DNA from: Xestospongia muta
Lineage: Eukaryota > Porifera > Demospongiae > Haplosclerida > Petrosiidae
DNA length: 64,000 nucleotides
Assembly (NCBI GenBank): GCA_963693285.1
Contig: OY848919.1
Span: 12,209,461 to 12,273,460 of the forward strand
Reading direction: 5' to 3'
Shown here: one piece after another, positions 1-64,000 of the stretch
Position numbering within the stretch: position 1 is the stretch's first letter
How the letters are laid out: each line of letters starts with the position of its first letter
The notes under the pieces: generated by a model
What the model was told of the DNA's origin: nothing
Seen by the model: only the letters and a program-made list of their open reading frames with translations
Database searches by the model: none
Position numbers and translations under genes: made by a program

Positions 1-229
1 ACTTGCTTTACCTGTGTATCTTGCTGATGGCTACTAAAGAGTTAATAGTTCATGATTGATACTCAGTATTATTGGTTTGTAGATACTTACTGTCATGATT
101 ATATAGTAGGGCACAATTCATCAATTGGTTAAAAGTAGGTGGTCTTCCAAGTACCATAAACCATACTATAAATGGACTTGACTTTCTTCCCTAACCAAAT
201 GTGTTGATAGCAGTGTTGTGCCAATTACC

Positions 230-670
230 ATAAAAAAGTTATTGATTACAATTACCATTACTTCTGTTATTCATCACCCAATTTCAATTTCAATTACACC
301 TTACACAGCAATTACAACAACAAATTGATAGCAATTAGATACAATTACAATAGCTATTATCAGTACCCTATACAAGTGCTCTACATCATTCATGACCTCG
401 TGCATGAAGGTTACAGGGCAATTTGTAAGTTTCATAAAACCATATTATGGCTTTCTTTGCCATAATAATTATGGTCATGTGTACATCATGTGATGCGACG
501 ACCCTTTACCAGACTAGATTTATTGTATAGTAGCTTAGCCATCCAACTACTTCTCAATTACAGAGATACAATTACAATTATAATTACAATTTTTATGAAC
601 GATGTAATGATTACAGCTAATTACAATTACCAATTACAATTACCCCAACAATGGTTAATAGGCCCATGGT
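230..670. repeat. CAATTACAATTAC-rich low-complexity segment
   Basis: The segment is bounded on both sides by irregular runs of the motif CAATTACAATTACC, with an ordinary-looking core between. It is repeated at 50,340-50,770 inside the paralogous block. It may be a short non-autonomous element with simple-sequence ends, but I see no clean inverted repeat or target duplication. No supported gene is present. Confidence 0.4.
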
Positions 671-1345
671 AGGGTGATCTTTCTTGTCACCACAGTTAGG
701 GATTTCCTGGTTTTTTCTCATTTGCTAAAAACAAAACAAAGGAATAGTTTCTTCTTCATTTTTAATAATAACATGTTTTGAGATTTAACACCTGTGTTAT
801 AATAGTTTGGCTCTTATCTCTCCAACCTTGTACATTAAAGAAACTCACTCATGTATCCATAATTATGTGTCCCAATTAATCCTGCATTCTTGGTAATAGT
901 GATTGTTATGTAAACACCACATTAGTACACACATAAACTAAAGTCGCTAGTTGGCTAAATTACAGTGCATATCTGATTGTTTCTCATTTATAGATGTCCT
1001 TAATTGATATGAAATTTTTGAAATGAATCATTTTCTTTACATTGTAGACTTGAGACAAAACTTGTATGGTTACATATCATTGCTCTAACTGTTCAGGTAC
1101 AATGTAGTTTTCATATGCACTACAACTGTTGTTGAGAAAATCCTATCTGTTGTTTAGATTATGTTTAACTATAGGTACCTGTTGACATACTTGTGACTCT
1201 AGTACTCTTGAGGTTCTGTTAGTAGCCAGCCTTATGAAATATGAAGTGAGATCAATGTCATTGCCAATTAATTAGCTATAAATTATGTTAGGCATATGTC
1301 CAGCTACTCATTTTACTACATATCTTGTGTAGCCATTAGTCATCC
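670..1345. other. No gene seen
   Basis: This is AT-rich sequence shared with 50,770-51,455. I see no exon with credible splice borders and no RNA gene. Confidence 0.6.
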
Positions 1346-1348
1346 TCA

Positions 1349-1525
1349 AATGATATATAATACATACAAATACATAATATATAATACATATAAATACATA
1401 ATATAATGATATATAATACATACAAATACACAATATAATGATATATAATGCATACAAATACATAATATAATGATATATAATACATACAAATACATAATAT
1501 AGTAATATATAATATATACAAATAT
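1349..1525. repeat. 32-bp minisatellite, short array
   Basis: About five copies of a 32-bp AT-rich unit built on ATATATAATACATACAAATA are present. The same unit occurs at 7,694-7,900, 29,950-30,525 and 51,461-51,645, always beside the same flanking sequence, so the array was copied with its host block. Because 32 is not a multiple of 3 and the unit lacks minus-strand stops, it gives false repetitive ORFs. Confidence 0.9.
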
Positions 1526-1641
1526 ATACCAAAGTCCTTAGTTTTCTCATGAAGAGATGTTGCAAATCTCTCAGATGCCTCAACATTTCCAAGTACAACA
1601 ATTAGTTTTGTTATTAACTGATATGCTGTTAGAGATGTCAT
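1526..1641 (-). CDS. Conserved exon-like ORF, unknown
   Basis: The minus strand encodes about 38 residues beginning MTSLTAYQLITK and ending near a GT donor-like site next to the minisatellite. The same peptide, with a few changes, is present at 7,905-8,020 and 51,645-51,759, and is eroded at 30,530-30,620. I do not recognise it. It lies downstream of the family gene's stop codon, so it is either a separate small exon or a fossil. Conservation may simply reflect the recent block duplication. Confidence 0.3.
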
Positions 1642-2265
1642 TGTTGGTATTTTAAAAAAGGTGTTACCTTTAATAGAGAATTGAGCATTTAGCTGCCATT
1701 AATCTCATCAACCATTCTCTGTTATCAAATATTGCAAATCATGAGTTAGATGAAGAGTAGTCATGTTAACTGATTAAATAATTGAATTATGACTTTAGCA
1801 TTTATTTTCCCAATATTAACATTAGCTGCTAATGAAGGAAGTTATGATAGATAATTATAGCTATGACAAGTTTGTGCCCTCATAGATATAAATGTAACAA
1901 CAAATGAATGATGAATTGATGTATACCTTATCTTATAATAATTATAACAACTGGCAACATTTAAAACATTATTTAACAAATAGTAAAGAGAGACATTTGC
2001 TATATGAGGCTGTTTATGAAGTGACAGGACTTTGTTTGAAATTTAGAGATAATATGGTAAAATTGTGCATGTGTGATTAATCATTACATCATTGTATTTT
2101 CTGTCAAATAGTATTTATTCAAAATATCAAAATAAGTAATAAGTCCAACTACACAACACATGTTCATATACTGTCAGTTTTAGCTATACATATAAGTACT
2201 TATGTTTACAAAGTGTAGATAGTTGTATATAATAGTTTTTCTTATTTATGAATCATCTCGATTTA
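1642..2265. other. No gene seen
   Basis: This is AT-rich sequence downstream of the family gene's stop codon, also present at about 8,020-8,650, 30,620-31,160, 40,200-40,800 and 51,760-52,390. The repeated presence shows it belongs to the duplicated module, perhaps as 3' UTR and spacer. Confidence 0.6.
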
Positions 2266-5200
2266 TCAGTTGCCAAGTGTAAGACTTATCAGGAAAGACC
2301 CTATTTCGCCAATCATACCCAAAACTGTAGTAGAGAAAATACAGCAGTGCCATAATAATCTAATCTATATATATTAAAATTGCAATTAACCTGTTTGAAA
2401 TTCATATATCTCTCCAAGAATTGAAATGATCTGTAAGAAAGGTATCGATATAAGTCCTGTAAAGGTCGTAAATCCTAAAGAGGCAAAATTAACAACCATC
2501 ATAATGAATTCTATTAACATTCTGTATTAAAAATAATATATAGTATACATAATTATACCGTATATAGCTCCATGTTTCCAAACAACCACCAATATTATTA
2601 TGAGTACAAGAATTAATACCATTCCTATACCATGATCTGTGATTATTTTATGTAAATTTTGTTAAAACTTCAAGAGTAAAGTTTACCTTTCAAGGGTCCA
2701 CATTTATAACAGAAATGAAAGGCAAGAAATCCAATAAAAATAAATATTGTAATTATATTATTGTTTGCAACGTATCAATAAAATAGCCAATAATTAGTAT
2801 GTAGTGGTATACCTCTGACTACCTTCAAAATAATATTTGGTTCTGTTATCTGATCTATTAAATGGCAGAATTAGTATATTTAAGTGAATTAAATATTATA
2901 ACGAACGGCCAACAAATGTTTCATATTCTGCTTTATCATGAGTGTTCTGAAATCTTATCCATGATTGCTGTACAAGACAGTTACTTGTATTATATTGCAC
3001 TACTACAGTACCAGTGTTTGAATCATTCTCTGATGTCATCATTACCTGAAATGTAATTGTTTAATTTATGAGTGTATCAATAAATAATATACATTTAATT
3101 GGTTCTTATCAATAATGTTCCAACAACCATTAAATTTTATTTCCAGAGAAGCGTCAGTTCCATTCACTAATAATTTGCGAGGAATTGGGTTATTATCAGC
3201 TATAAATCCATTTTTCAATATCTCCTTTTCATTATTCTAAAAAACATTAGCAAATAATAATGAAATATCTATAGTATTAAAAACCTCATGTAGACGTTTT
3301 TGCTCTGGTTTGGAAACAAGGGCAAGTATCATCAAGGAAGGATTACTATCATCACGAGCTTTTTGTACGTAAAAGGACAGCAAATAATGAGCATTAGTGT
3401 TGTTATCTCCAATGACTGATACATTGCTTAATTTAGTCAATTGAAATGTAATAAAGCTAGAGCTTGGTTCAGTATAGCCTTTTACTATTTCCGTTTCTCC
3501 CTCATCAGTTTGGTGGAGAATAACAAGTGACTTAGCTTCTTCTTCAGTAGAGATAACTGCATTATGTTTTAGTGTAATTGTCAATGGTTGTTGTAGTTTT
3601 TCACTGACTCTTATTTCATAAGTTGGAGAAAAACTTTTATATCTTTTTGGGATCATATATTGATGAGAACGACATACAGAAACTAATATATCAATATTAT
3701 GTCCCTTTGTAAAACTTCCAGGTTGTATATCCATTCTAAAAGAATCATCTGACCACTGTATTATGTCTGCTGTTCCTCCAATGACATTCTTTTTAATATA
3801 AGGTGTATCTATAGGAACTGCAATAGTTATAAAGTGAACACTAAAACAAGATTAGAATTGTAAAAATTCTATGCATTCATCATCTGTCCATCCATTTATT
3901 ATGTGTAGAAATTTTAGGACTTAGATGCCAGCTTACCTTTCTTTACATCAGTACTAGTAATAACAATTGCCAGTATTGCCATAATTATTGAAAAAAATAT
4001 AATCCTCCATTTTCCTACATAATTAATAATATAATTAAAATTTATACAAGATTACAATTGAAGAAATCATCCTATGATTGTTTTGGAATATACTGATTTA
4101 ACAGTAAAGCTTTATCTAGAGCTACAAAGGCTGTATAATTAGCAGCAATGTCTGTGGAATACTATAGCTATAAAATGCTAGAAAAAGTGTCTGAGACACG
4201 AGCTAACACTAGCAAGAAGGTTTAAGCATGATCAGTCACACCCATTGTCATAGGACTCGTGGTTAGAGTTAATAAAATTCATTGACCTTTACTAATTTGA
4301 AGATAGTGATATTACAAAAACAATTTTAAGACAATATTACAATTACTGTCTTGCTTCTCTACTAATACTTTATCAATAGCTATAGAACATAACCATATAG
4401 TATGTACTACTACCAGTACTATAGCTCACCTTTTTTCTCTTTGGTCAACTTCACCATATCTTGTTTCTCCATTAATACGTTATCAGTATCTATAGAACAT
4501 AACCATATATGGTATGTACTACTAACAGTATTATAGCTTACCTTCTTTCTCTCTGGTTAACTTCTCAATCACTTCTTCTTTTTGTACTAATACTTTATCA
4601 GTAGCTATAGAACATAACCATATATGGTATGTACTACTAACAATATCTAATACTTACCATCTCTCTCTTTTTTTAACTGCTCAATATATTCTTCATTTGC
4701 AATAAAACATAACCATATACGGTATGTACTACTAGTAGTATTATAGATTACCTTCTTTCTCTCTGGTCAACTCCTCGATCTTTTTTTGTTTGTCTACAGA
4801 ATATAACCATATATGGTATGTACTACTAACAATATCTTATACTTACCATCTCTCTCATTTTTTAACCGTTCAATATATTTTTCATTTGCTATAGAACATA
4901 ACCATATATGGTATGTACTACTAACAGTATTATAGCTTACCTTCTTTCTCTCTGGTCAACTTATCAATCTCTTTTTGTTTGTCTACAGAACATAACCATA
5001 TATGGGATACTACTAGTAGTATTATAGCTTACCTTCTTTCTCTCTGGTCAACTTATCAATCTTTTTTTGTTTGTCTACAGAATATAACCATATATGGGAT
5101 ACTACTAACAATATCTAATACTTACCATCTCTCTCTTTTTTTAACAGCTCAATATATTCTTCATTTGCAATAAAACATAACCATATACGGTATGTACTAC

Positions 5201-5567
5201 TAGTAGTATTATAGATTACCTTCTTTCTCTCTGGTCAATTTCTCAATCTCTTCTTGTTTGTCTACAGAATATAACCATATATGGTATGTACTACTAACAA
5301 TATCTTATACTTACCATCTCTCTCTTTTTTTAACTGTTCAATATATTTTTCATTTGCTATAGAACATAACCATATATGGTATGTACTACTAACAGTATTA
5401 TAGCTTACCTTCTTTCGCTCTGGTTAAGTTATTAATCTCTTCTTGTTTCCTTACTAATACTTTATCAGTAGCTATATAACATAATATATATGGTATGTAT
5501 TACTAACAGTATAATAACTTACCTTGTTTCTCTTCCTTATTTATTAATTCTTTATCAGCTATAGAAC
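2266..5567 (-). pseudogene. ZU5-like multi-TM family gene, copy A1, probably damaged
   Basis: Read from the right on the minus strand it has coiled-coil mini-exons (5,567-4,430), a TM exon (about 4,015-3,940), a ZU5-like exon (about 3,822-3,285; open reading at 3,237-3,734), a small exon with the FNGCWNIID motif (about 3,235-3,105), an exon with NCLVQQSWIRFQNT (about 3,053-2,905), a short DQI exon, then three TM exons and a last exon ending in a TGA at 2,266-2,268. The intron before the second TM exon, 2,775-2,815, contains no AG. In other copies that acceptor reads TTGTAG, and retaining the intron here meets a stop. The copy therefore either ends early or is a pseudogene. No LRR, Death or CARD exon is attached. 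The protein would be membrane-anchored; its function is unknown. Confidence 0.7.
4430..5567 (-). repeat. Coiled-coil mini-exon array (A1)
   Basis: About ten tandem units of roughly 90-120 bp are present. Each unit carries one minus-strand exon between TATAG and GTAAGC or GTGAGC, plus a short intron containing the motif CATAACCATATATGGTATGT. One measured exon, 4,941-4,982, is exactly 42 nt (two heptads); the exon at 4,430-4,489 is 60 nt. Peptides are charged and Glu/Lys rich, with Ile and Leu at heptad spacing, such as EIDKLTREKE. Confidence 0.85.
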
Positions 5568-5769
5568 ATGACAATATATGGTATATACTACTAATAGTAC
5601 TAACAGTAATGAACTATTAAATTAACTCTAACTTAAAAAATACTCCATTCCTTATGTATATTAACATTGCGTGTGAATTAATATACTAAGACTATATAAT
5701 TAGGTCTTGAAATGCATTTTATAAACTTAATATATGTATTTTTTAATGTAAAGTATTGATGTGATAACT

Positions 5770-6330
5770 CACAAGGTTTAAGCATTTCCGATTGGGATTG
5801 TTGTGCTAAGGAATTAAAAGAGCTCAGTCAAAGATACTATTGTATTGTGAAAGCTGTCTAACAAGTCAAACTAAATAACATATAAATAGCAAGTTTCTAT
5901 AGGATAGGAGCATTGCTGTGCTATATGTATTGAGGGACTCTAGCAATATGTATTAAACATACAATGAATCAAGTCTAATTTCATACACTAACCTAGAATT
6001 GATGCCATACTCAGTTACAGTTTTCCTCTATATATTGACCATCTGCTTGCTTCAGTTATATTCAGAAGAGCAAAAATTGCCTCTTTTATTCAAAACACAA
6101 ACTCCGCCCTAATATTTCTGGCATGAATTAGGCAGTGTTCTTTAATATACCATTTAGTGCCTTCTAAAAAGGGAATTGTAATTAGTAAAGTTGATACAAC
6201 CTTACAGACACAATTAATTTTACTGCAAACACACAATAAAAGCATATTTATTAGTAAATATTAACTTTTAAATAATGGTTTATGGAATAACAGGAATATT
6301 AATATGATGTATAACATCTATGTACATATT
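5770..6330 (-). other. Remnant of CARD-like exon 5' flank
   Basis: The stretch around 5,790-5,880 resembles the start and 5' flank of the CARD-like exons, for example 21,900-21,990. The stretch 5,990-6,060 resembles 13,540-13,610, 19,390-19,450, 38,140-38,200 and 59,260-59,320. The exon body itself is missing. It is a leftover of the duplicated module with no supported ORF. Confidence 0.5.
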
Positions 6331-6337
6331 ACTACTT

Positions 6338-6351
6338 GTTACCATAGCAAC
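6338..6351. promoter_or_regulatory. X-box-like palindrome
   Basis: GTTACCATAGCAAC fits the palindromic X-box recognised by RFX winged-helix factors (GTTNCC, 2-nt spacer, GGNAAC-like half). The same site is at 39,135-39,148. Binding is not shown. Confidence 0.4.
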
Positions 6352-6660
6352 AAGTAATTCATATAACAATGTATGATGTTGCTTGTTAGTGTAATATTAT
6401 TATTGTACCTACGTATAAAATTACACACCACTTTATTAGATGTAAACATCATATAGTGTTATCAATGAGGGGAGTGTACACTAACCATAATGTTCATAGT
6501 GTGGACTAGTTCTTATCTATAACTCATCCCCTGTTTTGACATACCCAGCAGATGTTGTTGTTTTATCATTTTTAGCAGTGGGCAATATACCAATATATTA
6601 TATAGTATAAATTAAATACAATGGCAAATATAATATACAATTCTTTACTTATAAGGTAAT

Positions 6661-7440
6661 ATACTGTCTGATATAATCTTGCCACATTGATGCATTAGCT
6701 GAGTTTGATGTAGGAGTTATATCATATATATATTGTATCATTGTATCTTCATTGAGTCTATAATAATAATAGTAATAATAAGGAGGAGATACTAACATAG
6801 AATAATAATGATAATATTAATTAAAAACAACACTGAACAGTAGTCAATCCTCTACAAAGAACAATGGTAACATAAAGATACAAAATTGAAATAATGATTC
6901 TGTGAACACAAGATAGAAGAAGAAACTTTTATAGAATTCTTTTTACCCAATACCTCAGCCTCTGTGGTGTCATTGAAGTTAAATAGTTTATTGATATAGT
7001 TTATGAATCATTATACATAAACTATGGAAAGATCTTCTTTATTAGGTGTAGTGAGAATGAACAGAGATATAAAAATGTCATATTAAAGTTAGTGTCTTAC
7101 AATTTTTGTTGACAATATTTAGTCTGTCCATCACTACTAGCAAAATGGATATATACTGGATGGTACAATGATTATCTTGTAATGAAATGAGAAATAACAT
7201 CAATATTATTATTATTATTGTTATTAATCCATCCATCCATTCATTCATCCATCTATCCATTTGTTCAGTTACCATCCATCCATCCATCAATCCATCCATA
7301 CCTTAATACTACTAAATGTACTGATTAAAGCACCTCTCTCATAGTCCATTCTAAACTGTCACTTGAATTATAATCACATAATATTAATTGTTGGACACTA
7401 GAATTCATTTACTGGTTGACAAAAATATACCTGGTAAATT
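6661..7440 (-). pseudogene. Cathepsin O-like protease fragment, copy 1
   Basis: The minus-strand exon at about 6,665-6,755 encodes a segment ending NASMWQDYI, which matches the region just before the catalytic-His exon of cathepsin O-type C1A proteases. The exon near 7,105-7,175 encodes VPSSIYPF and then breaks at a one-base insertion relative to the copies at 27.5 and 29.4 kb. The exon near 7,330-7,415 encodes a segment like VQQLILCDYN. Neither the catalytic Cys exon nor the His/Asn exons are seen nearby, so this is a broken partial copy. Confidence 0.7.
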
Positions 7441-7488
7441 AAATAATTAATATTAGAGTGTGTCATAATGTATACCATGTGTGTATTT

Positions 7489-7502
7489 GTTACCATAGTA
7501 AC
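7489..7502. promoter_or_regulatory. Perfect X-box-like palindrome
   Basis: GTTACCATAGTAAC is a 14-bp near-perfect palindrome matching the RFX X-box consensus. It is retained at 29,750-29,763 and 40,102-40,115, upstream (minus strand) of each cathepsin-like fragment. Copies came with the block duplication, so conservation alone proves little. Confidence 0.45.
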
Positions 7503-7693
7503 ATGTATTAATAATTTATTGTACATGACATACAAGCTTTAAGTCAACACATCAAAGACAACACCACTAATGCTATGAAAACTACCTTAAAAATGGATCA
7601 ACACGTAGAAGAATGGATGCATACCTTACTGTTACCATGACTCCAGCTACTCATTTTACTACATATCTTGTGTAGCCATTAGTCATCCTCAAA

Positions 7694-7900
7694 TGATATA
7701 TAATACATATAAATACATAATATAATGATATATAATACATACAAATACATAATATAATGATATATAATACATACAAATACATAATATAATGATATATAAT
7801 ACATGCAAATACATAATATAATGATATATAATACATACAAATACATAATATAATAATATATAATACATACAAATACATAATATAGTAATATATAATATAT
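7694..7900. repeat. 32-bp minisatellite array
   Basis: About six copies of the same 32-bp AT-rich unit as at 1,349 are present, flanked on the right by the MTSLTAYQ-type ORF remnant (7,905-8,020) and on the left by the CATATCTTGTGTAGCC flank. Confidence 0.9.
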
Positions 7901-8019
7901 ACAAATATGTACCTAAGTCCTCAGTTTTCTCATGAAGAGATGTTGTAAATCTCTCAGCTACCTCAACATTTCCTAGTACAACAATCACTTTTGTTATTAA
8001 CTAATATGCTGTTAGAGAT

Positions 8020-8650
8020 GTCATTAGTGGTATTTTAAAAAAAGGGTGTTACCTTTAATAGAGAATTGAGCATTTAGCTGTAATTAATCTCATCAACCAT
8101 TCTCTGTTATGTCAAACATTGCAGATCATAAGTTAGATGAAAAGTAGTCACGTTTACTAATTAAATAATTGAATTATAACTTTATCATTCTCTTTCTCAT
8201 CAGTAACATTAGCTGCTAATGAAGGAAGGTATGATAGATAATTATAGTTATGACAAGTTTGTGCTACCTCATAGATATAAATGTAACAACAAATAAATAA
8301 ATGAATTGATGTATCTTTATCTTATAATATAACAACACTGCTTAATGAATAGTGAAGAGAGAGAAAAGAGAATTTGCTACATAATGCTGTCTTTATAGTA
8401 ATAGGACATTGTTCCAAATTTAAAGATAATATGTTGAAAACTGTCCATGTGCTATTAATAATTACATCATTGTATTTACTGTCAAACAGAATTTATTCAA
8501 AATATTATAATAGATAATAAGTCCAACTACACAGCACACACATATACTGTCAGTTTTAGCTATACATATAAGTACTTATGTTTACAAAGTACAGACAATT
8601 GTATATAATGTATATAATAGTATTTCTTATTTATGAATCATCTTGATTTA
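8020..8650. other. Spacer downstream of gene D
   Basis: No gene is seen. The sequence is paralogous to 1,642-2,265 and is probably 3' flank of the family gene. Confidence 0.5.
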
Positions 8651-11344
8651 TCAGTTGCCAAGTATAAAGCTTTTCAGGAAAGATCCTATTTCGCCAATCA
8701 TACCAAAAACTGTAGTAGAGAAAATACAACGGTGCCATAATAATCTAATCTTTATATATTAAAATTACAATTAACCTGTTTGAAATTCATATATCTCTCC
8801 AAGAATTGAAATGATCTGTAAGAAAAGTATCACCATAAGTGCTGTAAATGCTGTAGATCCAAAAGAGGCAGAACTAACAACCATCATAATGAATTCTATT
8901 AACATTCTGTATTAAAAATTATTTATATAATATACCTTGTTTAGCTTCATGTTTCCAAACAACCAACAGTATTATTTTGAGTGCAATAGTTAAAACTATT
9001 GCTATACCATGATCTGTAATGATATTATGTAAATTTTGTTAAAACTTCAAGAGTACAGTTTACCTTTCAAGGGTACAAATTTACAACAGAGATAAAAGAC
9101 TACAAGTCCACAAAGAATACATCCAATTATAATTACAATATTGTCTACAAAATTTCATTTCAGTAATAGCCTATTAATAATAGTATACCTTTGAGTTCCT
9201 TCCTAATAATATCCTGTAACTTTGGTGGTATTACCTGATCTATTAAATGATAGAATTAGTATATTTAAGTCAACTTAAAGTAATAACGAACGGCCAACAA
9301 ATGTTTCATATTCTTCTTTATCATGAGTGTTTTGAAATCTTATCCATGATTGTTGAACCAGACAGTTACCAGTATTATATTGAATTAGTACACTACCAGT
9401 ATTTGAATCATATTCTGATGGCAACTTTACCTGAAATATAATTGTTTAATTTTATAAGTGCATCAATGAATTACATACAATTAATTGGTTCTTATCAATA
9501 ATGTTCCAACGCTTTATTTTCAGAGATACATTAGTTCCTTTTGCTACTAACTTGTGAGGGATTGGGTTATTATCAGCTATCCATTCTTTTTTCAATATCT
9601 TGTTTTCCTCATTCTAAAACATTAGCAAATAATTATAATAAACATATCTATAATGTAAGAACCTCATGTGTTGTATTTGATTGAGATATCAGAGTAAGTA
9701 TGTTCAAGTAAGGATTACTATTATCATCATGAATTTTTAACTGGAGTCGGTAAAAGGACAGCAAATATTTAGTATATATTTCATTGGGTGCAGCAACTGC
9801 TACATAACAAAACTCAGTCATTTTAAAAGTAATGAAGGAACAGTTTGGTTTGGTAGAGCCATTTAATTTTTCTGTTTTACTCTTATCATTTTGGTGAAGA
9901 ATAACAAGTGACTTAGCCTCTTCTTCAGTAGTAATAACTGCATTATGTTCAAGAGTAAGATTTACTGGATTTTTAAGCTTTTCACTGGCTGATATCTTAA
10001 ATGTCTGAGAAATAATTTTATATCCTTTGGGGATTTCAAATTGACGAGAATGATTTAAAGAAACTGATATATTAACTTGTTTTCCTTCTGGAAAGCTATC
10101 ATTTGAAATGTCTATTATAAAACTATTGTCTGCCCCTGAAAATCTGTCTGCTCTCCTACCAATGACACTCTTATTAAAACAAGGTGTATCTGCTGTACCT
10201 GTATAACAACAAATATGAAAACACAACAGCATATTAGCTGTCATCACTTAACAGTAATCCATCCATTCATTTATAAGGTCTAATTTATAAAGACAGAGAA
10301 ACAGCTTGTACCTTTTTTCTCTGTTATATGATGATCAATGTTAATAGCTACAATTGTTATATATACCAAAGTTGGCATTGAAAAGAGCATGATCCATTTC
10401 CAGTATCCTACATAATTAACAGAACCAGTAATAACACCAAAACAACAAAAATGTACTGACACATAACACCAAGTTTAAGAATATTGCTAATATCAAACAT
10501 AATGTCACACTCAAGCATGTATTATTGGCACAGTAATAATAGAATAACTCACGCAAAACATACGGAAGCCGAGGACGGAAATTCCAATTCCTATCTAAAG
10601 GGGGTTATATGGATTGGAATCTCCGTCGTTGATTGGAATTTTAAAATACTGGGAGGTCGGCGAAAGAAATAGGGAATGAATGCCCGTCCAAGGCTTCCGT
10701 AAGAACATCAAATGAAATTTTTTGGTAAGTTCACAAATTGCAATCTTATCACAATAGCTAAGTGATTTTTTAACACTAAGTGAGCATAAAAACCATCATA
10801 AAGACTGACAGTATTGCAGCTCACTTTTCTCTCTTGTTAAGTTCTTTATCTCCTTTTGATTGTCTTCTGAATTCAACTTTTCACTACCTGATTGGTAACA
10901 TAACCATATATGTCACAGTTTGACATATATTGTATATGAAAATACATCGTGTGATATTTTGCAGTTTCGTGTATTCACATCTGTTTACTTTCAGCCCTAA
11001 TTTTCGTGTATGTACTCGTGTATCGTGTATACACGTGCAATATCTGTATCACATACTACTAACAGTACTATAGCTCACTTTCTTTATGTCTGGTCAACTT
11101 CTTTTTCTCTTCTTGATTGTCTGCTAATTTTTCACTGGTAGCTATATCACATAACTGTACGTATAAATATGACATGCCTCCTGCAAACATTAATGTAGCT
11201 TACTTTCTTTCTGATCAATGTTAACTTCTGAGTCCCAGTGAGTGTTGACTTTGACTTCTTCTTTGTCATTATAGTTGTATGGTTAGTAATGGTAGCTTCT
11301 CCTGCTGTATGTCTATTTCCTCTGCTTAGCTTGCAAATATTCAC
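8651..11344 (-). CDS. Gene D: coiled-coil, TM, ZU5-like, multi-TM protein
   Basis: The minus-strand exons run from a possible first exon (11,344-11,204, MNICKLSRG..., donor GTAAGC), through a 63-nt coiled-coil exon (11,141-11,079) and a degenerate one near 10,825-10,880. They continue with a TM exon (about 10,408-10,312, KWIMLFSMPTLVYITIVA), a ZU5-like exon (about 10,199-9,660), a small exon (about 9,615-9,480), the NCLVQQSWIRF exon, a DQV exon, three TM exons, and a last exon ending in TGA at 8,651-8,653. The second-TM acceptor TTTTGTAG is intact here. The Cys of the usual FGCWNI motif is lost through a short in-frame deletion. The acceptor before the last TM exon reads TTTTGG instead of TTTAGG, so a downstream AG must be used or the tail is lost. 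The first ORF does not join the 63-nt exon in phase, so the true N-terminus is uncertain. Confidence 0.6.
10561..10701. mobile_element. MITE-like element, 141 bp
   Basis: The ends are inverted copies, TACGGAAGCC..GGACGG against the reverse complement of CCGTCCAAGGCTTCCGTA. The outermost TA could be a TA target duplication, as in Tc1/mariner-type elements. It lies in an intron of gene D between the TM and coiled-coil exons and has no coding capacity. It is less AT-rich than its surroundings. Confidence 0.7.
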
Positions 11345-11869
11345 ATTTTTGTTATTAAAACAGTTGTGCTATATATACACACTCATACATGAGAAAGCCT
11401 CTGTAAGAGATGCATTTTTATGAGTTAAAATCATGTTCAAATTGGGATTCGATGATAACTTATAATCAAAAGATGCAATCCAATAATAATAATGTTATAT
11501 ACTTTACAACTACACAATGGAATGTTTCAACATCAGTCAGTTCAATTTTGTTAATCACTGATGTGGTATTAACAATATGTACATAAAACCATTCAGTAGA
11601 GATGGAAATAGTTATTCTCGTAAACGTCTTATGAAAATCCAAAATCTGATACTTTTATTATGTTAAAATCATCCATTCTGGTATTATAGAATTAGAATAA
11701 GTCACACCTGATTGCTTTGTTGATAAGCCAGTTCATTGAAAAGACTATTAAACTACCAATGAAACTGACTGGATTCTTTATTACAGGAACTATAAAGTAT
11801 TGTCATATGATAACACGTCAAAGTAAAATATAAACAGATTTATTCTTTCTTATAAAGCAAATATCTAAG

Positions 11870-12470
11870 AAATGGCTAATGCTGGCAGATAATTTCTACT
11901 TGAATCACATAACTGAGCATGACGTTTGGTAAGGACATCTAAGACTAAGCGTCTCAGTTTAGGAACATTAGTAACTACAGCTAACAAAGATGAAAGTATT
12001 GAAATTACTTTTACAAGTAATATCAAGTCAGTGTTTACAGTATTAGTAAAGCCTCTTTAAAGTACCCTTAGAGATTTCTTATAAATTCAAACATAATAAT
12101 TGATCATAGGAATGAAATACCTTTGTTACTAGATGTCACAACACTTTGATTAGGTGTATTTGAAAGTTCACATTGCATATTATCAGCTACTAACTTGAAT
12201 GCTTCAAATTTCCTTAGAGAATCAATTCGTTTAGTTAATAACTGGGGCTGGCTCTTGATAGTAGCTGTAAGACCTTTCATCAGAAGTAGACCTTTTTCCA
12301 TATCTGACTTTGGGCTGTTATCTATAGCACTGTTAAAATACTCTTGAGTGATAAGATGATATCAAACAGTTGAGGTGCTACAGCTAATCTGTTAGAAGAA
12401 TCAGAGACAAGACGTGACAACTCAGCATAATGTGTTCTAAACACTTCTCTGTTGAGGATTGTGGACCTAA
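11870..12470 (-). pseudogene. CARD-like two-exon gene, broken copy
   Basis: The minus-strand region 12,104-12,450 matches the first CARD-like exon of the intact gene at 61,796-62,643 (MEKGLLLMKGLTATIKSQPQ). Near 12,355 it has a one-base deletion relative to that copy. The second exon (about 11,995-11,875) resembles VPKLRR..DVLTKRHAQLCDSSRNYLPAL and then stops, lacking the second half. It is a truncated paralogue. Confidence 0.7.
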
Positions 12471-12530
12471 GGAATTGAAAGAGCTAACTCAAATACTATT
12501 GTATTGTGAAAACTGTATAACAAACTAAAT

Positions 12531-13305
12531 GAAAGGCACTAAAGTGCCGAACCTCGCTGTAGTTTCTAAGTTATTTATAAACTCTATGCCAGCTTAGGCC
12601 CAGCTATGATGTTGTTATTGCAAGAAAATTTATTAACATTCCAGAAGGTGTGGTTATAAAATGGCAAGCTTTGTCATTCTGTATATGCTCATTAATTGTT
12701 GCTTGATTTCTAGCTTTGCCATGTTTGTGAAGCAGTAACTGAGTAAGTGATAGTATCATTCAATTCCCAAGCAAGATTAAGTGCTACTTTCGTGATGAAA
12801 AGTTTCTCTGAGTCTTTACATGACCCTTTAAAATCTATCAATATTTCATATACAAAATTTATTGTAACTTGAAGATGAAACCTTCTTTGGAAACGTCCCG
12901 TGGTACAAATATAAATCGATATATTATCTATTAGTTGCAGTCTTTTCAGTGCTTGGAGACGTTTCCTGAATGCGTTACTTCGCTCCAAGTCCACAAAACA
13001 TTTTTCAGAACTTTTCTAACGATTACTTCGACCAACGGCCTTCTGTCTTGCTGATCCGTATTCCTCTGAGATTGTTTACAACATACTAAAAAATCTCCAC
13101 GTTAAGTTTTTTACTTTTCGAGAAACGGCACTTGACCTCTGCAGCCTGAAAATTCTTTTGCGAGTTTTAAGCTTCTGTTTTCCTTGACGATGTTCTTGAC
13201 ACTACTGTTGTAAAGTCCACATGCTTTTCTATTCGTTGCTAAACGTTGGTAGCTGCTAATGCTTCGGTTGCCAAGTTATAGCAGTTCAAAAAAACTCTGG
13301 TAACA

Positions 13306-13344
<39 letters not shown>

Positions 13345-13384
13345 ACTACAGTACCCTCGCTATGCGCCCACGCACAGCGAGGTT
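12531..13384. mobile_element. GC-richer insertion with AACCTCGCTG ends
   Basis: The paralogous empty sequence (near 21,960 and 37,980) reads CTAAATAACATTACC, while here CTAAAT and AACATTACC are separated by 854 bp, with AAT possibly duplicated. Near the left end is AACCTCGCTG, preceded by a small GGCACTAAAGTGCC hairpin, and at the right end CAGCGAGGTT, giving short inverted ends. Base composition is clearly richer in G and C than around it. It contains a minus-strand ORF of 94 codons (12,994-12,710, starting MDLERSNAFRKRLQ) that I do not recognise, and an (AC)n run. It could be a non-autonomous transposon or an element that captured a host 5' exon. Confidence 0.65.
13307..13339. repeat. (AC)n microsatellite
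   Basis: This is an uninterrupted AC dinucleotide run of about 33 bp inside the GC-richer insertion. Confidence 0.95.
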
Positions 13385-15090
13385 AATAACATTACCACCT
13401 TAATGTCATATATATAAGTCAATAGTAAATTATATATATATATATAGAATAGGAACATTGCTGTGCTATATGTACTGAGGCACTCCAACAATATGTGTTA
13501 CACATATCAATGTATTGTACTTAAATCTAATTTCACACACTAACTTATCTGATTTGATGCCATAGTTGGTGACTGTTTTCTCTATATATTGATCATCTGC
13601 TTACTACAATGTTCAGGAGAGCAAAAATTTGGGAATAGTCCTAGTTTATTCATAACATTAGCCCCACCCTAATCTTTCTGCTGAAGCAGACAAATATGAA
13701 TAAGGCAGTTTTACTTAACACTATAATATTTAGTGGCTTCTAAAAGGGTAAATAAAGTTAATACAACTTTAAAGACACATTTAATGATATATAATGCAAA
13801 TATCTAATTAATATATATTTATTGGTATTTTTACCATTGTTAACTTTAAACATCAAAGTTAACAATGAAAGTAAGCATAAAAATTGACACACAAAGCCCC
13901 ACAATCTACAGAGGTACTATATAGACATGTTGTGCTGTGTTAGCTAACTAAAAGTAACTTCATGTACCTTACTACAACTAAACTACAATTAAAATTGCTA
14001 TGAATATCACATCAATGAAGAGTCAGGTTATGCTACTGATTAAACAATTGAATTATGACTTTATCATTTGCTATCCCAACAGTAACAATTTACTATCTTA
14101 GCTACTAATGGGGAAAGTTATGACAGATAGCAAAATAAAGTTATGACAAGTCTGCTCTCCCTCATAAATAAGAATGTCACAACTTTACGTGAAGTAATAA
14201 GTAATCAAGTTGTCTCTGAATACACAATTATTTTAATAACAGTTTTAATTAATTAATTCACTTTTAAAATGATCAATCATTTGACCAATTAATATTATTT
14301 ATTACTCCATAATTGCCAAAGATATTCTTAATTTTAAGCGTGTAATATGTCTACTTACTCAGGACAAAAATTATGATAAGAACAAGCCATATAATTGTTG
14401 TGTACATTATAATAATATATACAGTTTTATTTAACTATAACACCATAAATGTAATGATGAGGGAATTGGAAAATACAAAATATTCATAATAATATATATA
14501 TAGTGTGTAGTTTGTAGTAGTTAATCTTTATTACTTCCTCAAATGATAAAAGTATGCACACCTAAAAAACAAGTTCTCAGTTGCCAATGCTGAGGGAATA
14601 TATATAGAACATAACAGGCCCAATATGATGGGTTGGGTTTCTATAATAATTAACCTCGCTGTGCGTGGGCAATGTACATGCACTCTACAGTATAGATCTA
14701 CATTGCTCACTGCAGCAAGGTTAAGTACTTTAGTGCATTTCATTGCTTATTGTAAAAAACCTCAATACAATATAATTATGATAATAATATATAACATCAT
14801 GATAGTAATGTTGTAGCTTCTTCCTATACACATTGAAATACTTCAACATTTTCTAATACATCATAATACCAGTTTGATTTGTTAACAACTTACATGAAAC
14901 CTTTCCTGTCTACCTTTAGATTCATTCAAAAGTACAAGACAAGAAATGAACAAACAACAAGTAAAGGAACCAAATGTGACTTATATTAATTGTGCTCTGT
15001 TTTAATGTTTTTATTGATTTTTTTATTTAATGACTAACGTACCAAGTTTACAGTTGTCCTTTGACCATAATAGTAATGTGCAATTATATT
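13385..15090. other. No gene seen; module remnants
   Basis: Stretches 13,440-13,780 and 14,030-14,170 resemble 5,880-6,200, 38,030-38,340 and 1,740-1,880, so this is decayed module spacer. Apart from the hairpin at 14,650-14,724 I see no credible gene or element. Confidence 0.5.
14650..14724. mobile_element. 75-bp inverted-repeat element
   Basis: It begins TTAACCTCGCTG and ends with the near inverse GCAGCAAGGTTAA. The AACCTCGCTG terminus is the same as that of the 12,531-13,384 insertion about 1.3 kb away, suggesting a miniature of that element family. It has no coding capacity. Confidence 0.55.
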
Positions 15091-15522
15091 TAGAGTTTAA
15101 AAATGTTTAGGATCTAGTGAATAGTGATCAAATCTGATACATCCAAAAACGGCTCCTATAATGATCAAGAATGACTGACAATGTTACAACAATTTGAAAA
15201 CACTATTTAGCAAATACTAAAGAGAGAAGAGAGCAATTTGCTGAATGAGACCATTCATTTATTGTCAAGACTTACATAGTTCCAAATTTAAAGAAAATAT
15301 TTTGAAAACTGTGTCGGTTTAATTATTATATTTTCGTTTTTCCGGCAAATAGAATTTAATTAACATATCATATAATAAGTATCCTACATTACACACACAA
15401 ATTGACAGATATATAATATTTATATATATAATGCTATAGTTTTTATTATAATCCATGCTTACAAAATGTGGACTGTATACAATATATAATAGTATTTTAT
15501 ATTTGTGTATCTTCTTGGTTTA

Positions 15523-17704
15523 TCAATTGTCACGTAAAAAGTATTTCAGTAAAGACGTTACAAGGCCATTCATATCCACTACTGTAGTAAAGAAAATATA
15601 GCGGTGCCATAATAATTTACTCTATATGTGTCATTATTATAATTAACCTGCTTGATATCCATATCTCTGTAAAAGAAGTATAGTGATATGAACACAAATG
15701 GTTGAAAGAATTGCTTGTGCAGCTGTAAATTTTAAAAAGATGAGAAATAAACAACAATGACATTGAATTCTATGTTTTTAATAACATTCTGTATTAAAAA
15801 ATAAAGAATACCTGGAATATCTTCATGAAACCAGAAAATGAAGAGTATCATTATAAGTATACTAAGTAATATCATATCAATACCATAACCTGTAATGATA
15901 TATTGTAAGTTTTGTTAAAATTTAAAAGAGTACAGTTTACCTTTCATGTTTGGTCCAAACTTATAACAGAGACAAAAGACAAGAAATCCAAAAATAATGA
16001 ATGTGCTGATTATAATTATGTAATTATCTTCAACATTCAATAAAAAACCAAAATATAATATATAGTGATATACCTTTAACTTCATTCCAAATATTATCCT
16101 GTATTATTTTTTCTATTAAAGGGTACAATTAGTATATTTAAATCAGCTTAAAAATTATAACGTACTGTTAACATATGTTTGATATTCTACTTTATCATAT
16201 GTGTTACAAAATATTATCTTTGATTGCTGGACAAGACAATTACTTGTATTATATTGCATTACTACAGTATCAGTGTTTGAATAATATTCTGATGGCATCT
16301 TTATCTGAAATATAATTGTTCAATTTATAAGTACATCAATAAATTACATACACTTAATTGGGTCTTATCAGTAATGTTCCAACAGCCAAAGGGCTTTATT
16401 TCCAGAGATACATCGGTTTCTTTAACTTCTATGTTGCGAGGGATTGGGTTAGCATCAGCTATCCATTCATTATTCAGCAATGTTTTTCTCAGATTCTAAA
16501 TAAAACAATAACACTTAATTATAATAAAATATCTATAGTATAAAAACCTCATGTGTTGACTCTGATCGGGAAATTAAGGCGAGTATCTCTAAGTGAGGAT
16601 TACTATCATGATGGCTCAGTGTGGCCAGGTAATATTTCTGTTTTACCCTCATCATTTTGGTGAAGAATAACAAGTGACTTAGCCTCTTCTTCAGTAGAGA
16701 TAACTGCATTATGTTGTACTATAATATTTACTGGATATTGAAGCTTTTCACTGCCTGATATATGATATGTCTGAGAAAGACGTTTATATCCTTTGGGGAT
16801 TTTAAATTCACAAGAATGATCTAAAGAAACTGATATATCAACTCGCTGTCCTTTTAGAAAACTGTCAGTTGAAATATCTATTATAAAACTATTGTCTGCC
16901 CACGAAATTGTGTCTGCCATTCCGCCAATGACACTCTTTTTCAAGTAATGTGTTTCTGCAGGACCTGTATAACGATAATAATCATAACACCATAGATATT
17001 AACTGTCATCATAGTATAATTTTTAAAAATAAATTCATTCATCTGCCTATTCATTTTGTCCATGGAAATGATGTCAATACCAATCAATTACATATTGAAC
17101 TTGTCTGTACTGATCAGTTCCATTACATAATTGGTTAGTTTTGTTAAATAACAATCTGTCAGTCAGTCTATAATTGATTCATTTATTTATCCATTCAACT
17201 ATTTGTAAGGTTTAGAAAGACAGACAACAGCATATACCTGTTTTAAGCTGATTAACAACTATTGCTAGCAGCATGACTGTTGTTGATATGATCCATTGTG
17301 CTACATAATTTAACAAACTCAGTAATAACCCAACAAAACACAATAAAAAGGTACTTATAATAGATACCACACTCTTGAGAATATAATGGTATCAAATATC
17401 ACATTTAAGCACAGATTATTCGCACACCTTTTTTCTCTTTGGTCAACTTCTTTTTTTCTTTTTGAATGTCTGGTATTTTTTCACTGGTAGCTATATTACA
17501 TAACTATACATTTATGACATGTAAACCTCTAATATTAATGTAGCTTACTTTCTTTCTGATCAACATACTACTCCCAGTGAATTCTGGCTCTAACTTGCTC
17601 ATTCCTGTTTTTCTCTTCAACATAGTTGTACAGTTAGTGATAGTAGTGTTTCCCAGCTGTTTCTCTATCTCTTCTGCTTGTAAACATAGATTATGTTCCA
17701 TATT
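15523..17704 (-). pseudogene. ZU5-like multi-TM gene, copy B1, disrupted
   Basis: It is paralogous to gene B2 (55,248-57,556), with the same exon order: possible first exon (17,704-17,545), 63-nt coiled-coil exon, TM exon (about 17,310-17,248), ZU5-like exon, small exons, TM exons and a final TGA at 15,523-15,525. The ZU5-like exon has lost about 120 bp (B2 positions near 56,336-56,455), joining CATGAT to GGCTCAG and shifting the frame. The reading stops at 16,606, right after GHTEPS. The rest of the exon and the TM exons remain recognisable. Confidence 0.8.
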
Positions 17705-18700
17705 CATTATTGTTATGTCAAAAGAAAACAGTCATGCTTATTATATTCAGTGATACTTGCATACATATGCACTTGTTTAACTCAGTAATGCCCATATACA
17801 CTCAATATAGTATTTTGTCATTTCAACTGTTGTCTTCGTTACCAGAATCTCATCAATAACTATGCTGTAAGCCCAATATTGAGTTACCACAAGCCAAACT
17901 GGTCTAATTCAATATCCATAAAGCCAACTAGAGCCAAAAAGTACTATTTGTTGTTTATGTCCAATAACTGAAACTATGAGGGAGAGATAGATAATATTTC
18001 ACTTGACTAACAGGGTTAGTTTAGTTGAAATAGTATCTGATTATAACTTCAATTGAAGCCATAATTCAATTACTATAGCAAAGTGGGTGTAAAAGGAATG
18101 TGGTTGTAGATGCAACTAGTTGGCTTTATGCATATTAAGTTACACTAGTTTTGGCCATGTAGCAACTTAAAATTGGGCTTACATCATATGTAACCTGATT
18201 TGTGAAAATGGACCACTTCCATTAAAACATCTCAAATACATACACTTGTTGTGTATACAACCATAGGTTTTCAATGGATATTTACTACATTATATCTTAG
18301 TTACAATGCAATAGATATCTTGAATGCAAAATTTAGTAAACCTTGTATTAAAAAATGCTTACAGACATGCAAGTGTTTTTAAATGATTGTATTGAACTGG
18401 TCCCTTATTTCAAATCAGGCTACATATTGATGAACCTCAGTTAAAATGACAAAATGCTTTTAAGTGTATGGATGGCATAATGTTCTATCTTATTATTATT
18501 ACTATTATTACATTAAAAATAGATAAAGATTATTTCACAGAAAGGTATGTTTTCACATAAGGTATTTATTTTATAAGTTTTATTTTGAGTACTTTTAACA
18601 ATGAAAGTAGTAGTAAAACATTTTCTGATGCAATAACAATGAACACATTCAAATGTACATATCAACCAATCAATAATAATTAATGACAGCTAATTATTAG
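17705..18700. other. No gene seen
   Basis: This is spacer shared with 57,560-58,560. I see no exon with supported borders. Confidence 0.55.
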
Positions 18701-18708
18701 GGTCCATT

Positions 18709-19164
18709 TTAATCCATACTTAATTCCAAAACCACTTCTTTCCAATCTTTCAAAAGTACTCTAGCAGCTTTAATAATGACACTTCATTCATCAATGCAGG
18801 CTCTTAAGAACTTGATGCAATGGTCCTCTAGTTCAGACCGTTCCGTTATAAAACTCATTCCTGCTTTAAATTCATTAACGATTGTATTAAAAGAAGGTGA
18901 CCTCTGAACTTCTTAGTTAATAACTGGGGTTGGTTCTTGATTGTAGATGTAAGACCTTTCATCAGGATTAGACCTTTTCTATCTGTCTTTGGGCAGTTAT
19001 CTGTAGCACTATTATAACACTCTTGAGTAATAAGATGAGCACCAAACAGCTCAGGTACTAGAGCTAATCTGTTAGCAAAATCAGAGAAAAGACGTGATAA
19101 TTCAGCAAAATGTGTTCTAACCACTTCTTCCGGTGAGGGCTGTGGGCCTAAGATATTGAAAGAG
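18709..19164 (-). pseudogene. CARD-like gene with internal deletion fusion, copy B1
   Basis: The minus strand reads the first CARD-like exon from CTCTTTCAAT (19,164) through ELSRLFSDFANRLALVPELF..., then jumps near 18,915 from the middle of exon 1 to the last part of exon 2, out of frame. The intron and parts of both exons are gone. The same junction is in the paralogue at 58,566-59,029, so the deletion predates the block duplication. Confidence 0.75.
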
Positions 19165-19679
19165 CTTAGCCAAATACTATTGCATTGTGAATGCTTTATA
19201 AGAACTGAATATAATCACCATGTGCACTTTAATGTCATGTACATACACATAATAAGTAGATACTAAAGTTTCTATAGAATAGGTTGATGTATTATATGTG
19301 GTAGGCACACTGACAAAATTACATATCTACATTACATATACATATTTTTATATTTCATTTGCAAATCAAAACTTGATAAATATTTACAAACTAACTTAGC
19401 TGATTTGATGCCATAGTTGGTGACTGTTTCCTCAATATATGGATCATCTGTTAACACACTTTCTGAGATAGATGCAGTAGATTTGGGCGTGGTCCTAATT
19501 TATTCATATATCAATACTGTGTAGCCCCACCCTGATTTCTGCAAAATGTAACCACATAAGATCTCCAGTGCCATCATGGTTTAAAATGGCCATAGAGAGC
19601 AATCATTTTTTAAATTATGTGAGAACTTTTTGAATTCTTTATTCATCTGTTTATACACTTTACAGTTTAGCTTGCTTAC

Positions 19680-19762
19680 CTTTTTTACATGTACATCTTT
19701 GAACCAAGCAACAGCAATTGCCAGTAGTAGGATAATTAAAAAGGCTATGATCATCCACATTC
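19680..19762 (-). CDS. Orphan TM exon of the family
   Basis: The minus strand after TATATAG encodes MWMIIAFLIILLLAIAVAWFKDVHV, a single membrane span followed by a charged end. It matches the two TM exons of gene E and the TM exon of gene F. Relative to those it lacks one base near the donor, so its splice phase differs. Upstream lie the mini-exons at 20.25-20.75 kb, but downstream come the CARD remnants instead of a ZU5-like exon, so it is probably an orphan. Confidence 0.6.
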
Positions 19763-20020
19763 CTATATATAAAGAATATTATAATTTTAATATCAGACTT
19801 GACTAATTTGAACAACACATTTTGAGAAAATATACATGATATAAGTAGTACAATAAAATCTTGCATACTCCAACATATACTCTATTATAAAGTACAATTA
19901 GGAATAACTCATTCTATATAATTTTTGTGTATATAAATAAAATCACATGTAGGAATATATCAAGTCCAAGAACTAATACAAGAACTAATGTACTAACTAC
20001 TAACAGTATATTATCAATAG

Positions 20021-20205
20021 TAGATAAGAGGGATGAGAGTGTCCAATGTCACATAGTACCATAGAAACACTGTGAAAGGTAATGTGACATGCATGAGTCA
20101 TAGTTCCATAAATCAGTACATAGTCTCAAAGTAAATGCTCACAGTGAGGTCATGGAAAGAGGATTATGTGACATTGGATACTTTTTTCCCTCTTATTTAC
20201 TCTTA
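20021..20205. mobile_element. MITE-like element with about 40-bp inverted ends
   Basis: The left end (TAGATAAGAGGG...GTGTCCAATGTCACATAGTAC) and the reverse complement of the right end (AGTAAATAAGAGGG...GTATCCAATGTCACATAATCC) pair over about 40 bp. Related copies lie at 35,531-35,715 and 44,431-44,610, with a fragment near 44,025-44,055, all beside the same TM exon. It was copied with the exon and is non-coding. Confidence 0.65.
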
Positions 20206-20249
20206 GTACTATACCTTAACATAACCATATATGGTATGTACTATTAACA

Positions 20250-20745
20250 GTATTATAGCTTACGTTTTTTCTCTCTGTTTAACTTCTTGATCTCTTCTTG
20301 TTTCTCTACTAATACTTTATCAGTAGCTATAGAACATAACCATATATGGTATGTACTACTAACAGTATTATAGCTCACCTTCTTTTTCTCTGGTCAACTT
20401 ATCTATTTCTCCTTGTTTCTTAACTAATACTTTATCAGTAGCTATACAACATGACCATATATGGTGTGTACTATTAACAGCCTACTACAGCTTACATATT
20501 TTCTCTTCTATTAACTTGTCAATCTCTTTTTGTTTCTCTATATAACATAAACACATATAGTATGTATTACTAACAGTATAATATAACTTACCTTCTTTCT
20601 CTCTAGTTAACTTCTCTATCTCATTTTGTTTCTCTATATAACATAACCATATATGGTATGTACTACTAACAATATGCTACACCTTACCTTTTTTCTCTTC
20701 TGTTAACTTCTTAATATCTTTTTGTTTCTCTATAGAACATGACCA
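20250..20745 (-). repeat. Coiled-coil mini-exon array
   Basis: About five units carry minus-strand exons such as LTREKE- and KEIDKLI-type peptides between TATAG and GTAAGC. The array is duplicated in the tandem unit at 22,390-22,745. Confidence 0.75.
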
Positions 20746-21572
20746 TATATATATGGTATGTAATACTACCAGTACTACCAGTAATGAACTATTAAATTAA
20801 TTCCAACTTAACAGTTTTATGTATATCAACAATGCATGTGAATTAATAAACTAAGATTCTATAATGTATATATGTTTATATATATATATATATATATGAT
20901 ACAATAATTCAACAACCAAACCATTCAAATTTTCAACTGTTCCTAGTCTAATTTCATAAAGAAATGTTCCATTTTTCATGAGATAATTGCATGCTCCTTT
21001 TATTGTGATTAACTTGGCATTAAAAATTTCTTAAGGGGTTTTCTTATTGAAAGAAACCTTATATGTGTCATATAAAACATCTTATACAACTTTATACAAC
21101 AAAATATAGGTTAAACATAGGTTGAAGATTTTTACAGGTAACAGAGCACAAAGTGGACATTTACCTGCTATAAACCCCTAACCCATTGTCTAACCAACTT
21201 TGAACTACAAACTAGTCCAGCCTGAAGTGTATCAAAGCCCAACCCATAAATGATTACTCAACAGATTCTCAATAACTTTGATGTTAATAAGAAACATGAG
21301 GTATCTATCAACAAAATAAATACCTCATGTTATAAACACCCGAACTTATTGATCACATTTTTCATTTCAGTTCCGTCCTAATAATTGAGCATTCAAACAA
21401 TTTCAAGGGCCTAAGGAGTCAGCTATGGGAAATATTTACTATAATAAGAACCACTGCTTACAAGGCTCTTTGAGTTCTTTAAAGAGGTGTTTGAGTCCCA
21501 TTGTTAGCCCGTCATGGGCTAGGTTTTAAAATTGAATAAAGAGTTCATTAGTATAAATAATAATGTATATAC

Positions 21573-21934
21573 CTTTGTTGCTAGGTGTCACAACAACTTC
21601 ATTAGGTGTATGTGAAAGGTCACGTTGCATATTATCAGCTACTGACTTGAATGCTTCAACTTTCCTTAGCGAATCTATTAGTTTAGTTAACTGGGATTGG
21701 CTCTTCATAGTAGACATAAGACCATTCATCAGAAGTAGACCCTTTTCCATATCTGTCTTTGGACTGTAATCTATAAAACTGTTATAACATTCCAGACTAA
21801 TAAGACGAGTACTAAACAGCTCAGGTGCTAGAGCTAATCTGTTAGCAGAATCAGAGACAAGACGTGATAACTCAGCATAATGTGTTCTAAACACTTCTAC
21901 TGGTGAGGGTTGTGGACCTAAGGAATTAAATGAA
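21573..21934 (-). CDS. CARD-like exon, open
   Basis: This 362-nt exon lies between an AG (CTAAG) and a GTATAT donor, starting in phase 2 and ending in phase 1. It encodes about 120 residues, including RTHYAELSRLVSDSANRL, LFSTRLISLECYNS and QLTKLIDSLRKVEAFKSVAD. The pattern of a short recognition stretch followed by about five amphipathic helices resembles CARD-type death folds. I infer a homotypic adaptor role. Coiled-coil mini-exons follow downstream; no second CARD exon is present. Confidence 0.65.
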
Positions 21935-22089
21935 CTTAGTTGTGTTGCAAAAACTGTATAACAAACTAAATAACATTACCACCTTAATGTCGTACATATG
22001 ACAAATACAAATAGCAAGTTTTTATATAGAATAGGATCATTGCTGTGCTATATGTATTGAGGCACTCTAGCAATATACTAGTGCCTCAC

Positions 22090-22200
22090 CCTTTTTAAGT
22101 ATTGTTTCATCAACACATCTCTCACTATACAACAATTGGGACACTTTTACAGGATTGAATGGAGCTTGTCTGAGTGATGGCATATACTTTTTAAGACTTT
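22090..22200 (-). CDS. Death-fold-like exon, 37 codons
   Basis: The 111-nt exon in phase 1-1 between TTTATAG and GTGAGG encodes a segment with VSQLLYSERCVDETILKK, resembling the first two helices of CARD or Death folds. It lies upstream (minus strand) of the CARD-like exon. Its twin is at 24,094-24,204. Confidence 0.55.
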
Positions 22201-22389
22201 CTATAAAGACCATAAAACAAACAAGGCTTACATTCATTCTAAGATTAAGATATATAGCCTGAACCTTAAATACAATGTAGTTGGATTTATACCTAAACTT
22301 AATATTATTGTATGTACACTCAAATATAATATTATTCATATCTTTAATTATTCATAATATATGGTATGTACTACTAACAGTATTATAGC

Positions 22390-22745
22390 TCACCTTCTTT
22401 TTCTCTGGTCAACTTATCTATTTCTTCTTGTTTCTTAACTAATGCTTTATCAGTAGCTATACAACATGACCATATATGGTATGTACTATTAACAGCCTAC
22501 TACAGCTTACATATTTTCTCTTCTATTAACTTGTCTATCTCTTTTTGTTTCTCTATATAACATAAACACATATGGTATGTACTACTAACAGTATAATATA
22601 ACTTACCTTCTTTCTCTCTAGTTAATTTCTCAATCTCATTTTGTTTCTCTATATAACATAACCATATATGACTAACAATATGCTACACCTTACCTTTTTT
22701 CTCTTCTGTTAACTTCTTAATATCTTTTTGTTTCTCTATAGAACA
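22390..22745 (-). repeat. Coiled-coil mini-exon array, duplicated
   Basis: The mini-exon array is the twin of 20,370-20,745 with small differences, such as a shortened intron motif near 22,665. Confidence 0.75.
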
Positions 22746-23576
22746 TGACCATATATATATGGTATGTAATACTACCAGTACTACCAGTAATGAACTATTA
22801 AATTAATTCCAACTTAACAGTTTTATGTATATCAACAATGCATACGAATTAATAAACTAAGATTCTATAATGTATATATGTTTATATATATATATATATA
22901 TGATACAATAATTTAACAACCAAATCATTCAAATTTTCAACTGTTCCTAGTCTAATTTCATAAAGAAATGTTCCATTTTTATGAGATAACTGCATGCTCC
23001 TTTTATTGTGATTAACTTGGCATTAAAAATTTCTTAAGGGGTTTTCTTATTGAAAGAAACCTTATATGTGTCATATAAAAACATCTTATACAACTTTATA
23101 CAACAAAATATAGGTTAAACATAGGTTGAAGGTTTTTACAGGTAATAGAGCACAAAGTGGACATTTACCTGCTATAAACCCCTAACCCATTGTCTAACCA
23201 ACTTTGAACCACAAACTAGTCCAGCCTGAAGTGTATCAAAGCCCAACCCATATATAATGACTCAACAGATTCTCAATAACTTTGATGTTAATAAGAAACA
23301 TGAGGTATCTATCAACAAAATAAATACCTCATGTTATAAACACCCGAACTTATTGATCACATTTTTCATTTCAGTTCCGTCCTAATAATTGAGCATTCAA
23401 ACAATTTCAAGGGCCTAAGGAGTCAGCTATGGGAAATATTTACTATAATAAGAACCACTGCTTACAAGGCTCTTTGAGTTCTTTAAAGAGGTGTTTGAGT
23501 CCCATTGTTAGCCCGTCATGGGCTAGGTTTTAAAATTGAATAAAGAGTTCATTAGTATAAATAATAATGTATATAC

Positions 23577-23938
23577 CTTTGTTGCTAGGTGTCACAACAA
23601 CTTCATTAGGTGTATGTGAAAGGTCATGTTGCATATTATCAGCTACTGACTTGAATGCTTCAACTTTCCTTAGCGAATCTATTAGTTTAGTTAACTGGGA
23701 CTGGCTCTTGATAGTAGACATAAGACCATTCATCAGAAGTAGACCCTTTTCCATATCTGTCTTTGGACATTAATCTATAAAACTGTTATAACATTCCAGA
23801 CTAATAAGACGAGTACTAAACAGCTCAGGTGCTAGAGCTAATCTGTTAGCAGAATCAGAGACAAGACGTGATAACTCAGCATAATGTGTTCTAAACACTT
23901 CTACTGGTGAGGGTTGTGGACCTAAGGAATTAAATGAA
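23577..23938 (-). pseudogene. CARD-like exon with premature stop
   Basis: It is nearly identical to the 21,573-21,934 exon and has the same length and borders, but a Tyr codon TAC before the SPKTDMEK region is TAA here (about 23,771). Open reading resumes only from MEKGLLLMNG. Confidence 0.75.
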
Positions 23939-24093
23939 CTTAGTTGTGTTGCAAAAACTGTATAACAAACTAAATAACATTACCACCTTAATGTCGTACA
24001 TATGACAAATACAAATAGCAAGTTTTTATATAGAATAGGATCATTGCTGTGCTATATGTATTGAGGCACTCTAGCAATATACTAGTGCCTCAC

Positions 24094-24204
24094 CCTTTTT
24101 AAGTATTGTTTCATCAACACATCTCTCACTATACAACAATTGGGACACTTTTACAGGATTGAATGGAGCTTGTCTGAGTGATGGCATATACTTTTTAAGA
24201 CTTT
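24094..24204 (-). CDS. Death-fold-like exon, second copy
   Basis: It is identical in phase and length to 22,090-22,200. The candidate first exon at 24,891-24,909, encoding MAVPQL and ending in phase 1, lies upstream and would join it in frame. Confidence 0.5.
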
Positions 24205-24719
24205 CTATAAAGACCATAAAACAAACAAGGCTTACATTCATTCTAAGATTGCCAAATATTTTCACGGTTAGAGGGTAACCACAAAAATGTTTTCATAATG
24301 AAAAATTTATTTACAGACTTACGGTATACATTATGACTTATGTATGTATAATTATGAATATAATCTATTACACTTACGACTCCACAAATTAGAAGCTAGT
24401 TATTCAGGAAAGTATAAAGTAAACCAGAAATCTCTGGGAATGACATTATTTGTAATCCACTATAACAACTACGGAGTTATATACTCATATCATCTTGAGC
24501 AGATCTAATTCAAGTTGCAGCAGAATTTAACATATTTTAATTATCAAAATATAATATAATCCAGACTTCAGTTCAGGACAGACCCTGTGTATGTCCATAC
24601 TATTCCTATACTTACACTATTCACAGCACTATTTGAACACTAGAAAAAACCTTCCCGTCCGTCGTTCAATCTTAGGGGTTGGATCTGTTTCGTGAGACTA
24701 ACGTTAACCCTATATTATA

Positions 24720-25100
24720 ATACATAAACCCCTAAACCCCTAAACTTTAAAGCATGGGACTACTACTAAGACCGACTAATGTTGGGCCCGCATAGACACC
24801 TGGCCATAGATTAGTCTCGCATCGCAGGACGTTTGGCCACGCGAGATTACCAACTCACTTTGACTTATAACACAAATACTACAGACTTACCTAATTGTGG
24901 TACTGCCATTGCTCAACCATAGATATCAGAGCAGAAGTCTAAAATCCGCTGTTTTATTTTTAACTGTGCAAGTTAAATTTGCCTGTATATACCACCGCTC
25001 AAGGAAGCTCACGACCTCACGTGAATTTCAGTTGCAGCATGATGTCATCAACAGCGGGGGACTTTTGCTGGAAGTAGAATTTTTCAGCTCTCTTTTGACA
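24720..25100 (-). promoter_or_regulatory. Possible promoter and 5' end with mini first exon
   Basis: The region is less AT-rich than its surroundings. On the minus strand an ATG at 24,907-24,909 opens MAVPQL and ends at 24,891 with G in phase 1, followed by a strong GTAAGT donor. This mirrors the seven-codon first exon of gene E (MAAKTKL, phase 1). I infer a transcription start just upstream, at about 24,920-25,100. Confidence 0.5.
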
Positions 25101-25129
25101 ATTTTATTGCTCAATATGCACATTGTTTA

Positions 25130-25640
25130 ATCCTTTCTTATGTAAATATAAGAGAACCAATGTGTCTTTTATCTGCATACCATGAGAGTTTAATATGATC
25201 ATGGATACAGTGATTTCAGCCATAGAATTTCACTGTTTCTACAGACATCTTAAGTTTGTTTACTATGATATCCTAATACTAGATTTAGTTTTGTTGGGCC
25301 CTTTGAGATTACCATCTCTGCTACTAGTCTTGTATAGCCATCATAGTACCTTAATTAGACCCTCACATAAATAACATTACCTTCAGTTTCAGTGAGTGTG
25401 TGCATGAGTGTACACACATTACCATGCCACAATATGCATGTGCACAGGTTACATTTTATGTTACTAAAAACAAAGCCTCTAGACAGGGAGATATACTTAT
25501 AGGCAGTCTGACCCACTATTAAAATTAATATTAGTTAACCAACTAAGTTAATATTGTAATTACCAGCTTAGCTATTGAATATAAATATCTACCTTTTCAA
25601 CCTATTAGACAAGAAAACAAGCAGTAGACACTTATATTGA
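25130..25640. other. No gene seen
   Basis: This is AT-rich intergenic sequence with no supported exon or repeat. Confidence 0.5.
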
Positions 25641-25651
25641 GTGGCGCCAAT

Positions 25652-25916
25652 TCAAGGGCAGCAGTAATTATAGTCCCTTTTATCAGACTGATCATTCCAT
25701 TGTCTCTTGACCTCTACATTTATGAAGTAAAGATTATAATCTGTGCATTTATAAACACATACTTTTATTTGGTATTTCTTTACTCCTGTAAGATGACCCA
25801 CTAGCTTCTTCCTCAACATCTTTACTTGATGTGTCACTAAACTCTGAGTCATTATCAGATGATGAATCTGTTTGTTCTGAATAAACATCAAGTGATTTTG
25901 GCTTCTTTACTATCTT
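25652..25916 (-). CDS. 3' end of an unknown gene, acidic Ser-rich tail
   Basis: Two exons join in frame on the minus strand: 25,916-25,763 (starts after TTCTAG? the acceptor reads TTAG; donor GTATGT, ends in phase 1) and 25,740-25,652 (acceptor GCACAG, TGA stop). The first encodes a Ser/Asp/Glu-rich stretch with EQTDSSSDNDSEFSDTSS and EEEAS; the second ends RDYNYCCP. The short 22-nt gap between them (25,741-25,762) is below normal intron length, so the join needs caution, and one continuous read may be intended. Upstream exons are not identified. Confidence 0.3.
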
Positions 25917-26449
25917 CTAAATGAACATTTACAAGCATTAATATATACTAAAGTACATTGGAAGTTATTGTAAAGATAATGTTGATAATATGATATTGAC
26001 TTAATGTATTAACTTAACATAATAGTTTATAAAGTGTACATATATAGATGTATATTACACACCATCTATACATTCAATATCATAATTTCCAAGAAGTATG
26101 TAATGCTGTTGTTTATCATATCATGTATCTTATTATTAAATTCATGGTGATTGCAGGTGTCCACGTTATGGTACACAGTCAGTGAGTTTTATTATTTTTA
26201 GGAATTATATTTGGTTTGTTTCTCACAATATGTATCTTATTATGTATTCACAGCCACAGTATATATGGATGTCACATTGTCATGTTATTAATAAAGTCTC
26301 ATGATCAATGAATATAAAACATGAAAGATATGAATAAAAATAATTCACATACAATTGTAATAGCACAAAAATATGTCATTAAAAGTTAAAAAAGAAAGCA
26401 TTTAAAAGTATTATTCAAAAGATGAGTTACATGATCACATGACTGTCAC

Positions 26450-27620
26450 ATGGTTACTACACTAACATTAGTCACTGTAACTATCTCTTTAACAATACCT
26501 ATAACAAGCATATAAAAACGACACCTATTTAATTAGTAATACATACCACAGTTATTATCTCCAAACTTTATTCTCTCCCCAATCATTATCCCATGTGTTA
26601 CATACTATCCAATATGGAACAGGACCTATGATATAAAGATAACAATTAGAGAACTTTATTTACTTATTAATATATTTTAGTTAGATATTAAAAGCCAAAA
26701 ATTATTATACCAAGATATATATGTACTTAATGTATAAAAATAACATAATTACAATCTTAAAAATCATAATTATAGAGATTATTTGAATGTATTGTGTTAT
26801 AGTAAAGCAAACCAGGAAAGATGGCAGTCCAGTAGAAATGTACATATACTTTGTTTTATAATAATTAGTCAATCCTATTGTCATAGCACTCATGATTGTT
26901 ACAGAAATGAATATTACATAATAATGTTGCAGCTTTACTAAATACTATCCATCAAGACATACATTGTATAATTTAACTCAAAATGCTATATACTTCATAT
27001 GATTTCATTATTTATAGCACAGTTATAATATGTATACATACATACCTGTAATAAAGTCATATCCTATTACTTATACAACATTATCTAATTATCATTACTA
27101 CAATGATGTTGTATAATGCGTTAGAATATACTTCGTAAACTACAAATAATACTTACATAACCTATAATACCTGATATTATTAAACCTGTTCCTATACAAA
27201 TACCATATCATAAATATTAATATTAACTTACTGATATAATCTTGCCACATTCCAGCATTAGCTGAGTTTGATGTAGGAGCTATATTATATATATATATTG
27301 TACTATTATATCTTCATTAAGTCTATAATAATAATAGTACAATAAAGAAGGAGATAGTGTATTAGATATATTAGATATAATAGAGATACATGTATAATGG
27401 TATAATTAATATTTAGTAGTTTATTGCTATAACTTACGAAGTATTAGCCATGAAACTGTGTAAGAGAACTCCTTTATAAGGTCTAGTGAGAAAATGAGTA
27501 GAGATATAGAAATGTCATAATTAAATGTCTTACAAGTTTTGTTGACATGGTTTAGTCTGTCCATCACTACTAGCAAATGGATATATACTAGATGGTACAA
27601 TAGTGATCTTATAATCAACT
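26450..27620 (-). pseudogene. Cathepsin O-like protease, copy 2, broken
   Basis: Minus-strand exons match the copy at 28-29.7 kb. The catalytic-Asn exon (about 26,635-26,570) reads PYWIVCNTW, then loses frame through a deletion. The His exon (about 27,120-27,055) has a stop and AAT in place of the His codon CAT. The preceding exon (about 27,325-27,245) has a two-base insertion in its AT run. A terminal exon like VTVTNVS remains near 26,500. Confidence 0.8.
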
Positions 27621-28001
27621 CATCGATAATCTACATTGACTCTTTTGGCTATGCTCATCACAATCATATTGTAGCATGTTATTTCCTGGTTAATTGATAT
27701 ATGTGTCCATATATTTTATTGTGTTTACAAATCTAAATGGATGCAGTTTGTTTACTATATACTCATTACCCAAATTTCCAGAAGTGAGCTATTGTTTATC
27801 ACATCATGTATTTCATTAATAAATTCATAGTGTTTGCATATTGTCACATAATTAACTAGTCTCATGATCTATGAATTTATAACATCAATAAACATTTTAA
27901 AAATTAATTTATATACCAATAGCATAAAAATAATACAAAATATACAATGCAATTACAAAGGCTGTTAAAAATATGAGTCAAATAAACATATCACATGACT
28001 A

Positions 28002-29690
28002 TCACATGTTTATTGGACTAACATCAGTCACAGTAACTACCTCTTCAACAATACCTAACAACAATAACTCATCAAACCACACCCCTTTAATTCACACATA
28101 CCACAAGTATTCTCTCCAAACTTTAATCGTAAATATCCATTCTCTCCCCAATCATCACCCCATGTATTACGTACTATCCAATACGGAATAGGACCTATAA
28201 TTATGTATGATATAAAGATAATAATAGAACTTTACTTAATAAATAAAGCCAATATATTAGTATATTAAATAACAATATTATTTTAGAGAAACTATTTATA
28301 CATATAAACAAGACAATAATTATGAAAATCATACTGAGACTATTCAATCACTTGTGTTACAGAAATAAGACTCCAAAAGATAGTAGTCTAAAGCAGAAGC
28401 CATATATGTACTTTCTATTTCATAACAATCATTCATGTCTATTTTCATAGTATTCACAATACAGTGGTAAATTAACTCCATTGGTTGTAGAAATAAATAT
28501 AATATATAGTAATTCAGTATTACTTATATAAGATATGATACTATCAATATAATAGTACCTTAGTGTTATATAAGTACTGTTTGTAGTGAAATGACCAATG
28601 AAATTGTTTGGTTTCCAATTTATAAATATCTATCAGTCATCTTGATACATATCCATGGAGGTTTTTCAAGTGATTCTGATCACTTACAAAACCTCTTCAA
28701 AACAGTTATTAACTTCAGGCATATGCTACATAGTAGTAGTTATACACCTCATGTAGTATAGTTTCTGCTGACTTAGCAAACCTCACACCTTCAGTGTTTG
28801 GCTTGATAAATTCAGTAGAAACATTTACCTCAAGTGTACAGCTTATATTTACCTTACATATATAGTACATACCTATAATAAAGTCATATCCTATTACGTG
28901 TACAGCATGATCTAGAGGTTTATCACTACAATGATGTTGTATAATACCACCTGCAATACAATTATAACAAATTATAAATGTACATTAAATATATCTAATG
29001 TACTTGTAATACCTGATATTATTAAACCTGTTCCTATACAAACACCATATCATAACTATTAATATTAACTTACTGATATAGTCTTGCCACATTCCAGCAT
29101 TAGCTGAGTTTGATGTAGGAGCTATATTATATATATATTGTAACATTGTATCTTCATTAAGTCTATAATAATAATAGTAATAATAAAGAAGAGATATTAT
29201 ATTAGATATAGTAGATATAATAGAGATACATGTATAAAGGTGTCATTAATGTTTAGTAGTTTATTGCTATAACTTACAAAGTATTTATTAGCCATGAAAC
29301 TGTGTAAGAGGACACCTTTATGAGGTGTAGTGAGAAAATGAGTAGAGATATAGAAATATCATAATTAAATGTCTTACAAGTTTTGTTGACATGATTTAGT
29401 CTGTCCATCACTACTAGCAAATGGATATATACTAGATGGTACAATAGTCATCTTATCCTGAAGTGAAAAATAATATCAATACTATTATTATTATTGTCAT
29501 TAATACATCTGTCCATTCATCCATCTATCCATTTGTTCAGTTACCATCCATCAACCCATCCATACCTTAATACTACTAAAAGCATTAATTAAAGCACCTC
29601 TTTGACAGTCCATTCTAAACTGTCACTTGGATTATAATCACATGATATTAATTATTGGACACTAAACTCATTAACTGGTTGACAAAAATA
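28002..29690 (-). pseudogene. Cathepsin O-like protease, copy 3, best preserved
   Basis: Four 3' exons join in frame: 29,162-29,074 (NEDTMLQYIYNIAPTSNS...MWQDYI), 28,950-28,873 (SGIIQHHCSDKPLDHAVHVIG, with the catalytic His in DHAV), 28,194 to about 28,098 ([18 protein letters not shown], with the catalytic Asn in RNTWG and a GENTC end) and 28,054-28,002 (CGIVEEVVTVTDVSPINM, TGA). This is the C-terminal half of a papain-family C1A cysteine protease, closest in motif (WQDY, IIQHHC) to cathepsin O, a lysosomal enzyme. Upstream, the exon near 29,280 has a short insertion, and the exon at about 29,570-29,690 has a TAA within VQ-LISCDYN and a frame change after SLEW. No exon with the catalytic Cys was found, so it is probably inactive unless other exons lie elsewhere. 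Confidence 0.75.
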
Positions 29691-29749
29691 TACCTGATAA
29701 ATTAAATAATTAATATTAGAGTGTGTCATAATGTAACCTGTGTGTATTT

Positions 29750-29763
29750 GTTACCATAGTAAC
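29750..29763. promoter_or_regulatory. Perfect X-box-like palindrome
   Basis: GTTACCATAGTAAC is identical to the sites at 7,489 and 40,102. Confidence 0.45.
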
Positions 29764-29949
29764 ATGTATTAATCATTTATTGTACATGACATACAAGCTT
29801 TAAGTCAACACATCAAAGACAACACTACTAATAACGCTATCAAAACTATCTTAAAATGGATCAACACATGGAAGAATGGATGCATTCCTTACTGTTACCA
29901 TGACTCCAGCTACTCATTTTACTACATATCTTGAGTAGCCATTAGTCAT

Positions 29950-30525
29950 CCTCAAATGATATATAATACATATAAATACATAATATAATGATATATAATA
30001 CATATAAATACATAATATAATAATATATAATACATACAAATACATAATATAATAATATATAATACATACAAACACATAATATAATAATATATAATACATA
30101 CAAATACATAATATAATAATATATAATACATATTAATACATAATATAATAATATATAATACATACAAATACATAATATAATGATATATAATACATACAAA
30201 TACATAATATAATGATATATAATACATACAAACACATAATATAATAATATATAATACATACAAATACATAATATAATAATATATAATACATATTAATACA
30301 TAATATAATAATATATAATATATACAAATACATAATATAATGATATATAATACATACAAATACATAATATAATGATATATAATACATACAAACACATAAT
30401 ATAATAATATATAATACATACAAATACATAATATAATAATATATAATACATATTAATACATAATATAATAATATATAATATATACAAATACATAATATAA
30501 TGATATATAATACATACAAATATGT
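29950..30525. repeat. 32-bp minisatellite, longest array
   Basis: About 18 copies of the 32-bp unit are present. A higher-order repeat of roughly 190 bp, marked by the variant CATATTAATACATAAT, recurs at about 30,130, 30,290 and 30,450, showing recent expansion. The long minus-strand Tyr/Ile/Cys ORFs here are by-products. Confidence 0.92.
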
Positions 30526-31170
30526 AGACCTAAGTCCTTAGTTTTTCTCTCAGCTGCCTCAACATTTCCTAGTACAACAATTAGTTTGTTATTAACTAAT
30601 ATACTGTTAGAGACGTCATTAGTGGTATTTTCAAACTTGTTGTTGCCTTTAATAGAGAATCGAGTATTTAGCTGCTATTAATCTCATCAACCATTCTCTG
30701 TTATGTCAAATATTGCAGATCATGAGTTAGAAAAGAGTAGTCACATTTACTGATTAAATAATTGAATTATGACTTTAGCATTCACTTTCCCAATAGTAAC
30801 ATTAACTACTAATGAAATAAGTTATGCTAGGTAATTGTAGTTATGACAAGTTTGTGCTACCTTATAGATACAAAGGTAACAACATATAAATAAAAGAATT
30901 AATGTATACCTTATCATATAATATAACAGCCCTGACAATATTCAAAGCACTACTTAATTAATGAATAGTGAAGAGAGAGAAGAGAGAAATTTGCTACATA
31001 CACTTGGCTGTTTTATAGTGTTGAGAGTTTATTCCAAATTTAAAGATAATATGTTGAAAACTGTGCATGTGTGATTAATAATTACATCATTGTATTTACT
31101 GTCAAACAGAATTTATTCAAAATATCATAATAGATAATAAGTTCAACTACATAGCACACACATGCACTCA
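30526..31170. other. Module spacer, no gene seen
   Basis: This is paralogous to 1,530-2,150 and 7,905-8,530. The MTSLTAYQ-type ORF is eroded here by a deletion near 30,545. At about 31,170 the match to the other copies ends at an inversion breakpoint. Confidence 0.55.
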
Positions 31171-31687
31171 TAAATTAAACAATTATATTTCAGAAAAAAA
31201 TGACAACAGAAGATAATTCAAATGCAGGTAGTATAGTAATGCAATATGATACAAGTAACTGTTTGGTTCAACAATCATGGATAAGATTTCATAACACTCA
31301 TAATGAAGAAGAACATTGTTTGGCCGTTCGTTATTACTTTAAGTTGACTTAAATGTACTAATTATATCATTTAATAGATCATATAACACTACCAAATATT
31401 ATTTTGAGGGGAGTCACAGGTACACCACTATATAGCATTTATTGGCTATCTTATTAAAATGTTGTAAACAATGATATAATTACAATATTTATTTTTATTG
31501 GACTTCTTGCCCTTTGTCTCTGTTGTAAATTTGGACCCAAGAAAGATAAACTATACTCCTTTGAATTTTTAAAAAAATTACATAATATCATTACAAATCA
31601 TGGTATAGCAATAGTTTTAATTATTGCACTCATAATAATATTGTTGGTTGTTTGGAAACATCAAGCTACACAAGGTACAATTATTTA

Positions 31688-31718
<31 letters not shown>

Positions 31719-32075
31719 TTTTTACCACAGAATGTTAATAGAATTCATTATGATGGTTAATTTCTGCCTCTTTAGGATTTACAGTCTTTACAGCACTTAC
31801 GATGATACTTTTCTTACAGATCATTTCTGAATTTCAATCAGGTTAATTGCAATTTTAATATATATATATAATAGATTATTATGGCACTGCTGTATTTTCT
31901 CTACTACAGTTTTGGGTATGATTGACAAAATAGGATCTTTTCTAAAAAGCCTTATACCTGGCAACTGTTAAATCAAGATAATTCATAAATAAGAAATATA
32001 TACTATTATACACAATAGTCTGCACTTTGTTAACATAAGTACTTACATGTATAGCTAAAAATGATGACAGTATCA
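31170..32075 (+). pseudogene. Inverted tail of a ZU5-like family gene
   Basis: Here the tail exons read on the plus strand, opposite to every other copy. They are the ATTTCAG acceptor with an exon like MTTEDNSNAGS...NCLVQQSWIRFHNT (31,198-31,330), the DQI-type exon (about 31,377), TM exons at about 31,480-31,555 and 31,600-31,675, the next TM exon at about 31,775-31,845, and the C-terminal exon ending PGNC-like then TAA near 31,970. The left edge lies after CACACACATG and the right edge before TATCAATAAATTAC, where minus-strand paralogy resumes. The next minus-strand exons (32,100-32,650) belong to the same original gene. Confidence 0.85.
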
Positions 32076-32099
32076 ATAAATTACATACCTTTAATTGGT

Positions 32100-32650
32100 T
32101 CTTATCAGTAATGTTCCAACACCCAAAGGGCTTTATTTTCAGAGATACATCAGTTCCTTTCGCTACTAACTTGTGAGGGATAAGGTTATTATCAGCTATC
32201 CATCCTTTTTCAATAATTTGTTTTCCTCATTCTAAACATTAGCAAATAATTATAATAGACATATCTATAATGTAAGAACCTCATGTGTTGTATTTGATTG
32301 AGAGATCAGAGTAAGTATGTTCATGTAAGGATTACTATTATCATCATGAATTTTTAGTTGGAGCTGGTAAAAAGACAGCAAATATTTAGTATTAATTTCA
32401 ATGGGTGCAACAACTGTTACATAACAAAATTCAGTCATTTCAAATGTAATAAAGGAGCAGTTTGGTTCGGTAGAGCCATTTAACATTTCTGTTTTACCCT
32501 TATCATTTTGGTGAAGTATAATAAGTGACTTAGCCTCTTTCTTTAGTAGAGATAACTGCATTATGTTCAAGAGTAAGATTTACATGATTTTGAAGCTTTT
32601 CACTGGCTGATATCTTAAATGTCTGAGAAATAATTTTATATTATATTATT
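32100..32650 (-). pseudogene. Truncated ZU5-like gene remnant
   Basis: The minus-strand exon at about 32,235-32,100 and the ZU5-like exon (about 32,640-32,280) closely resemble gene D (9.5-10.0 kb). The ZU5-like exon is cut at about 32,640 within the KISASEKLQ region and is frameshifted near 32,540 (CTTTCTTTAG for CTTCTTCAG). With its tail inverted and its 5' half missing, it cannot make the family protein. Confidence 0.8.
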
Positions 32651-33470
32651 GCAGGTAATCAAACCAGGTAAATCTATGTAGTAATGTTTCTTCTTTAATC
32701 ACAGTGGGTACAGTGTTGGTATATATTCCAAAAGCTTCAATCCAATAGAAATAGTTTAAATATAAATATGTTATTTGTTTGTAAATGAACTCAGTACATA
32801 ATAATATGAACATAAATTTGCAAAAACATCATATCAATTATTTAGTTTTGACAAGTTTATAAATTGTGTTTTAAAGTGCTTCCAATATATATTCAATTCG
32901 TATACTATGTATATTGAAGGAATTCTCTTTAAAATTGTACTTGTAGTATTTATTAGACAGTCAATACCACTGTAGTATGTAGTATCCTAATAAATTAACA
33001 TTAACTTGTATATTATATTTGGCTGCTAACTAATGGAATGTGTCTATGCTTTAATGAAGATCACCTAGATAACATATGTGAAAATTGTAATGTACATGTT
33101 AGTCTATCACATTGCATCATTAAAAGATGTTCATGTTAACTGTTACCTCCCCCTCTCTATCTCTCTCTGTTCACCATCATGTTCATATGCTAGTCCAATC
33201 ATGAAAATATTTCTTATCCTCTTTCTCTTGATTATTTCCTTTTGATTTGATATCCAATTTCCAGACAACAGCTATGAAAATGATCAGCGATTGTTATGTA
33301 GCCTTGGATTTACCAGCAAAAAGAATTAATCAAACAGCAAAAAATGTTCCTACACTACAAGTACACACATACAATATATACATAGACAATATATAATATA
33401 ATTTCAGCATTTTATATTTATAGCTATAGTTTTAAGACTACTGTATAAATTTTTTTATTCATGGCTCTTC
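32650..33470. other. Spacer shared with 41,400-41,980
   Basis: From about 32,875 the sequence matches 41,400-41,980 closely and is the 3' flank of genes F and E. No exon is seen. Confidence 0.6.
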
Positions 33471-33478
33471 TAGATTTA

Positions 33479-36400
33479 TTAATTGCCTGGTAAGAAGCCT
33501 TTCAAGAAAGTTCCAACTTGGTTAATATAATTCAAAACTGTAGTAAAGAAAAAGCAAATTGCCATAATTTATTTTAAATATTTTAATTATAATTAACCTT
33601 CTAAATATCCATGTTTCTTTAAAAGAACCAAAGTGAGCACAATGAAAACAAATAAAAGAACTACTATCAAAACTGCATGTAAATTATATAAAGATAGAGA
33701 AATAAACAACTACTATAATAAATTTCATGTTTTATTAACAACACTTTGTATATTAAAAATCAACACATACCTGGGTTAGCTCCAAGAAACCATAAAAGAA
33801 ATGGTATTATCATGAGCACAATAATGATAAATATTTCTGTACAATGACCTGCAATGATATTTTGTTAAAAGTTTCAAAGAGAACAATTTACCTTTCAATG
33901 GTCCAAAATTGCAGCAGAAATAAAGGACAACAACTCCAATAAAAGATATAACAGTACATATAATTATAAGTATATAGTTGTCTACAACATATCAGTAAAA
34001 GAGCTAATAAATAGTATATATAGTGGTATACCAGTGCCTTCTTTCAAAATATTATCTTGTAACGATGGTTGTACTATCTGATCTATTAAAGAATAGAATT
34101 AGTATATTTTAAGTCAACTTAAAGTTATAACATACGACCAACAAATGCTTCATATTCTGATTCATAATGAGTGTTATAAAATATTATCATTGAATCCTGG
34201 GCAGAACAGTTACTATTTGTTTCCCATTTTATCACTACACTATCAGTGCTTGAATCATTTTCTGATGTCATCATTACCTGAAATAACATAGGATTAATAT
34301 AGGAATATAGGATAGTAATGAATATAGGAAGTCATCAATATCATTATTACATACATTTAACTTTAATTGGTTCTTCTTAATAATCCTCCAACAACCAACA
34401 GTCTTTATTTCCAGAGATAAAACAGTTCCATTCATTACTATATCAATTGGGACATCATCAGCTATATATCCATTATTCAACAACTCCTCTCTCTCTTTCT
34501 GAATAAAGTATTAACAATAATTATAATGGCATATGATATAAGAAACCTTATGTTTTGATTCTGATTGGGAAATTAGGGCACGTATTTTCAAGGAAGGGTT
34601 ACTATCATAATGATTTTCTTGTCGGTAAAAGGACAGAAAATATTTAGCACTAATGTTGTTAGGTCCAATGGCTGTGAAATTGCTTAAATCAGTCAATTGA
34701 AATGTAATAAAGCTAGAGCTTGGTTCAGTATAGCCTTGTAATATTTCCGTTTTTCCCTCATCATTTCGGTGAAGAATGACAAGTGACTTAGCTTCTACTT
34801 CAGTAGAGATAGCTGCATTATGCTTTAGTGTAATTGTCAATGGTTGTTGTAGTTTTTCACTGACTCTTATTTCATAAGTTGGAGAAAAACTTTTATATCC
34901 TTTTGGGATCATATATTGATGAGAATGATGTGTAGAAACTAATATATCAATGTTATGTCCCTTTGTAAAGCTTCCAGGTGGTATATCCATTCTAAAAGAA
35001 TCATCTGCCCACCATATTATGTCTGCTGTTCCTCCGATGACATTCTTTTTAATATAAGGTGTGGCTATAGGAATTAGAATTGTTTAATAATGTGTATAAT
35101 TAAAATACTGATTAAAAGACCTTGATCAAATTCTTCTGTGCACTCATTATCATTCATCCATTCATCTTATGTATGAGTTTTACAGTTTAGCTTGCTTACT
35201 TTCTTTTACATGTACATCTTTGAGCCAAACAACACCAATTGCCAGTAGTAAGATAATTAAAAAGGCTATGATCATCCACATTCCTAAATAATGAATATTA
35301 TAATTTTAATATCAGACATAGTAATTTGAACAATACATTTTGAGAAAATATCCATGATATAAGTTGTACAAATAAAACATTGCATATTCCATGATATGCT
35401 GCATTATAAAGTAGGAATAACTAATCCTATATAATTTTTGTATATGTAAATAAAATCACATATAGAAATTTATCAGGTCCAAGAACTGATACTATATAAT
35501 AATATGTACTACTAACAGTACTATCAATAGTAGATGAGAGGAAAGAGAATGTCCAATGTCACATAGTACCATAGAAACACTCTGGAAAGTAATGTGACAT
35601 ACATGAGCTATAGTTCTGTAAATCAGTACATAGTCTCAAAGTAAACTCTCATAGTGACGTCATCAAAAGAGTACTATGTAGTGTTAGACACTCTCTTCCC
35701 TCTTATCTATTCTTAGGACTATAGCTTACCATTTTTATGTTTGGTCAACTTCTCAATCTCTTCTTGTTTCTCTACTAATACTTTATCAGTAGCTATAGAA
35801 CATAACCATGTATGGTACGTACTACTATCAGTATTATAGCTTACCTTCTTTCTCGTTGGTCAACTTATCAACCTCTTTTTGTTTCTCTATAGAACATAAC
35901 CATATATGGTATGTACTACTAACAGTATTATAGCTTACCTTCTTTCTCTCTGGTCAACGTATCAATCTCATTTCGTTTGTCTATAGAACATAACCATATA
36001 TGGTATGTACTACTAACAATACTATAACTTACCTTCTTTCTCTCTGGTCAACGTATCAATCTCATTTTGTTTGTCTATAGAAGATAACCATATATGGTAT
36101 GTACTACTAACAGTACTATATATAGTTTACCTTCTTTCTCTCTGGTCAATGTATCAATCTCTTCTTGTTTATCTATAGGACATAACCATATATGGTATGT
36201 ACTACTAACAGTACTACAGCTTACCTTCTTTCTCTCTGGTTAACGTATCAATCTCTTTTTGTTTGTCTATAGAACATAACCATATATAGTATGTACTACT
36301 AACAGTACTATAGCTTACCTTCTTTCTCTCTGGTCAATGTATTAATCTCTTCTTGTTTATCTATAGAACATAACCATATATGGTGTGTACAACTAACAGT

Positions 36401-37637
36401 ATTATAGCTTACCTTGTTTCTCACTGGTCAATGTATCAATCTCTTTTTGTTTGTCTATAGAACATAACCATATATGGTATGTACTACTAACAGTACTATA
36501 GCTTACCTTCTTTCTCTCTGGTCAATGTATCAATCTCTTCTCGTTTATTAATAGAACATAACCATATATGGTGTGTACTACTAACAGTATTATAGCTTAC
36601 CTTGTTTCTCACTGGTCAATGTATCAATCTCTTTTTGTTTGTCTATAGAACATAACCATATATGGTATGTACTACTAACAGTACTATAGCTTACCTTCTT
36701 TCTCTCTGGTCAATGTATCAATCTCTTCTCGTTTATTAATAGAACATAACCATATATGGTGTGTACTACTAACAGTATTATAGCTTACCTTGTTTCTCAC
36801 TGGTCAATGTATCAATCTCTTTTTGTTTGTCTATAGAACATAACCATATATGGTTGTACTACTAACAGTATTATAACTTACCTTCTTTTTCTCTGGTCAA
36901 TGTATCAATTTGATTTTGTTTGTCTATAGAACATAACCATATATGGTATGTACTACTAACAGTATAATATAGCCAATATACTATAACTTACCTTCTTTCT
37001 CTTTTTCTAACTGTTTAATGTGTTTTTCCATTGCTATATAACAACCATATATTGCATGTAGTACTAACAATATACTATAGCTCACCTTCATTAATTTCTA
37101 TTAAATTCTTAATAGATTTTTCTTTTGCTATAGAACATAATCATATATTGCATGAAGTACTAACAATATACTATATCCTACCATCTTTATCTTCTTTTAA
37201 CTTATCAATAGATTTTTCCTTTGCTATATAACAACCATATATTGCATGTAGTACTAACGATATACTATATCTTACCATCTTTATCTTCTTTTAACTTCTC
37301 AATATGTTTTACATATTCTATAAAACATAACCATATATTGCATGTAGTACTAACAATATACTATAGCTTACCTTCAATACGGTTGTTATATACTATAGAA
37401 CATAAACATATATTGCATGTAGTACTAACAATATACTATAGCTTACATTTTCTGTCTTTTTTTAACCGCTTAATACACTCATCTTTATCTATAGAACATA
37501 ACCATATATGGTATGTACTACTAAAAGTATAATATAGCCAATATATTATAACTTACCTGTTTCCTCTACTTCCTCTTCAAATTCTTCCACTTGTTCCTCT
37601 TGTTTCTCTTGTTTCTCTGCTGATACTTTATAAGTAA
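33479..37637 (-). CDS. Gene F: long coiled coil, TM, ZU5-like, multi-TM protein
   Basis: On the minus strand about 20 coiled-coil mini-exons (37,637-35,730) lead to a TM exon (35,283-35,200, MWMIIAFLIILLLAIGVVWLKD). Next come a ZU5-like exon (about 35,060-34,555, with KNVIGGTADII, IPKGYKSFSPTYEI and TEVEAKSLVILHRNDEG), a small exon (about 34,500-34,365), an exon with TSENDSSTDSVV (about 34,274-34,128), a DQI exon and a TM exon with an intact TTGTAG acceptor (about 33,981-33,891). Two more TM exons (about 33,849-33,775 and 33,675-33,601) and a last exon ending FLPGN plus TAA at 33,479-33,481 complete it. All junctions checked keep frame. I see no start exon and no LRR, Death or CARD exon attached; the 5' end is unresolved. 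ZU5 domains in UNC5, ankyrins and PIDD are protein-binding, so I infer a membrane receptor or scaffold. Confidence 0.75.
35531..35715. mobile_element. MITE-like element, second copy
   Basis: It has the same inverted ends (TAGATGAGAGG... and ...TCTTATCTATTCTTA) as 20,021-20,205. It sits in the intron between the TM exon and the mini-exon array of gene F. Confidence 0.6.
35730..37637 (-). repeat. Coiled-coil mini-exon array of gene F, about 20 exons
   Basis: Exons measured exactly are 35,730-35,792 (63 nt), 35,845-35,886, 35,939-35,980, 36,992-37,033, 37,086-37,127, 37,182-37,223 and 37,447-37,488 (all 42 nt), 37,372-37,392 (21 nt) and 37,557-37,637 (81 nt). All fit phase 1-1. Introns are about 52 nt and share the CATAACCATATATGGTATGT motif. 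Three successive two-unit repeats (about 36,400-36,840) alternate donor-side variants ACCTTGTTTCTCAC and ACCTTCTTTCTCTC, a recent expansion. Peptides are of the type KQNEIDTLTREKE. Confidence 0.9.
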
Positions 37638-37859
37638 CTATAAAACATGGCCCCATATACTACTAACAATACTACAGTAATGAACTATTAAATTAATTAT
37701 AACTTTAAAATACTCCATTCCTTTGGGTACATTAATATTGCATGTAAATTAATATACTAAGACTCTATAATTAGATCTACAAGCAAATAAAATGGCATGT
37801 TTGAAATAATTTTTATAAATTAATGTATGTATACTTTAATGTAAAGTATTGAAACAAGA

Positions 37860-39500
37860 GAACATGTTTGCTATACATACAGACTACATATCAACTAGAG
37901 ATTATTAGTAGGCATCTTCTGGTAAGAGTTGAAAGTGTTCAGTCAAATACTATTGTATTGTCAAAACTGTATAACAAACTAAATAACATTACCACCTTAA
38001 TGTCATACACATAAGTCAATAGCAAATTTTATATATATATAAAATAAGAGCATTGTTGTGCTATATGTACTGAGACACTCTAACAATATGTGTTACACAT
38101 ATCAATGTATTGTACTTAAATCTAATTCCACACACTAACTTAGCTGATATGATGCCATACTCAGTGACAGTTTTCCTCTATATATTGACCATCTGCTTGC
38201 TTCAGTTATGTTCAAGAGAGCAAAAAGTGGCCTTTTTATTCAAAACACAAGCTCCACCTTAATCTTTCTGGCATAAATTAGGCAGTCTTTTAATATAGCA
38301 TTTAGTGGCTTCTAAAAGGGGATTGTAATTAGTAAAGTTGATACAACTTGCAGTTACAATTAATTTTACCCAAACACCTAGTAAAAGCATATTTATTAGT
38401 AAATATTAACTTTTAAATAATGGTACACTGTCAATGTTATGGAATATTAATATAAGTATTAAAATAGTCACGTAAAACCCCCACAATCTACAGAGGTAGT
38501 AGCCACATTATAGGTTCTTGTTAAATAAATGTAACTATATCTATTGTACCTTACTACAATTAAATTATTGTGAATATTAAATCAATGACAGATCACAAGT
38601 TGGATGGAGAGTCAGTCATATTACTGATTAAACAATTAAATTATAACTCTATCATTAACTGTCACTGTCAGTATATGACCCTGGTTGATACAGTATAATA
38701 TAGTGTATATATATATGTGATGTTTGTACTAACAAATGTTGTGTTGAATAGTACAATAATAATAACATACATAACTTTATATGTAGTCTAAATACCATAT
38801 ATATAATATGATGAGGGACTTAACAAATATGTCGTAACACATAGCAGTTCGTATGACAAGTATTACAACAATGAATTAAGTTTATAAACGTTTACCTCTA
38901 TGACCGCAGTTCAATATAATTTAGAAAATATAAAGTAAAGAAATCAATACCGATAAGAATAAAGTGTGTCACGATGTAGAATATTTATGTACATATTACT
39001 TCTTACCATAGCAACAAATAATTCATATAACAGTGTATGATGATAAGAACAAACCATAATAGTACACGATACTAAATATATAATGTTTGTACTACCAAAT
39101 GTTATGTAGAAAAGTGGAATAGTACATATTATTTGTTACCATAGCAACAAGTAGTTCATATAACAATGTATGATGTTCCTTGTTAGTGTAATATTATTAT
39201 TGTACTTACATATAAAATTACATATCACTTTATTAGATGTAAACATCATATAGTGTTATCATTGAGGGAGTGTACACTAACCATAATGTTCATAGTGTGG
39301 GCTAGTTCTTATCTATAACTCATCCCTGTTTTGACATACCCAGCAGATGTTCAATTGTTGCTTTATCATTTTTAGCAGTGGGCAATATACCAATATATTA
39401 TATAGTATAAGTTAAATACAATGGCAAATATAATACAATGATTTAGCTTTACTTATAAGATAATACCATCCAATAGTGTAGCTAAAATATCAAGTATTTG
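37860..39500. other. Decayed module spacer, no gene seen
   Basis: Parts match 5,790-6,660 (CARD flank at about 37,930, the 38,140-38,200 block, the 39,230-39,440 stretch). No supported exon is present. Confidence 0.5.
39135..39148. promoter_or_regulatory. X-box-like palindrome
   Basis: GTTACCATAGCAAC is the same as at 6,338-6,351. A near copy with CTTACC lies at 39,002. Confidence 0.4.
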
Positions 39501-39529
39501 TTATTTACATTATATATAGTACATACTTG

Positions 39530-40050
39530 TAATAAGATCACATCCTACCACTTGTACAGCATGCCTAATGTTCATTATTACAATGATGTTGGATAATATC
39601 ACCTGTAAAGAATATAATTAATAATATAAGTTATATACTTTAGCAGCATTTTTAATAAGACCCTCTACGTCAGTGCATGAGATCTCCTTTATTAGGTGTA
39701 GTGAGAATGAATAGAGATATAGAAATGTCATATTATAATTAAATGTCTTACAAGTTTTGTTGACATGATTTACTCTATCTATCACTACTAGTACATGGAT
39801 ATACACTAGATGGTACAATGGTCATCTTATCCTGAAATTTGAAATAATATCAATACTGTTATTATTATTATCATTAATCCATTCATCCATTCATCCATCT
39901 ATCTATCCATTCATACCTTAATACTACTAAAAGTACTAATTACTTCACCTCCTTGACAGTCCATTCTAAACTGTCTCTTGAAATATAATCACATGATATT
40001 AATTGTTGGACACTAAACTTATTAACTGGTTGGCAAACATATATCTGGTA
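39530..40050 (-). pseudogene. Cathepsin O-like fragment, copy 4
   Basis: The minus-strand exon at about 39,606-39,528 reads GDIIQHHCNNEH and then TAG; two bases are missing relative to copy 3 just before the His codon. The exon near 39,745-39,820 resembles the YPF-containing exon of other copies, and 39,960-40,030 resembles the VQQLIS-CDY exon. The other exons are absent. Confidence 0.7.
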
Positions 40051-40101
40051 AATTAAATAATTAATATTAGAGTGTGTCATAATGTAACCATGTGTGTATT
40101 T

Positions 40102-40115
40102 GTTACCATAGTAAC
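40102..40115. promoter_or_regulatory. Perfect X-box-like palindrome
   Basis: GTTACCATAGTAAC is the third copy of the site at 7,489 and 29,750. Confidence 0.45.
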
Positions 40116-40799
40116 ATGTATTAATAATTTATTGTACGTGACATACAAGCTTTAAATTAACACATCAAAGACAACACTAATAATGCTATCAAAACTATCT
40201 TAGAGACATCATTAGTGGTATTTTCAAAATTGGTGTTACCTTTAATAGAGAATTGATGATTTATCTGCCATTAATCTCATTAATCATTCTCTGTTATTTC
40301 AAATATTGCAGATCATGAGTTAGATGAAAAGTAGTCACATTTACTGATTAAATAATTGAATTACAACTTTAGCATTCACTTTCCTAACAGTAACATTAGC
40401 TGCTAATGAACGAAGTTATGCTAGGTAATTGTAGTTATGACAAGTTTGTGTTCCCTCATAGATATAAATATAACAACAAAGAAATAAATGAATTGATGTA
40501 TACCTTATCTTATAATGTAACAACACTGCTTAATGAATAGTAATGAAGAGAGAGTATACTGGTAGTTTGTTCCAAATTTATAGATAATATATTGAAAACT
40601 GTCCATGTGTGATTAATAATTACATCATTGCATTTACTGCCAAACAGTATTTATTAAAAATATCATAATAGATAATAAGTCCAACTACACAACACACATG
40701 TATAGTATCAGTTTTAGCTATGCATATAAGTACTTATGTTTACAAAGTACAGACAGTTGTATATAATAGTATTTCTTATTTATGAATCATCTTGATTTA

Positions 40800-41395
40800 T
40801 CAGTTGCCAGGTATAAGACTTCTCAGAAAAGACCCTATTTCACCAATTATATCCAAAACTATAGTAGAGAAAATACAACAGTGCCATAATAATCTAATTT
40901 ATATATTAATAAAATTACAGTTAACCTGATGGAAATTCATATATCTTTCCAAGAATTAAAATGATCTGAAAGAAAAGTGTCACCAAAAGTGCTGTAAAGA
41001 CTGTAAATCCTAAAGATGCAGAAATTAACAACCATCATAATAAATTCTATTAACATTCTGTATTTAAAATGATATATATAATAAATTATACCTTGTGTAG
41101 CTTCATGTTTCCAAACAACCAACAGTATTATTATGAGTGCAATAATTAAAACTATTGCTATACAATGATCTGCAATGATATTATGTAAATTCTGTTAAAG
41201 CTTCAAAAGAGTACAGTTTACCTTTCATAGGTCCAAATTTAATTACAACAGAGACAGAGCAAGAAATCCAATAAAAAATAAATATTGTAATTATATATTG
41301 TTTACAATGTTTCAATAAAATAGCCAATAAATACTATATAGTAGTATACCTTTGACTGCCTTCAAAATATTATTTGGTTGTGTTATCTGATCTCT
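40800..41395 (-). pseudogene. Tail-only remnant of the ZU5-like family
   Basis: Only the DQ-type exon (about 41,390-41,350) and the three TM exons (about 41,300-41,222, 41,170-41,095, 41,012-40,929) remain, with the last exon (IIGEIGSFLRSLIPGN, TGA at 40,800-40,802). Immediately upstream, at about 41,395, the sequence switches to the 3' flank of gene E, so the ZU5-like and upstream exons were lost at a recombination junction. Confidence 0.75.
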
Positions 41396-41987
41396 TACAG
41401 TACTTACAATATATGTTCAGTTCGTATACTATGTATATTGAAGCTGTGCTCTTTAAAATTGTACTTGTAGTATTTATTAGACAGTCAATACCACTGTAGT
41501 ATGTAGTAAGCTAATAAATTAACATTAACTTGTATATTATACTTGGCTGGTAGCTAATAGAATGTGTCTATGCTTTAATGAAGATCATCTAGATAACAAA
41601 TGTGAAAATTATAATGTATATGTTAGTCTATTACATTGCATCATTAAAAGATGTTCATGTTAACTGTTACCTCCCCCTCTCTATCTTTCTCTGTTCACCA
41701 CCATGTTCATATGCTAGTCCAATCATGAAAGTATTTCTTATCCTCTTTCTTTTGATTATTTCCTTTTGATTTAATATCAAATTTCCAGACAACAGCTACG
41801 AAAATGATCAGCGATTGTTATGTAGCCTTGGATTTACCAGCAAAAAGAATTAATCAAACAGCAATAAATGTTCCTACACTACAAGTACACACATACAATA
41901 TATACATACACAATATATAATATAATGTCAGCATTTTATATTTATAGCTATAGTTTTAAGACTGCTGTATAAAATGGAATTTCTTAT

Positions 41988-44900
41988 TCATGGATCTTTT
42001 GGATTTATTAATTGGCTGCTAATAAGCCTTTCAAAGAAAGTTACAAATTGTTCAATACTATTCAAAACAGCTGTAGTAAAGAAAAAGCAAATTGCCATAA
42101 TTTATTTTAAATTTATAATTATAATTAACCTTCTAAATATCCATAATTCTCTAAAAGAACCACAATGAACACAACAAAAACAAATAGAAGAACTGCTGTC
42201 AAAACTGCATGTAAATTATATACAGATGAAGAAATAAACAACTATTATATAAATTTTATGTTCTTATTAACACCTTGTGTATTAAAAAATCAACATATAC
42301 CTTGTATAGCTTCAAGAAACCATAAAACAAATGGTATTATCATGAGTACAATAATGATAAATATTTCTGTACAATGACCTGCAATGATATTTTGTTAAAA
42401 TTTTCAAAGAGAACAATTTACCTTTCAATGGTCCAAAATTGCAACAGAAATAAAGGACAACAAGTATAGCAATCAATATAATTATAAGTTTACAGTTGTC
42501 TAAACTCTCCAGTAAAGTTGTCAATAAATAATACATATAGTAGTATACCTCTGAATTTCTTCAAAATAATATCCTGCAACTTTGGTTGTATTATCTGATC
42601 TATTAAATAGAAGAATTAGCATTTAAGTCAACTTTAAATTATAACTTACGATTAACAAATGTTTCATATTCTGTTTCATCGTGTGTGTTACGAAATGTTA
42701 TCTTTGATTGCTGGACAAGACAATTATTACTTGTATTATACTGCATTACTACACTACCAGTGTTTGAATCATCTTCTGGTGTCAACTTTACCTGAAATAT
42801 AATTGTTTAATTGATATGTCTATCAATAAATAACATACAATTAATTGGTTCTTATCAGTAATATTCCAACAACCAAAGGGCTTTATTTCAAGTGATACAT
42901 CAGTTCCATTCACTACTAACTTGAGAGGGATTGGGTTATCATCAGCTACCCATTCATGTTTCAACAACTTCTCTCTCTGATTCTAAATAAAGCAATAACA
43001 CTTAATTATAATAAAATATTGTATAAAAACCTCATGTCTTGGCTCTGATTGGGAAACAAGGGCAAGTATCTTCAAGTAAGGACTACTATCATGATCATCA
43101 CTAACTTTTTGCCGGTAAAAGGACAGAAAATATTTAGTATTAATGTCATTAGGTCCAGCAACTGCTACATCACTTAATTCAGTCAATTGAAATGTAATAA
43201 AGGTACAATTTGGCTCAATATGGCCATGTAATATTTCTGTTTCTCCCTCATCACTTTGGTGGAGAATAACAAGTGACTTAGCTTCTTCTTCAGTAGAGAT
43301 AGCTGCATTATGCTTTAGCGTAATTGTCAAGGGCTGTTGTAGTTTTTCGCTGATTCTTATTTCATAAGTTTGAGAAAGAAGTTTATATCCTTTGGGGATC
43401 ACAAATTGATGAGAGCGACGTATAGAAACTACTATATCAATATTATGTCCCTTTATAAAACTTCCAGGTAATATATCCATTCTATAAGAATCATCTGGCC
43501 ACTGCATTATGTCTGCTGTTCCTCCGATGACATTCTTTTTAATGTAAGGTATGTCTATAGGAATTAAAATTGTTCAATAAAGTACACAATTAAAATACTG
43601 TTTGAAACTCCTTTATCAAATTCTTCTGTGCACTCATTATCCATCCATCCATTCATCATATGTTTACATTTTAGCTTGTTTACCTTCTTTTATTTGTACA
43701 TCTTTGAACCAAGCAACAACAAGTGCCAGTAGTAGGATAATTAAAAGGACTATGATCATCCACATTTCTACAAAATGAATATCATAATTATAAATTTAAT
43801 ATCAGATGTAAAGTAATTTGAACAACATATTTTGAGAAAATATCTATGATATAATTGTACAAATAAAATCTTGCATGCTCTGAGATATACTGCATTATAA
43901 AGTATAATTGAGAATAACTCATCCTATATAGTTTTTGTGTACATAAATAAAATCACATGTAGGGATATTTCAAGTCCAAGAACTAATACTTTATGATATG
44001 TACTACTAACAATACTATCATTAATAGATAAGAGTGTTCAGTATCACATAGTACCACAGAAACACTGTGTGAAAGGTATGTGACATGCATGAGCCATAGT
44101 TCCATAATCAATACATAATCTCAATGTAAACAGTTTAACTTGTTTACCTTCTTTTACATGTACATCTTTGAACCAAGCAACAACAATTGCCAGTAGTAGG
44201 ATACTTAAAAAGGCTATGATCATCCATATTCCTACATAATAAATATTATAATATAAATTTAATAATTTAATATAAGTATACAAATAAAATCTCACATATT
44301 CTATGATATGCTGCATTATAAAGTAGTAATAACTCACCCTACATAATTTTTGCATATATAAATAAAATCACATATAAGAATGTTTCAAGTCCGAGAACTA
44401 ATACTATATGATATGTACTACTAAGTACTATGAAGAATAGAGTGTCCAACATCACATAGTACCATAGAAACACTTTGTGGTAGGTACATGACATGCATGA
44501 GCCATAGTTCCATATATCAGTATGTAATCTCAAAGTAAACACTCACAGTGATGTCATGGAAAGAGTACTATGTGACATTGGATACTTTCTTCCTTCTTAT
44601 CTACTCTTAGGACTATAGCTTAACATACCCATAAATGGTATGTACTATTAACAGTATGCTATAGCTTACTTTTTTTCTCTCTAGTTAACTTCTCAATCTC
44701 ATTTTGTTTCTCTACATAACATAACCATATATAATATGTACTATACTAACAGTAGCTATAGCTTACGTTTTATCTTTACAGTTAACCTTTCGATACCATT
44801 ATGTTTCTCTATATAAAATAACATTATATGGTATGTACTACTAAGCAATATGCTACAGCTTACTTTCTTTCTCTCTAGTTAACTTCTTAATCTCATTTTG

Positions 44901-47900
44901 CTTCTCTATATAACATAACCATATATGGTATGTGCTACTAACAGTAGCAATAGCTTACTTTGTTTCTCTCTAGTTAACTTATCAATCTGATTTAGTTTCT
45001 CTATAGAACATAACCATATATGGTATGTACTACAACAGTACTATAGCTTACCTTTTTTCTCTCTGGTCAACTTTTCAATCTCTTCTTGTTTCCTACTAAT
45101 ACTTTATCATTAGCTATAGAACATAACCATATATGGTATGTACTACTAACAGTATTATAGCTCACTTTCTTTCTCTCTGGTCAACTCCTTAATCTCTTCT
45201 TGTTTCTCTACTAATACTTTATCAGTAGCTATAGAACATAACCATATATGGTATGTACTACTAACAGTATTATAGCTCACTTTCTTTCTCTCTGGTCAAC
45301 TTCTTAATCTCTTCTTGTTTCTCTACTAATACTTTATCAGTAGCTATAGAACATAACCATATATGGTATGTACTACTAACAGTACTATAGCTCACTTTCT
45401 TTCTCTCTGGTCAACTTCTTAATCTCTTCTTGTTTCTCTACTAATACTTTATCAGTAGCTATAGAACATAACCATATATGGTATGTACTACTAACAGTAC
45501 TATAGCTCACCTTCTTTCTCTCTGGTCAACTTCTTAATCTCTTCTTGTTTCTCTACTAATACTTTATCAGTAGCTATAGAACATAACCACATATAGTGTG
45601 TACTACTAACAGTATTATAGCTTACCTTTTTTCTCTCTGGTCAACTTCTCAATCTCTTCTCGTTTCTCTACTAATACTTTATCAGTAGCTATAGAACGTA
45701 ACCATATATGGTATGTACTACTAACAGTACTATAGCTCACTTTCTTTCTCTCTGGTCAACTTCTTAATCTCTTCTTGTTTCTCTACTAATACTTTATCAG
45801 TAGCTATAGAACATAACCACATATGGTGTGTACTACTAACAGTACTTTAGCTCACTTTCTTTCTCTCTTGTCAACTTCTCAATCTCTTCTTGTTTCTCTA
45901 CTAATAATTTATCAGTAGCTATAGAACATAACCATATATGGTATGTACTACTAATAGTACAATGTGATAGGTACATATATAGTCATGTACTTGTTAGTAT
46001 CTCCTTTACAAAACACTGACTATATATAACTATAATGTATAGTATGTAGATTACCTGATTTATTATTGAATTTGGTAGAGATCTGTTTACTAGTGTCAAC
46101 AACAATACTCTCCTTCTCTTGTGGTGCACGTAAGCCTGACAATAAAAGATGAAGAAAAGAAATAATGCCTTGCTCAGCTAATAAATCACAATTAAAGTTG
46201 ACACTATCATATGTAACATACCAGGAATGACCTCTTTCTTGCCAAGACAAAGTAAAGCATCTTCAAGTTGTGTCAATGTACCTCCTTTTAGAGCCCATTC
46301 CTCTAACAAGTACTTCATTTGTTCTGAACAATCTCTTTTATTTCTGATATCAGTCAGTACAGACTGATCTATATTAAGTTGTAGACCAAGTTGTTCCCAA
46401 TCTTCTTGTACTGGTTGTAGAATAACAGCCAATGTGGGAAGATAGTTGGAAATATCTGAAGTAACATATAGTAAATAAAATAATTAATTTTGTTGCATTT
46501 ATTACCTGTAGTCTTTGGGAACTGTTGTTTATACTCTTGGAGTTTTATTTGAAGTGTTGTTATGATCTCTTCCTTTTTTCTAGTAACAGCTTCTAGTTTA
46601 CAAGTAAGTTGAGCTATATGTCTATCTTTCTCTCGTTTTGTACTATGTAAATCATGATCATCATTAGTAGAAACACTAACTATAATCAATGAGAAAATAA
46701 ATAGTAATAAGTACTGTCTTTGGTAGAAAAGTAGCTGTACTTAAAAAAATTAAAGATTAAATTAATGATTAGTCTCATCCCCAGCTGATTTTGCCTTAAG
46801 CATAACTGGCTGGAGGAAAGACTACTAAACTGTATTCTCATCCATTTTCTTGTTAATTATGGCATTTTAAAAAGTGGCTGTTTAATTGACCTGCTGAAAC
46901 CACAAATTTGATTTTTGAAGTGCTCAAAATTAGGTCTACAAAAGCAAATAGACTATAAAATTAATATATGTTAAAGCATCTTTAAAATAATAGCTAAACT
47001 CTTTTTAATTTTTGAGTTTTAAATCAGCTACAAAAGAAAAAGCATAGACAAAAAGAAGACCTTTCTGTAATTTCTATTGTAATGATACTTAAAAACATTG
47101 CTTTAACCTGTAAATCAGTCATCATTTGTGGAAAAAGAAAGATTACCAAGTATTTAGACTCCAATATTCAATGTTTTGCAATGTCAATACATTTCATTGG
47201 ACAATGAGTACATTGAGAGTGCTACTACAATTTTTTGCAATTATAGCATGTTTGAATTAAGTAAGTGAAAATACTACATACCTGTTTCACTTGGCTTTTC
47301 CATTACAAAATAGAGTTTGTCTTTAATACTACAATAATCATTAATGGTCTTGCAAATTTTCTCGTGTTGTTCGGATAATACGAGCTGTTGTATTGTAGTA
47401 CTTTCAGATAGTGCAGTGCTAATTATCTTAATATCATCGTCTTTTAGTGAAGTATTGCGGAGGTACAGTATTTTCAATGATGTAGGTGTTTTTATTAATT
47501 CAACTATTGCACTGGTACTAGCTGAAGTGATCCCAAGATTATTGCTGACAGCTAACATAGTCAATGTTTGATTTTTAGCAACCCCTTCACAGATATATTG
47601 GACACCTTTATCAGTGATATCACAGTTGGAGAGGTCTAGTATTTTCAATGTCCTGTTATTACTTATCACTTTAGACAAGCAATTTACATCATCATCTGTG
47701 ATAGGAACATTCCACAGGAATAATCCCTCAAGTGAAATGTTAATTGGTGCTAGAGCATAAATAACTTGTTGAATACTGCCAATAGGGAGAGAGGAGGAAT
47801 TAAACAGTAGTTTCTTTACTTTAGTAAATTTCGTTGACAACGTTGATATGCACCTACTGTCGAGTGAAGTGTCTTCTATAGAAAGTTCCTTCACTGCAAA

Positions 47901-49433
47901 CTGATCGAGATTGTCTATAAGCACTAGGGCACTTTCAGTAGCTGATGATCGGAGTTCAATACGCCATAATGATTTTTCTCGTATCTTTTTTTCTCGTTTT
48001 AATCTACTCACAATATTTTCGCATTGTTCAATACTTGGTGAAATGACTAAAACACTATGGTCATCATGTCTCCACTCAACACTTGCAGTGTCCCCTGTAA
48101 TAAAACAGATTTAGTAATACACATGCAGTTAAATATATGCATAAAGAACATACAGGTTTACTTAGTGTTCACAGGTCTGATGTTCATACTTATATACAAA
48201 CCATAGAGGAATCAAATTGATTATATCTCTGACTATAAACAAATCTTGAGCTATATACACCATTCTGTTTTTATCAATTCAAATCTGCTGAGTATTTTAA
48301 ACAATTCTTAAAATACATACACATGTCTAGGTGTAAACAGTTACAGAAATTAGATTGCTTAAGTCAAGGATTCTAATTTGTATAACTGTTTTCACCTTGA
48401 TGTATCTAAGAGCTCAACATCTGGTTCACACTCATCAAAAAGTATGATGGTGCAATCTAGGATTAGGTAATTTTAAACCAGATGCGACACTGAACTACAT
48501 GTAGTTATAACATTACTTATTTGGTATAATCTAGGACCATGTAAGTTTAAAGCAGACACAGCACTGAACTACATGTAATTATAATAGTACTTATTTGAGA
48601 CTCAGTATGATTGTACCTTTGAAAACAATATTTCAGATATCTTAATAAAATAGACATAAGTAATTGAGTATAGGATGAACTATAGCCTCTTTCCATTGGA
48701 TATGAATGAAAAACTACTCAATGTAGCATGCAAGATAATTATATATAATTGTATAGTACACATCATAGATAATATATACATGTTGCTAAAATTCTTAAGA
48801 TTACTAAACATACTATTGTCATTTTTAATTAGCTTACGTTTCAATCCATATTTAAACAAAACGTTGTTAGCCATATCTCCAAATGTTTTCCATAACAAAC
48901 CATCAATCTCATTGCGAGTGAGGTCATGTGTTTGCTGCCATCCAAGGACAAACGTAATTGACTCATATTTAAAAGAAGTTGAGACTTTTGTTACATCCAA
49001 TACTCTGTCTCTAAACTCCACACAAATCTCATAAACTGCTGATTTGTAGGTTGTGATATGAGGTCTAGCATTTTCAATCCTATAATGATCAACTATTGTG
49101 TCCAAGCAGGCAATGTCAGTTACAGTACACTTCTCTTTTATTATTAACTCCATAACATTTGGAAATAATTCAGTTGTAGACAATCGAGGTTTTAGCTCTT
49201 CGAAACATTCTTCAAGAAACGTTTTGAATTCTTCAAGTGAAGGGATACCCCCAGCAATAACAGGTACAATAGCATCAGTAAGTTCTCCAAATTTTGATTT
49301 TATTCGATCAAAATAGTTCTTATAATCAGAAGATAGATGGAGCTTTATTTCACTACCTAAAAAGTGATAAATATTACATTGTAATAAGAATTATAACAGT
49401 GCGCATCTTACCTAGCTTTGTTTTTGCTGCCAT
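41988..49433 (-). CDS. Gene E: helical domain, LRR, Death, coiled coil, TM, ZU5-like, multi-TM
   Basis: N-terminal exons on the minus strand: 49,433-49,412 (MAAKTKL), 49,356-48,838 (173 codons, all-helical, with IPSLEEFKTFLEECFEELKP and DLTRNEIDGLLWKTFGDMA), 48,094-47,282 (271 codons, six or seven RNI-type LRRs such as LKILDLSNCDITDKG), 46,679-46,506 (coiled coil), 46,455-46,222 (Death domain, EDWEQLGLQLNI and YLLEEWALKGG) and 46,135-46,055 (linker). Every junction is phase 1 and in frame. Then come twelve mini-exons, two TM exons (44,231-44,148 and 43,767-43,684), a ZU5-like exon (43,554-43,031), small exons, three TM exons and a last exon ending NPKDP plus TGA at 41,988-41,990. The product is about 1,250 residues. 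I infer a membrane-linked recognition or death-signalling receptor; the combination is not one I know. Confidence 0.82.
43684..44231 (-). CDS. Duplicated first-TM exons of gene E
   Basis: Two 84-nt phase 1-1 exons, 44,231-44,148 (IWMIIAFLSILLLAIVVAWF) and 43,767-43,684 (MWMIIVLLIILLLALVVAWF), arose by tandem duplication of about 450 bp including the flanking intron. Including both adds a second membrane span and would flip the topology of everything downstream; including one keeps it. Mutually exclusive use is plausible. Confidence 0.75.
44431..44610. mobile_element. MITE-like element, third copy
   Basis: It has inverted ends as in 20,021-20,205. A partial copy of the left end lies near 44,025-44,055 within the duplicated TM-exon block. 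Confidence 0.55.
44670..45918 (-). repeat. Coiled-coil mini-exon array of gene E, 12 exons
   Basis: 63-nt exons: 45,918-45,856, 45,803-45,741, 45,688-45,626, 45,573-45,511, 45,458-45,396, 45,343-45,281 and 45,228-45,166. A 62-nt exon, 45,113-45,052, has lost one base. 42-nt exons: 45,000-44,959, 44,905-44,864, 44,808-44,767 and 44,711-44,670. Each starts with two and ends with one codon base. Introns in the 63-nt block are 52 nt. A typical peptide starts ATDKVLVEKQ and ends EEIEKLTREKE. Units repeat every 115 bp. Confidence 0.95.
46690..47281. other. Intron of gene E
   Basis: This is AT-rich non-coding sequence between the LRR and coiled-coil exons. Nothing else is seen. Confidence 0.7.
48095..48837. 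other. Intron of gene E
   Basis: This intron lies between the helical-domain and LRR exons. It contains a short direct repeat (about 48,475-48,510 and 48,535-48,570, both with CACTGAACTACATGTA). No other feature is seen. Confidence 0.7.
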
Positions 49434-49915
49434 AGCTGCACAGACAAGAAAGGGTGGGGCTCTAGCAATCTGCGCATGCTCAGTAACCTTAATTAGAGTG
49501 GAGCTCATTTGCAGATTTGTACATTTTCGTAATTTATCTATCACATAAAGTGTCCATACTAGTATATAATAGTAACTATGGTAATATGTAATAATTGATA
49601 TGTTAACACTTATTAACATAATTAGTAGTTAACACTATCTCTCTGTAGACCACACATACATCTTGTAAAAGTCCTCTCTGTCCTCTGTCCACTCCAGTTC
49701 CCTTATTACGCTTTATATGCACTTATGTCACACACTACCCACATATCATGAAGTATATCAATTAATGTTCTAGCAGTTAGGACATCAGTTTATATAGTTA
49801 GTGAGAAATGTAGTTTAGAAGGTAACAATTGCATTCATAATATTCAATACACTAATGAAACAATTAAACAACAGATGAATGCTGTGGAAAAATGGACAGT
49901 TATTTTAAATAGTTC
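49434..49915 (-). promoter_or_regulatory. Likely promoter and 5' UTR region of gene E
   Basis: Sequence just upstream of the MAAKTKL start (49,440-49,510) is richer in G and C than average and includes GAGCATGCGCAGA and CCCCACCC. I infer transcription starts here. No TATA box can be assigned in such AT-rich DNA. Confidence 0.4.
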
Positions 49916-52900
49916 AAATTTAAACTATTCACTGTGTAGATACAGGAAGTTATTATAATAGATAAACATCCTGACTCGTGGCTGCTGAGCAACCTTCATG
50001 AATGTGATAAGTATATTCATTGTAATACCATTGAAACTAATTTAAGAATGGATCAATATAAACAAATGGACATATAGCTCTTGTCATGATTATTGGATGC
50101 TTTCACATAACAGCACTTCCTTTACCTGTGTATCTTGCTTATGGCTACTAAAGAGTTAATAGTTCATGATTGATACTCAGTATTATCGGTTTGTAGATTC
50201 TTACTGTCATGATTATATAGTAGGGCACAATTCATCCATTGGCTAAAAGTAGGTGGCCTTCCAAGTACCATAAACCATACTATAAATGGACTTGACTTTC
50301 TTCCCTAACCAAATGTGTTGACAGCAGTGAAATTACCATAAAAAAGTAATTGATTACAATTACCATTATTTCTGTTATTCATCACCCAATTTCAATTACC
50401 AATTACACCCTACAAAGCAATTACAACAACAAATTGATAGCAATTACACACAATTACAATAGTTATTATCACTACCCTATACAAGTGCTCTACATCATTC
50501 ATGACCATGTGTATGAAGGTTACAGGGCAATTTGCAAGTTTCATAAAACCATATTGTGGCTTTCTTTGCCATAATAATTATGGTCATATGTACATCATGT
50601 GATTCGATGACCCTTTACCAGACTAGATTTATTGTATAGTAGCTTAGCCATCCAACTAATTTTCAATTACAGATATACGATTACAATTATAATTACAATT
50701 TTTATGAACAATGTAATGATTACAGCTAATTACAATTACCAATTGCAATTACCCCAACAATGGTTGATAGGCCCATGGTAGGGTGATCTTTCTTGTCACC
50801 ACAATTAGGGATTTCCTGGTTTTTTCTCATTTGCTAAAAACAGAACAAAGGAATAGTTTCTTCTTCATTTTTAATAATAACATGTTCCGAGATTTAACAC
50901 CTGTGTTATAATAGTTTGGCTCTTATCTCTCCAACCTTGTACATTAAAGAAACTCACTCGTGTATCCATAATTATGTGTCCTAATTAATCCTGCATTCTT
51001 GGTAATAGTGATTGTTATGTAAACACCACATTAGTACACACATAAACTAAAGTCGCTAGTTGGCTAAATTACAGTGCATATCTGATTGTTTCTCATTTAT
51101 AGATGTCCTTAATTGATATGAAATTTTTGAAATGATATCATTTTCTTTACATTGTAGACTTGAGACAAAACTTGTATGGTTACATATCATTGCTTTAACT
51201 GTTCAGGTACAATGTAGTTTTCATATGCACTACAACTGTTGTTGAGAAAATCCTATCTGTTGTTTAGATTATGTTTAACTATAAGTACCTGTTGACATAC
51301 TTGTGACTCTAGTACTCTTGAGGTTCTGTTAGTAGCCAGCCTTATGAAATATGAAGTGAGATCAATGTCATTGCCAATTAATTAGCTATAAATTATGTTA
51401 GGCATATGTCCAGCTACTCATTTTACTACATATCTTGTGTAGCCATTAGTCATCCTCAAATGATATATAATACATACAAATACATAATATAATGATATAT
51501 AATACATATAAATACATAATATAATGATATATAATACATACAAATACACAATATAATGATATATAATGCATACAAATACATAATATAATGATATATAATA
51601 CATACAAATACAGAATATAGTAATATATAATATATACAAATATATACCTAAGTCCTTAGTTTTCTCATGAAGAGATGTTGTAAATCTCTCAGCTACCTCA
51701 ACATTTCCTAGTACAACAATCACTTTTGTTATTAACTGATATGCTGTTAGAGACGTCATTGTTGGTATTTTAAAAAAAGGGTGTTACCTTTAATAAAGAA
51801 TTGAGCATTTAGCTGCCATTAATCTCATCAACAATTCTCTGTTATCAAATATTGCAAATCATGAGTTAGATGAAGAGTAGTCATGTTAACTGATTAAATA
51901 ATTGAATTATGACTTTAGCATTCATTTTCCCAATATTAACATTAGCTGCTAATGAAGGAAGTTATGATAGATAATTATAGCTATGACAAGTTTGTGCCCT
52001 CATAGATATAAATGTAACAACAAATAAATGATGAATTGATGTATACCTTATCTTATAATAATTATAACAACTGGCAACATTTAAAACATTATTTAACAAA
52101 ATTAATAGTAAAGAGAGAAATTTGCTATATGAGGCTGTTTATGAAGTGACAGGACTTTGTTTGAAATTTAGAGATAATATGGTAAAATTGTGCATGTGTG
52201 ATTAATCATTACATCATTGTATTTTCTGTCAAATAGTATTTATTCAAAATATCAAAATAAGTAATAAGTCCAACTACACAACACATGTTCATATACTGTC
52301 AGTTTTAGCTATACATATAAGTACTTATGTTTACAAAGTATAGATAGTTGTATATAATAGTTTTTCTTATTTATGAATCATCTCGATTTATCAGTTGCCA
52401 GGTATAAGGTTTGTCAGGAAAGAGCCTATTTCGCCAAGCATACCCAAAACTGTAGTAGAGAAAATACAGCAGTGCCATAATAATCTAATCTATATATATT
52501 AAAATTGCAATTAATCTGTTTGAAATTCATATATCTCTCCAAGAATTGAAATGATCTGTAAGAAAGGTATCGATATAAGTGCTGTAAAGGCCGTAAATCC
52601 TAAAGAGGCAAAATTAACAACCATCATAATGAATTGTATTAACATTCTGTATTAAAAATAATATATAGTATACATAATTATACCGTATATAGCTTCATGT
52701 TTCCAAACAACCACCAATATTATTATGAGTGCAAGAATTAATACTATTCCTATACCATGATCTGTAATGATATTATGTAAATTTTGTTAAAACTTCAAGA
52801 GTAAAGTTTACCTTTCAAGGGTCCACATTTATAACAGAGATGAAAGGCAAGAAATCCAATAAAAATAGATATTGTAATTATATAATTGATTATAACATTT

Positions 52901-54830
52901 CAATAAAATAGCCAATAATTAGTATGTAGTGGTATACCTCTGACTACCTTCAAAATAATATTTGGTTCTGTTATCTGATCTATCAAATGATATATATAGT
53001 ATATTTTAGTGAACTTAATATATTATAACGAACGGCCAACAAATGTTTCATATTCTGCTTTATCATGAGTGTTCTGAAATCTTATCCATGATTGTTGAAC
53101 CAGACAGTTATTTGTATTATACTGCATTACTACACTACCAGTGTTTGAATCATCTTCTGATGTCATCGTTATCTGAAATATAATTGTTTAATTTATAAGT
53201 GCATAAATAAATAACATACAATTAATTGGTTCTTATCAATAATGTTCCAACAACCATTAAATTCTATTTCCAGAGATGTGTCAGTTCCATTCACTAATAA
53301 TTTGTGAGGAATTGGGTTATCATCAGCTATAAATCCTTTTTTCAATATCTCCTTTTCATTGTTCTAAAACATTGGCAAATAATAATAAAATATCTATAGT
53401 ATTAAAAACCTCATGTAGATGTTTTTGCTCTGGCTTGGAAACAAGGGCAAGTATCATCAAGGAAGGATTACTATCATCACGAGCTTTTTGTCGGTAAAAG
53501 GACAGCAAATATTTAGCATTAATGTGGTTATATCCAATGACTGTTACATTGCTTAATTTAGTCAATTGAAATGTAATAAAGCTAGAGCTTGGTTCAGTAT
53601 AGCCTTTTATTATTTCCATTTCTCCCTCATCACTTTGGTGGAGAATAACAAGTGACTTAGCTTCTTCTTCAGTAGAGATAGCTGCATTATGTTTTAGTGT
53701 AATTGTTAATGGTTGTTGTAGTTTTTCACTGACTCTTATTTCATAAGTTGGAGAAAAAAATCTATATCCTTTTGGGATCATATATTGATGTGAACAACGT
53801 GTAGAAACTAATATATCAATGTTATGTCCCTTTGTAAAACTTCCAGGTAGTATATCCATTCTAAAAGAATCATCTGCCCACTGTATTATGTCTGCTGTTC
53901 CTCCAGTGACATTCTTTTTAAAGTAAGGTATGTCTATAGGAACTGTAATTGTTAAGAAATGAACACTAAAGCAAGATTATAGTTGTAAAAATTCCATGCA
54001 CTCATCATCTGTCCATCTATTTATTATGCGTAGAAATTTTAGGACTTAGATTGCCAGCTTACCTTTCTTTACATCAGTACTAGTAATAACAATTGCCAGT
54101 ATTGCCATAATTATTGAAAAAAATATAATCCTCCATTTTCCTACATAATTAACAATAAAATTAACATTTAAAACAAGATTACAATTGAAGAAATCATCCT
54201 ATGATTGTTTTGGAATATACTGATTTAACAGTAAAGCATTATCTAGAGCTACAAAGTCTGTATAATTAGCAGCAATGTCTGTGGAATACTATAGCTATAA
54301 AATACTAGAAAAAGTGTCTGAGACACGAGCTAACACTAGCAAGAAGGTTTAAACATGATCAGCCACACTCATTGTCATAGGACTCATGGTTAGAGTTAAT
54401 AAAATTCATTGACCTTTACTAATTTGAGGATAGTAATATTACAAAAACAATTTTAAGACAATATTACAATTACTGTCTTGTTTCTCTACTAATACTTTAT
54501 CAATAGCTATAGAACATAACCATATATAGTATGTATTACTACCAGTACTATAGCTCACCTTTTTTCTCTTTGGTCAACTTCACCATATCTTGTTTCTCCA
54601 TTAATACTTTATCAGTAGCTATAGAACATAACCATATATGGTATGTACTACTAACAGTATTATGGCTTACCTTCCTTCTCTCTGGTCAACTTCTCAATCT
54701 CTTCTTCTTTCTCTACTAATACTTTATCAGTAGCTATAGAACATAACCATATATGATATGTACTACTAACAATACTATAGCTCACCTTCTTTTTTTCTAG
54801 TCAACTTCTCAATCTCTTCTTCTTTGTCAT
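49915..54830. repeat. Segmental duplication A, copy 2
   Basis: It matches 1-4,815. The left part, 49,915-50,170, is also found at 60,880-61,150. The match ends in the coiled-coil array near 54,830, followed within about 140 bp by the start of duplication B. Confidence 0.9.
51461..51645. repeat. 32-bp minisatellite array
   Basis: This is the paralogue of 1,349-1,525, with a similar unit number. The MTSLTAYQ-type ORF follows at 51,645-51,759. Confidence 0.9.
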
Positions 54831-54832
54831 GT
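52391..54832 (-). pseudogene. ZU5-like multi-TM family gene, copy A7, damaged splice sites
   Basis: It has mini-exons (about 54,832-54,470), a TM exon (about 54,142-54,065, KWRIIFFSIIMAILAIVI), an open ZU5-like exon (about 53,940-53,410), a small exon (53,362-53,225), an NCLVQQSWIRF exon, a DQI exon, TM exons and a TGA at 52,391-52,393. As in A1 there is no AG before the second TM exon. In addition the donor of the last TM exon reads CAG/ATTAAT where A1 has CAG/GTTAAT (about 52,512). The ectodomain half is intact but the membrane tail probably cannot be spliced normally. Confidence 0.7.
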
Positions 54833-54971
54833 AATTCATTATCAGCAATACCTATAGAACATACATAACCACATATTTTAGCCCCCCTAATCCCTACTAT
54901 CTTCCTACCCCTATGCTTTGAACTTAATATATATAACAATGTGATCACTATAAATAGTAAATAGATTGTGT
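54833..54971. other. Junction between duplications A and B
   Basis: This short stretch contains TTTTAGCCCCCCTAATCCC and matches neither flank. It joins the end of block A to the start of block B, which lie 10 kb apart in the first copy. Confidence 0.65.
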
Positions 54972-55247
54972 TTAGAGTTTAAAATATTTAGGACCTAGAA
55001 AATAGTGATCAAATCTTGATACATTTAAAAACTGATCCTATAATGATCAATACTGATTGACAAACAGAATTTAATTAACATATCATATTATAGGTATCCT
55101 ACATTTCACACACAAATTAACACACATATAATATCTATATAAATAATGCTATAGTTTTTATTATAATCCATGCTTACAAAATGTGGACTGTATACAATAT
55201 ATATATATATAATAGTGTTTTATATTTGTATCTTCTTAATTGGTTTA

Positions 55248-57556
55248 TCAATTGTCACGTAAAAAGTATCTCAGTAAAGATGTTACAAGGCCATTGATAT
55301 CCAATACTGTAATAAAGAAAATATAGCAGTGCCATAATAATATACTCTATATGTGTCATTATTATAATTAACCTGCTTGATATCCACATCTCTGTAAAAG
55401 AAATATAGTGATGTGAGCACAAATGCTTGAAAGAACTGCTAGTGCAACTGTAAATTTTAAAAAGATGAGAAATAAACAACAATGACATTGAACATGTTTT
55501 TATTAACATTCAGTATTAAAAGATAATGAATACCTGGAATATCTCCATGAAACCAGAAAATTAAGAGTATCATTATAAGTACACTAATTAATACCATATC
55601 AATACAATAATCTGTAATGATATTTTGTAAGTTTTGTTAAAATTTAAAAGAGTACAGCTTACCTTTCATGTTAGGTCTAAACTTATAACAGAGACAAAAG
55701 ACAAGAAATCCAATAATAATAGATGTGCTGATTATAATTATGTAATTATCTACAACATTTCAGTAAAATAACCAAAATATAATATATAGTGATGTACCTT
55801 TAACTTCATTCCAAATATTATCCTGTATTATTCTTTCTATTAAAGGGTACAATTAGTATATTTAAGTCAACTTAGAAATTATAACATACTGTTAACAAAT
55901 GTTTCATATTCTGATTTATCATATGTGTTACGAAAGATTATCTTTGATTGCTGTACAAGACAGTTACTTGTATTATATTGCATTACTACACTGCCATTGT
56001 TTGAATCATCTTCTGGTGTCAACTTTACCTGAAATATAATTATTTAATTTATATGTCTATCAATAAATAATATACAATTAATTGGTTCTTATCAGTAATG
56101 TTCCAACAACCAAAGGGCTTTATTTCCAGAGACACATCAGTTTCTTTAACTTCTATGTTGCGAGGGATTGGGTTAGCATCAGCTATCCATTCATTATTCA
56201 GCAATGTTTTTCTCAGATTCTAAATAAAACAATAACACTTAATTATAATAAAATATCTATAGTATAAAAACCTCATGTGTTGACTCTGATCGGGAAATTA
56301 GGGCAAGTATCTCCAAGTGAGGATTACTATCATGATCGCTAATTTTTTGCCGGTAAAAGGACAGATAGAATCTAGTTGTAATGTCATAGGGTCCACCAAT
56401 TGCTATATTATGATCATTAAAGTTTTTCAATTGAAATGTAATGAAGTTAGAATATGACTCAGTATGGCCATGTAATATTGTTGTTTCTCCCTCGTCACTT
56501 TGGTGAAGAATAACAAGTGACTTAGCCTCTTCTTCAGTAGAGATAACTGCATTATGTTGTAGTGTAAGATTTACAAGATTTTGAAGCTTTTCACTGGCTG
56601 ATATATGATATGTCTGAGAAAGACGTTTAAAATTATATCCTTCAGGGATTTTAAATTGACAAGAATGATCTAAAGAAACTGATATATCAACTCTTTGTCC
56701 TTTTAGAAAACTGTCAGTTGAAATATCTATTATAAAACTATTGTCTGCCCACGAAATTGTGTCTGCCATTCCGCCAATGACACTCTTTTTCAAGTAATCT
56801 GTTTCTGCAGGACCTGTATAACGACAATAATCATAACACCATAGATATTAACTGTCATCATAGTATAATTTTTAAAAATAAATTCATTCATCTGCCTATT
56901 CATTTTGTCCATGGAAATGATGTCAATACCAATCAACTACATATTGAACTTGTCTGTACTGATCAGTTCCATTACATAATTGGTTAGTTTTGTTAAATAA
57001 CAATCTGTCAGTCAGTCTATAATTCATTCATTTATTTATCCATTCAACTATTTGTAAGGTTTAGAAAGACAGACAACAGCATATACCTGTTTTAAGCTGA
57101 TTAACAACTATTGCTAGCAGCATGACTGTTGTTGATATGATCCATTGTGCTACATAATTTAACAAACTCAGTAATAACCCAACAAAACACAATAAAAAGG
57201 TACTTATAATAGATACCACACTCTTGAGAATATAATGGTATCAAATATCACATTTAAGCACACATTATTAGCACACCTTTTTTCTCTTTGGTCAACTTCT
57301 TTTTTTCTTTTTGAATGTCTGGTATTTTTTCACTGGTAGCTATATTACATAACTATACATTTATGACATGTAAACCTCTAATATTAATGTAGCTTACTTT
57401 CTTTCTGATCAACATACTACTCCCAGTGAATTCTGGCTCTAACTTGCTCATTCCTGTTTTTCTCTTCAACATAGTTGTACAGTTAGTGATAGTAGTGTTC
57501 TCCAGCTCTTTCTCTATCTCTTCTGCTTGTAAACATAGATTATGTTCCATATTCAT
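55248..57556 (-). CDS. Gene B2: coiled coil, TM, ZU5-like, three TM; intact
   Basis: Exons on the minus strand: 57,556-57,398 (possible start, MNMEHNLCLQAEEIEKEL), 57,339-57,277 (63 nt, coiled coil), 57,149-57,087 (63 nt, TM: QWIISTTVMLLAIVV), 56,813-56,272 (ZU5-like, about 181 codons), 56,219-56,076, 56,028-55,890, 55,836-55,798, 55,749-55,663 (TM), 55,611-55,534 (TM), 55,447-55,373 (TM) and 55,306-55,248 (ends LLRYFLRDN, TGA). From the 63-nt exon onward all phases match. The first ORF ends in phase 0 whereas the next exon needs phase 1, so the start is uncertain. The ZU5-like exon has SFLKGQRVDISVSLDH and SEKLQNLVNLTLQHNA, the strand pattern expected for ZU5. The function is unknown; it is probably a membrane protein. 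Confidence 0.78.
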
Positions 57557-57559
57557 TAT

Positions 57560-58560
57560 TGTTATGTCAAAAGAAGACAGTCATGCTTATTATATTCAGT
57601 GATACTTGCATACATATGCACTTGTTTAACCCAGTAATGCCCATATACACTCAATATAGTATTTTGTCATTTCAACTGTTGTCTTCGTTACCAGAATCTC
57701 ATCAATAACTATGCTGTAAGCCCAATATTGAGTTACCACAAGCCAAACTGGTCTAATTCAATATCCATAAAGCCAACTAGAGCCAAAAAGTACTATTTGT
57801 TGTTTATGTCCAATAACTGAAACTATGAGGGAGAGATAGATAATATTTCACTTGACTAACAGGGTTAGTTTAGTTGAAATAGTATCTGATTATAACTTCA
57901 ATTGAAGCCATAATCCAATTACTATAGCAAAGTGGGTGTAAAAGGAATGTGGTTGTAGATGCAACTAGTTGGCTTTATGCATATTAAGTTACACTATAGT
58001 TGGCCTTGTAGCAACTTAGAATGGGTTTACATCATATGTAACCTGATTTGTGAAAATGGACCACTTCCATTAAAACATCTCAAATACATACAGTTGTTGT
58101 GTATACAACCATAGATTTTCAATGGATATTTACTACATTATATCTCAGTTACAATGCAATAGATAACTTGAATGCAAAATTTAGTAAACCTTGTATTAAA
58201 AATGCTCACAGACATGCAAGTGTTTTTAAATGGTTGTATTGAACTGGTCCCTTATTTCAAATCAGGCTACATATTGATGAACCTCAGTTAAAATGACAAA
58301 ATGCTTTTTAAGTGTATGGATGGCATAATGTTCTATCTTATTATTATTACTATTATTACATTAAAAATAGAAAAGATTATTTCACAGAAAGGTATGTTTT
58401 CACATAAGGTATTTATTTTATAAGTTTCATTTTGAGTACTTTTAACAATGAAAGTTGTAGTAAAACATTTTCTGACGCAATAACAATGAACACATACAAA
58501 CATACCTATCAATAAGATATTACCAATCAATAATAATTAATGACAGCTAATTATTAGGGT
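57560..58560. other. Spacer, no gene seen
   Basis: This is paralogous to 17,705-18,700. The ORFs here are short and unsupported. Confidence 0.55.
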
Positions 58561-58565
58561 CCATT

Positions 58566-59029
58566 TTAATCCATACTTAATTCCATAACCACTTCTTTCC
58601 AATCTTTCAAAAGTACTCTATCAGCTTTAATAATGACACTTCATTCATCAATGCAGGCTCTTAAGAACTTGATGCAGTGGTCCTCTAGTTCAGACCGTTC
58701 CATTATAACTCATTCCTGCTTTAAATTCATTAATGATTGTATTAAAATAAGGTGACCTCTGAACTTCTAAGTTAATAACTGGGGTTGGTTCTTGATTGTA
58801 GATGTAAGACCTTTCATCAGAAGTAGACCTTTTCTATCTGTCTTTGGGCAGTTATCTGTAGCACTATTATAACACTCTTGAGTAATAAGATGAGCACTAA
58901 ACAGTTCAGGTACTAGAGCTAATCTGTTAGCAAAATCAGAGAAAAGACATGATAATTCAGCAAAATGTGTTCTAACCGCTTCTTCCGATGAGGGTTGCGG
59001 ACCTAAGATATTGAAAGATCTAGAGCTCA
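58566..59029 (-). pseudogene. CARD-like gene with internal deletion fusion, copy B2
   Basis: It shares the exon 1 to exon 2 deletion junction of 18,709-19,164 (near 58,765) and stops early in that frame. It also has a small insertion near its 5' end (GATCTAGAG at about 59,018). Confidence 0.75.
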
Positions 59030-59319
59030 CTCAAATAGCATTGGATTGTGAATAATTTATAAGAACTGAAAATAATCACCATGTGCATCTTAATGCCACG
59101 TACATACACATAATAAGTAGATACTAAAGTTTCTATAGAATAGGTTGATGTATTATATGTGGTATAGGCACACTGACAAAATTACATATCTACATTATAT
59201 ATATACATATTTTAATATTTCATTTGCAAATCAAAACTTGATAAATATTTATAAACTAACTTAGTTGATTTGATGCCATAGTTAGTGACTGTTTCCTCAA
59301 TATATGGATCATCTGTTAA

Positions 59320-60290
59320 CATAGGCGGCTGCAGAACTGCAACCCCACCCGGGCAGGAAAAGGGTGTGGTCGAATTTGGGGTGTGGTTAAGTTTATTTAT
59401 TAATATTATTAATGTAAAAGGAGCTACTGTTTTTATGAGTCTGTGAAAACTTTAAAACTAGTTCGTCAAGAATGTCCCAAAGTTTGCTAGACACATCTCT
59501 TTCGATGTGCAGTAGAGCCAAGTTACAGAGATGTTCCTGCGTGTTTCCAATCACAGAAATCACTGTACGTTAGACATCTATCAGCATTAACTCCAAAAAA
59601 ACGGCAAGAAAAACAGAATACGCAATCTCTCTCTACTGAATACTCGATCCATGGAAATATCTGATACCAGCTTGATTGGAAGGACCTTTTAACTGTCCCA
59701 TACATCTTAGAAGGAAAGGTAATGCCTTCAGGCTGAACTGGTCTGTCACTTTTATTCTTTGCTATATCCCTGGAAAGACTAGTAGAAGGAAGTGCATCAA
59801 GTACTGTAGCAACTTCATTTGATGATCCACTCTCAATATGTTCAACTACAGGGGTAGATAAACTGAAATGAAGTCATAAAATCACAGCAATTTTAGACAT
59901 GGAAGATGTACTGTATGATTTTTCATACTGTGTGACAGTGACCTTGTGATCCTGTGCATCAGTGCATGCTGTGCTTGAATCTTGATCATGCAACATGCAA
60001 CATGCTCCAGGCTTGTTTGTACAAGTTATTCTTACTATCAGTATCTTCCTCTTGGGAATCTGTTATCCTCAACCTCTTAGTAGTCAGTGTGGTGTTGTTA
60101 ATAAAAGAGAGTAAGGAAGCCTGACGTTTAGCCATAATAACTTTGAGGGTACTAATATTGTAATAACAAACACTTATTATTATTATGTAAATTATGATGT
60201 AATAACATGTGTTCAGGGCATTATTTAGAATTGCTTGGTCAAGTCAACCCGGTCATTGCCCGTGTATGCCCGGGCCTGCAGCCGCCTATG
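59320..60290 (-). mobile_element. Internally deleted hAT-superfamily DNA transposon
   Basis: The 971-bp insertion has perfect 15-bp terminal inverted repeats (CATAGGCGGCTGCAG) and an exact 8-bp target duplication, TCTGTTAA (59,312-59,319 and 60,291-60,298). The paralogous empty site near 19,450 has a single TCTGTTAA. The minus strand encodes an N-terminal MAKRQASLLSFINNTTL (start at 60,134) and, at 59,705-59,523, a TTF/ZMYM-type zinc-finger segment (KRSFQSSWYQIFPW, CVFCFSCRFF) typical of hAT transposases. The catalytic core and dimerisation region are missing, so it is non-autonomous. Confidence 0.93.
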
Positions 60291-60474
60291 TCTGTTAAAC
60301 ACTTTCTGAGGTATATACAGTGGATTTGGGCGTGGCCTAATTTATTCATATATCAATACTGTGTAGCCCCACCCTGATTTCTGCAAAATGTAAATACATA
60401 TAAATTTTCCAATCTCCATCATGGTTTAAAATGGCCATAAAGAGCAACCGTTTTAAATTATATGAGAACGTTCT

Positions 60475-61795
60475 CAATTTTTGTGCCAAAATGGTTTATT
60501 TTGTCATCAATATAATATTTAAATAATAATTCATAGCTCGTACTGTAGGACATGACAGGCTGAGGACAGGATGATAAGCTTTCAGTAATTCTGTTGACAT
60601 CATAGAGAGTTGTTACTTCCTTTAGTACACTTAGTCAGTATAGTCTTAGCAGAATCTGAATTATGATAGTGCTCAGTAACCCACATAAACTATATGACTA
60701 CAAGACTCTAACACCATGGTAATGTTTCGAGGCCTGTGTCTAACTTGAGGAGTACAATGGTCTTAATGTTAATATAACTCATCAAGAATTGATTATCATT
60801 CAAGTAATTGCTAAAACAGTTAAATGTATATCTCCTGTACTAACAGCCATACTTCTCTAAGGAGAGTTAGTTCAAATTTAAATTATTCATTGGGATACAT
60901 CCAGGAAGTTATCATAATAGGTAAACATCCTGACTAGTGGCTGCTGAGCAACCATTATGAATATGATAAGTATATTCATTGTAATACCATTGAAACTAAT
61001 TTAAGAATGGATGAATATAAAACAAATGGACATATAGGTGTTAGTATGTGTATAGCTATCCTTGGATGCTTTCTTATAACAGTACTTGTTTACCTGTGTA
61101 ACTTGATGATGAGTTACTAAAGGCTTATAATTCATGATAATTAGGATTTATCAGTTTATAAGCATTTACTGTCTTGATTAGTGTGGTTAGCACTACTTAT
61201 AGGAGACATTCTGTTTCATTCTGCCAGTATCAGCACACAAGTCCATACACATATAACATATTATACTACAACTAACTCATCAATTGTAATGTTGTTAATG
61301 ATGTATAATGATTTGTATTGGAACTGAATAAGTCTCAAAGTTTATCTATGCCTAGACTCCTACTAAATCTCTGAAAACATTCCACTAAAAGTACTCATTC
61401 ATGTTTAAAACCATTGTATTCCGATTCATATTCAACAAACTTTGTATATAATATTTCATTAGTTGACCACTAAACTATTTAAAGTTTTATCTGACTATAT
61501 ATATATACCTAGTCCATTTTAAATCTTTCATCATTCTTGTGTACTTGTATGTTCCTTTATTGTGTAATAAACTGGCATTAAAAGTATCCTTTAAAAGCTT
61601 TCAAAATAAAAAAAATTACAAGTGTCATAAATTTACATCATATATTTAGACACCTTCTTACTATTTATAGGAAATGACAAAAATAATTGTAAATAAAACA
61701 TTTTCTGACATAATAACAAACACATACAAATATACATATTAATAAGACATTACAAATCAATAATAACTAATGACTAATAATTATTAGGGTTCATT
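60475..61795. other. No gene seen; partial repeat at 60,880-61,150
   Basis: 60,880-61,150 repeats 49,915-50,170 (CAGGAAGTTAT and GGCTGCTGAGCAACC flanks). The rest is AT-rich with no supported exon. Confidence 0.55.
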
Positions 61796-62643
61796 TTAAT
61801 CCACATTTAATTCCATACCCACTTCTTTCCAATCTTTCTGAAGGGCTCCAGCAGCTTTAGCAATGGGACCTTTTATATCAATGCAGGCTCTTAAGAACTT
61901 GGTGCAGTGGTCCTCTAGTTCAGATTGTCCCGTTATATAACTCATTCCTGATTTATATTCATCAATGATTCCATTAAAAGAAGGTGACCACTGAACTTCA
62001 TTGCTGATGAGACCAGCTGCAAACATCTTACTGGCTAATGCTGGCAGACAATTTCTACTTGAATCACATAACTCAGCATGATGTTCAGTAAGGACATCTA
62101 TGACTGAGCGTCTCAGTTTAGGAACATCAGTAACTATAGCTAACAAAGAAAAAAAGGTTGAAATTATTTTTCTAAGTAATATCAAGTCAATGTTTACAGT
62201 ATTAGTAAAGCCTCTTTAAAATACAGTTTGGGATCTCTTATAAATTGAAACATAGTAATAGATCATAGGAACAAATACCTTTGTTGTTAGATGTCACAAC
62301 ACTTTCATTAGGTGTATGTGAAAGGTCACGTTGCATATTATCAGCTACTAACTTGAATGCTTCAAATTTCCTTAGAGAATCAATTAGTTTAGTTAATAAC
62401 TGGGGCTGGCTCCGAATAGTAGTTGTAAGACCTCTCATCAGTAGTAGACCTTTTTCCATATCTGACTTTGAGCTGTTATCTGTAGCACTGTTAAAACACT
62501 CTATAGTAATAAGACGAGCACCAAACAGCTCAGGTGCTAGAACTAATCTGTTAGCAGAATCAGAGACAAGACGTGACAACTCAGCATAATGTGTTCTAAA
62601 CACTTCTACTGGTAAGGATTGTGGACCTAAGGAATTGAAAGAG
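61796..62643 (-). CDS. Tandem CARD-like domain protein, intact exons
   Basis: Two exons: 62,643-62,279 (365 nt, phase 2 in and phase 1 out) and 62,139-61,796 (344 nt, ends with TAA). The first encodes RTHYAELSRLVSDSANRL, LFGARLITIECFNSATD and QLLTKLIDSLRKFEAFK. The second encodes HAELCDSSRNCLPALASKMF, ITGQSELEDHCTKFLRAC and DWKEVGMELNVD. Each looks like a six-helix death fold of CARD type. They join in frame. At least one upstream exon is needed; the coiled-coil exons at 63.5-64.0 kb may belong to it, but their phase 1 end does not fit directly. It is the only undamaged two-CARD copy here. I infer a cytosolic adaptor in death-fold signalling. Confidence 0.7.
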
Positions 62644-62649
62644 CTCACT

Positions 62650-63510
62650 CAAATACTGTTGTATTGTAAAAACTGTATAGCTAACTAAATAGCATTACCA
62701 ACTTAATGTACATAAGTAGATACAATTTAGTCTCCACTAACAGAACTTCTCCTCCAACATTATATGGTAAATTTATACCATATGGTAAAAATTATTGGCA
62801 AGGGTTACAATATGAAAATTTAAAAAATTTTTGAAATTCTATTGTTCATGTCAGATTACATGGATTTGTAGTGTCTGCTTCAAGGAGTGTAAGAGACCAA
62901 TATAATAGTGTGGCTTTAATCTCATAGTTTGTATTGTATGATCTAGTAAAAATGTAAACTCAAGTGTCACAGAATAATTACAGTCAACATATAGCTTTTA
63001 CTTATAATTAGTATATAATCTCATTCACTTTTATATTGTTTAAGGCCATCATACACAAGGCAACTAGTTGCACACAACGTGTTTCTCACAACAAGTCAGT
63101 ACAAAATAGAAAGTATGTCACATGTGTACATTAATTAGAGATAAAATGGCACGGGCAGCTTGTTGTACACAATAAGTTGGCTCATGTATGGTCTAGCCTT
63201 TAGAAATCTGTAAGCAACATTTCATTCTTTTAATTATTTATATCCTTTTCTCTAGAACATGAACTGTTGTATGCCTGTATATATCAGCTTCCAGAAAAGC
63301 TTATCTAAGCATGACTGAACATGTCAACCACATATATAATTATATATATTATACAAAAACTGATGTGACATTTTATTGCACAATTAGTTACCTAATGCTC
63401 AGGTGTTCAGCAAAAACATCTACATCGTAACTTACCAAATACAATTTTACAAACAATATTTTAGCTATAACTATGGTACATGACTGCATCTATTTTAAAA
63501 TAACTGTAGT
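62650..63510. other. No gene seen apart from a MITE-like element
   Basis: This is AT-rich sequence between the CARD-like exons and the coiled-coil exons, likely an intron or spacer. Confidence 0.5.
63041..63205. mobile_element. MITE-like inverted repeat
   Basis: The left arm (AAGGCCATCATACACAAG, then CAACTAGTTG) and the reverse complement of the right arm (AGGCTAGACCATACATGAG, then CCAACTTATTG) pair imperfectly over about 38 bp. It has no coding capacity. Confidence 0.5.
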
Positions 63511-63516
63511 TCATAC

Positions 63517-64000
63517 CTTCCATTTCCTTAACAGTCAACTGCAATGTCTTCTCCTCCTGTTCCTTCTTTAGCTCATTTTCTTTCTCTACAATAGATCAAA
63601 ATTTTGTTTCAGGGAGTCAAACATGGAGGTTCTAACTTCTAACATATGTAATAATATAGTACTATAATAACTGAGACCTTGAAGAATATCTTTCAACTCC
63701 TTAATCTCCTTATCTTTATTCCTGAGCTTGGAATTTACTTCATTAAAATATGACTGCAAATTATCTTTGTTAGCTATCAATTCAATAAATATATGTAATA
63801 AATTATATATTACTAACCAAACAAAATTAACTAAAAAATTATAATAATTATATTTTATTTCTAGCTAATTATAGATAATTAAAATCATTTTTTAAATTGA
63901 CAAACCTTTCATTTTTTTAAGTAACAATATCAAACTTTCACGTACATTCTGGTTTTCTGAGGATTGCTTCATTGTATCTGGCGCCACTTTTTCTGTGGAT
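63517..64000 (-). CDS. Coiled-coil exons of a gene extending past the window
   Basis: Three minus-strand exons: 64,000-63,906 (open at the window edge, includes MKQSSENQNVRESLILLLKK), 63,773-63,678 (96 nt, ANKDNLQSYFNEVNSKLRNK then DKEIKELKDILQ) and 63,585-63,517 (69 nt, EKENELKKEQEEKTLQLTVK). The two complete ones are phase 1-1 and form a strong coiled coil, the same style as the family's mini-exons but less repetitive. The gene could run into the CARD-like exons at 61.8-62.6 kb. Confidence 0.65.

Follow-up and report, generated by a model that had tools for sequence, protein, structure and literature searches.

The gene designated G, in the 64,000-nt stretch of the Xestospongia muta genome analysed here (the window), contains an array of twelve small exon-like units at positions 44670-45918 of the minus strand, on which all window features described below are located. 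The arrays of this type are probably best explained as a whole by tandem duplication of exon-intron units which originated as hybrid exons through recombination in heptad register, by later crossovers of whole units and by exchanges between paralogous genes. Seven of the units in gene G are 63 nt long (units 1 to 7: 45856-45918, 45741-45803, 45626-45688, 45511-45573, 45396-45458, 45281-45343 and 45166-45228) and four are 42 nt long (units 9 to 12: 44959-45000, 44864-44905, 44767-44808 and 44670-44711), as given in the preliminary description of this DNA. That description counted twelve exons without mentioning the size of the remaining one, unit 8 (45052-45113), which comprises 62 nt and, if spliced in, shifts the frame so that translation runs into stops. 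The eleven introns measure 51-55 nt, with 52 nt in seven of them. The units are bounded by GT...AG and the in-frame ones are of phase 1-1, so both the phase and the intron length of about 52 nt described earlier were confirmed. The exon-intron structure of gene G is a prediction made by eye and by script and is not derived from transcripts.

The gene that carries the array is most likely an animal gene of the death-fold type with several domains. Its probable first coding exon, starting with ATG GCA GCA AAA, was read at 49412-49433, with a putative start codon and splice site. It is followed by an exon for a candidate death-effector-domain-like (DED/PYD) fold (48838-49356), a leucine-rich-repeat exon with edges read from the sequence (47282-48094; Pfam LRR_6, E 1.2e-8, 34.8 bits against a cut-off of 23.4) and a charged, coil-like exon delimited by its open reading frame and splice sites, in which no family scored above its cut-off (46506-46679). 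The death-domain exon (46222-46455) matched Pfam Death PF00531 with E 1.9e-8 and 34.7 bits for the trimmed protein and E 3e-8 and 34.1 bits for the window ORF (cut-off 22.6). A putative linker exon (46055-46135), ending in phase 1 according to its splice sites, leads into the array. Downstream of the array there are two copies of a predicted transmembrane (TM) exon (44148-44231 and 43684-43767), each 84 nt by hand count and of phase 1-1, the first being hydrophobic by inspection; they share 76% identity across 29 residues. The last exon, 43030-43554 with an approximate 3' end, encodes a candidate ZU5-like domain. The window member gave no hit to Pfam ZU5, a family that was found in four of the 34 relatives (best E 0.0017). 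The coil thus lies after the death domain and before the TM exon, and the units, if spliced as read, probably encode a heptad-repeat helix serving as a coiled-coil linker from the death domain to the membrane segment. An extracellular 'stalk' is not supported. A Pfam scan of gene G, which covered ORFs of at least 50 aa apart from several short ones, detected no Ig family. A hit of Pfam RXLR_WY on one window ORF (29.9 bits, cut-off 26.7) was dismissed as spurious, a paralogous window ORF scoring 18.1, under the cut-off.

Similar arrays are present elsewhere in the window. In that of gene F (35730-37488) 18 units were measured, of which 17 are 42 nt and one is 21 nt long; another unit, of 63 nt, can be read at its end. 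The single 21-nt and 63-nt exons had been noted before, and six 42-nt exons were among those measured then. In two of the 42-nt units the AG acceptor is missing (CTATTA). Gene A has 12 measured units (4430-5558), array C has 5 (20264-20729), array D has 4 (22394-22735) and gene H has three, of 66, 63 and 60 nt (54559-54851). Under a stricter filter the arrays A, C, D and H shorten from 12, 5, 4 and 3 to 9, 4, 2 and 2 units. The match of array D to array C stops at 22356, just past the last unit of D, where the array passes abruptly into unrelated sequence.

In the same genome, 26 arrays with 173 units were parsed with the stricter filter, counting only arrays with at least two parsed units and leaving out single-unit places; the loci sampled were those most similar to the gene G array or its intron and not a random selection. 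The arrays contain 2 to 27 parsed units, separated by introns of 40-68 nt. It had been proposed that every unit is a multiple of 21 nt. This holds for 151 units (63 nt in 91, 42 nt in 59 and 21 nt in one) and fails for 22 (60 nt in nine, 93 nt in four, 66 nt in three, 36 and 79 nt in two each, 45 and 62 nt in one each), while 170 of the 173 are multiples of three. The two 79-nt units are probably parse errors because GT occurs 63 nt into them. Pattern searches of the genome gave 310 matches to the intron core and 276 to the acceptor plus exon, and none to reversed control patterns; the two numbers are similar, and part of the matches were read individually. A typed composite of the spliced units was compared with predicted proteins, and none of the 7996 candidates scored reached E ≤ 0.001.

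The heptads proposed earlier are borne out by the translated units. In the 63-nt units the a/d register was the best of the seven for conservation and hydrophobicity, and the same was true for all 42-nt units (permutation p 0.002 and 0.006, respectively); when the 42-nt units were limited to the 12 that diverge most, p was 0.064 and a second register equalled it on conservation. No more than about half the a and d positions carry hydrophobic residues. Among the seven arrays with at least eight units, six showed a hydrophobic period of 3.50-3.51 residues. The seventh, with four 60-nt units, peaked at 3.45, and its power at 3.5 was 8 compared with 112-293 in the others; units with a length of 60, 62 or 66 nt fall out of the heptad register. 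We infer that the coil forms dimers and that its length is of importance in the cell.

It might be supposed that the quantum of 21 nt is set by selection for heptad register rather than by descent, off-register units being purged. The fit of 151 of the 173 units and the conservation of the a/d positions are in line with this idea. However, the off-register 60-nt units have themselves been amplified (nine copies in five arrays), only three of the ten distinct unit lengths (21, 42 and 63 nt) are multiples of 21, and a length of 63 nt is predicted by the hybrid origin alone. We therefore regard selection as a possible but rather unlikely source of the quantum.

No stop interrupts the predicted phase in any of the 150 units that measure 63 or 42 nt, whereas about nine stops (5.7 for the 66 unique 63-nt units and 3.6 for the 33 tested out of 45 unique 42-nt units) would be expected if the distinct substitutions were placed at random. 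One substitution in the 42-nt units is scored as a stop if considered by itself, and no actual unit contains one. Since the units are related through duplication, they are not independent trials. Stops aside, amino-acid change is close to the neutral expectation, with 183 nonsynonymous and 87 synonymous differences observed in the 63-nt units against 181.5 to 74 expected. Exon identity was 0.827 within and 0.839 between arrays, so concerted evolution of exons within arrays is not evident on average; the corresponding values for introns were 0.920 and 0.886.

The acceptor has been lost in 12 of the 173 units. In the acceptor-dead 42-nt units, which represent two sequence types, the first AG invariably lies 9 nt into the exon (11 of 11), compared with 4 of 48 live 42-nt units. 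Its use would leave a frame-keeping exon of 33 nt, encoding 11 residues, and these units too would then depart from the 21-nt rule. The first internal AG also preserves the frame in 117 of 161 live units, so this property by itself does not set the acceptor-dead units apart. Skipping of all acceptor-dead units is nevertheless a weakened proposition in view of this AG.

Such losses, together with the near-neutral ratio of nonsynonymous to synonymous change, the frame-shifting unit of gene G and the abrupt end of array D, could be taken to mean that the arrays are tandem repeats in decay within pseudogenes, or that they form a neutral satellite carrying splice sites by chance. This appears very unlikely to us. 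The absence of stops, the conserved a/d positions and the retention of a frame-preserving AG in every acceptor-dead 42-nt unit all argue against it, as do the downstream ZU5-like exons, which are open in genes A, F, G and H.

An alternative of a different kind, proposed in the preliminary description, is that the arrays are a splicing device, in which different subsets of units are joined in each cell or tissue and exon skipping tunes the length of the coil. Any subset of the in-frame units would keep the frame, all being of phase 1-1, and the 62-nt unit of gene G would end the protein before the TM exon unless it were skipped. Moreover, neighbouring introns are nearly identical (mean 92%), and therefore the splice sites offer little to distinguish the units. 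Against this stand the possible use of the AG 9 nt into the units without an acceptor, which would make skipping unnecessary for them, and the folding of the introns. The 40 commonest introns fold on average no better than shuffles (mean z 0.22), as do three introns of the window, so self-pairing that might promote looping or skipping was rejected. On balance we consider the joining of different subsets unlikely. Retention of an intron would introduce an in-frame stop for 167 of 170 introns, three codons in for 149 of them; like the open phase of the units and the lack of matches to the reversed control patterns, this is more than chance would give.

Direct traces of recombination favour the duplication and crossover of units. 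Two paralogues that are 95.8% identical over 3286 aligned bases have a sole internal gap of 115 nt, i.e. one exon plus one intron. A pair of recent gene copies thus differs by exactly one exon-intron unit, which means that the length of the rod can change in whole steps. Furthermore, gene A is clearly a chimera with its junction inside the array: its 5' flank is 94.5% identical to one locus and its 3' flank 94.0-95.8% identical to three other loci, while the reverse comparisons gave 78.7% and no match. Together with the range of 2-27 units per array, these observations substantiate the earlier suggestion of unequal crossing-over of one exon-intron unit.

The origin of the unit may be reflected in dispersed relatives of the arrays. 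Ten copies of the intron were read in eight dispersed loci, each between coil-like coding sequences, a position which does not support the view of the intron as an independently moving element. At these ten founder places the exon after the intron is 126 nt long (six heptads) in five cases and 129 nt in two. Of the first 39 nt in the unit, 35-38 agree with the sequence after the founder intron. Its last 27 nt agree with the 3' end of the exon preceding that intron at 19-22 positions, a score that none of 300 shuffles reached at any of the ten places. At two places the longest word common to both exons is AGAGATTGA, and a crossover there gives exactly 63 nt. Altogether, five places imply 63 nt, in three of which one of the exons is already a unit, and at the other five the longest shared word implies another length (34, 75, 78, 78 and 119).

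We therefore envisage a founder gene in which one 52-nt intron separated two coil-coding exons. Most likely, unequal crossing-over between in-register heptad codons of these exons would have produced the 63-nt unit, a hybrid exon with a copy of the same intron on each side; the dispersed relatives suggest this origin, the direction of which is presumed. Tandem duplication of units of 115 bp (63+52) or about 94 bp (42+52) would then have built the arrays. Later crossovers between near-identical units would add or remove whole units, so that length changes mostly by whole heptads, and crossovers between paralogous genes would swap N-terminal and C-terminal halves. The quantum of 21 nt would stem mainly from the in-register origin and descent, and would be maintained by selection on the frame and the a/d residues. 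Because the quantum can be accounted for by descent from a founder that recombined in register, the purposeful genomic 'device' originally invoked is unneeded.

A wider reading, which we put forward as doubtful, would make the array both a genetic ruler, gaining or losing heptads between death domain and membrane, and a recombination hub of innate-immune-type receptors, where crossovers swap signalling and sensing halves; splicing of interchangeable units and intron retention might then allow a single gene to produce proteins of many lengths, both soluble and bound to the membrane. The intermediate states seem to be preserved in this genome (a founder without the unit, a hybrid unit, gain or loss of a single unit and a chimera). 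It is therefore testable how a protein rod becomes genetically adjustable in length, and whether crossovers take place at the arrays and bring receptor halves into new combinations.

Other small exons that are repeated and can be gained, lost or chosen without a change of frame are the 54-nt exons of collagen, those of the exon clusters of Dscam, which are mutually exclusive, and those of the micro-exon genes of Schistosoma. These differ from the sponge arrays in quantum and in protein fold, and mutual exclusivity is not implied for the array units. In Amphimedon, a large, lineage-specific family of TRADD-N/Death-fold proteins combines N-terminal Death-superfamily domains with variable C-termini in which LRRs are common (PMC8195603). 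It shares the theme of death-fold domains and LRRs with the array genes; heptad exons are unmentioned in the excerpts of that report. Among the matches listed in sponge-directed and heptad- or mini-exon searches of open-licence literature, arrays of heptad exons were found only in the BG genes of the chicken, which does not prove their absence elsewhere.

On the published excerpts, the chicken BG genes are the closest known system. In these members of the butyrophilin family the cytoplasmic tail of an Ig-V protein consists of presumed coiled-coil heptads encoded by many tiny exons of 21 nt, with a few of 18 or 24 nt. The exons come after the TM exon, their number differs between genes and read-through into an intron truncates the tail; the genes form a multigene family with hybrid members and changes in copy number (PMC5938342, PMC4046983). 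The sponge arrays resemble them in that most exons are whole-heptad multiples with a heptad-periodic product, in that the repeat number varies among members and in the presence of a hybrid gene. Unlike the BG exons of one heptad, the sponge units are mostly of 42 or 63 nt, 21 nt occurring once in 173, and the coil is found after a death domain and before the TM and ZU5-like exons rather than in an Ig-V protein; the likeness is one of structure. The arrays thus seem to provide a second and separate example in which the length of a coiled coil is encoded by exon units that can be counted, here in a death-domain family with domains other than those of the chicken BG genes.

The mini-exon array of gene G, on the minus strand (window 44670-45918), comprised twelve units, seven of 63 nt, four of 42 nt and one of 62 nt, each of which starts and ends in phase 1. 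Its eleven introns had GT and AG ends and measured 51-55 nt, seven of them being 52 nt long. The preliminary description had counted the 63- and 42-nt units correctly, and its phase 1-1 and intron length of about 52 nt also agree with our measurements, but it left the 62-nt unit (45052-45113) unmentioned. When all twelve units were joined in silico the reading frame was lost and stops followed, while the product without the 62-nt unit was open and 203 residues long.

The family was searched for in the whole genome of 158 Mb on 28 contigs (the window being C3:12209461-12273460). Pfam wnt hit this genome at three places, with nine matches that all exceeded the cut-off, and hit none of 14 control genomes; as Wnt is known from animals, the genome is that of an animal. 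Scoring 40 of 194 candidates gave at least 62 matches to the array of gene G, and contig C3 carried 59 of these. Genome-wide there were 310 occurrences of the 3' core of the intron (up to three mismatches), 276 of the acceptor-plus-exon pattern and none of either pattern in its reversed control version. Thirty-eight loci and the window, merged into 30 blocks (177,314 bp), yielded 173 parsed units in 26 arrays, each with 2 to 27 units. The commonest lengths were 63 nt (91 units) and 42 nt (59), followed by 60 (9), 93 (4), 66 (3), 36 (2), 79 (2), 21, 45 and 62 nt (one each); the nine that measured 93, 66 or 36 nt include seven that stand first among the parsed units of their array. Multiples of three made up 170 of the 173. 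Quantisation in whole heptads, as claimed initially, is a real structure in these arrays and applies to 151 of the 173 units, which are multiples of 21 nt, but it is not a strict rule, since other lengths occur. Introns ranged from 40 to 68 nt (52 nt in 133 of 173), and read-through would end at an in-frame stop for 167 of 170 introns, three codons in for 149 of these. Four units in the window, in array A (4658-4699, 5126-5167) and array F (36507-36548, 36695-36736), lack an AG acceptor; an AG lies 9 nt further in and would leave a 33-nt exon of 11 residues. They are of two sequence types, one of which recurs seven times within the C3 12137688 array.

Each of the 150 units that measured 63 or 42 nt was open in the predicted phase. 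If the distinct substitutions had fallen at random about nine stops would be expected, an estimate that for 42-nt units covers the common type only (33 of 45 unique ones). Apart from stops and heptad position, amino-acid change was near the neutral expectation. The best of the seven registers, with the core positions a at 6, 13 and 20 and d at 2, 9 and 16, ranked first in conservation and hydrophobic share both in 63-nt units and in the full 42-nt set (permutation test, p = 0.002 and 0.006). Among the 12 divergent 42-nt units p was 0.064 and a rival register equalled the best on conservation. In six of the seven arrays with at least eight units the hydrophobic period of the spliced product was strongest at 3.50-3.51 residues; the seventh, with four 60-nt units, peaked at 3.45 and had little power at 3.5. 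Because only half of the a and d positions carry hydrophobic residues, the coil could be a weak one or depend on a partner.

Where the 63-nt unit came from was analysed at eight dispersed loci (L031-L038) with ten copies of the arrays' intron. In these genes the intron mostly adjoins a coil exon of 126 or 129 nt: the exon after it measured 126 nt (six heptads) in five cases and 129 nt in two, a 63-nt unit followed in one, and two had no clean exon. This arrangement is likely to be the founder state of the arrays, and we infer that change ran from founder to array. Over its first 39 nt the 63-nt unit matched the sequence 3' of the intron at 35-38 positions. Its last 27 nt matched the 3' end of the exon preceding the intron at 19-22 positions, as against 10-16 for the downstream exon (22 where that exon is already a unit); at every one of the ten places the upstream match exceeded all 300 shuffles. 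This is the pattern expected if a single unequal crossing-over had joined in-register heptad codons of two exons, which would leave a 63-nt hybrid between two introns and would account for the 21-nt quantum with no need to invoke a purpose. At two loci AGAGATTGA was the longest word common to both exons; a crossover there gives exactly 63 nt, and the predicted hybrid would carry a copy of the intron on each side. Three more places imply 63 nt, but one exon there is already a unit, and at five of the ten the longest common word implies other lengths.

Unequal crossing-over as the mode of array change, as suggested in the preliminary description, is supported by a single-unit difference between paralogues and by gene A. 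The paralogues at C3 13.114 and 13.138 Mb were 95.8% identical over 3286 aligned bases, and the only gap of at least 5 nt inside their alignment was 115 nt long and lay within the array (5 versus 4 units). The sequence matches of window gene A show it to be a chimera. The 5' flank was 94.5% identical to the 12.137 Mb locus over 1499 bp and 87-91% identical to the 12.184 Mb locus, while three other loci were unmatched; the 3' flank showed 94.0-95.8% identity to those three, with 82.0% at the 12.184 Mb locus and 78.7% at the 12.137 Mb locus. Gene A starts to match gene H at window 4697, within the array. Genes C and D were 97.8% identical over 1700 bp, and their match stops within array C, just beyond the last unit of D. 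At 22341-22360 the intron after the 63-nt unit of array D abruptly enters unrelated sequence, so that gene D looks truncated. A three-unit period was present in two of the seven large arrays.

The exon order of gene G was derived from ORFs and splice sites. From the N terminus it reads: a short first exon, a putative DED-like fold (the tool attached a warning to this match), LRRs, a charged exon, a death domain, the coil, two 84-nt TM exons, a ZU5-like domain and more exons, some hydrophobic. The TM-like exons (44148-44231 and 43684-43767) have equal size and phase and are 76% identical over 29 residues. They are either alternative or successive, and whether one or both are used would decide on which side of the membrane the ZU5-like domain lies. 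Pfam did not assign this domain to ZU5; structure comparison pointed to a possible ZU5-like fold, with GAIN-domain structures scoring close behind. The last domain had at least 102 genome matches, 34 of them at E ≤1.3e-21, with 150 of 277 candidates scored.

Repeated minus-strand ORFs lie upstream of other family genes (62241-62648, 61799-62215, 21529-21975, 18858-19214) and by eye resemble a CARD/death-like fold; Pfam gave no family for those scanned apart from one RXLR_WY hit, which is probably spurious. A 32-bp tandem repeat (AATGATATATAATACATACAAATACATAATAT or near variants) occupies four sites in the window (1359-1528, 7692-7907, 29955-30522 and 51459-51646). The minus-strand ORF at 59526-59873 resembles the TTF-type zinc finger of a transposon-derived gene.

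Chicken BG genes have heptad tails built from 21-nt exons, a few exons being 18 or 24 nt long; exon counts vary between genes, hybrid genes exist, and intron read-through shortens the tail (PMC5938342, PMC4046983). The sponge arrays are similar in gene structure but differ in exon sizes, and an Ig domain, as in BG, was absent from the pieces of gene G scanned. Large Death/TRADD-N expansions are described in Amphimedon, and the available part of that account does not mention heptad-type exons (PMC8195603). This kind of structure is already known; the present example, with the history that can be read from it, is new within the literature searched.
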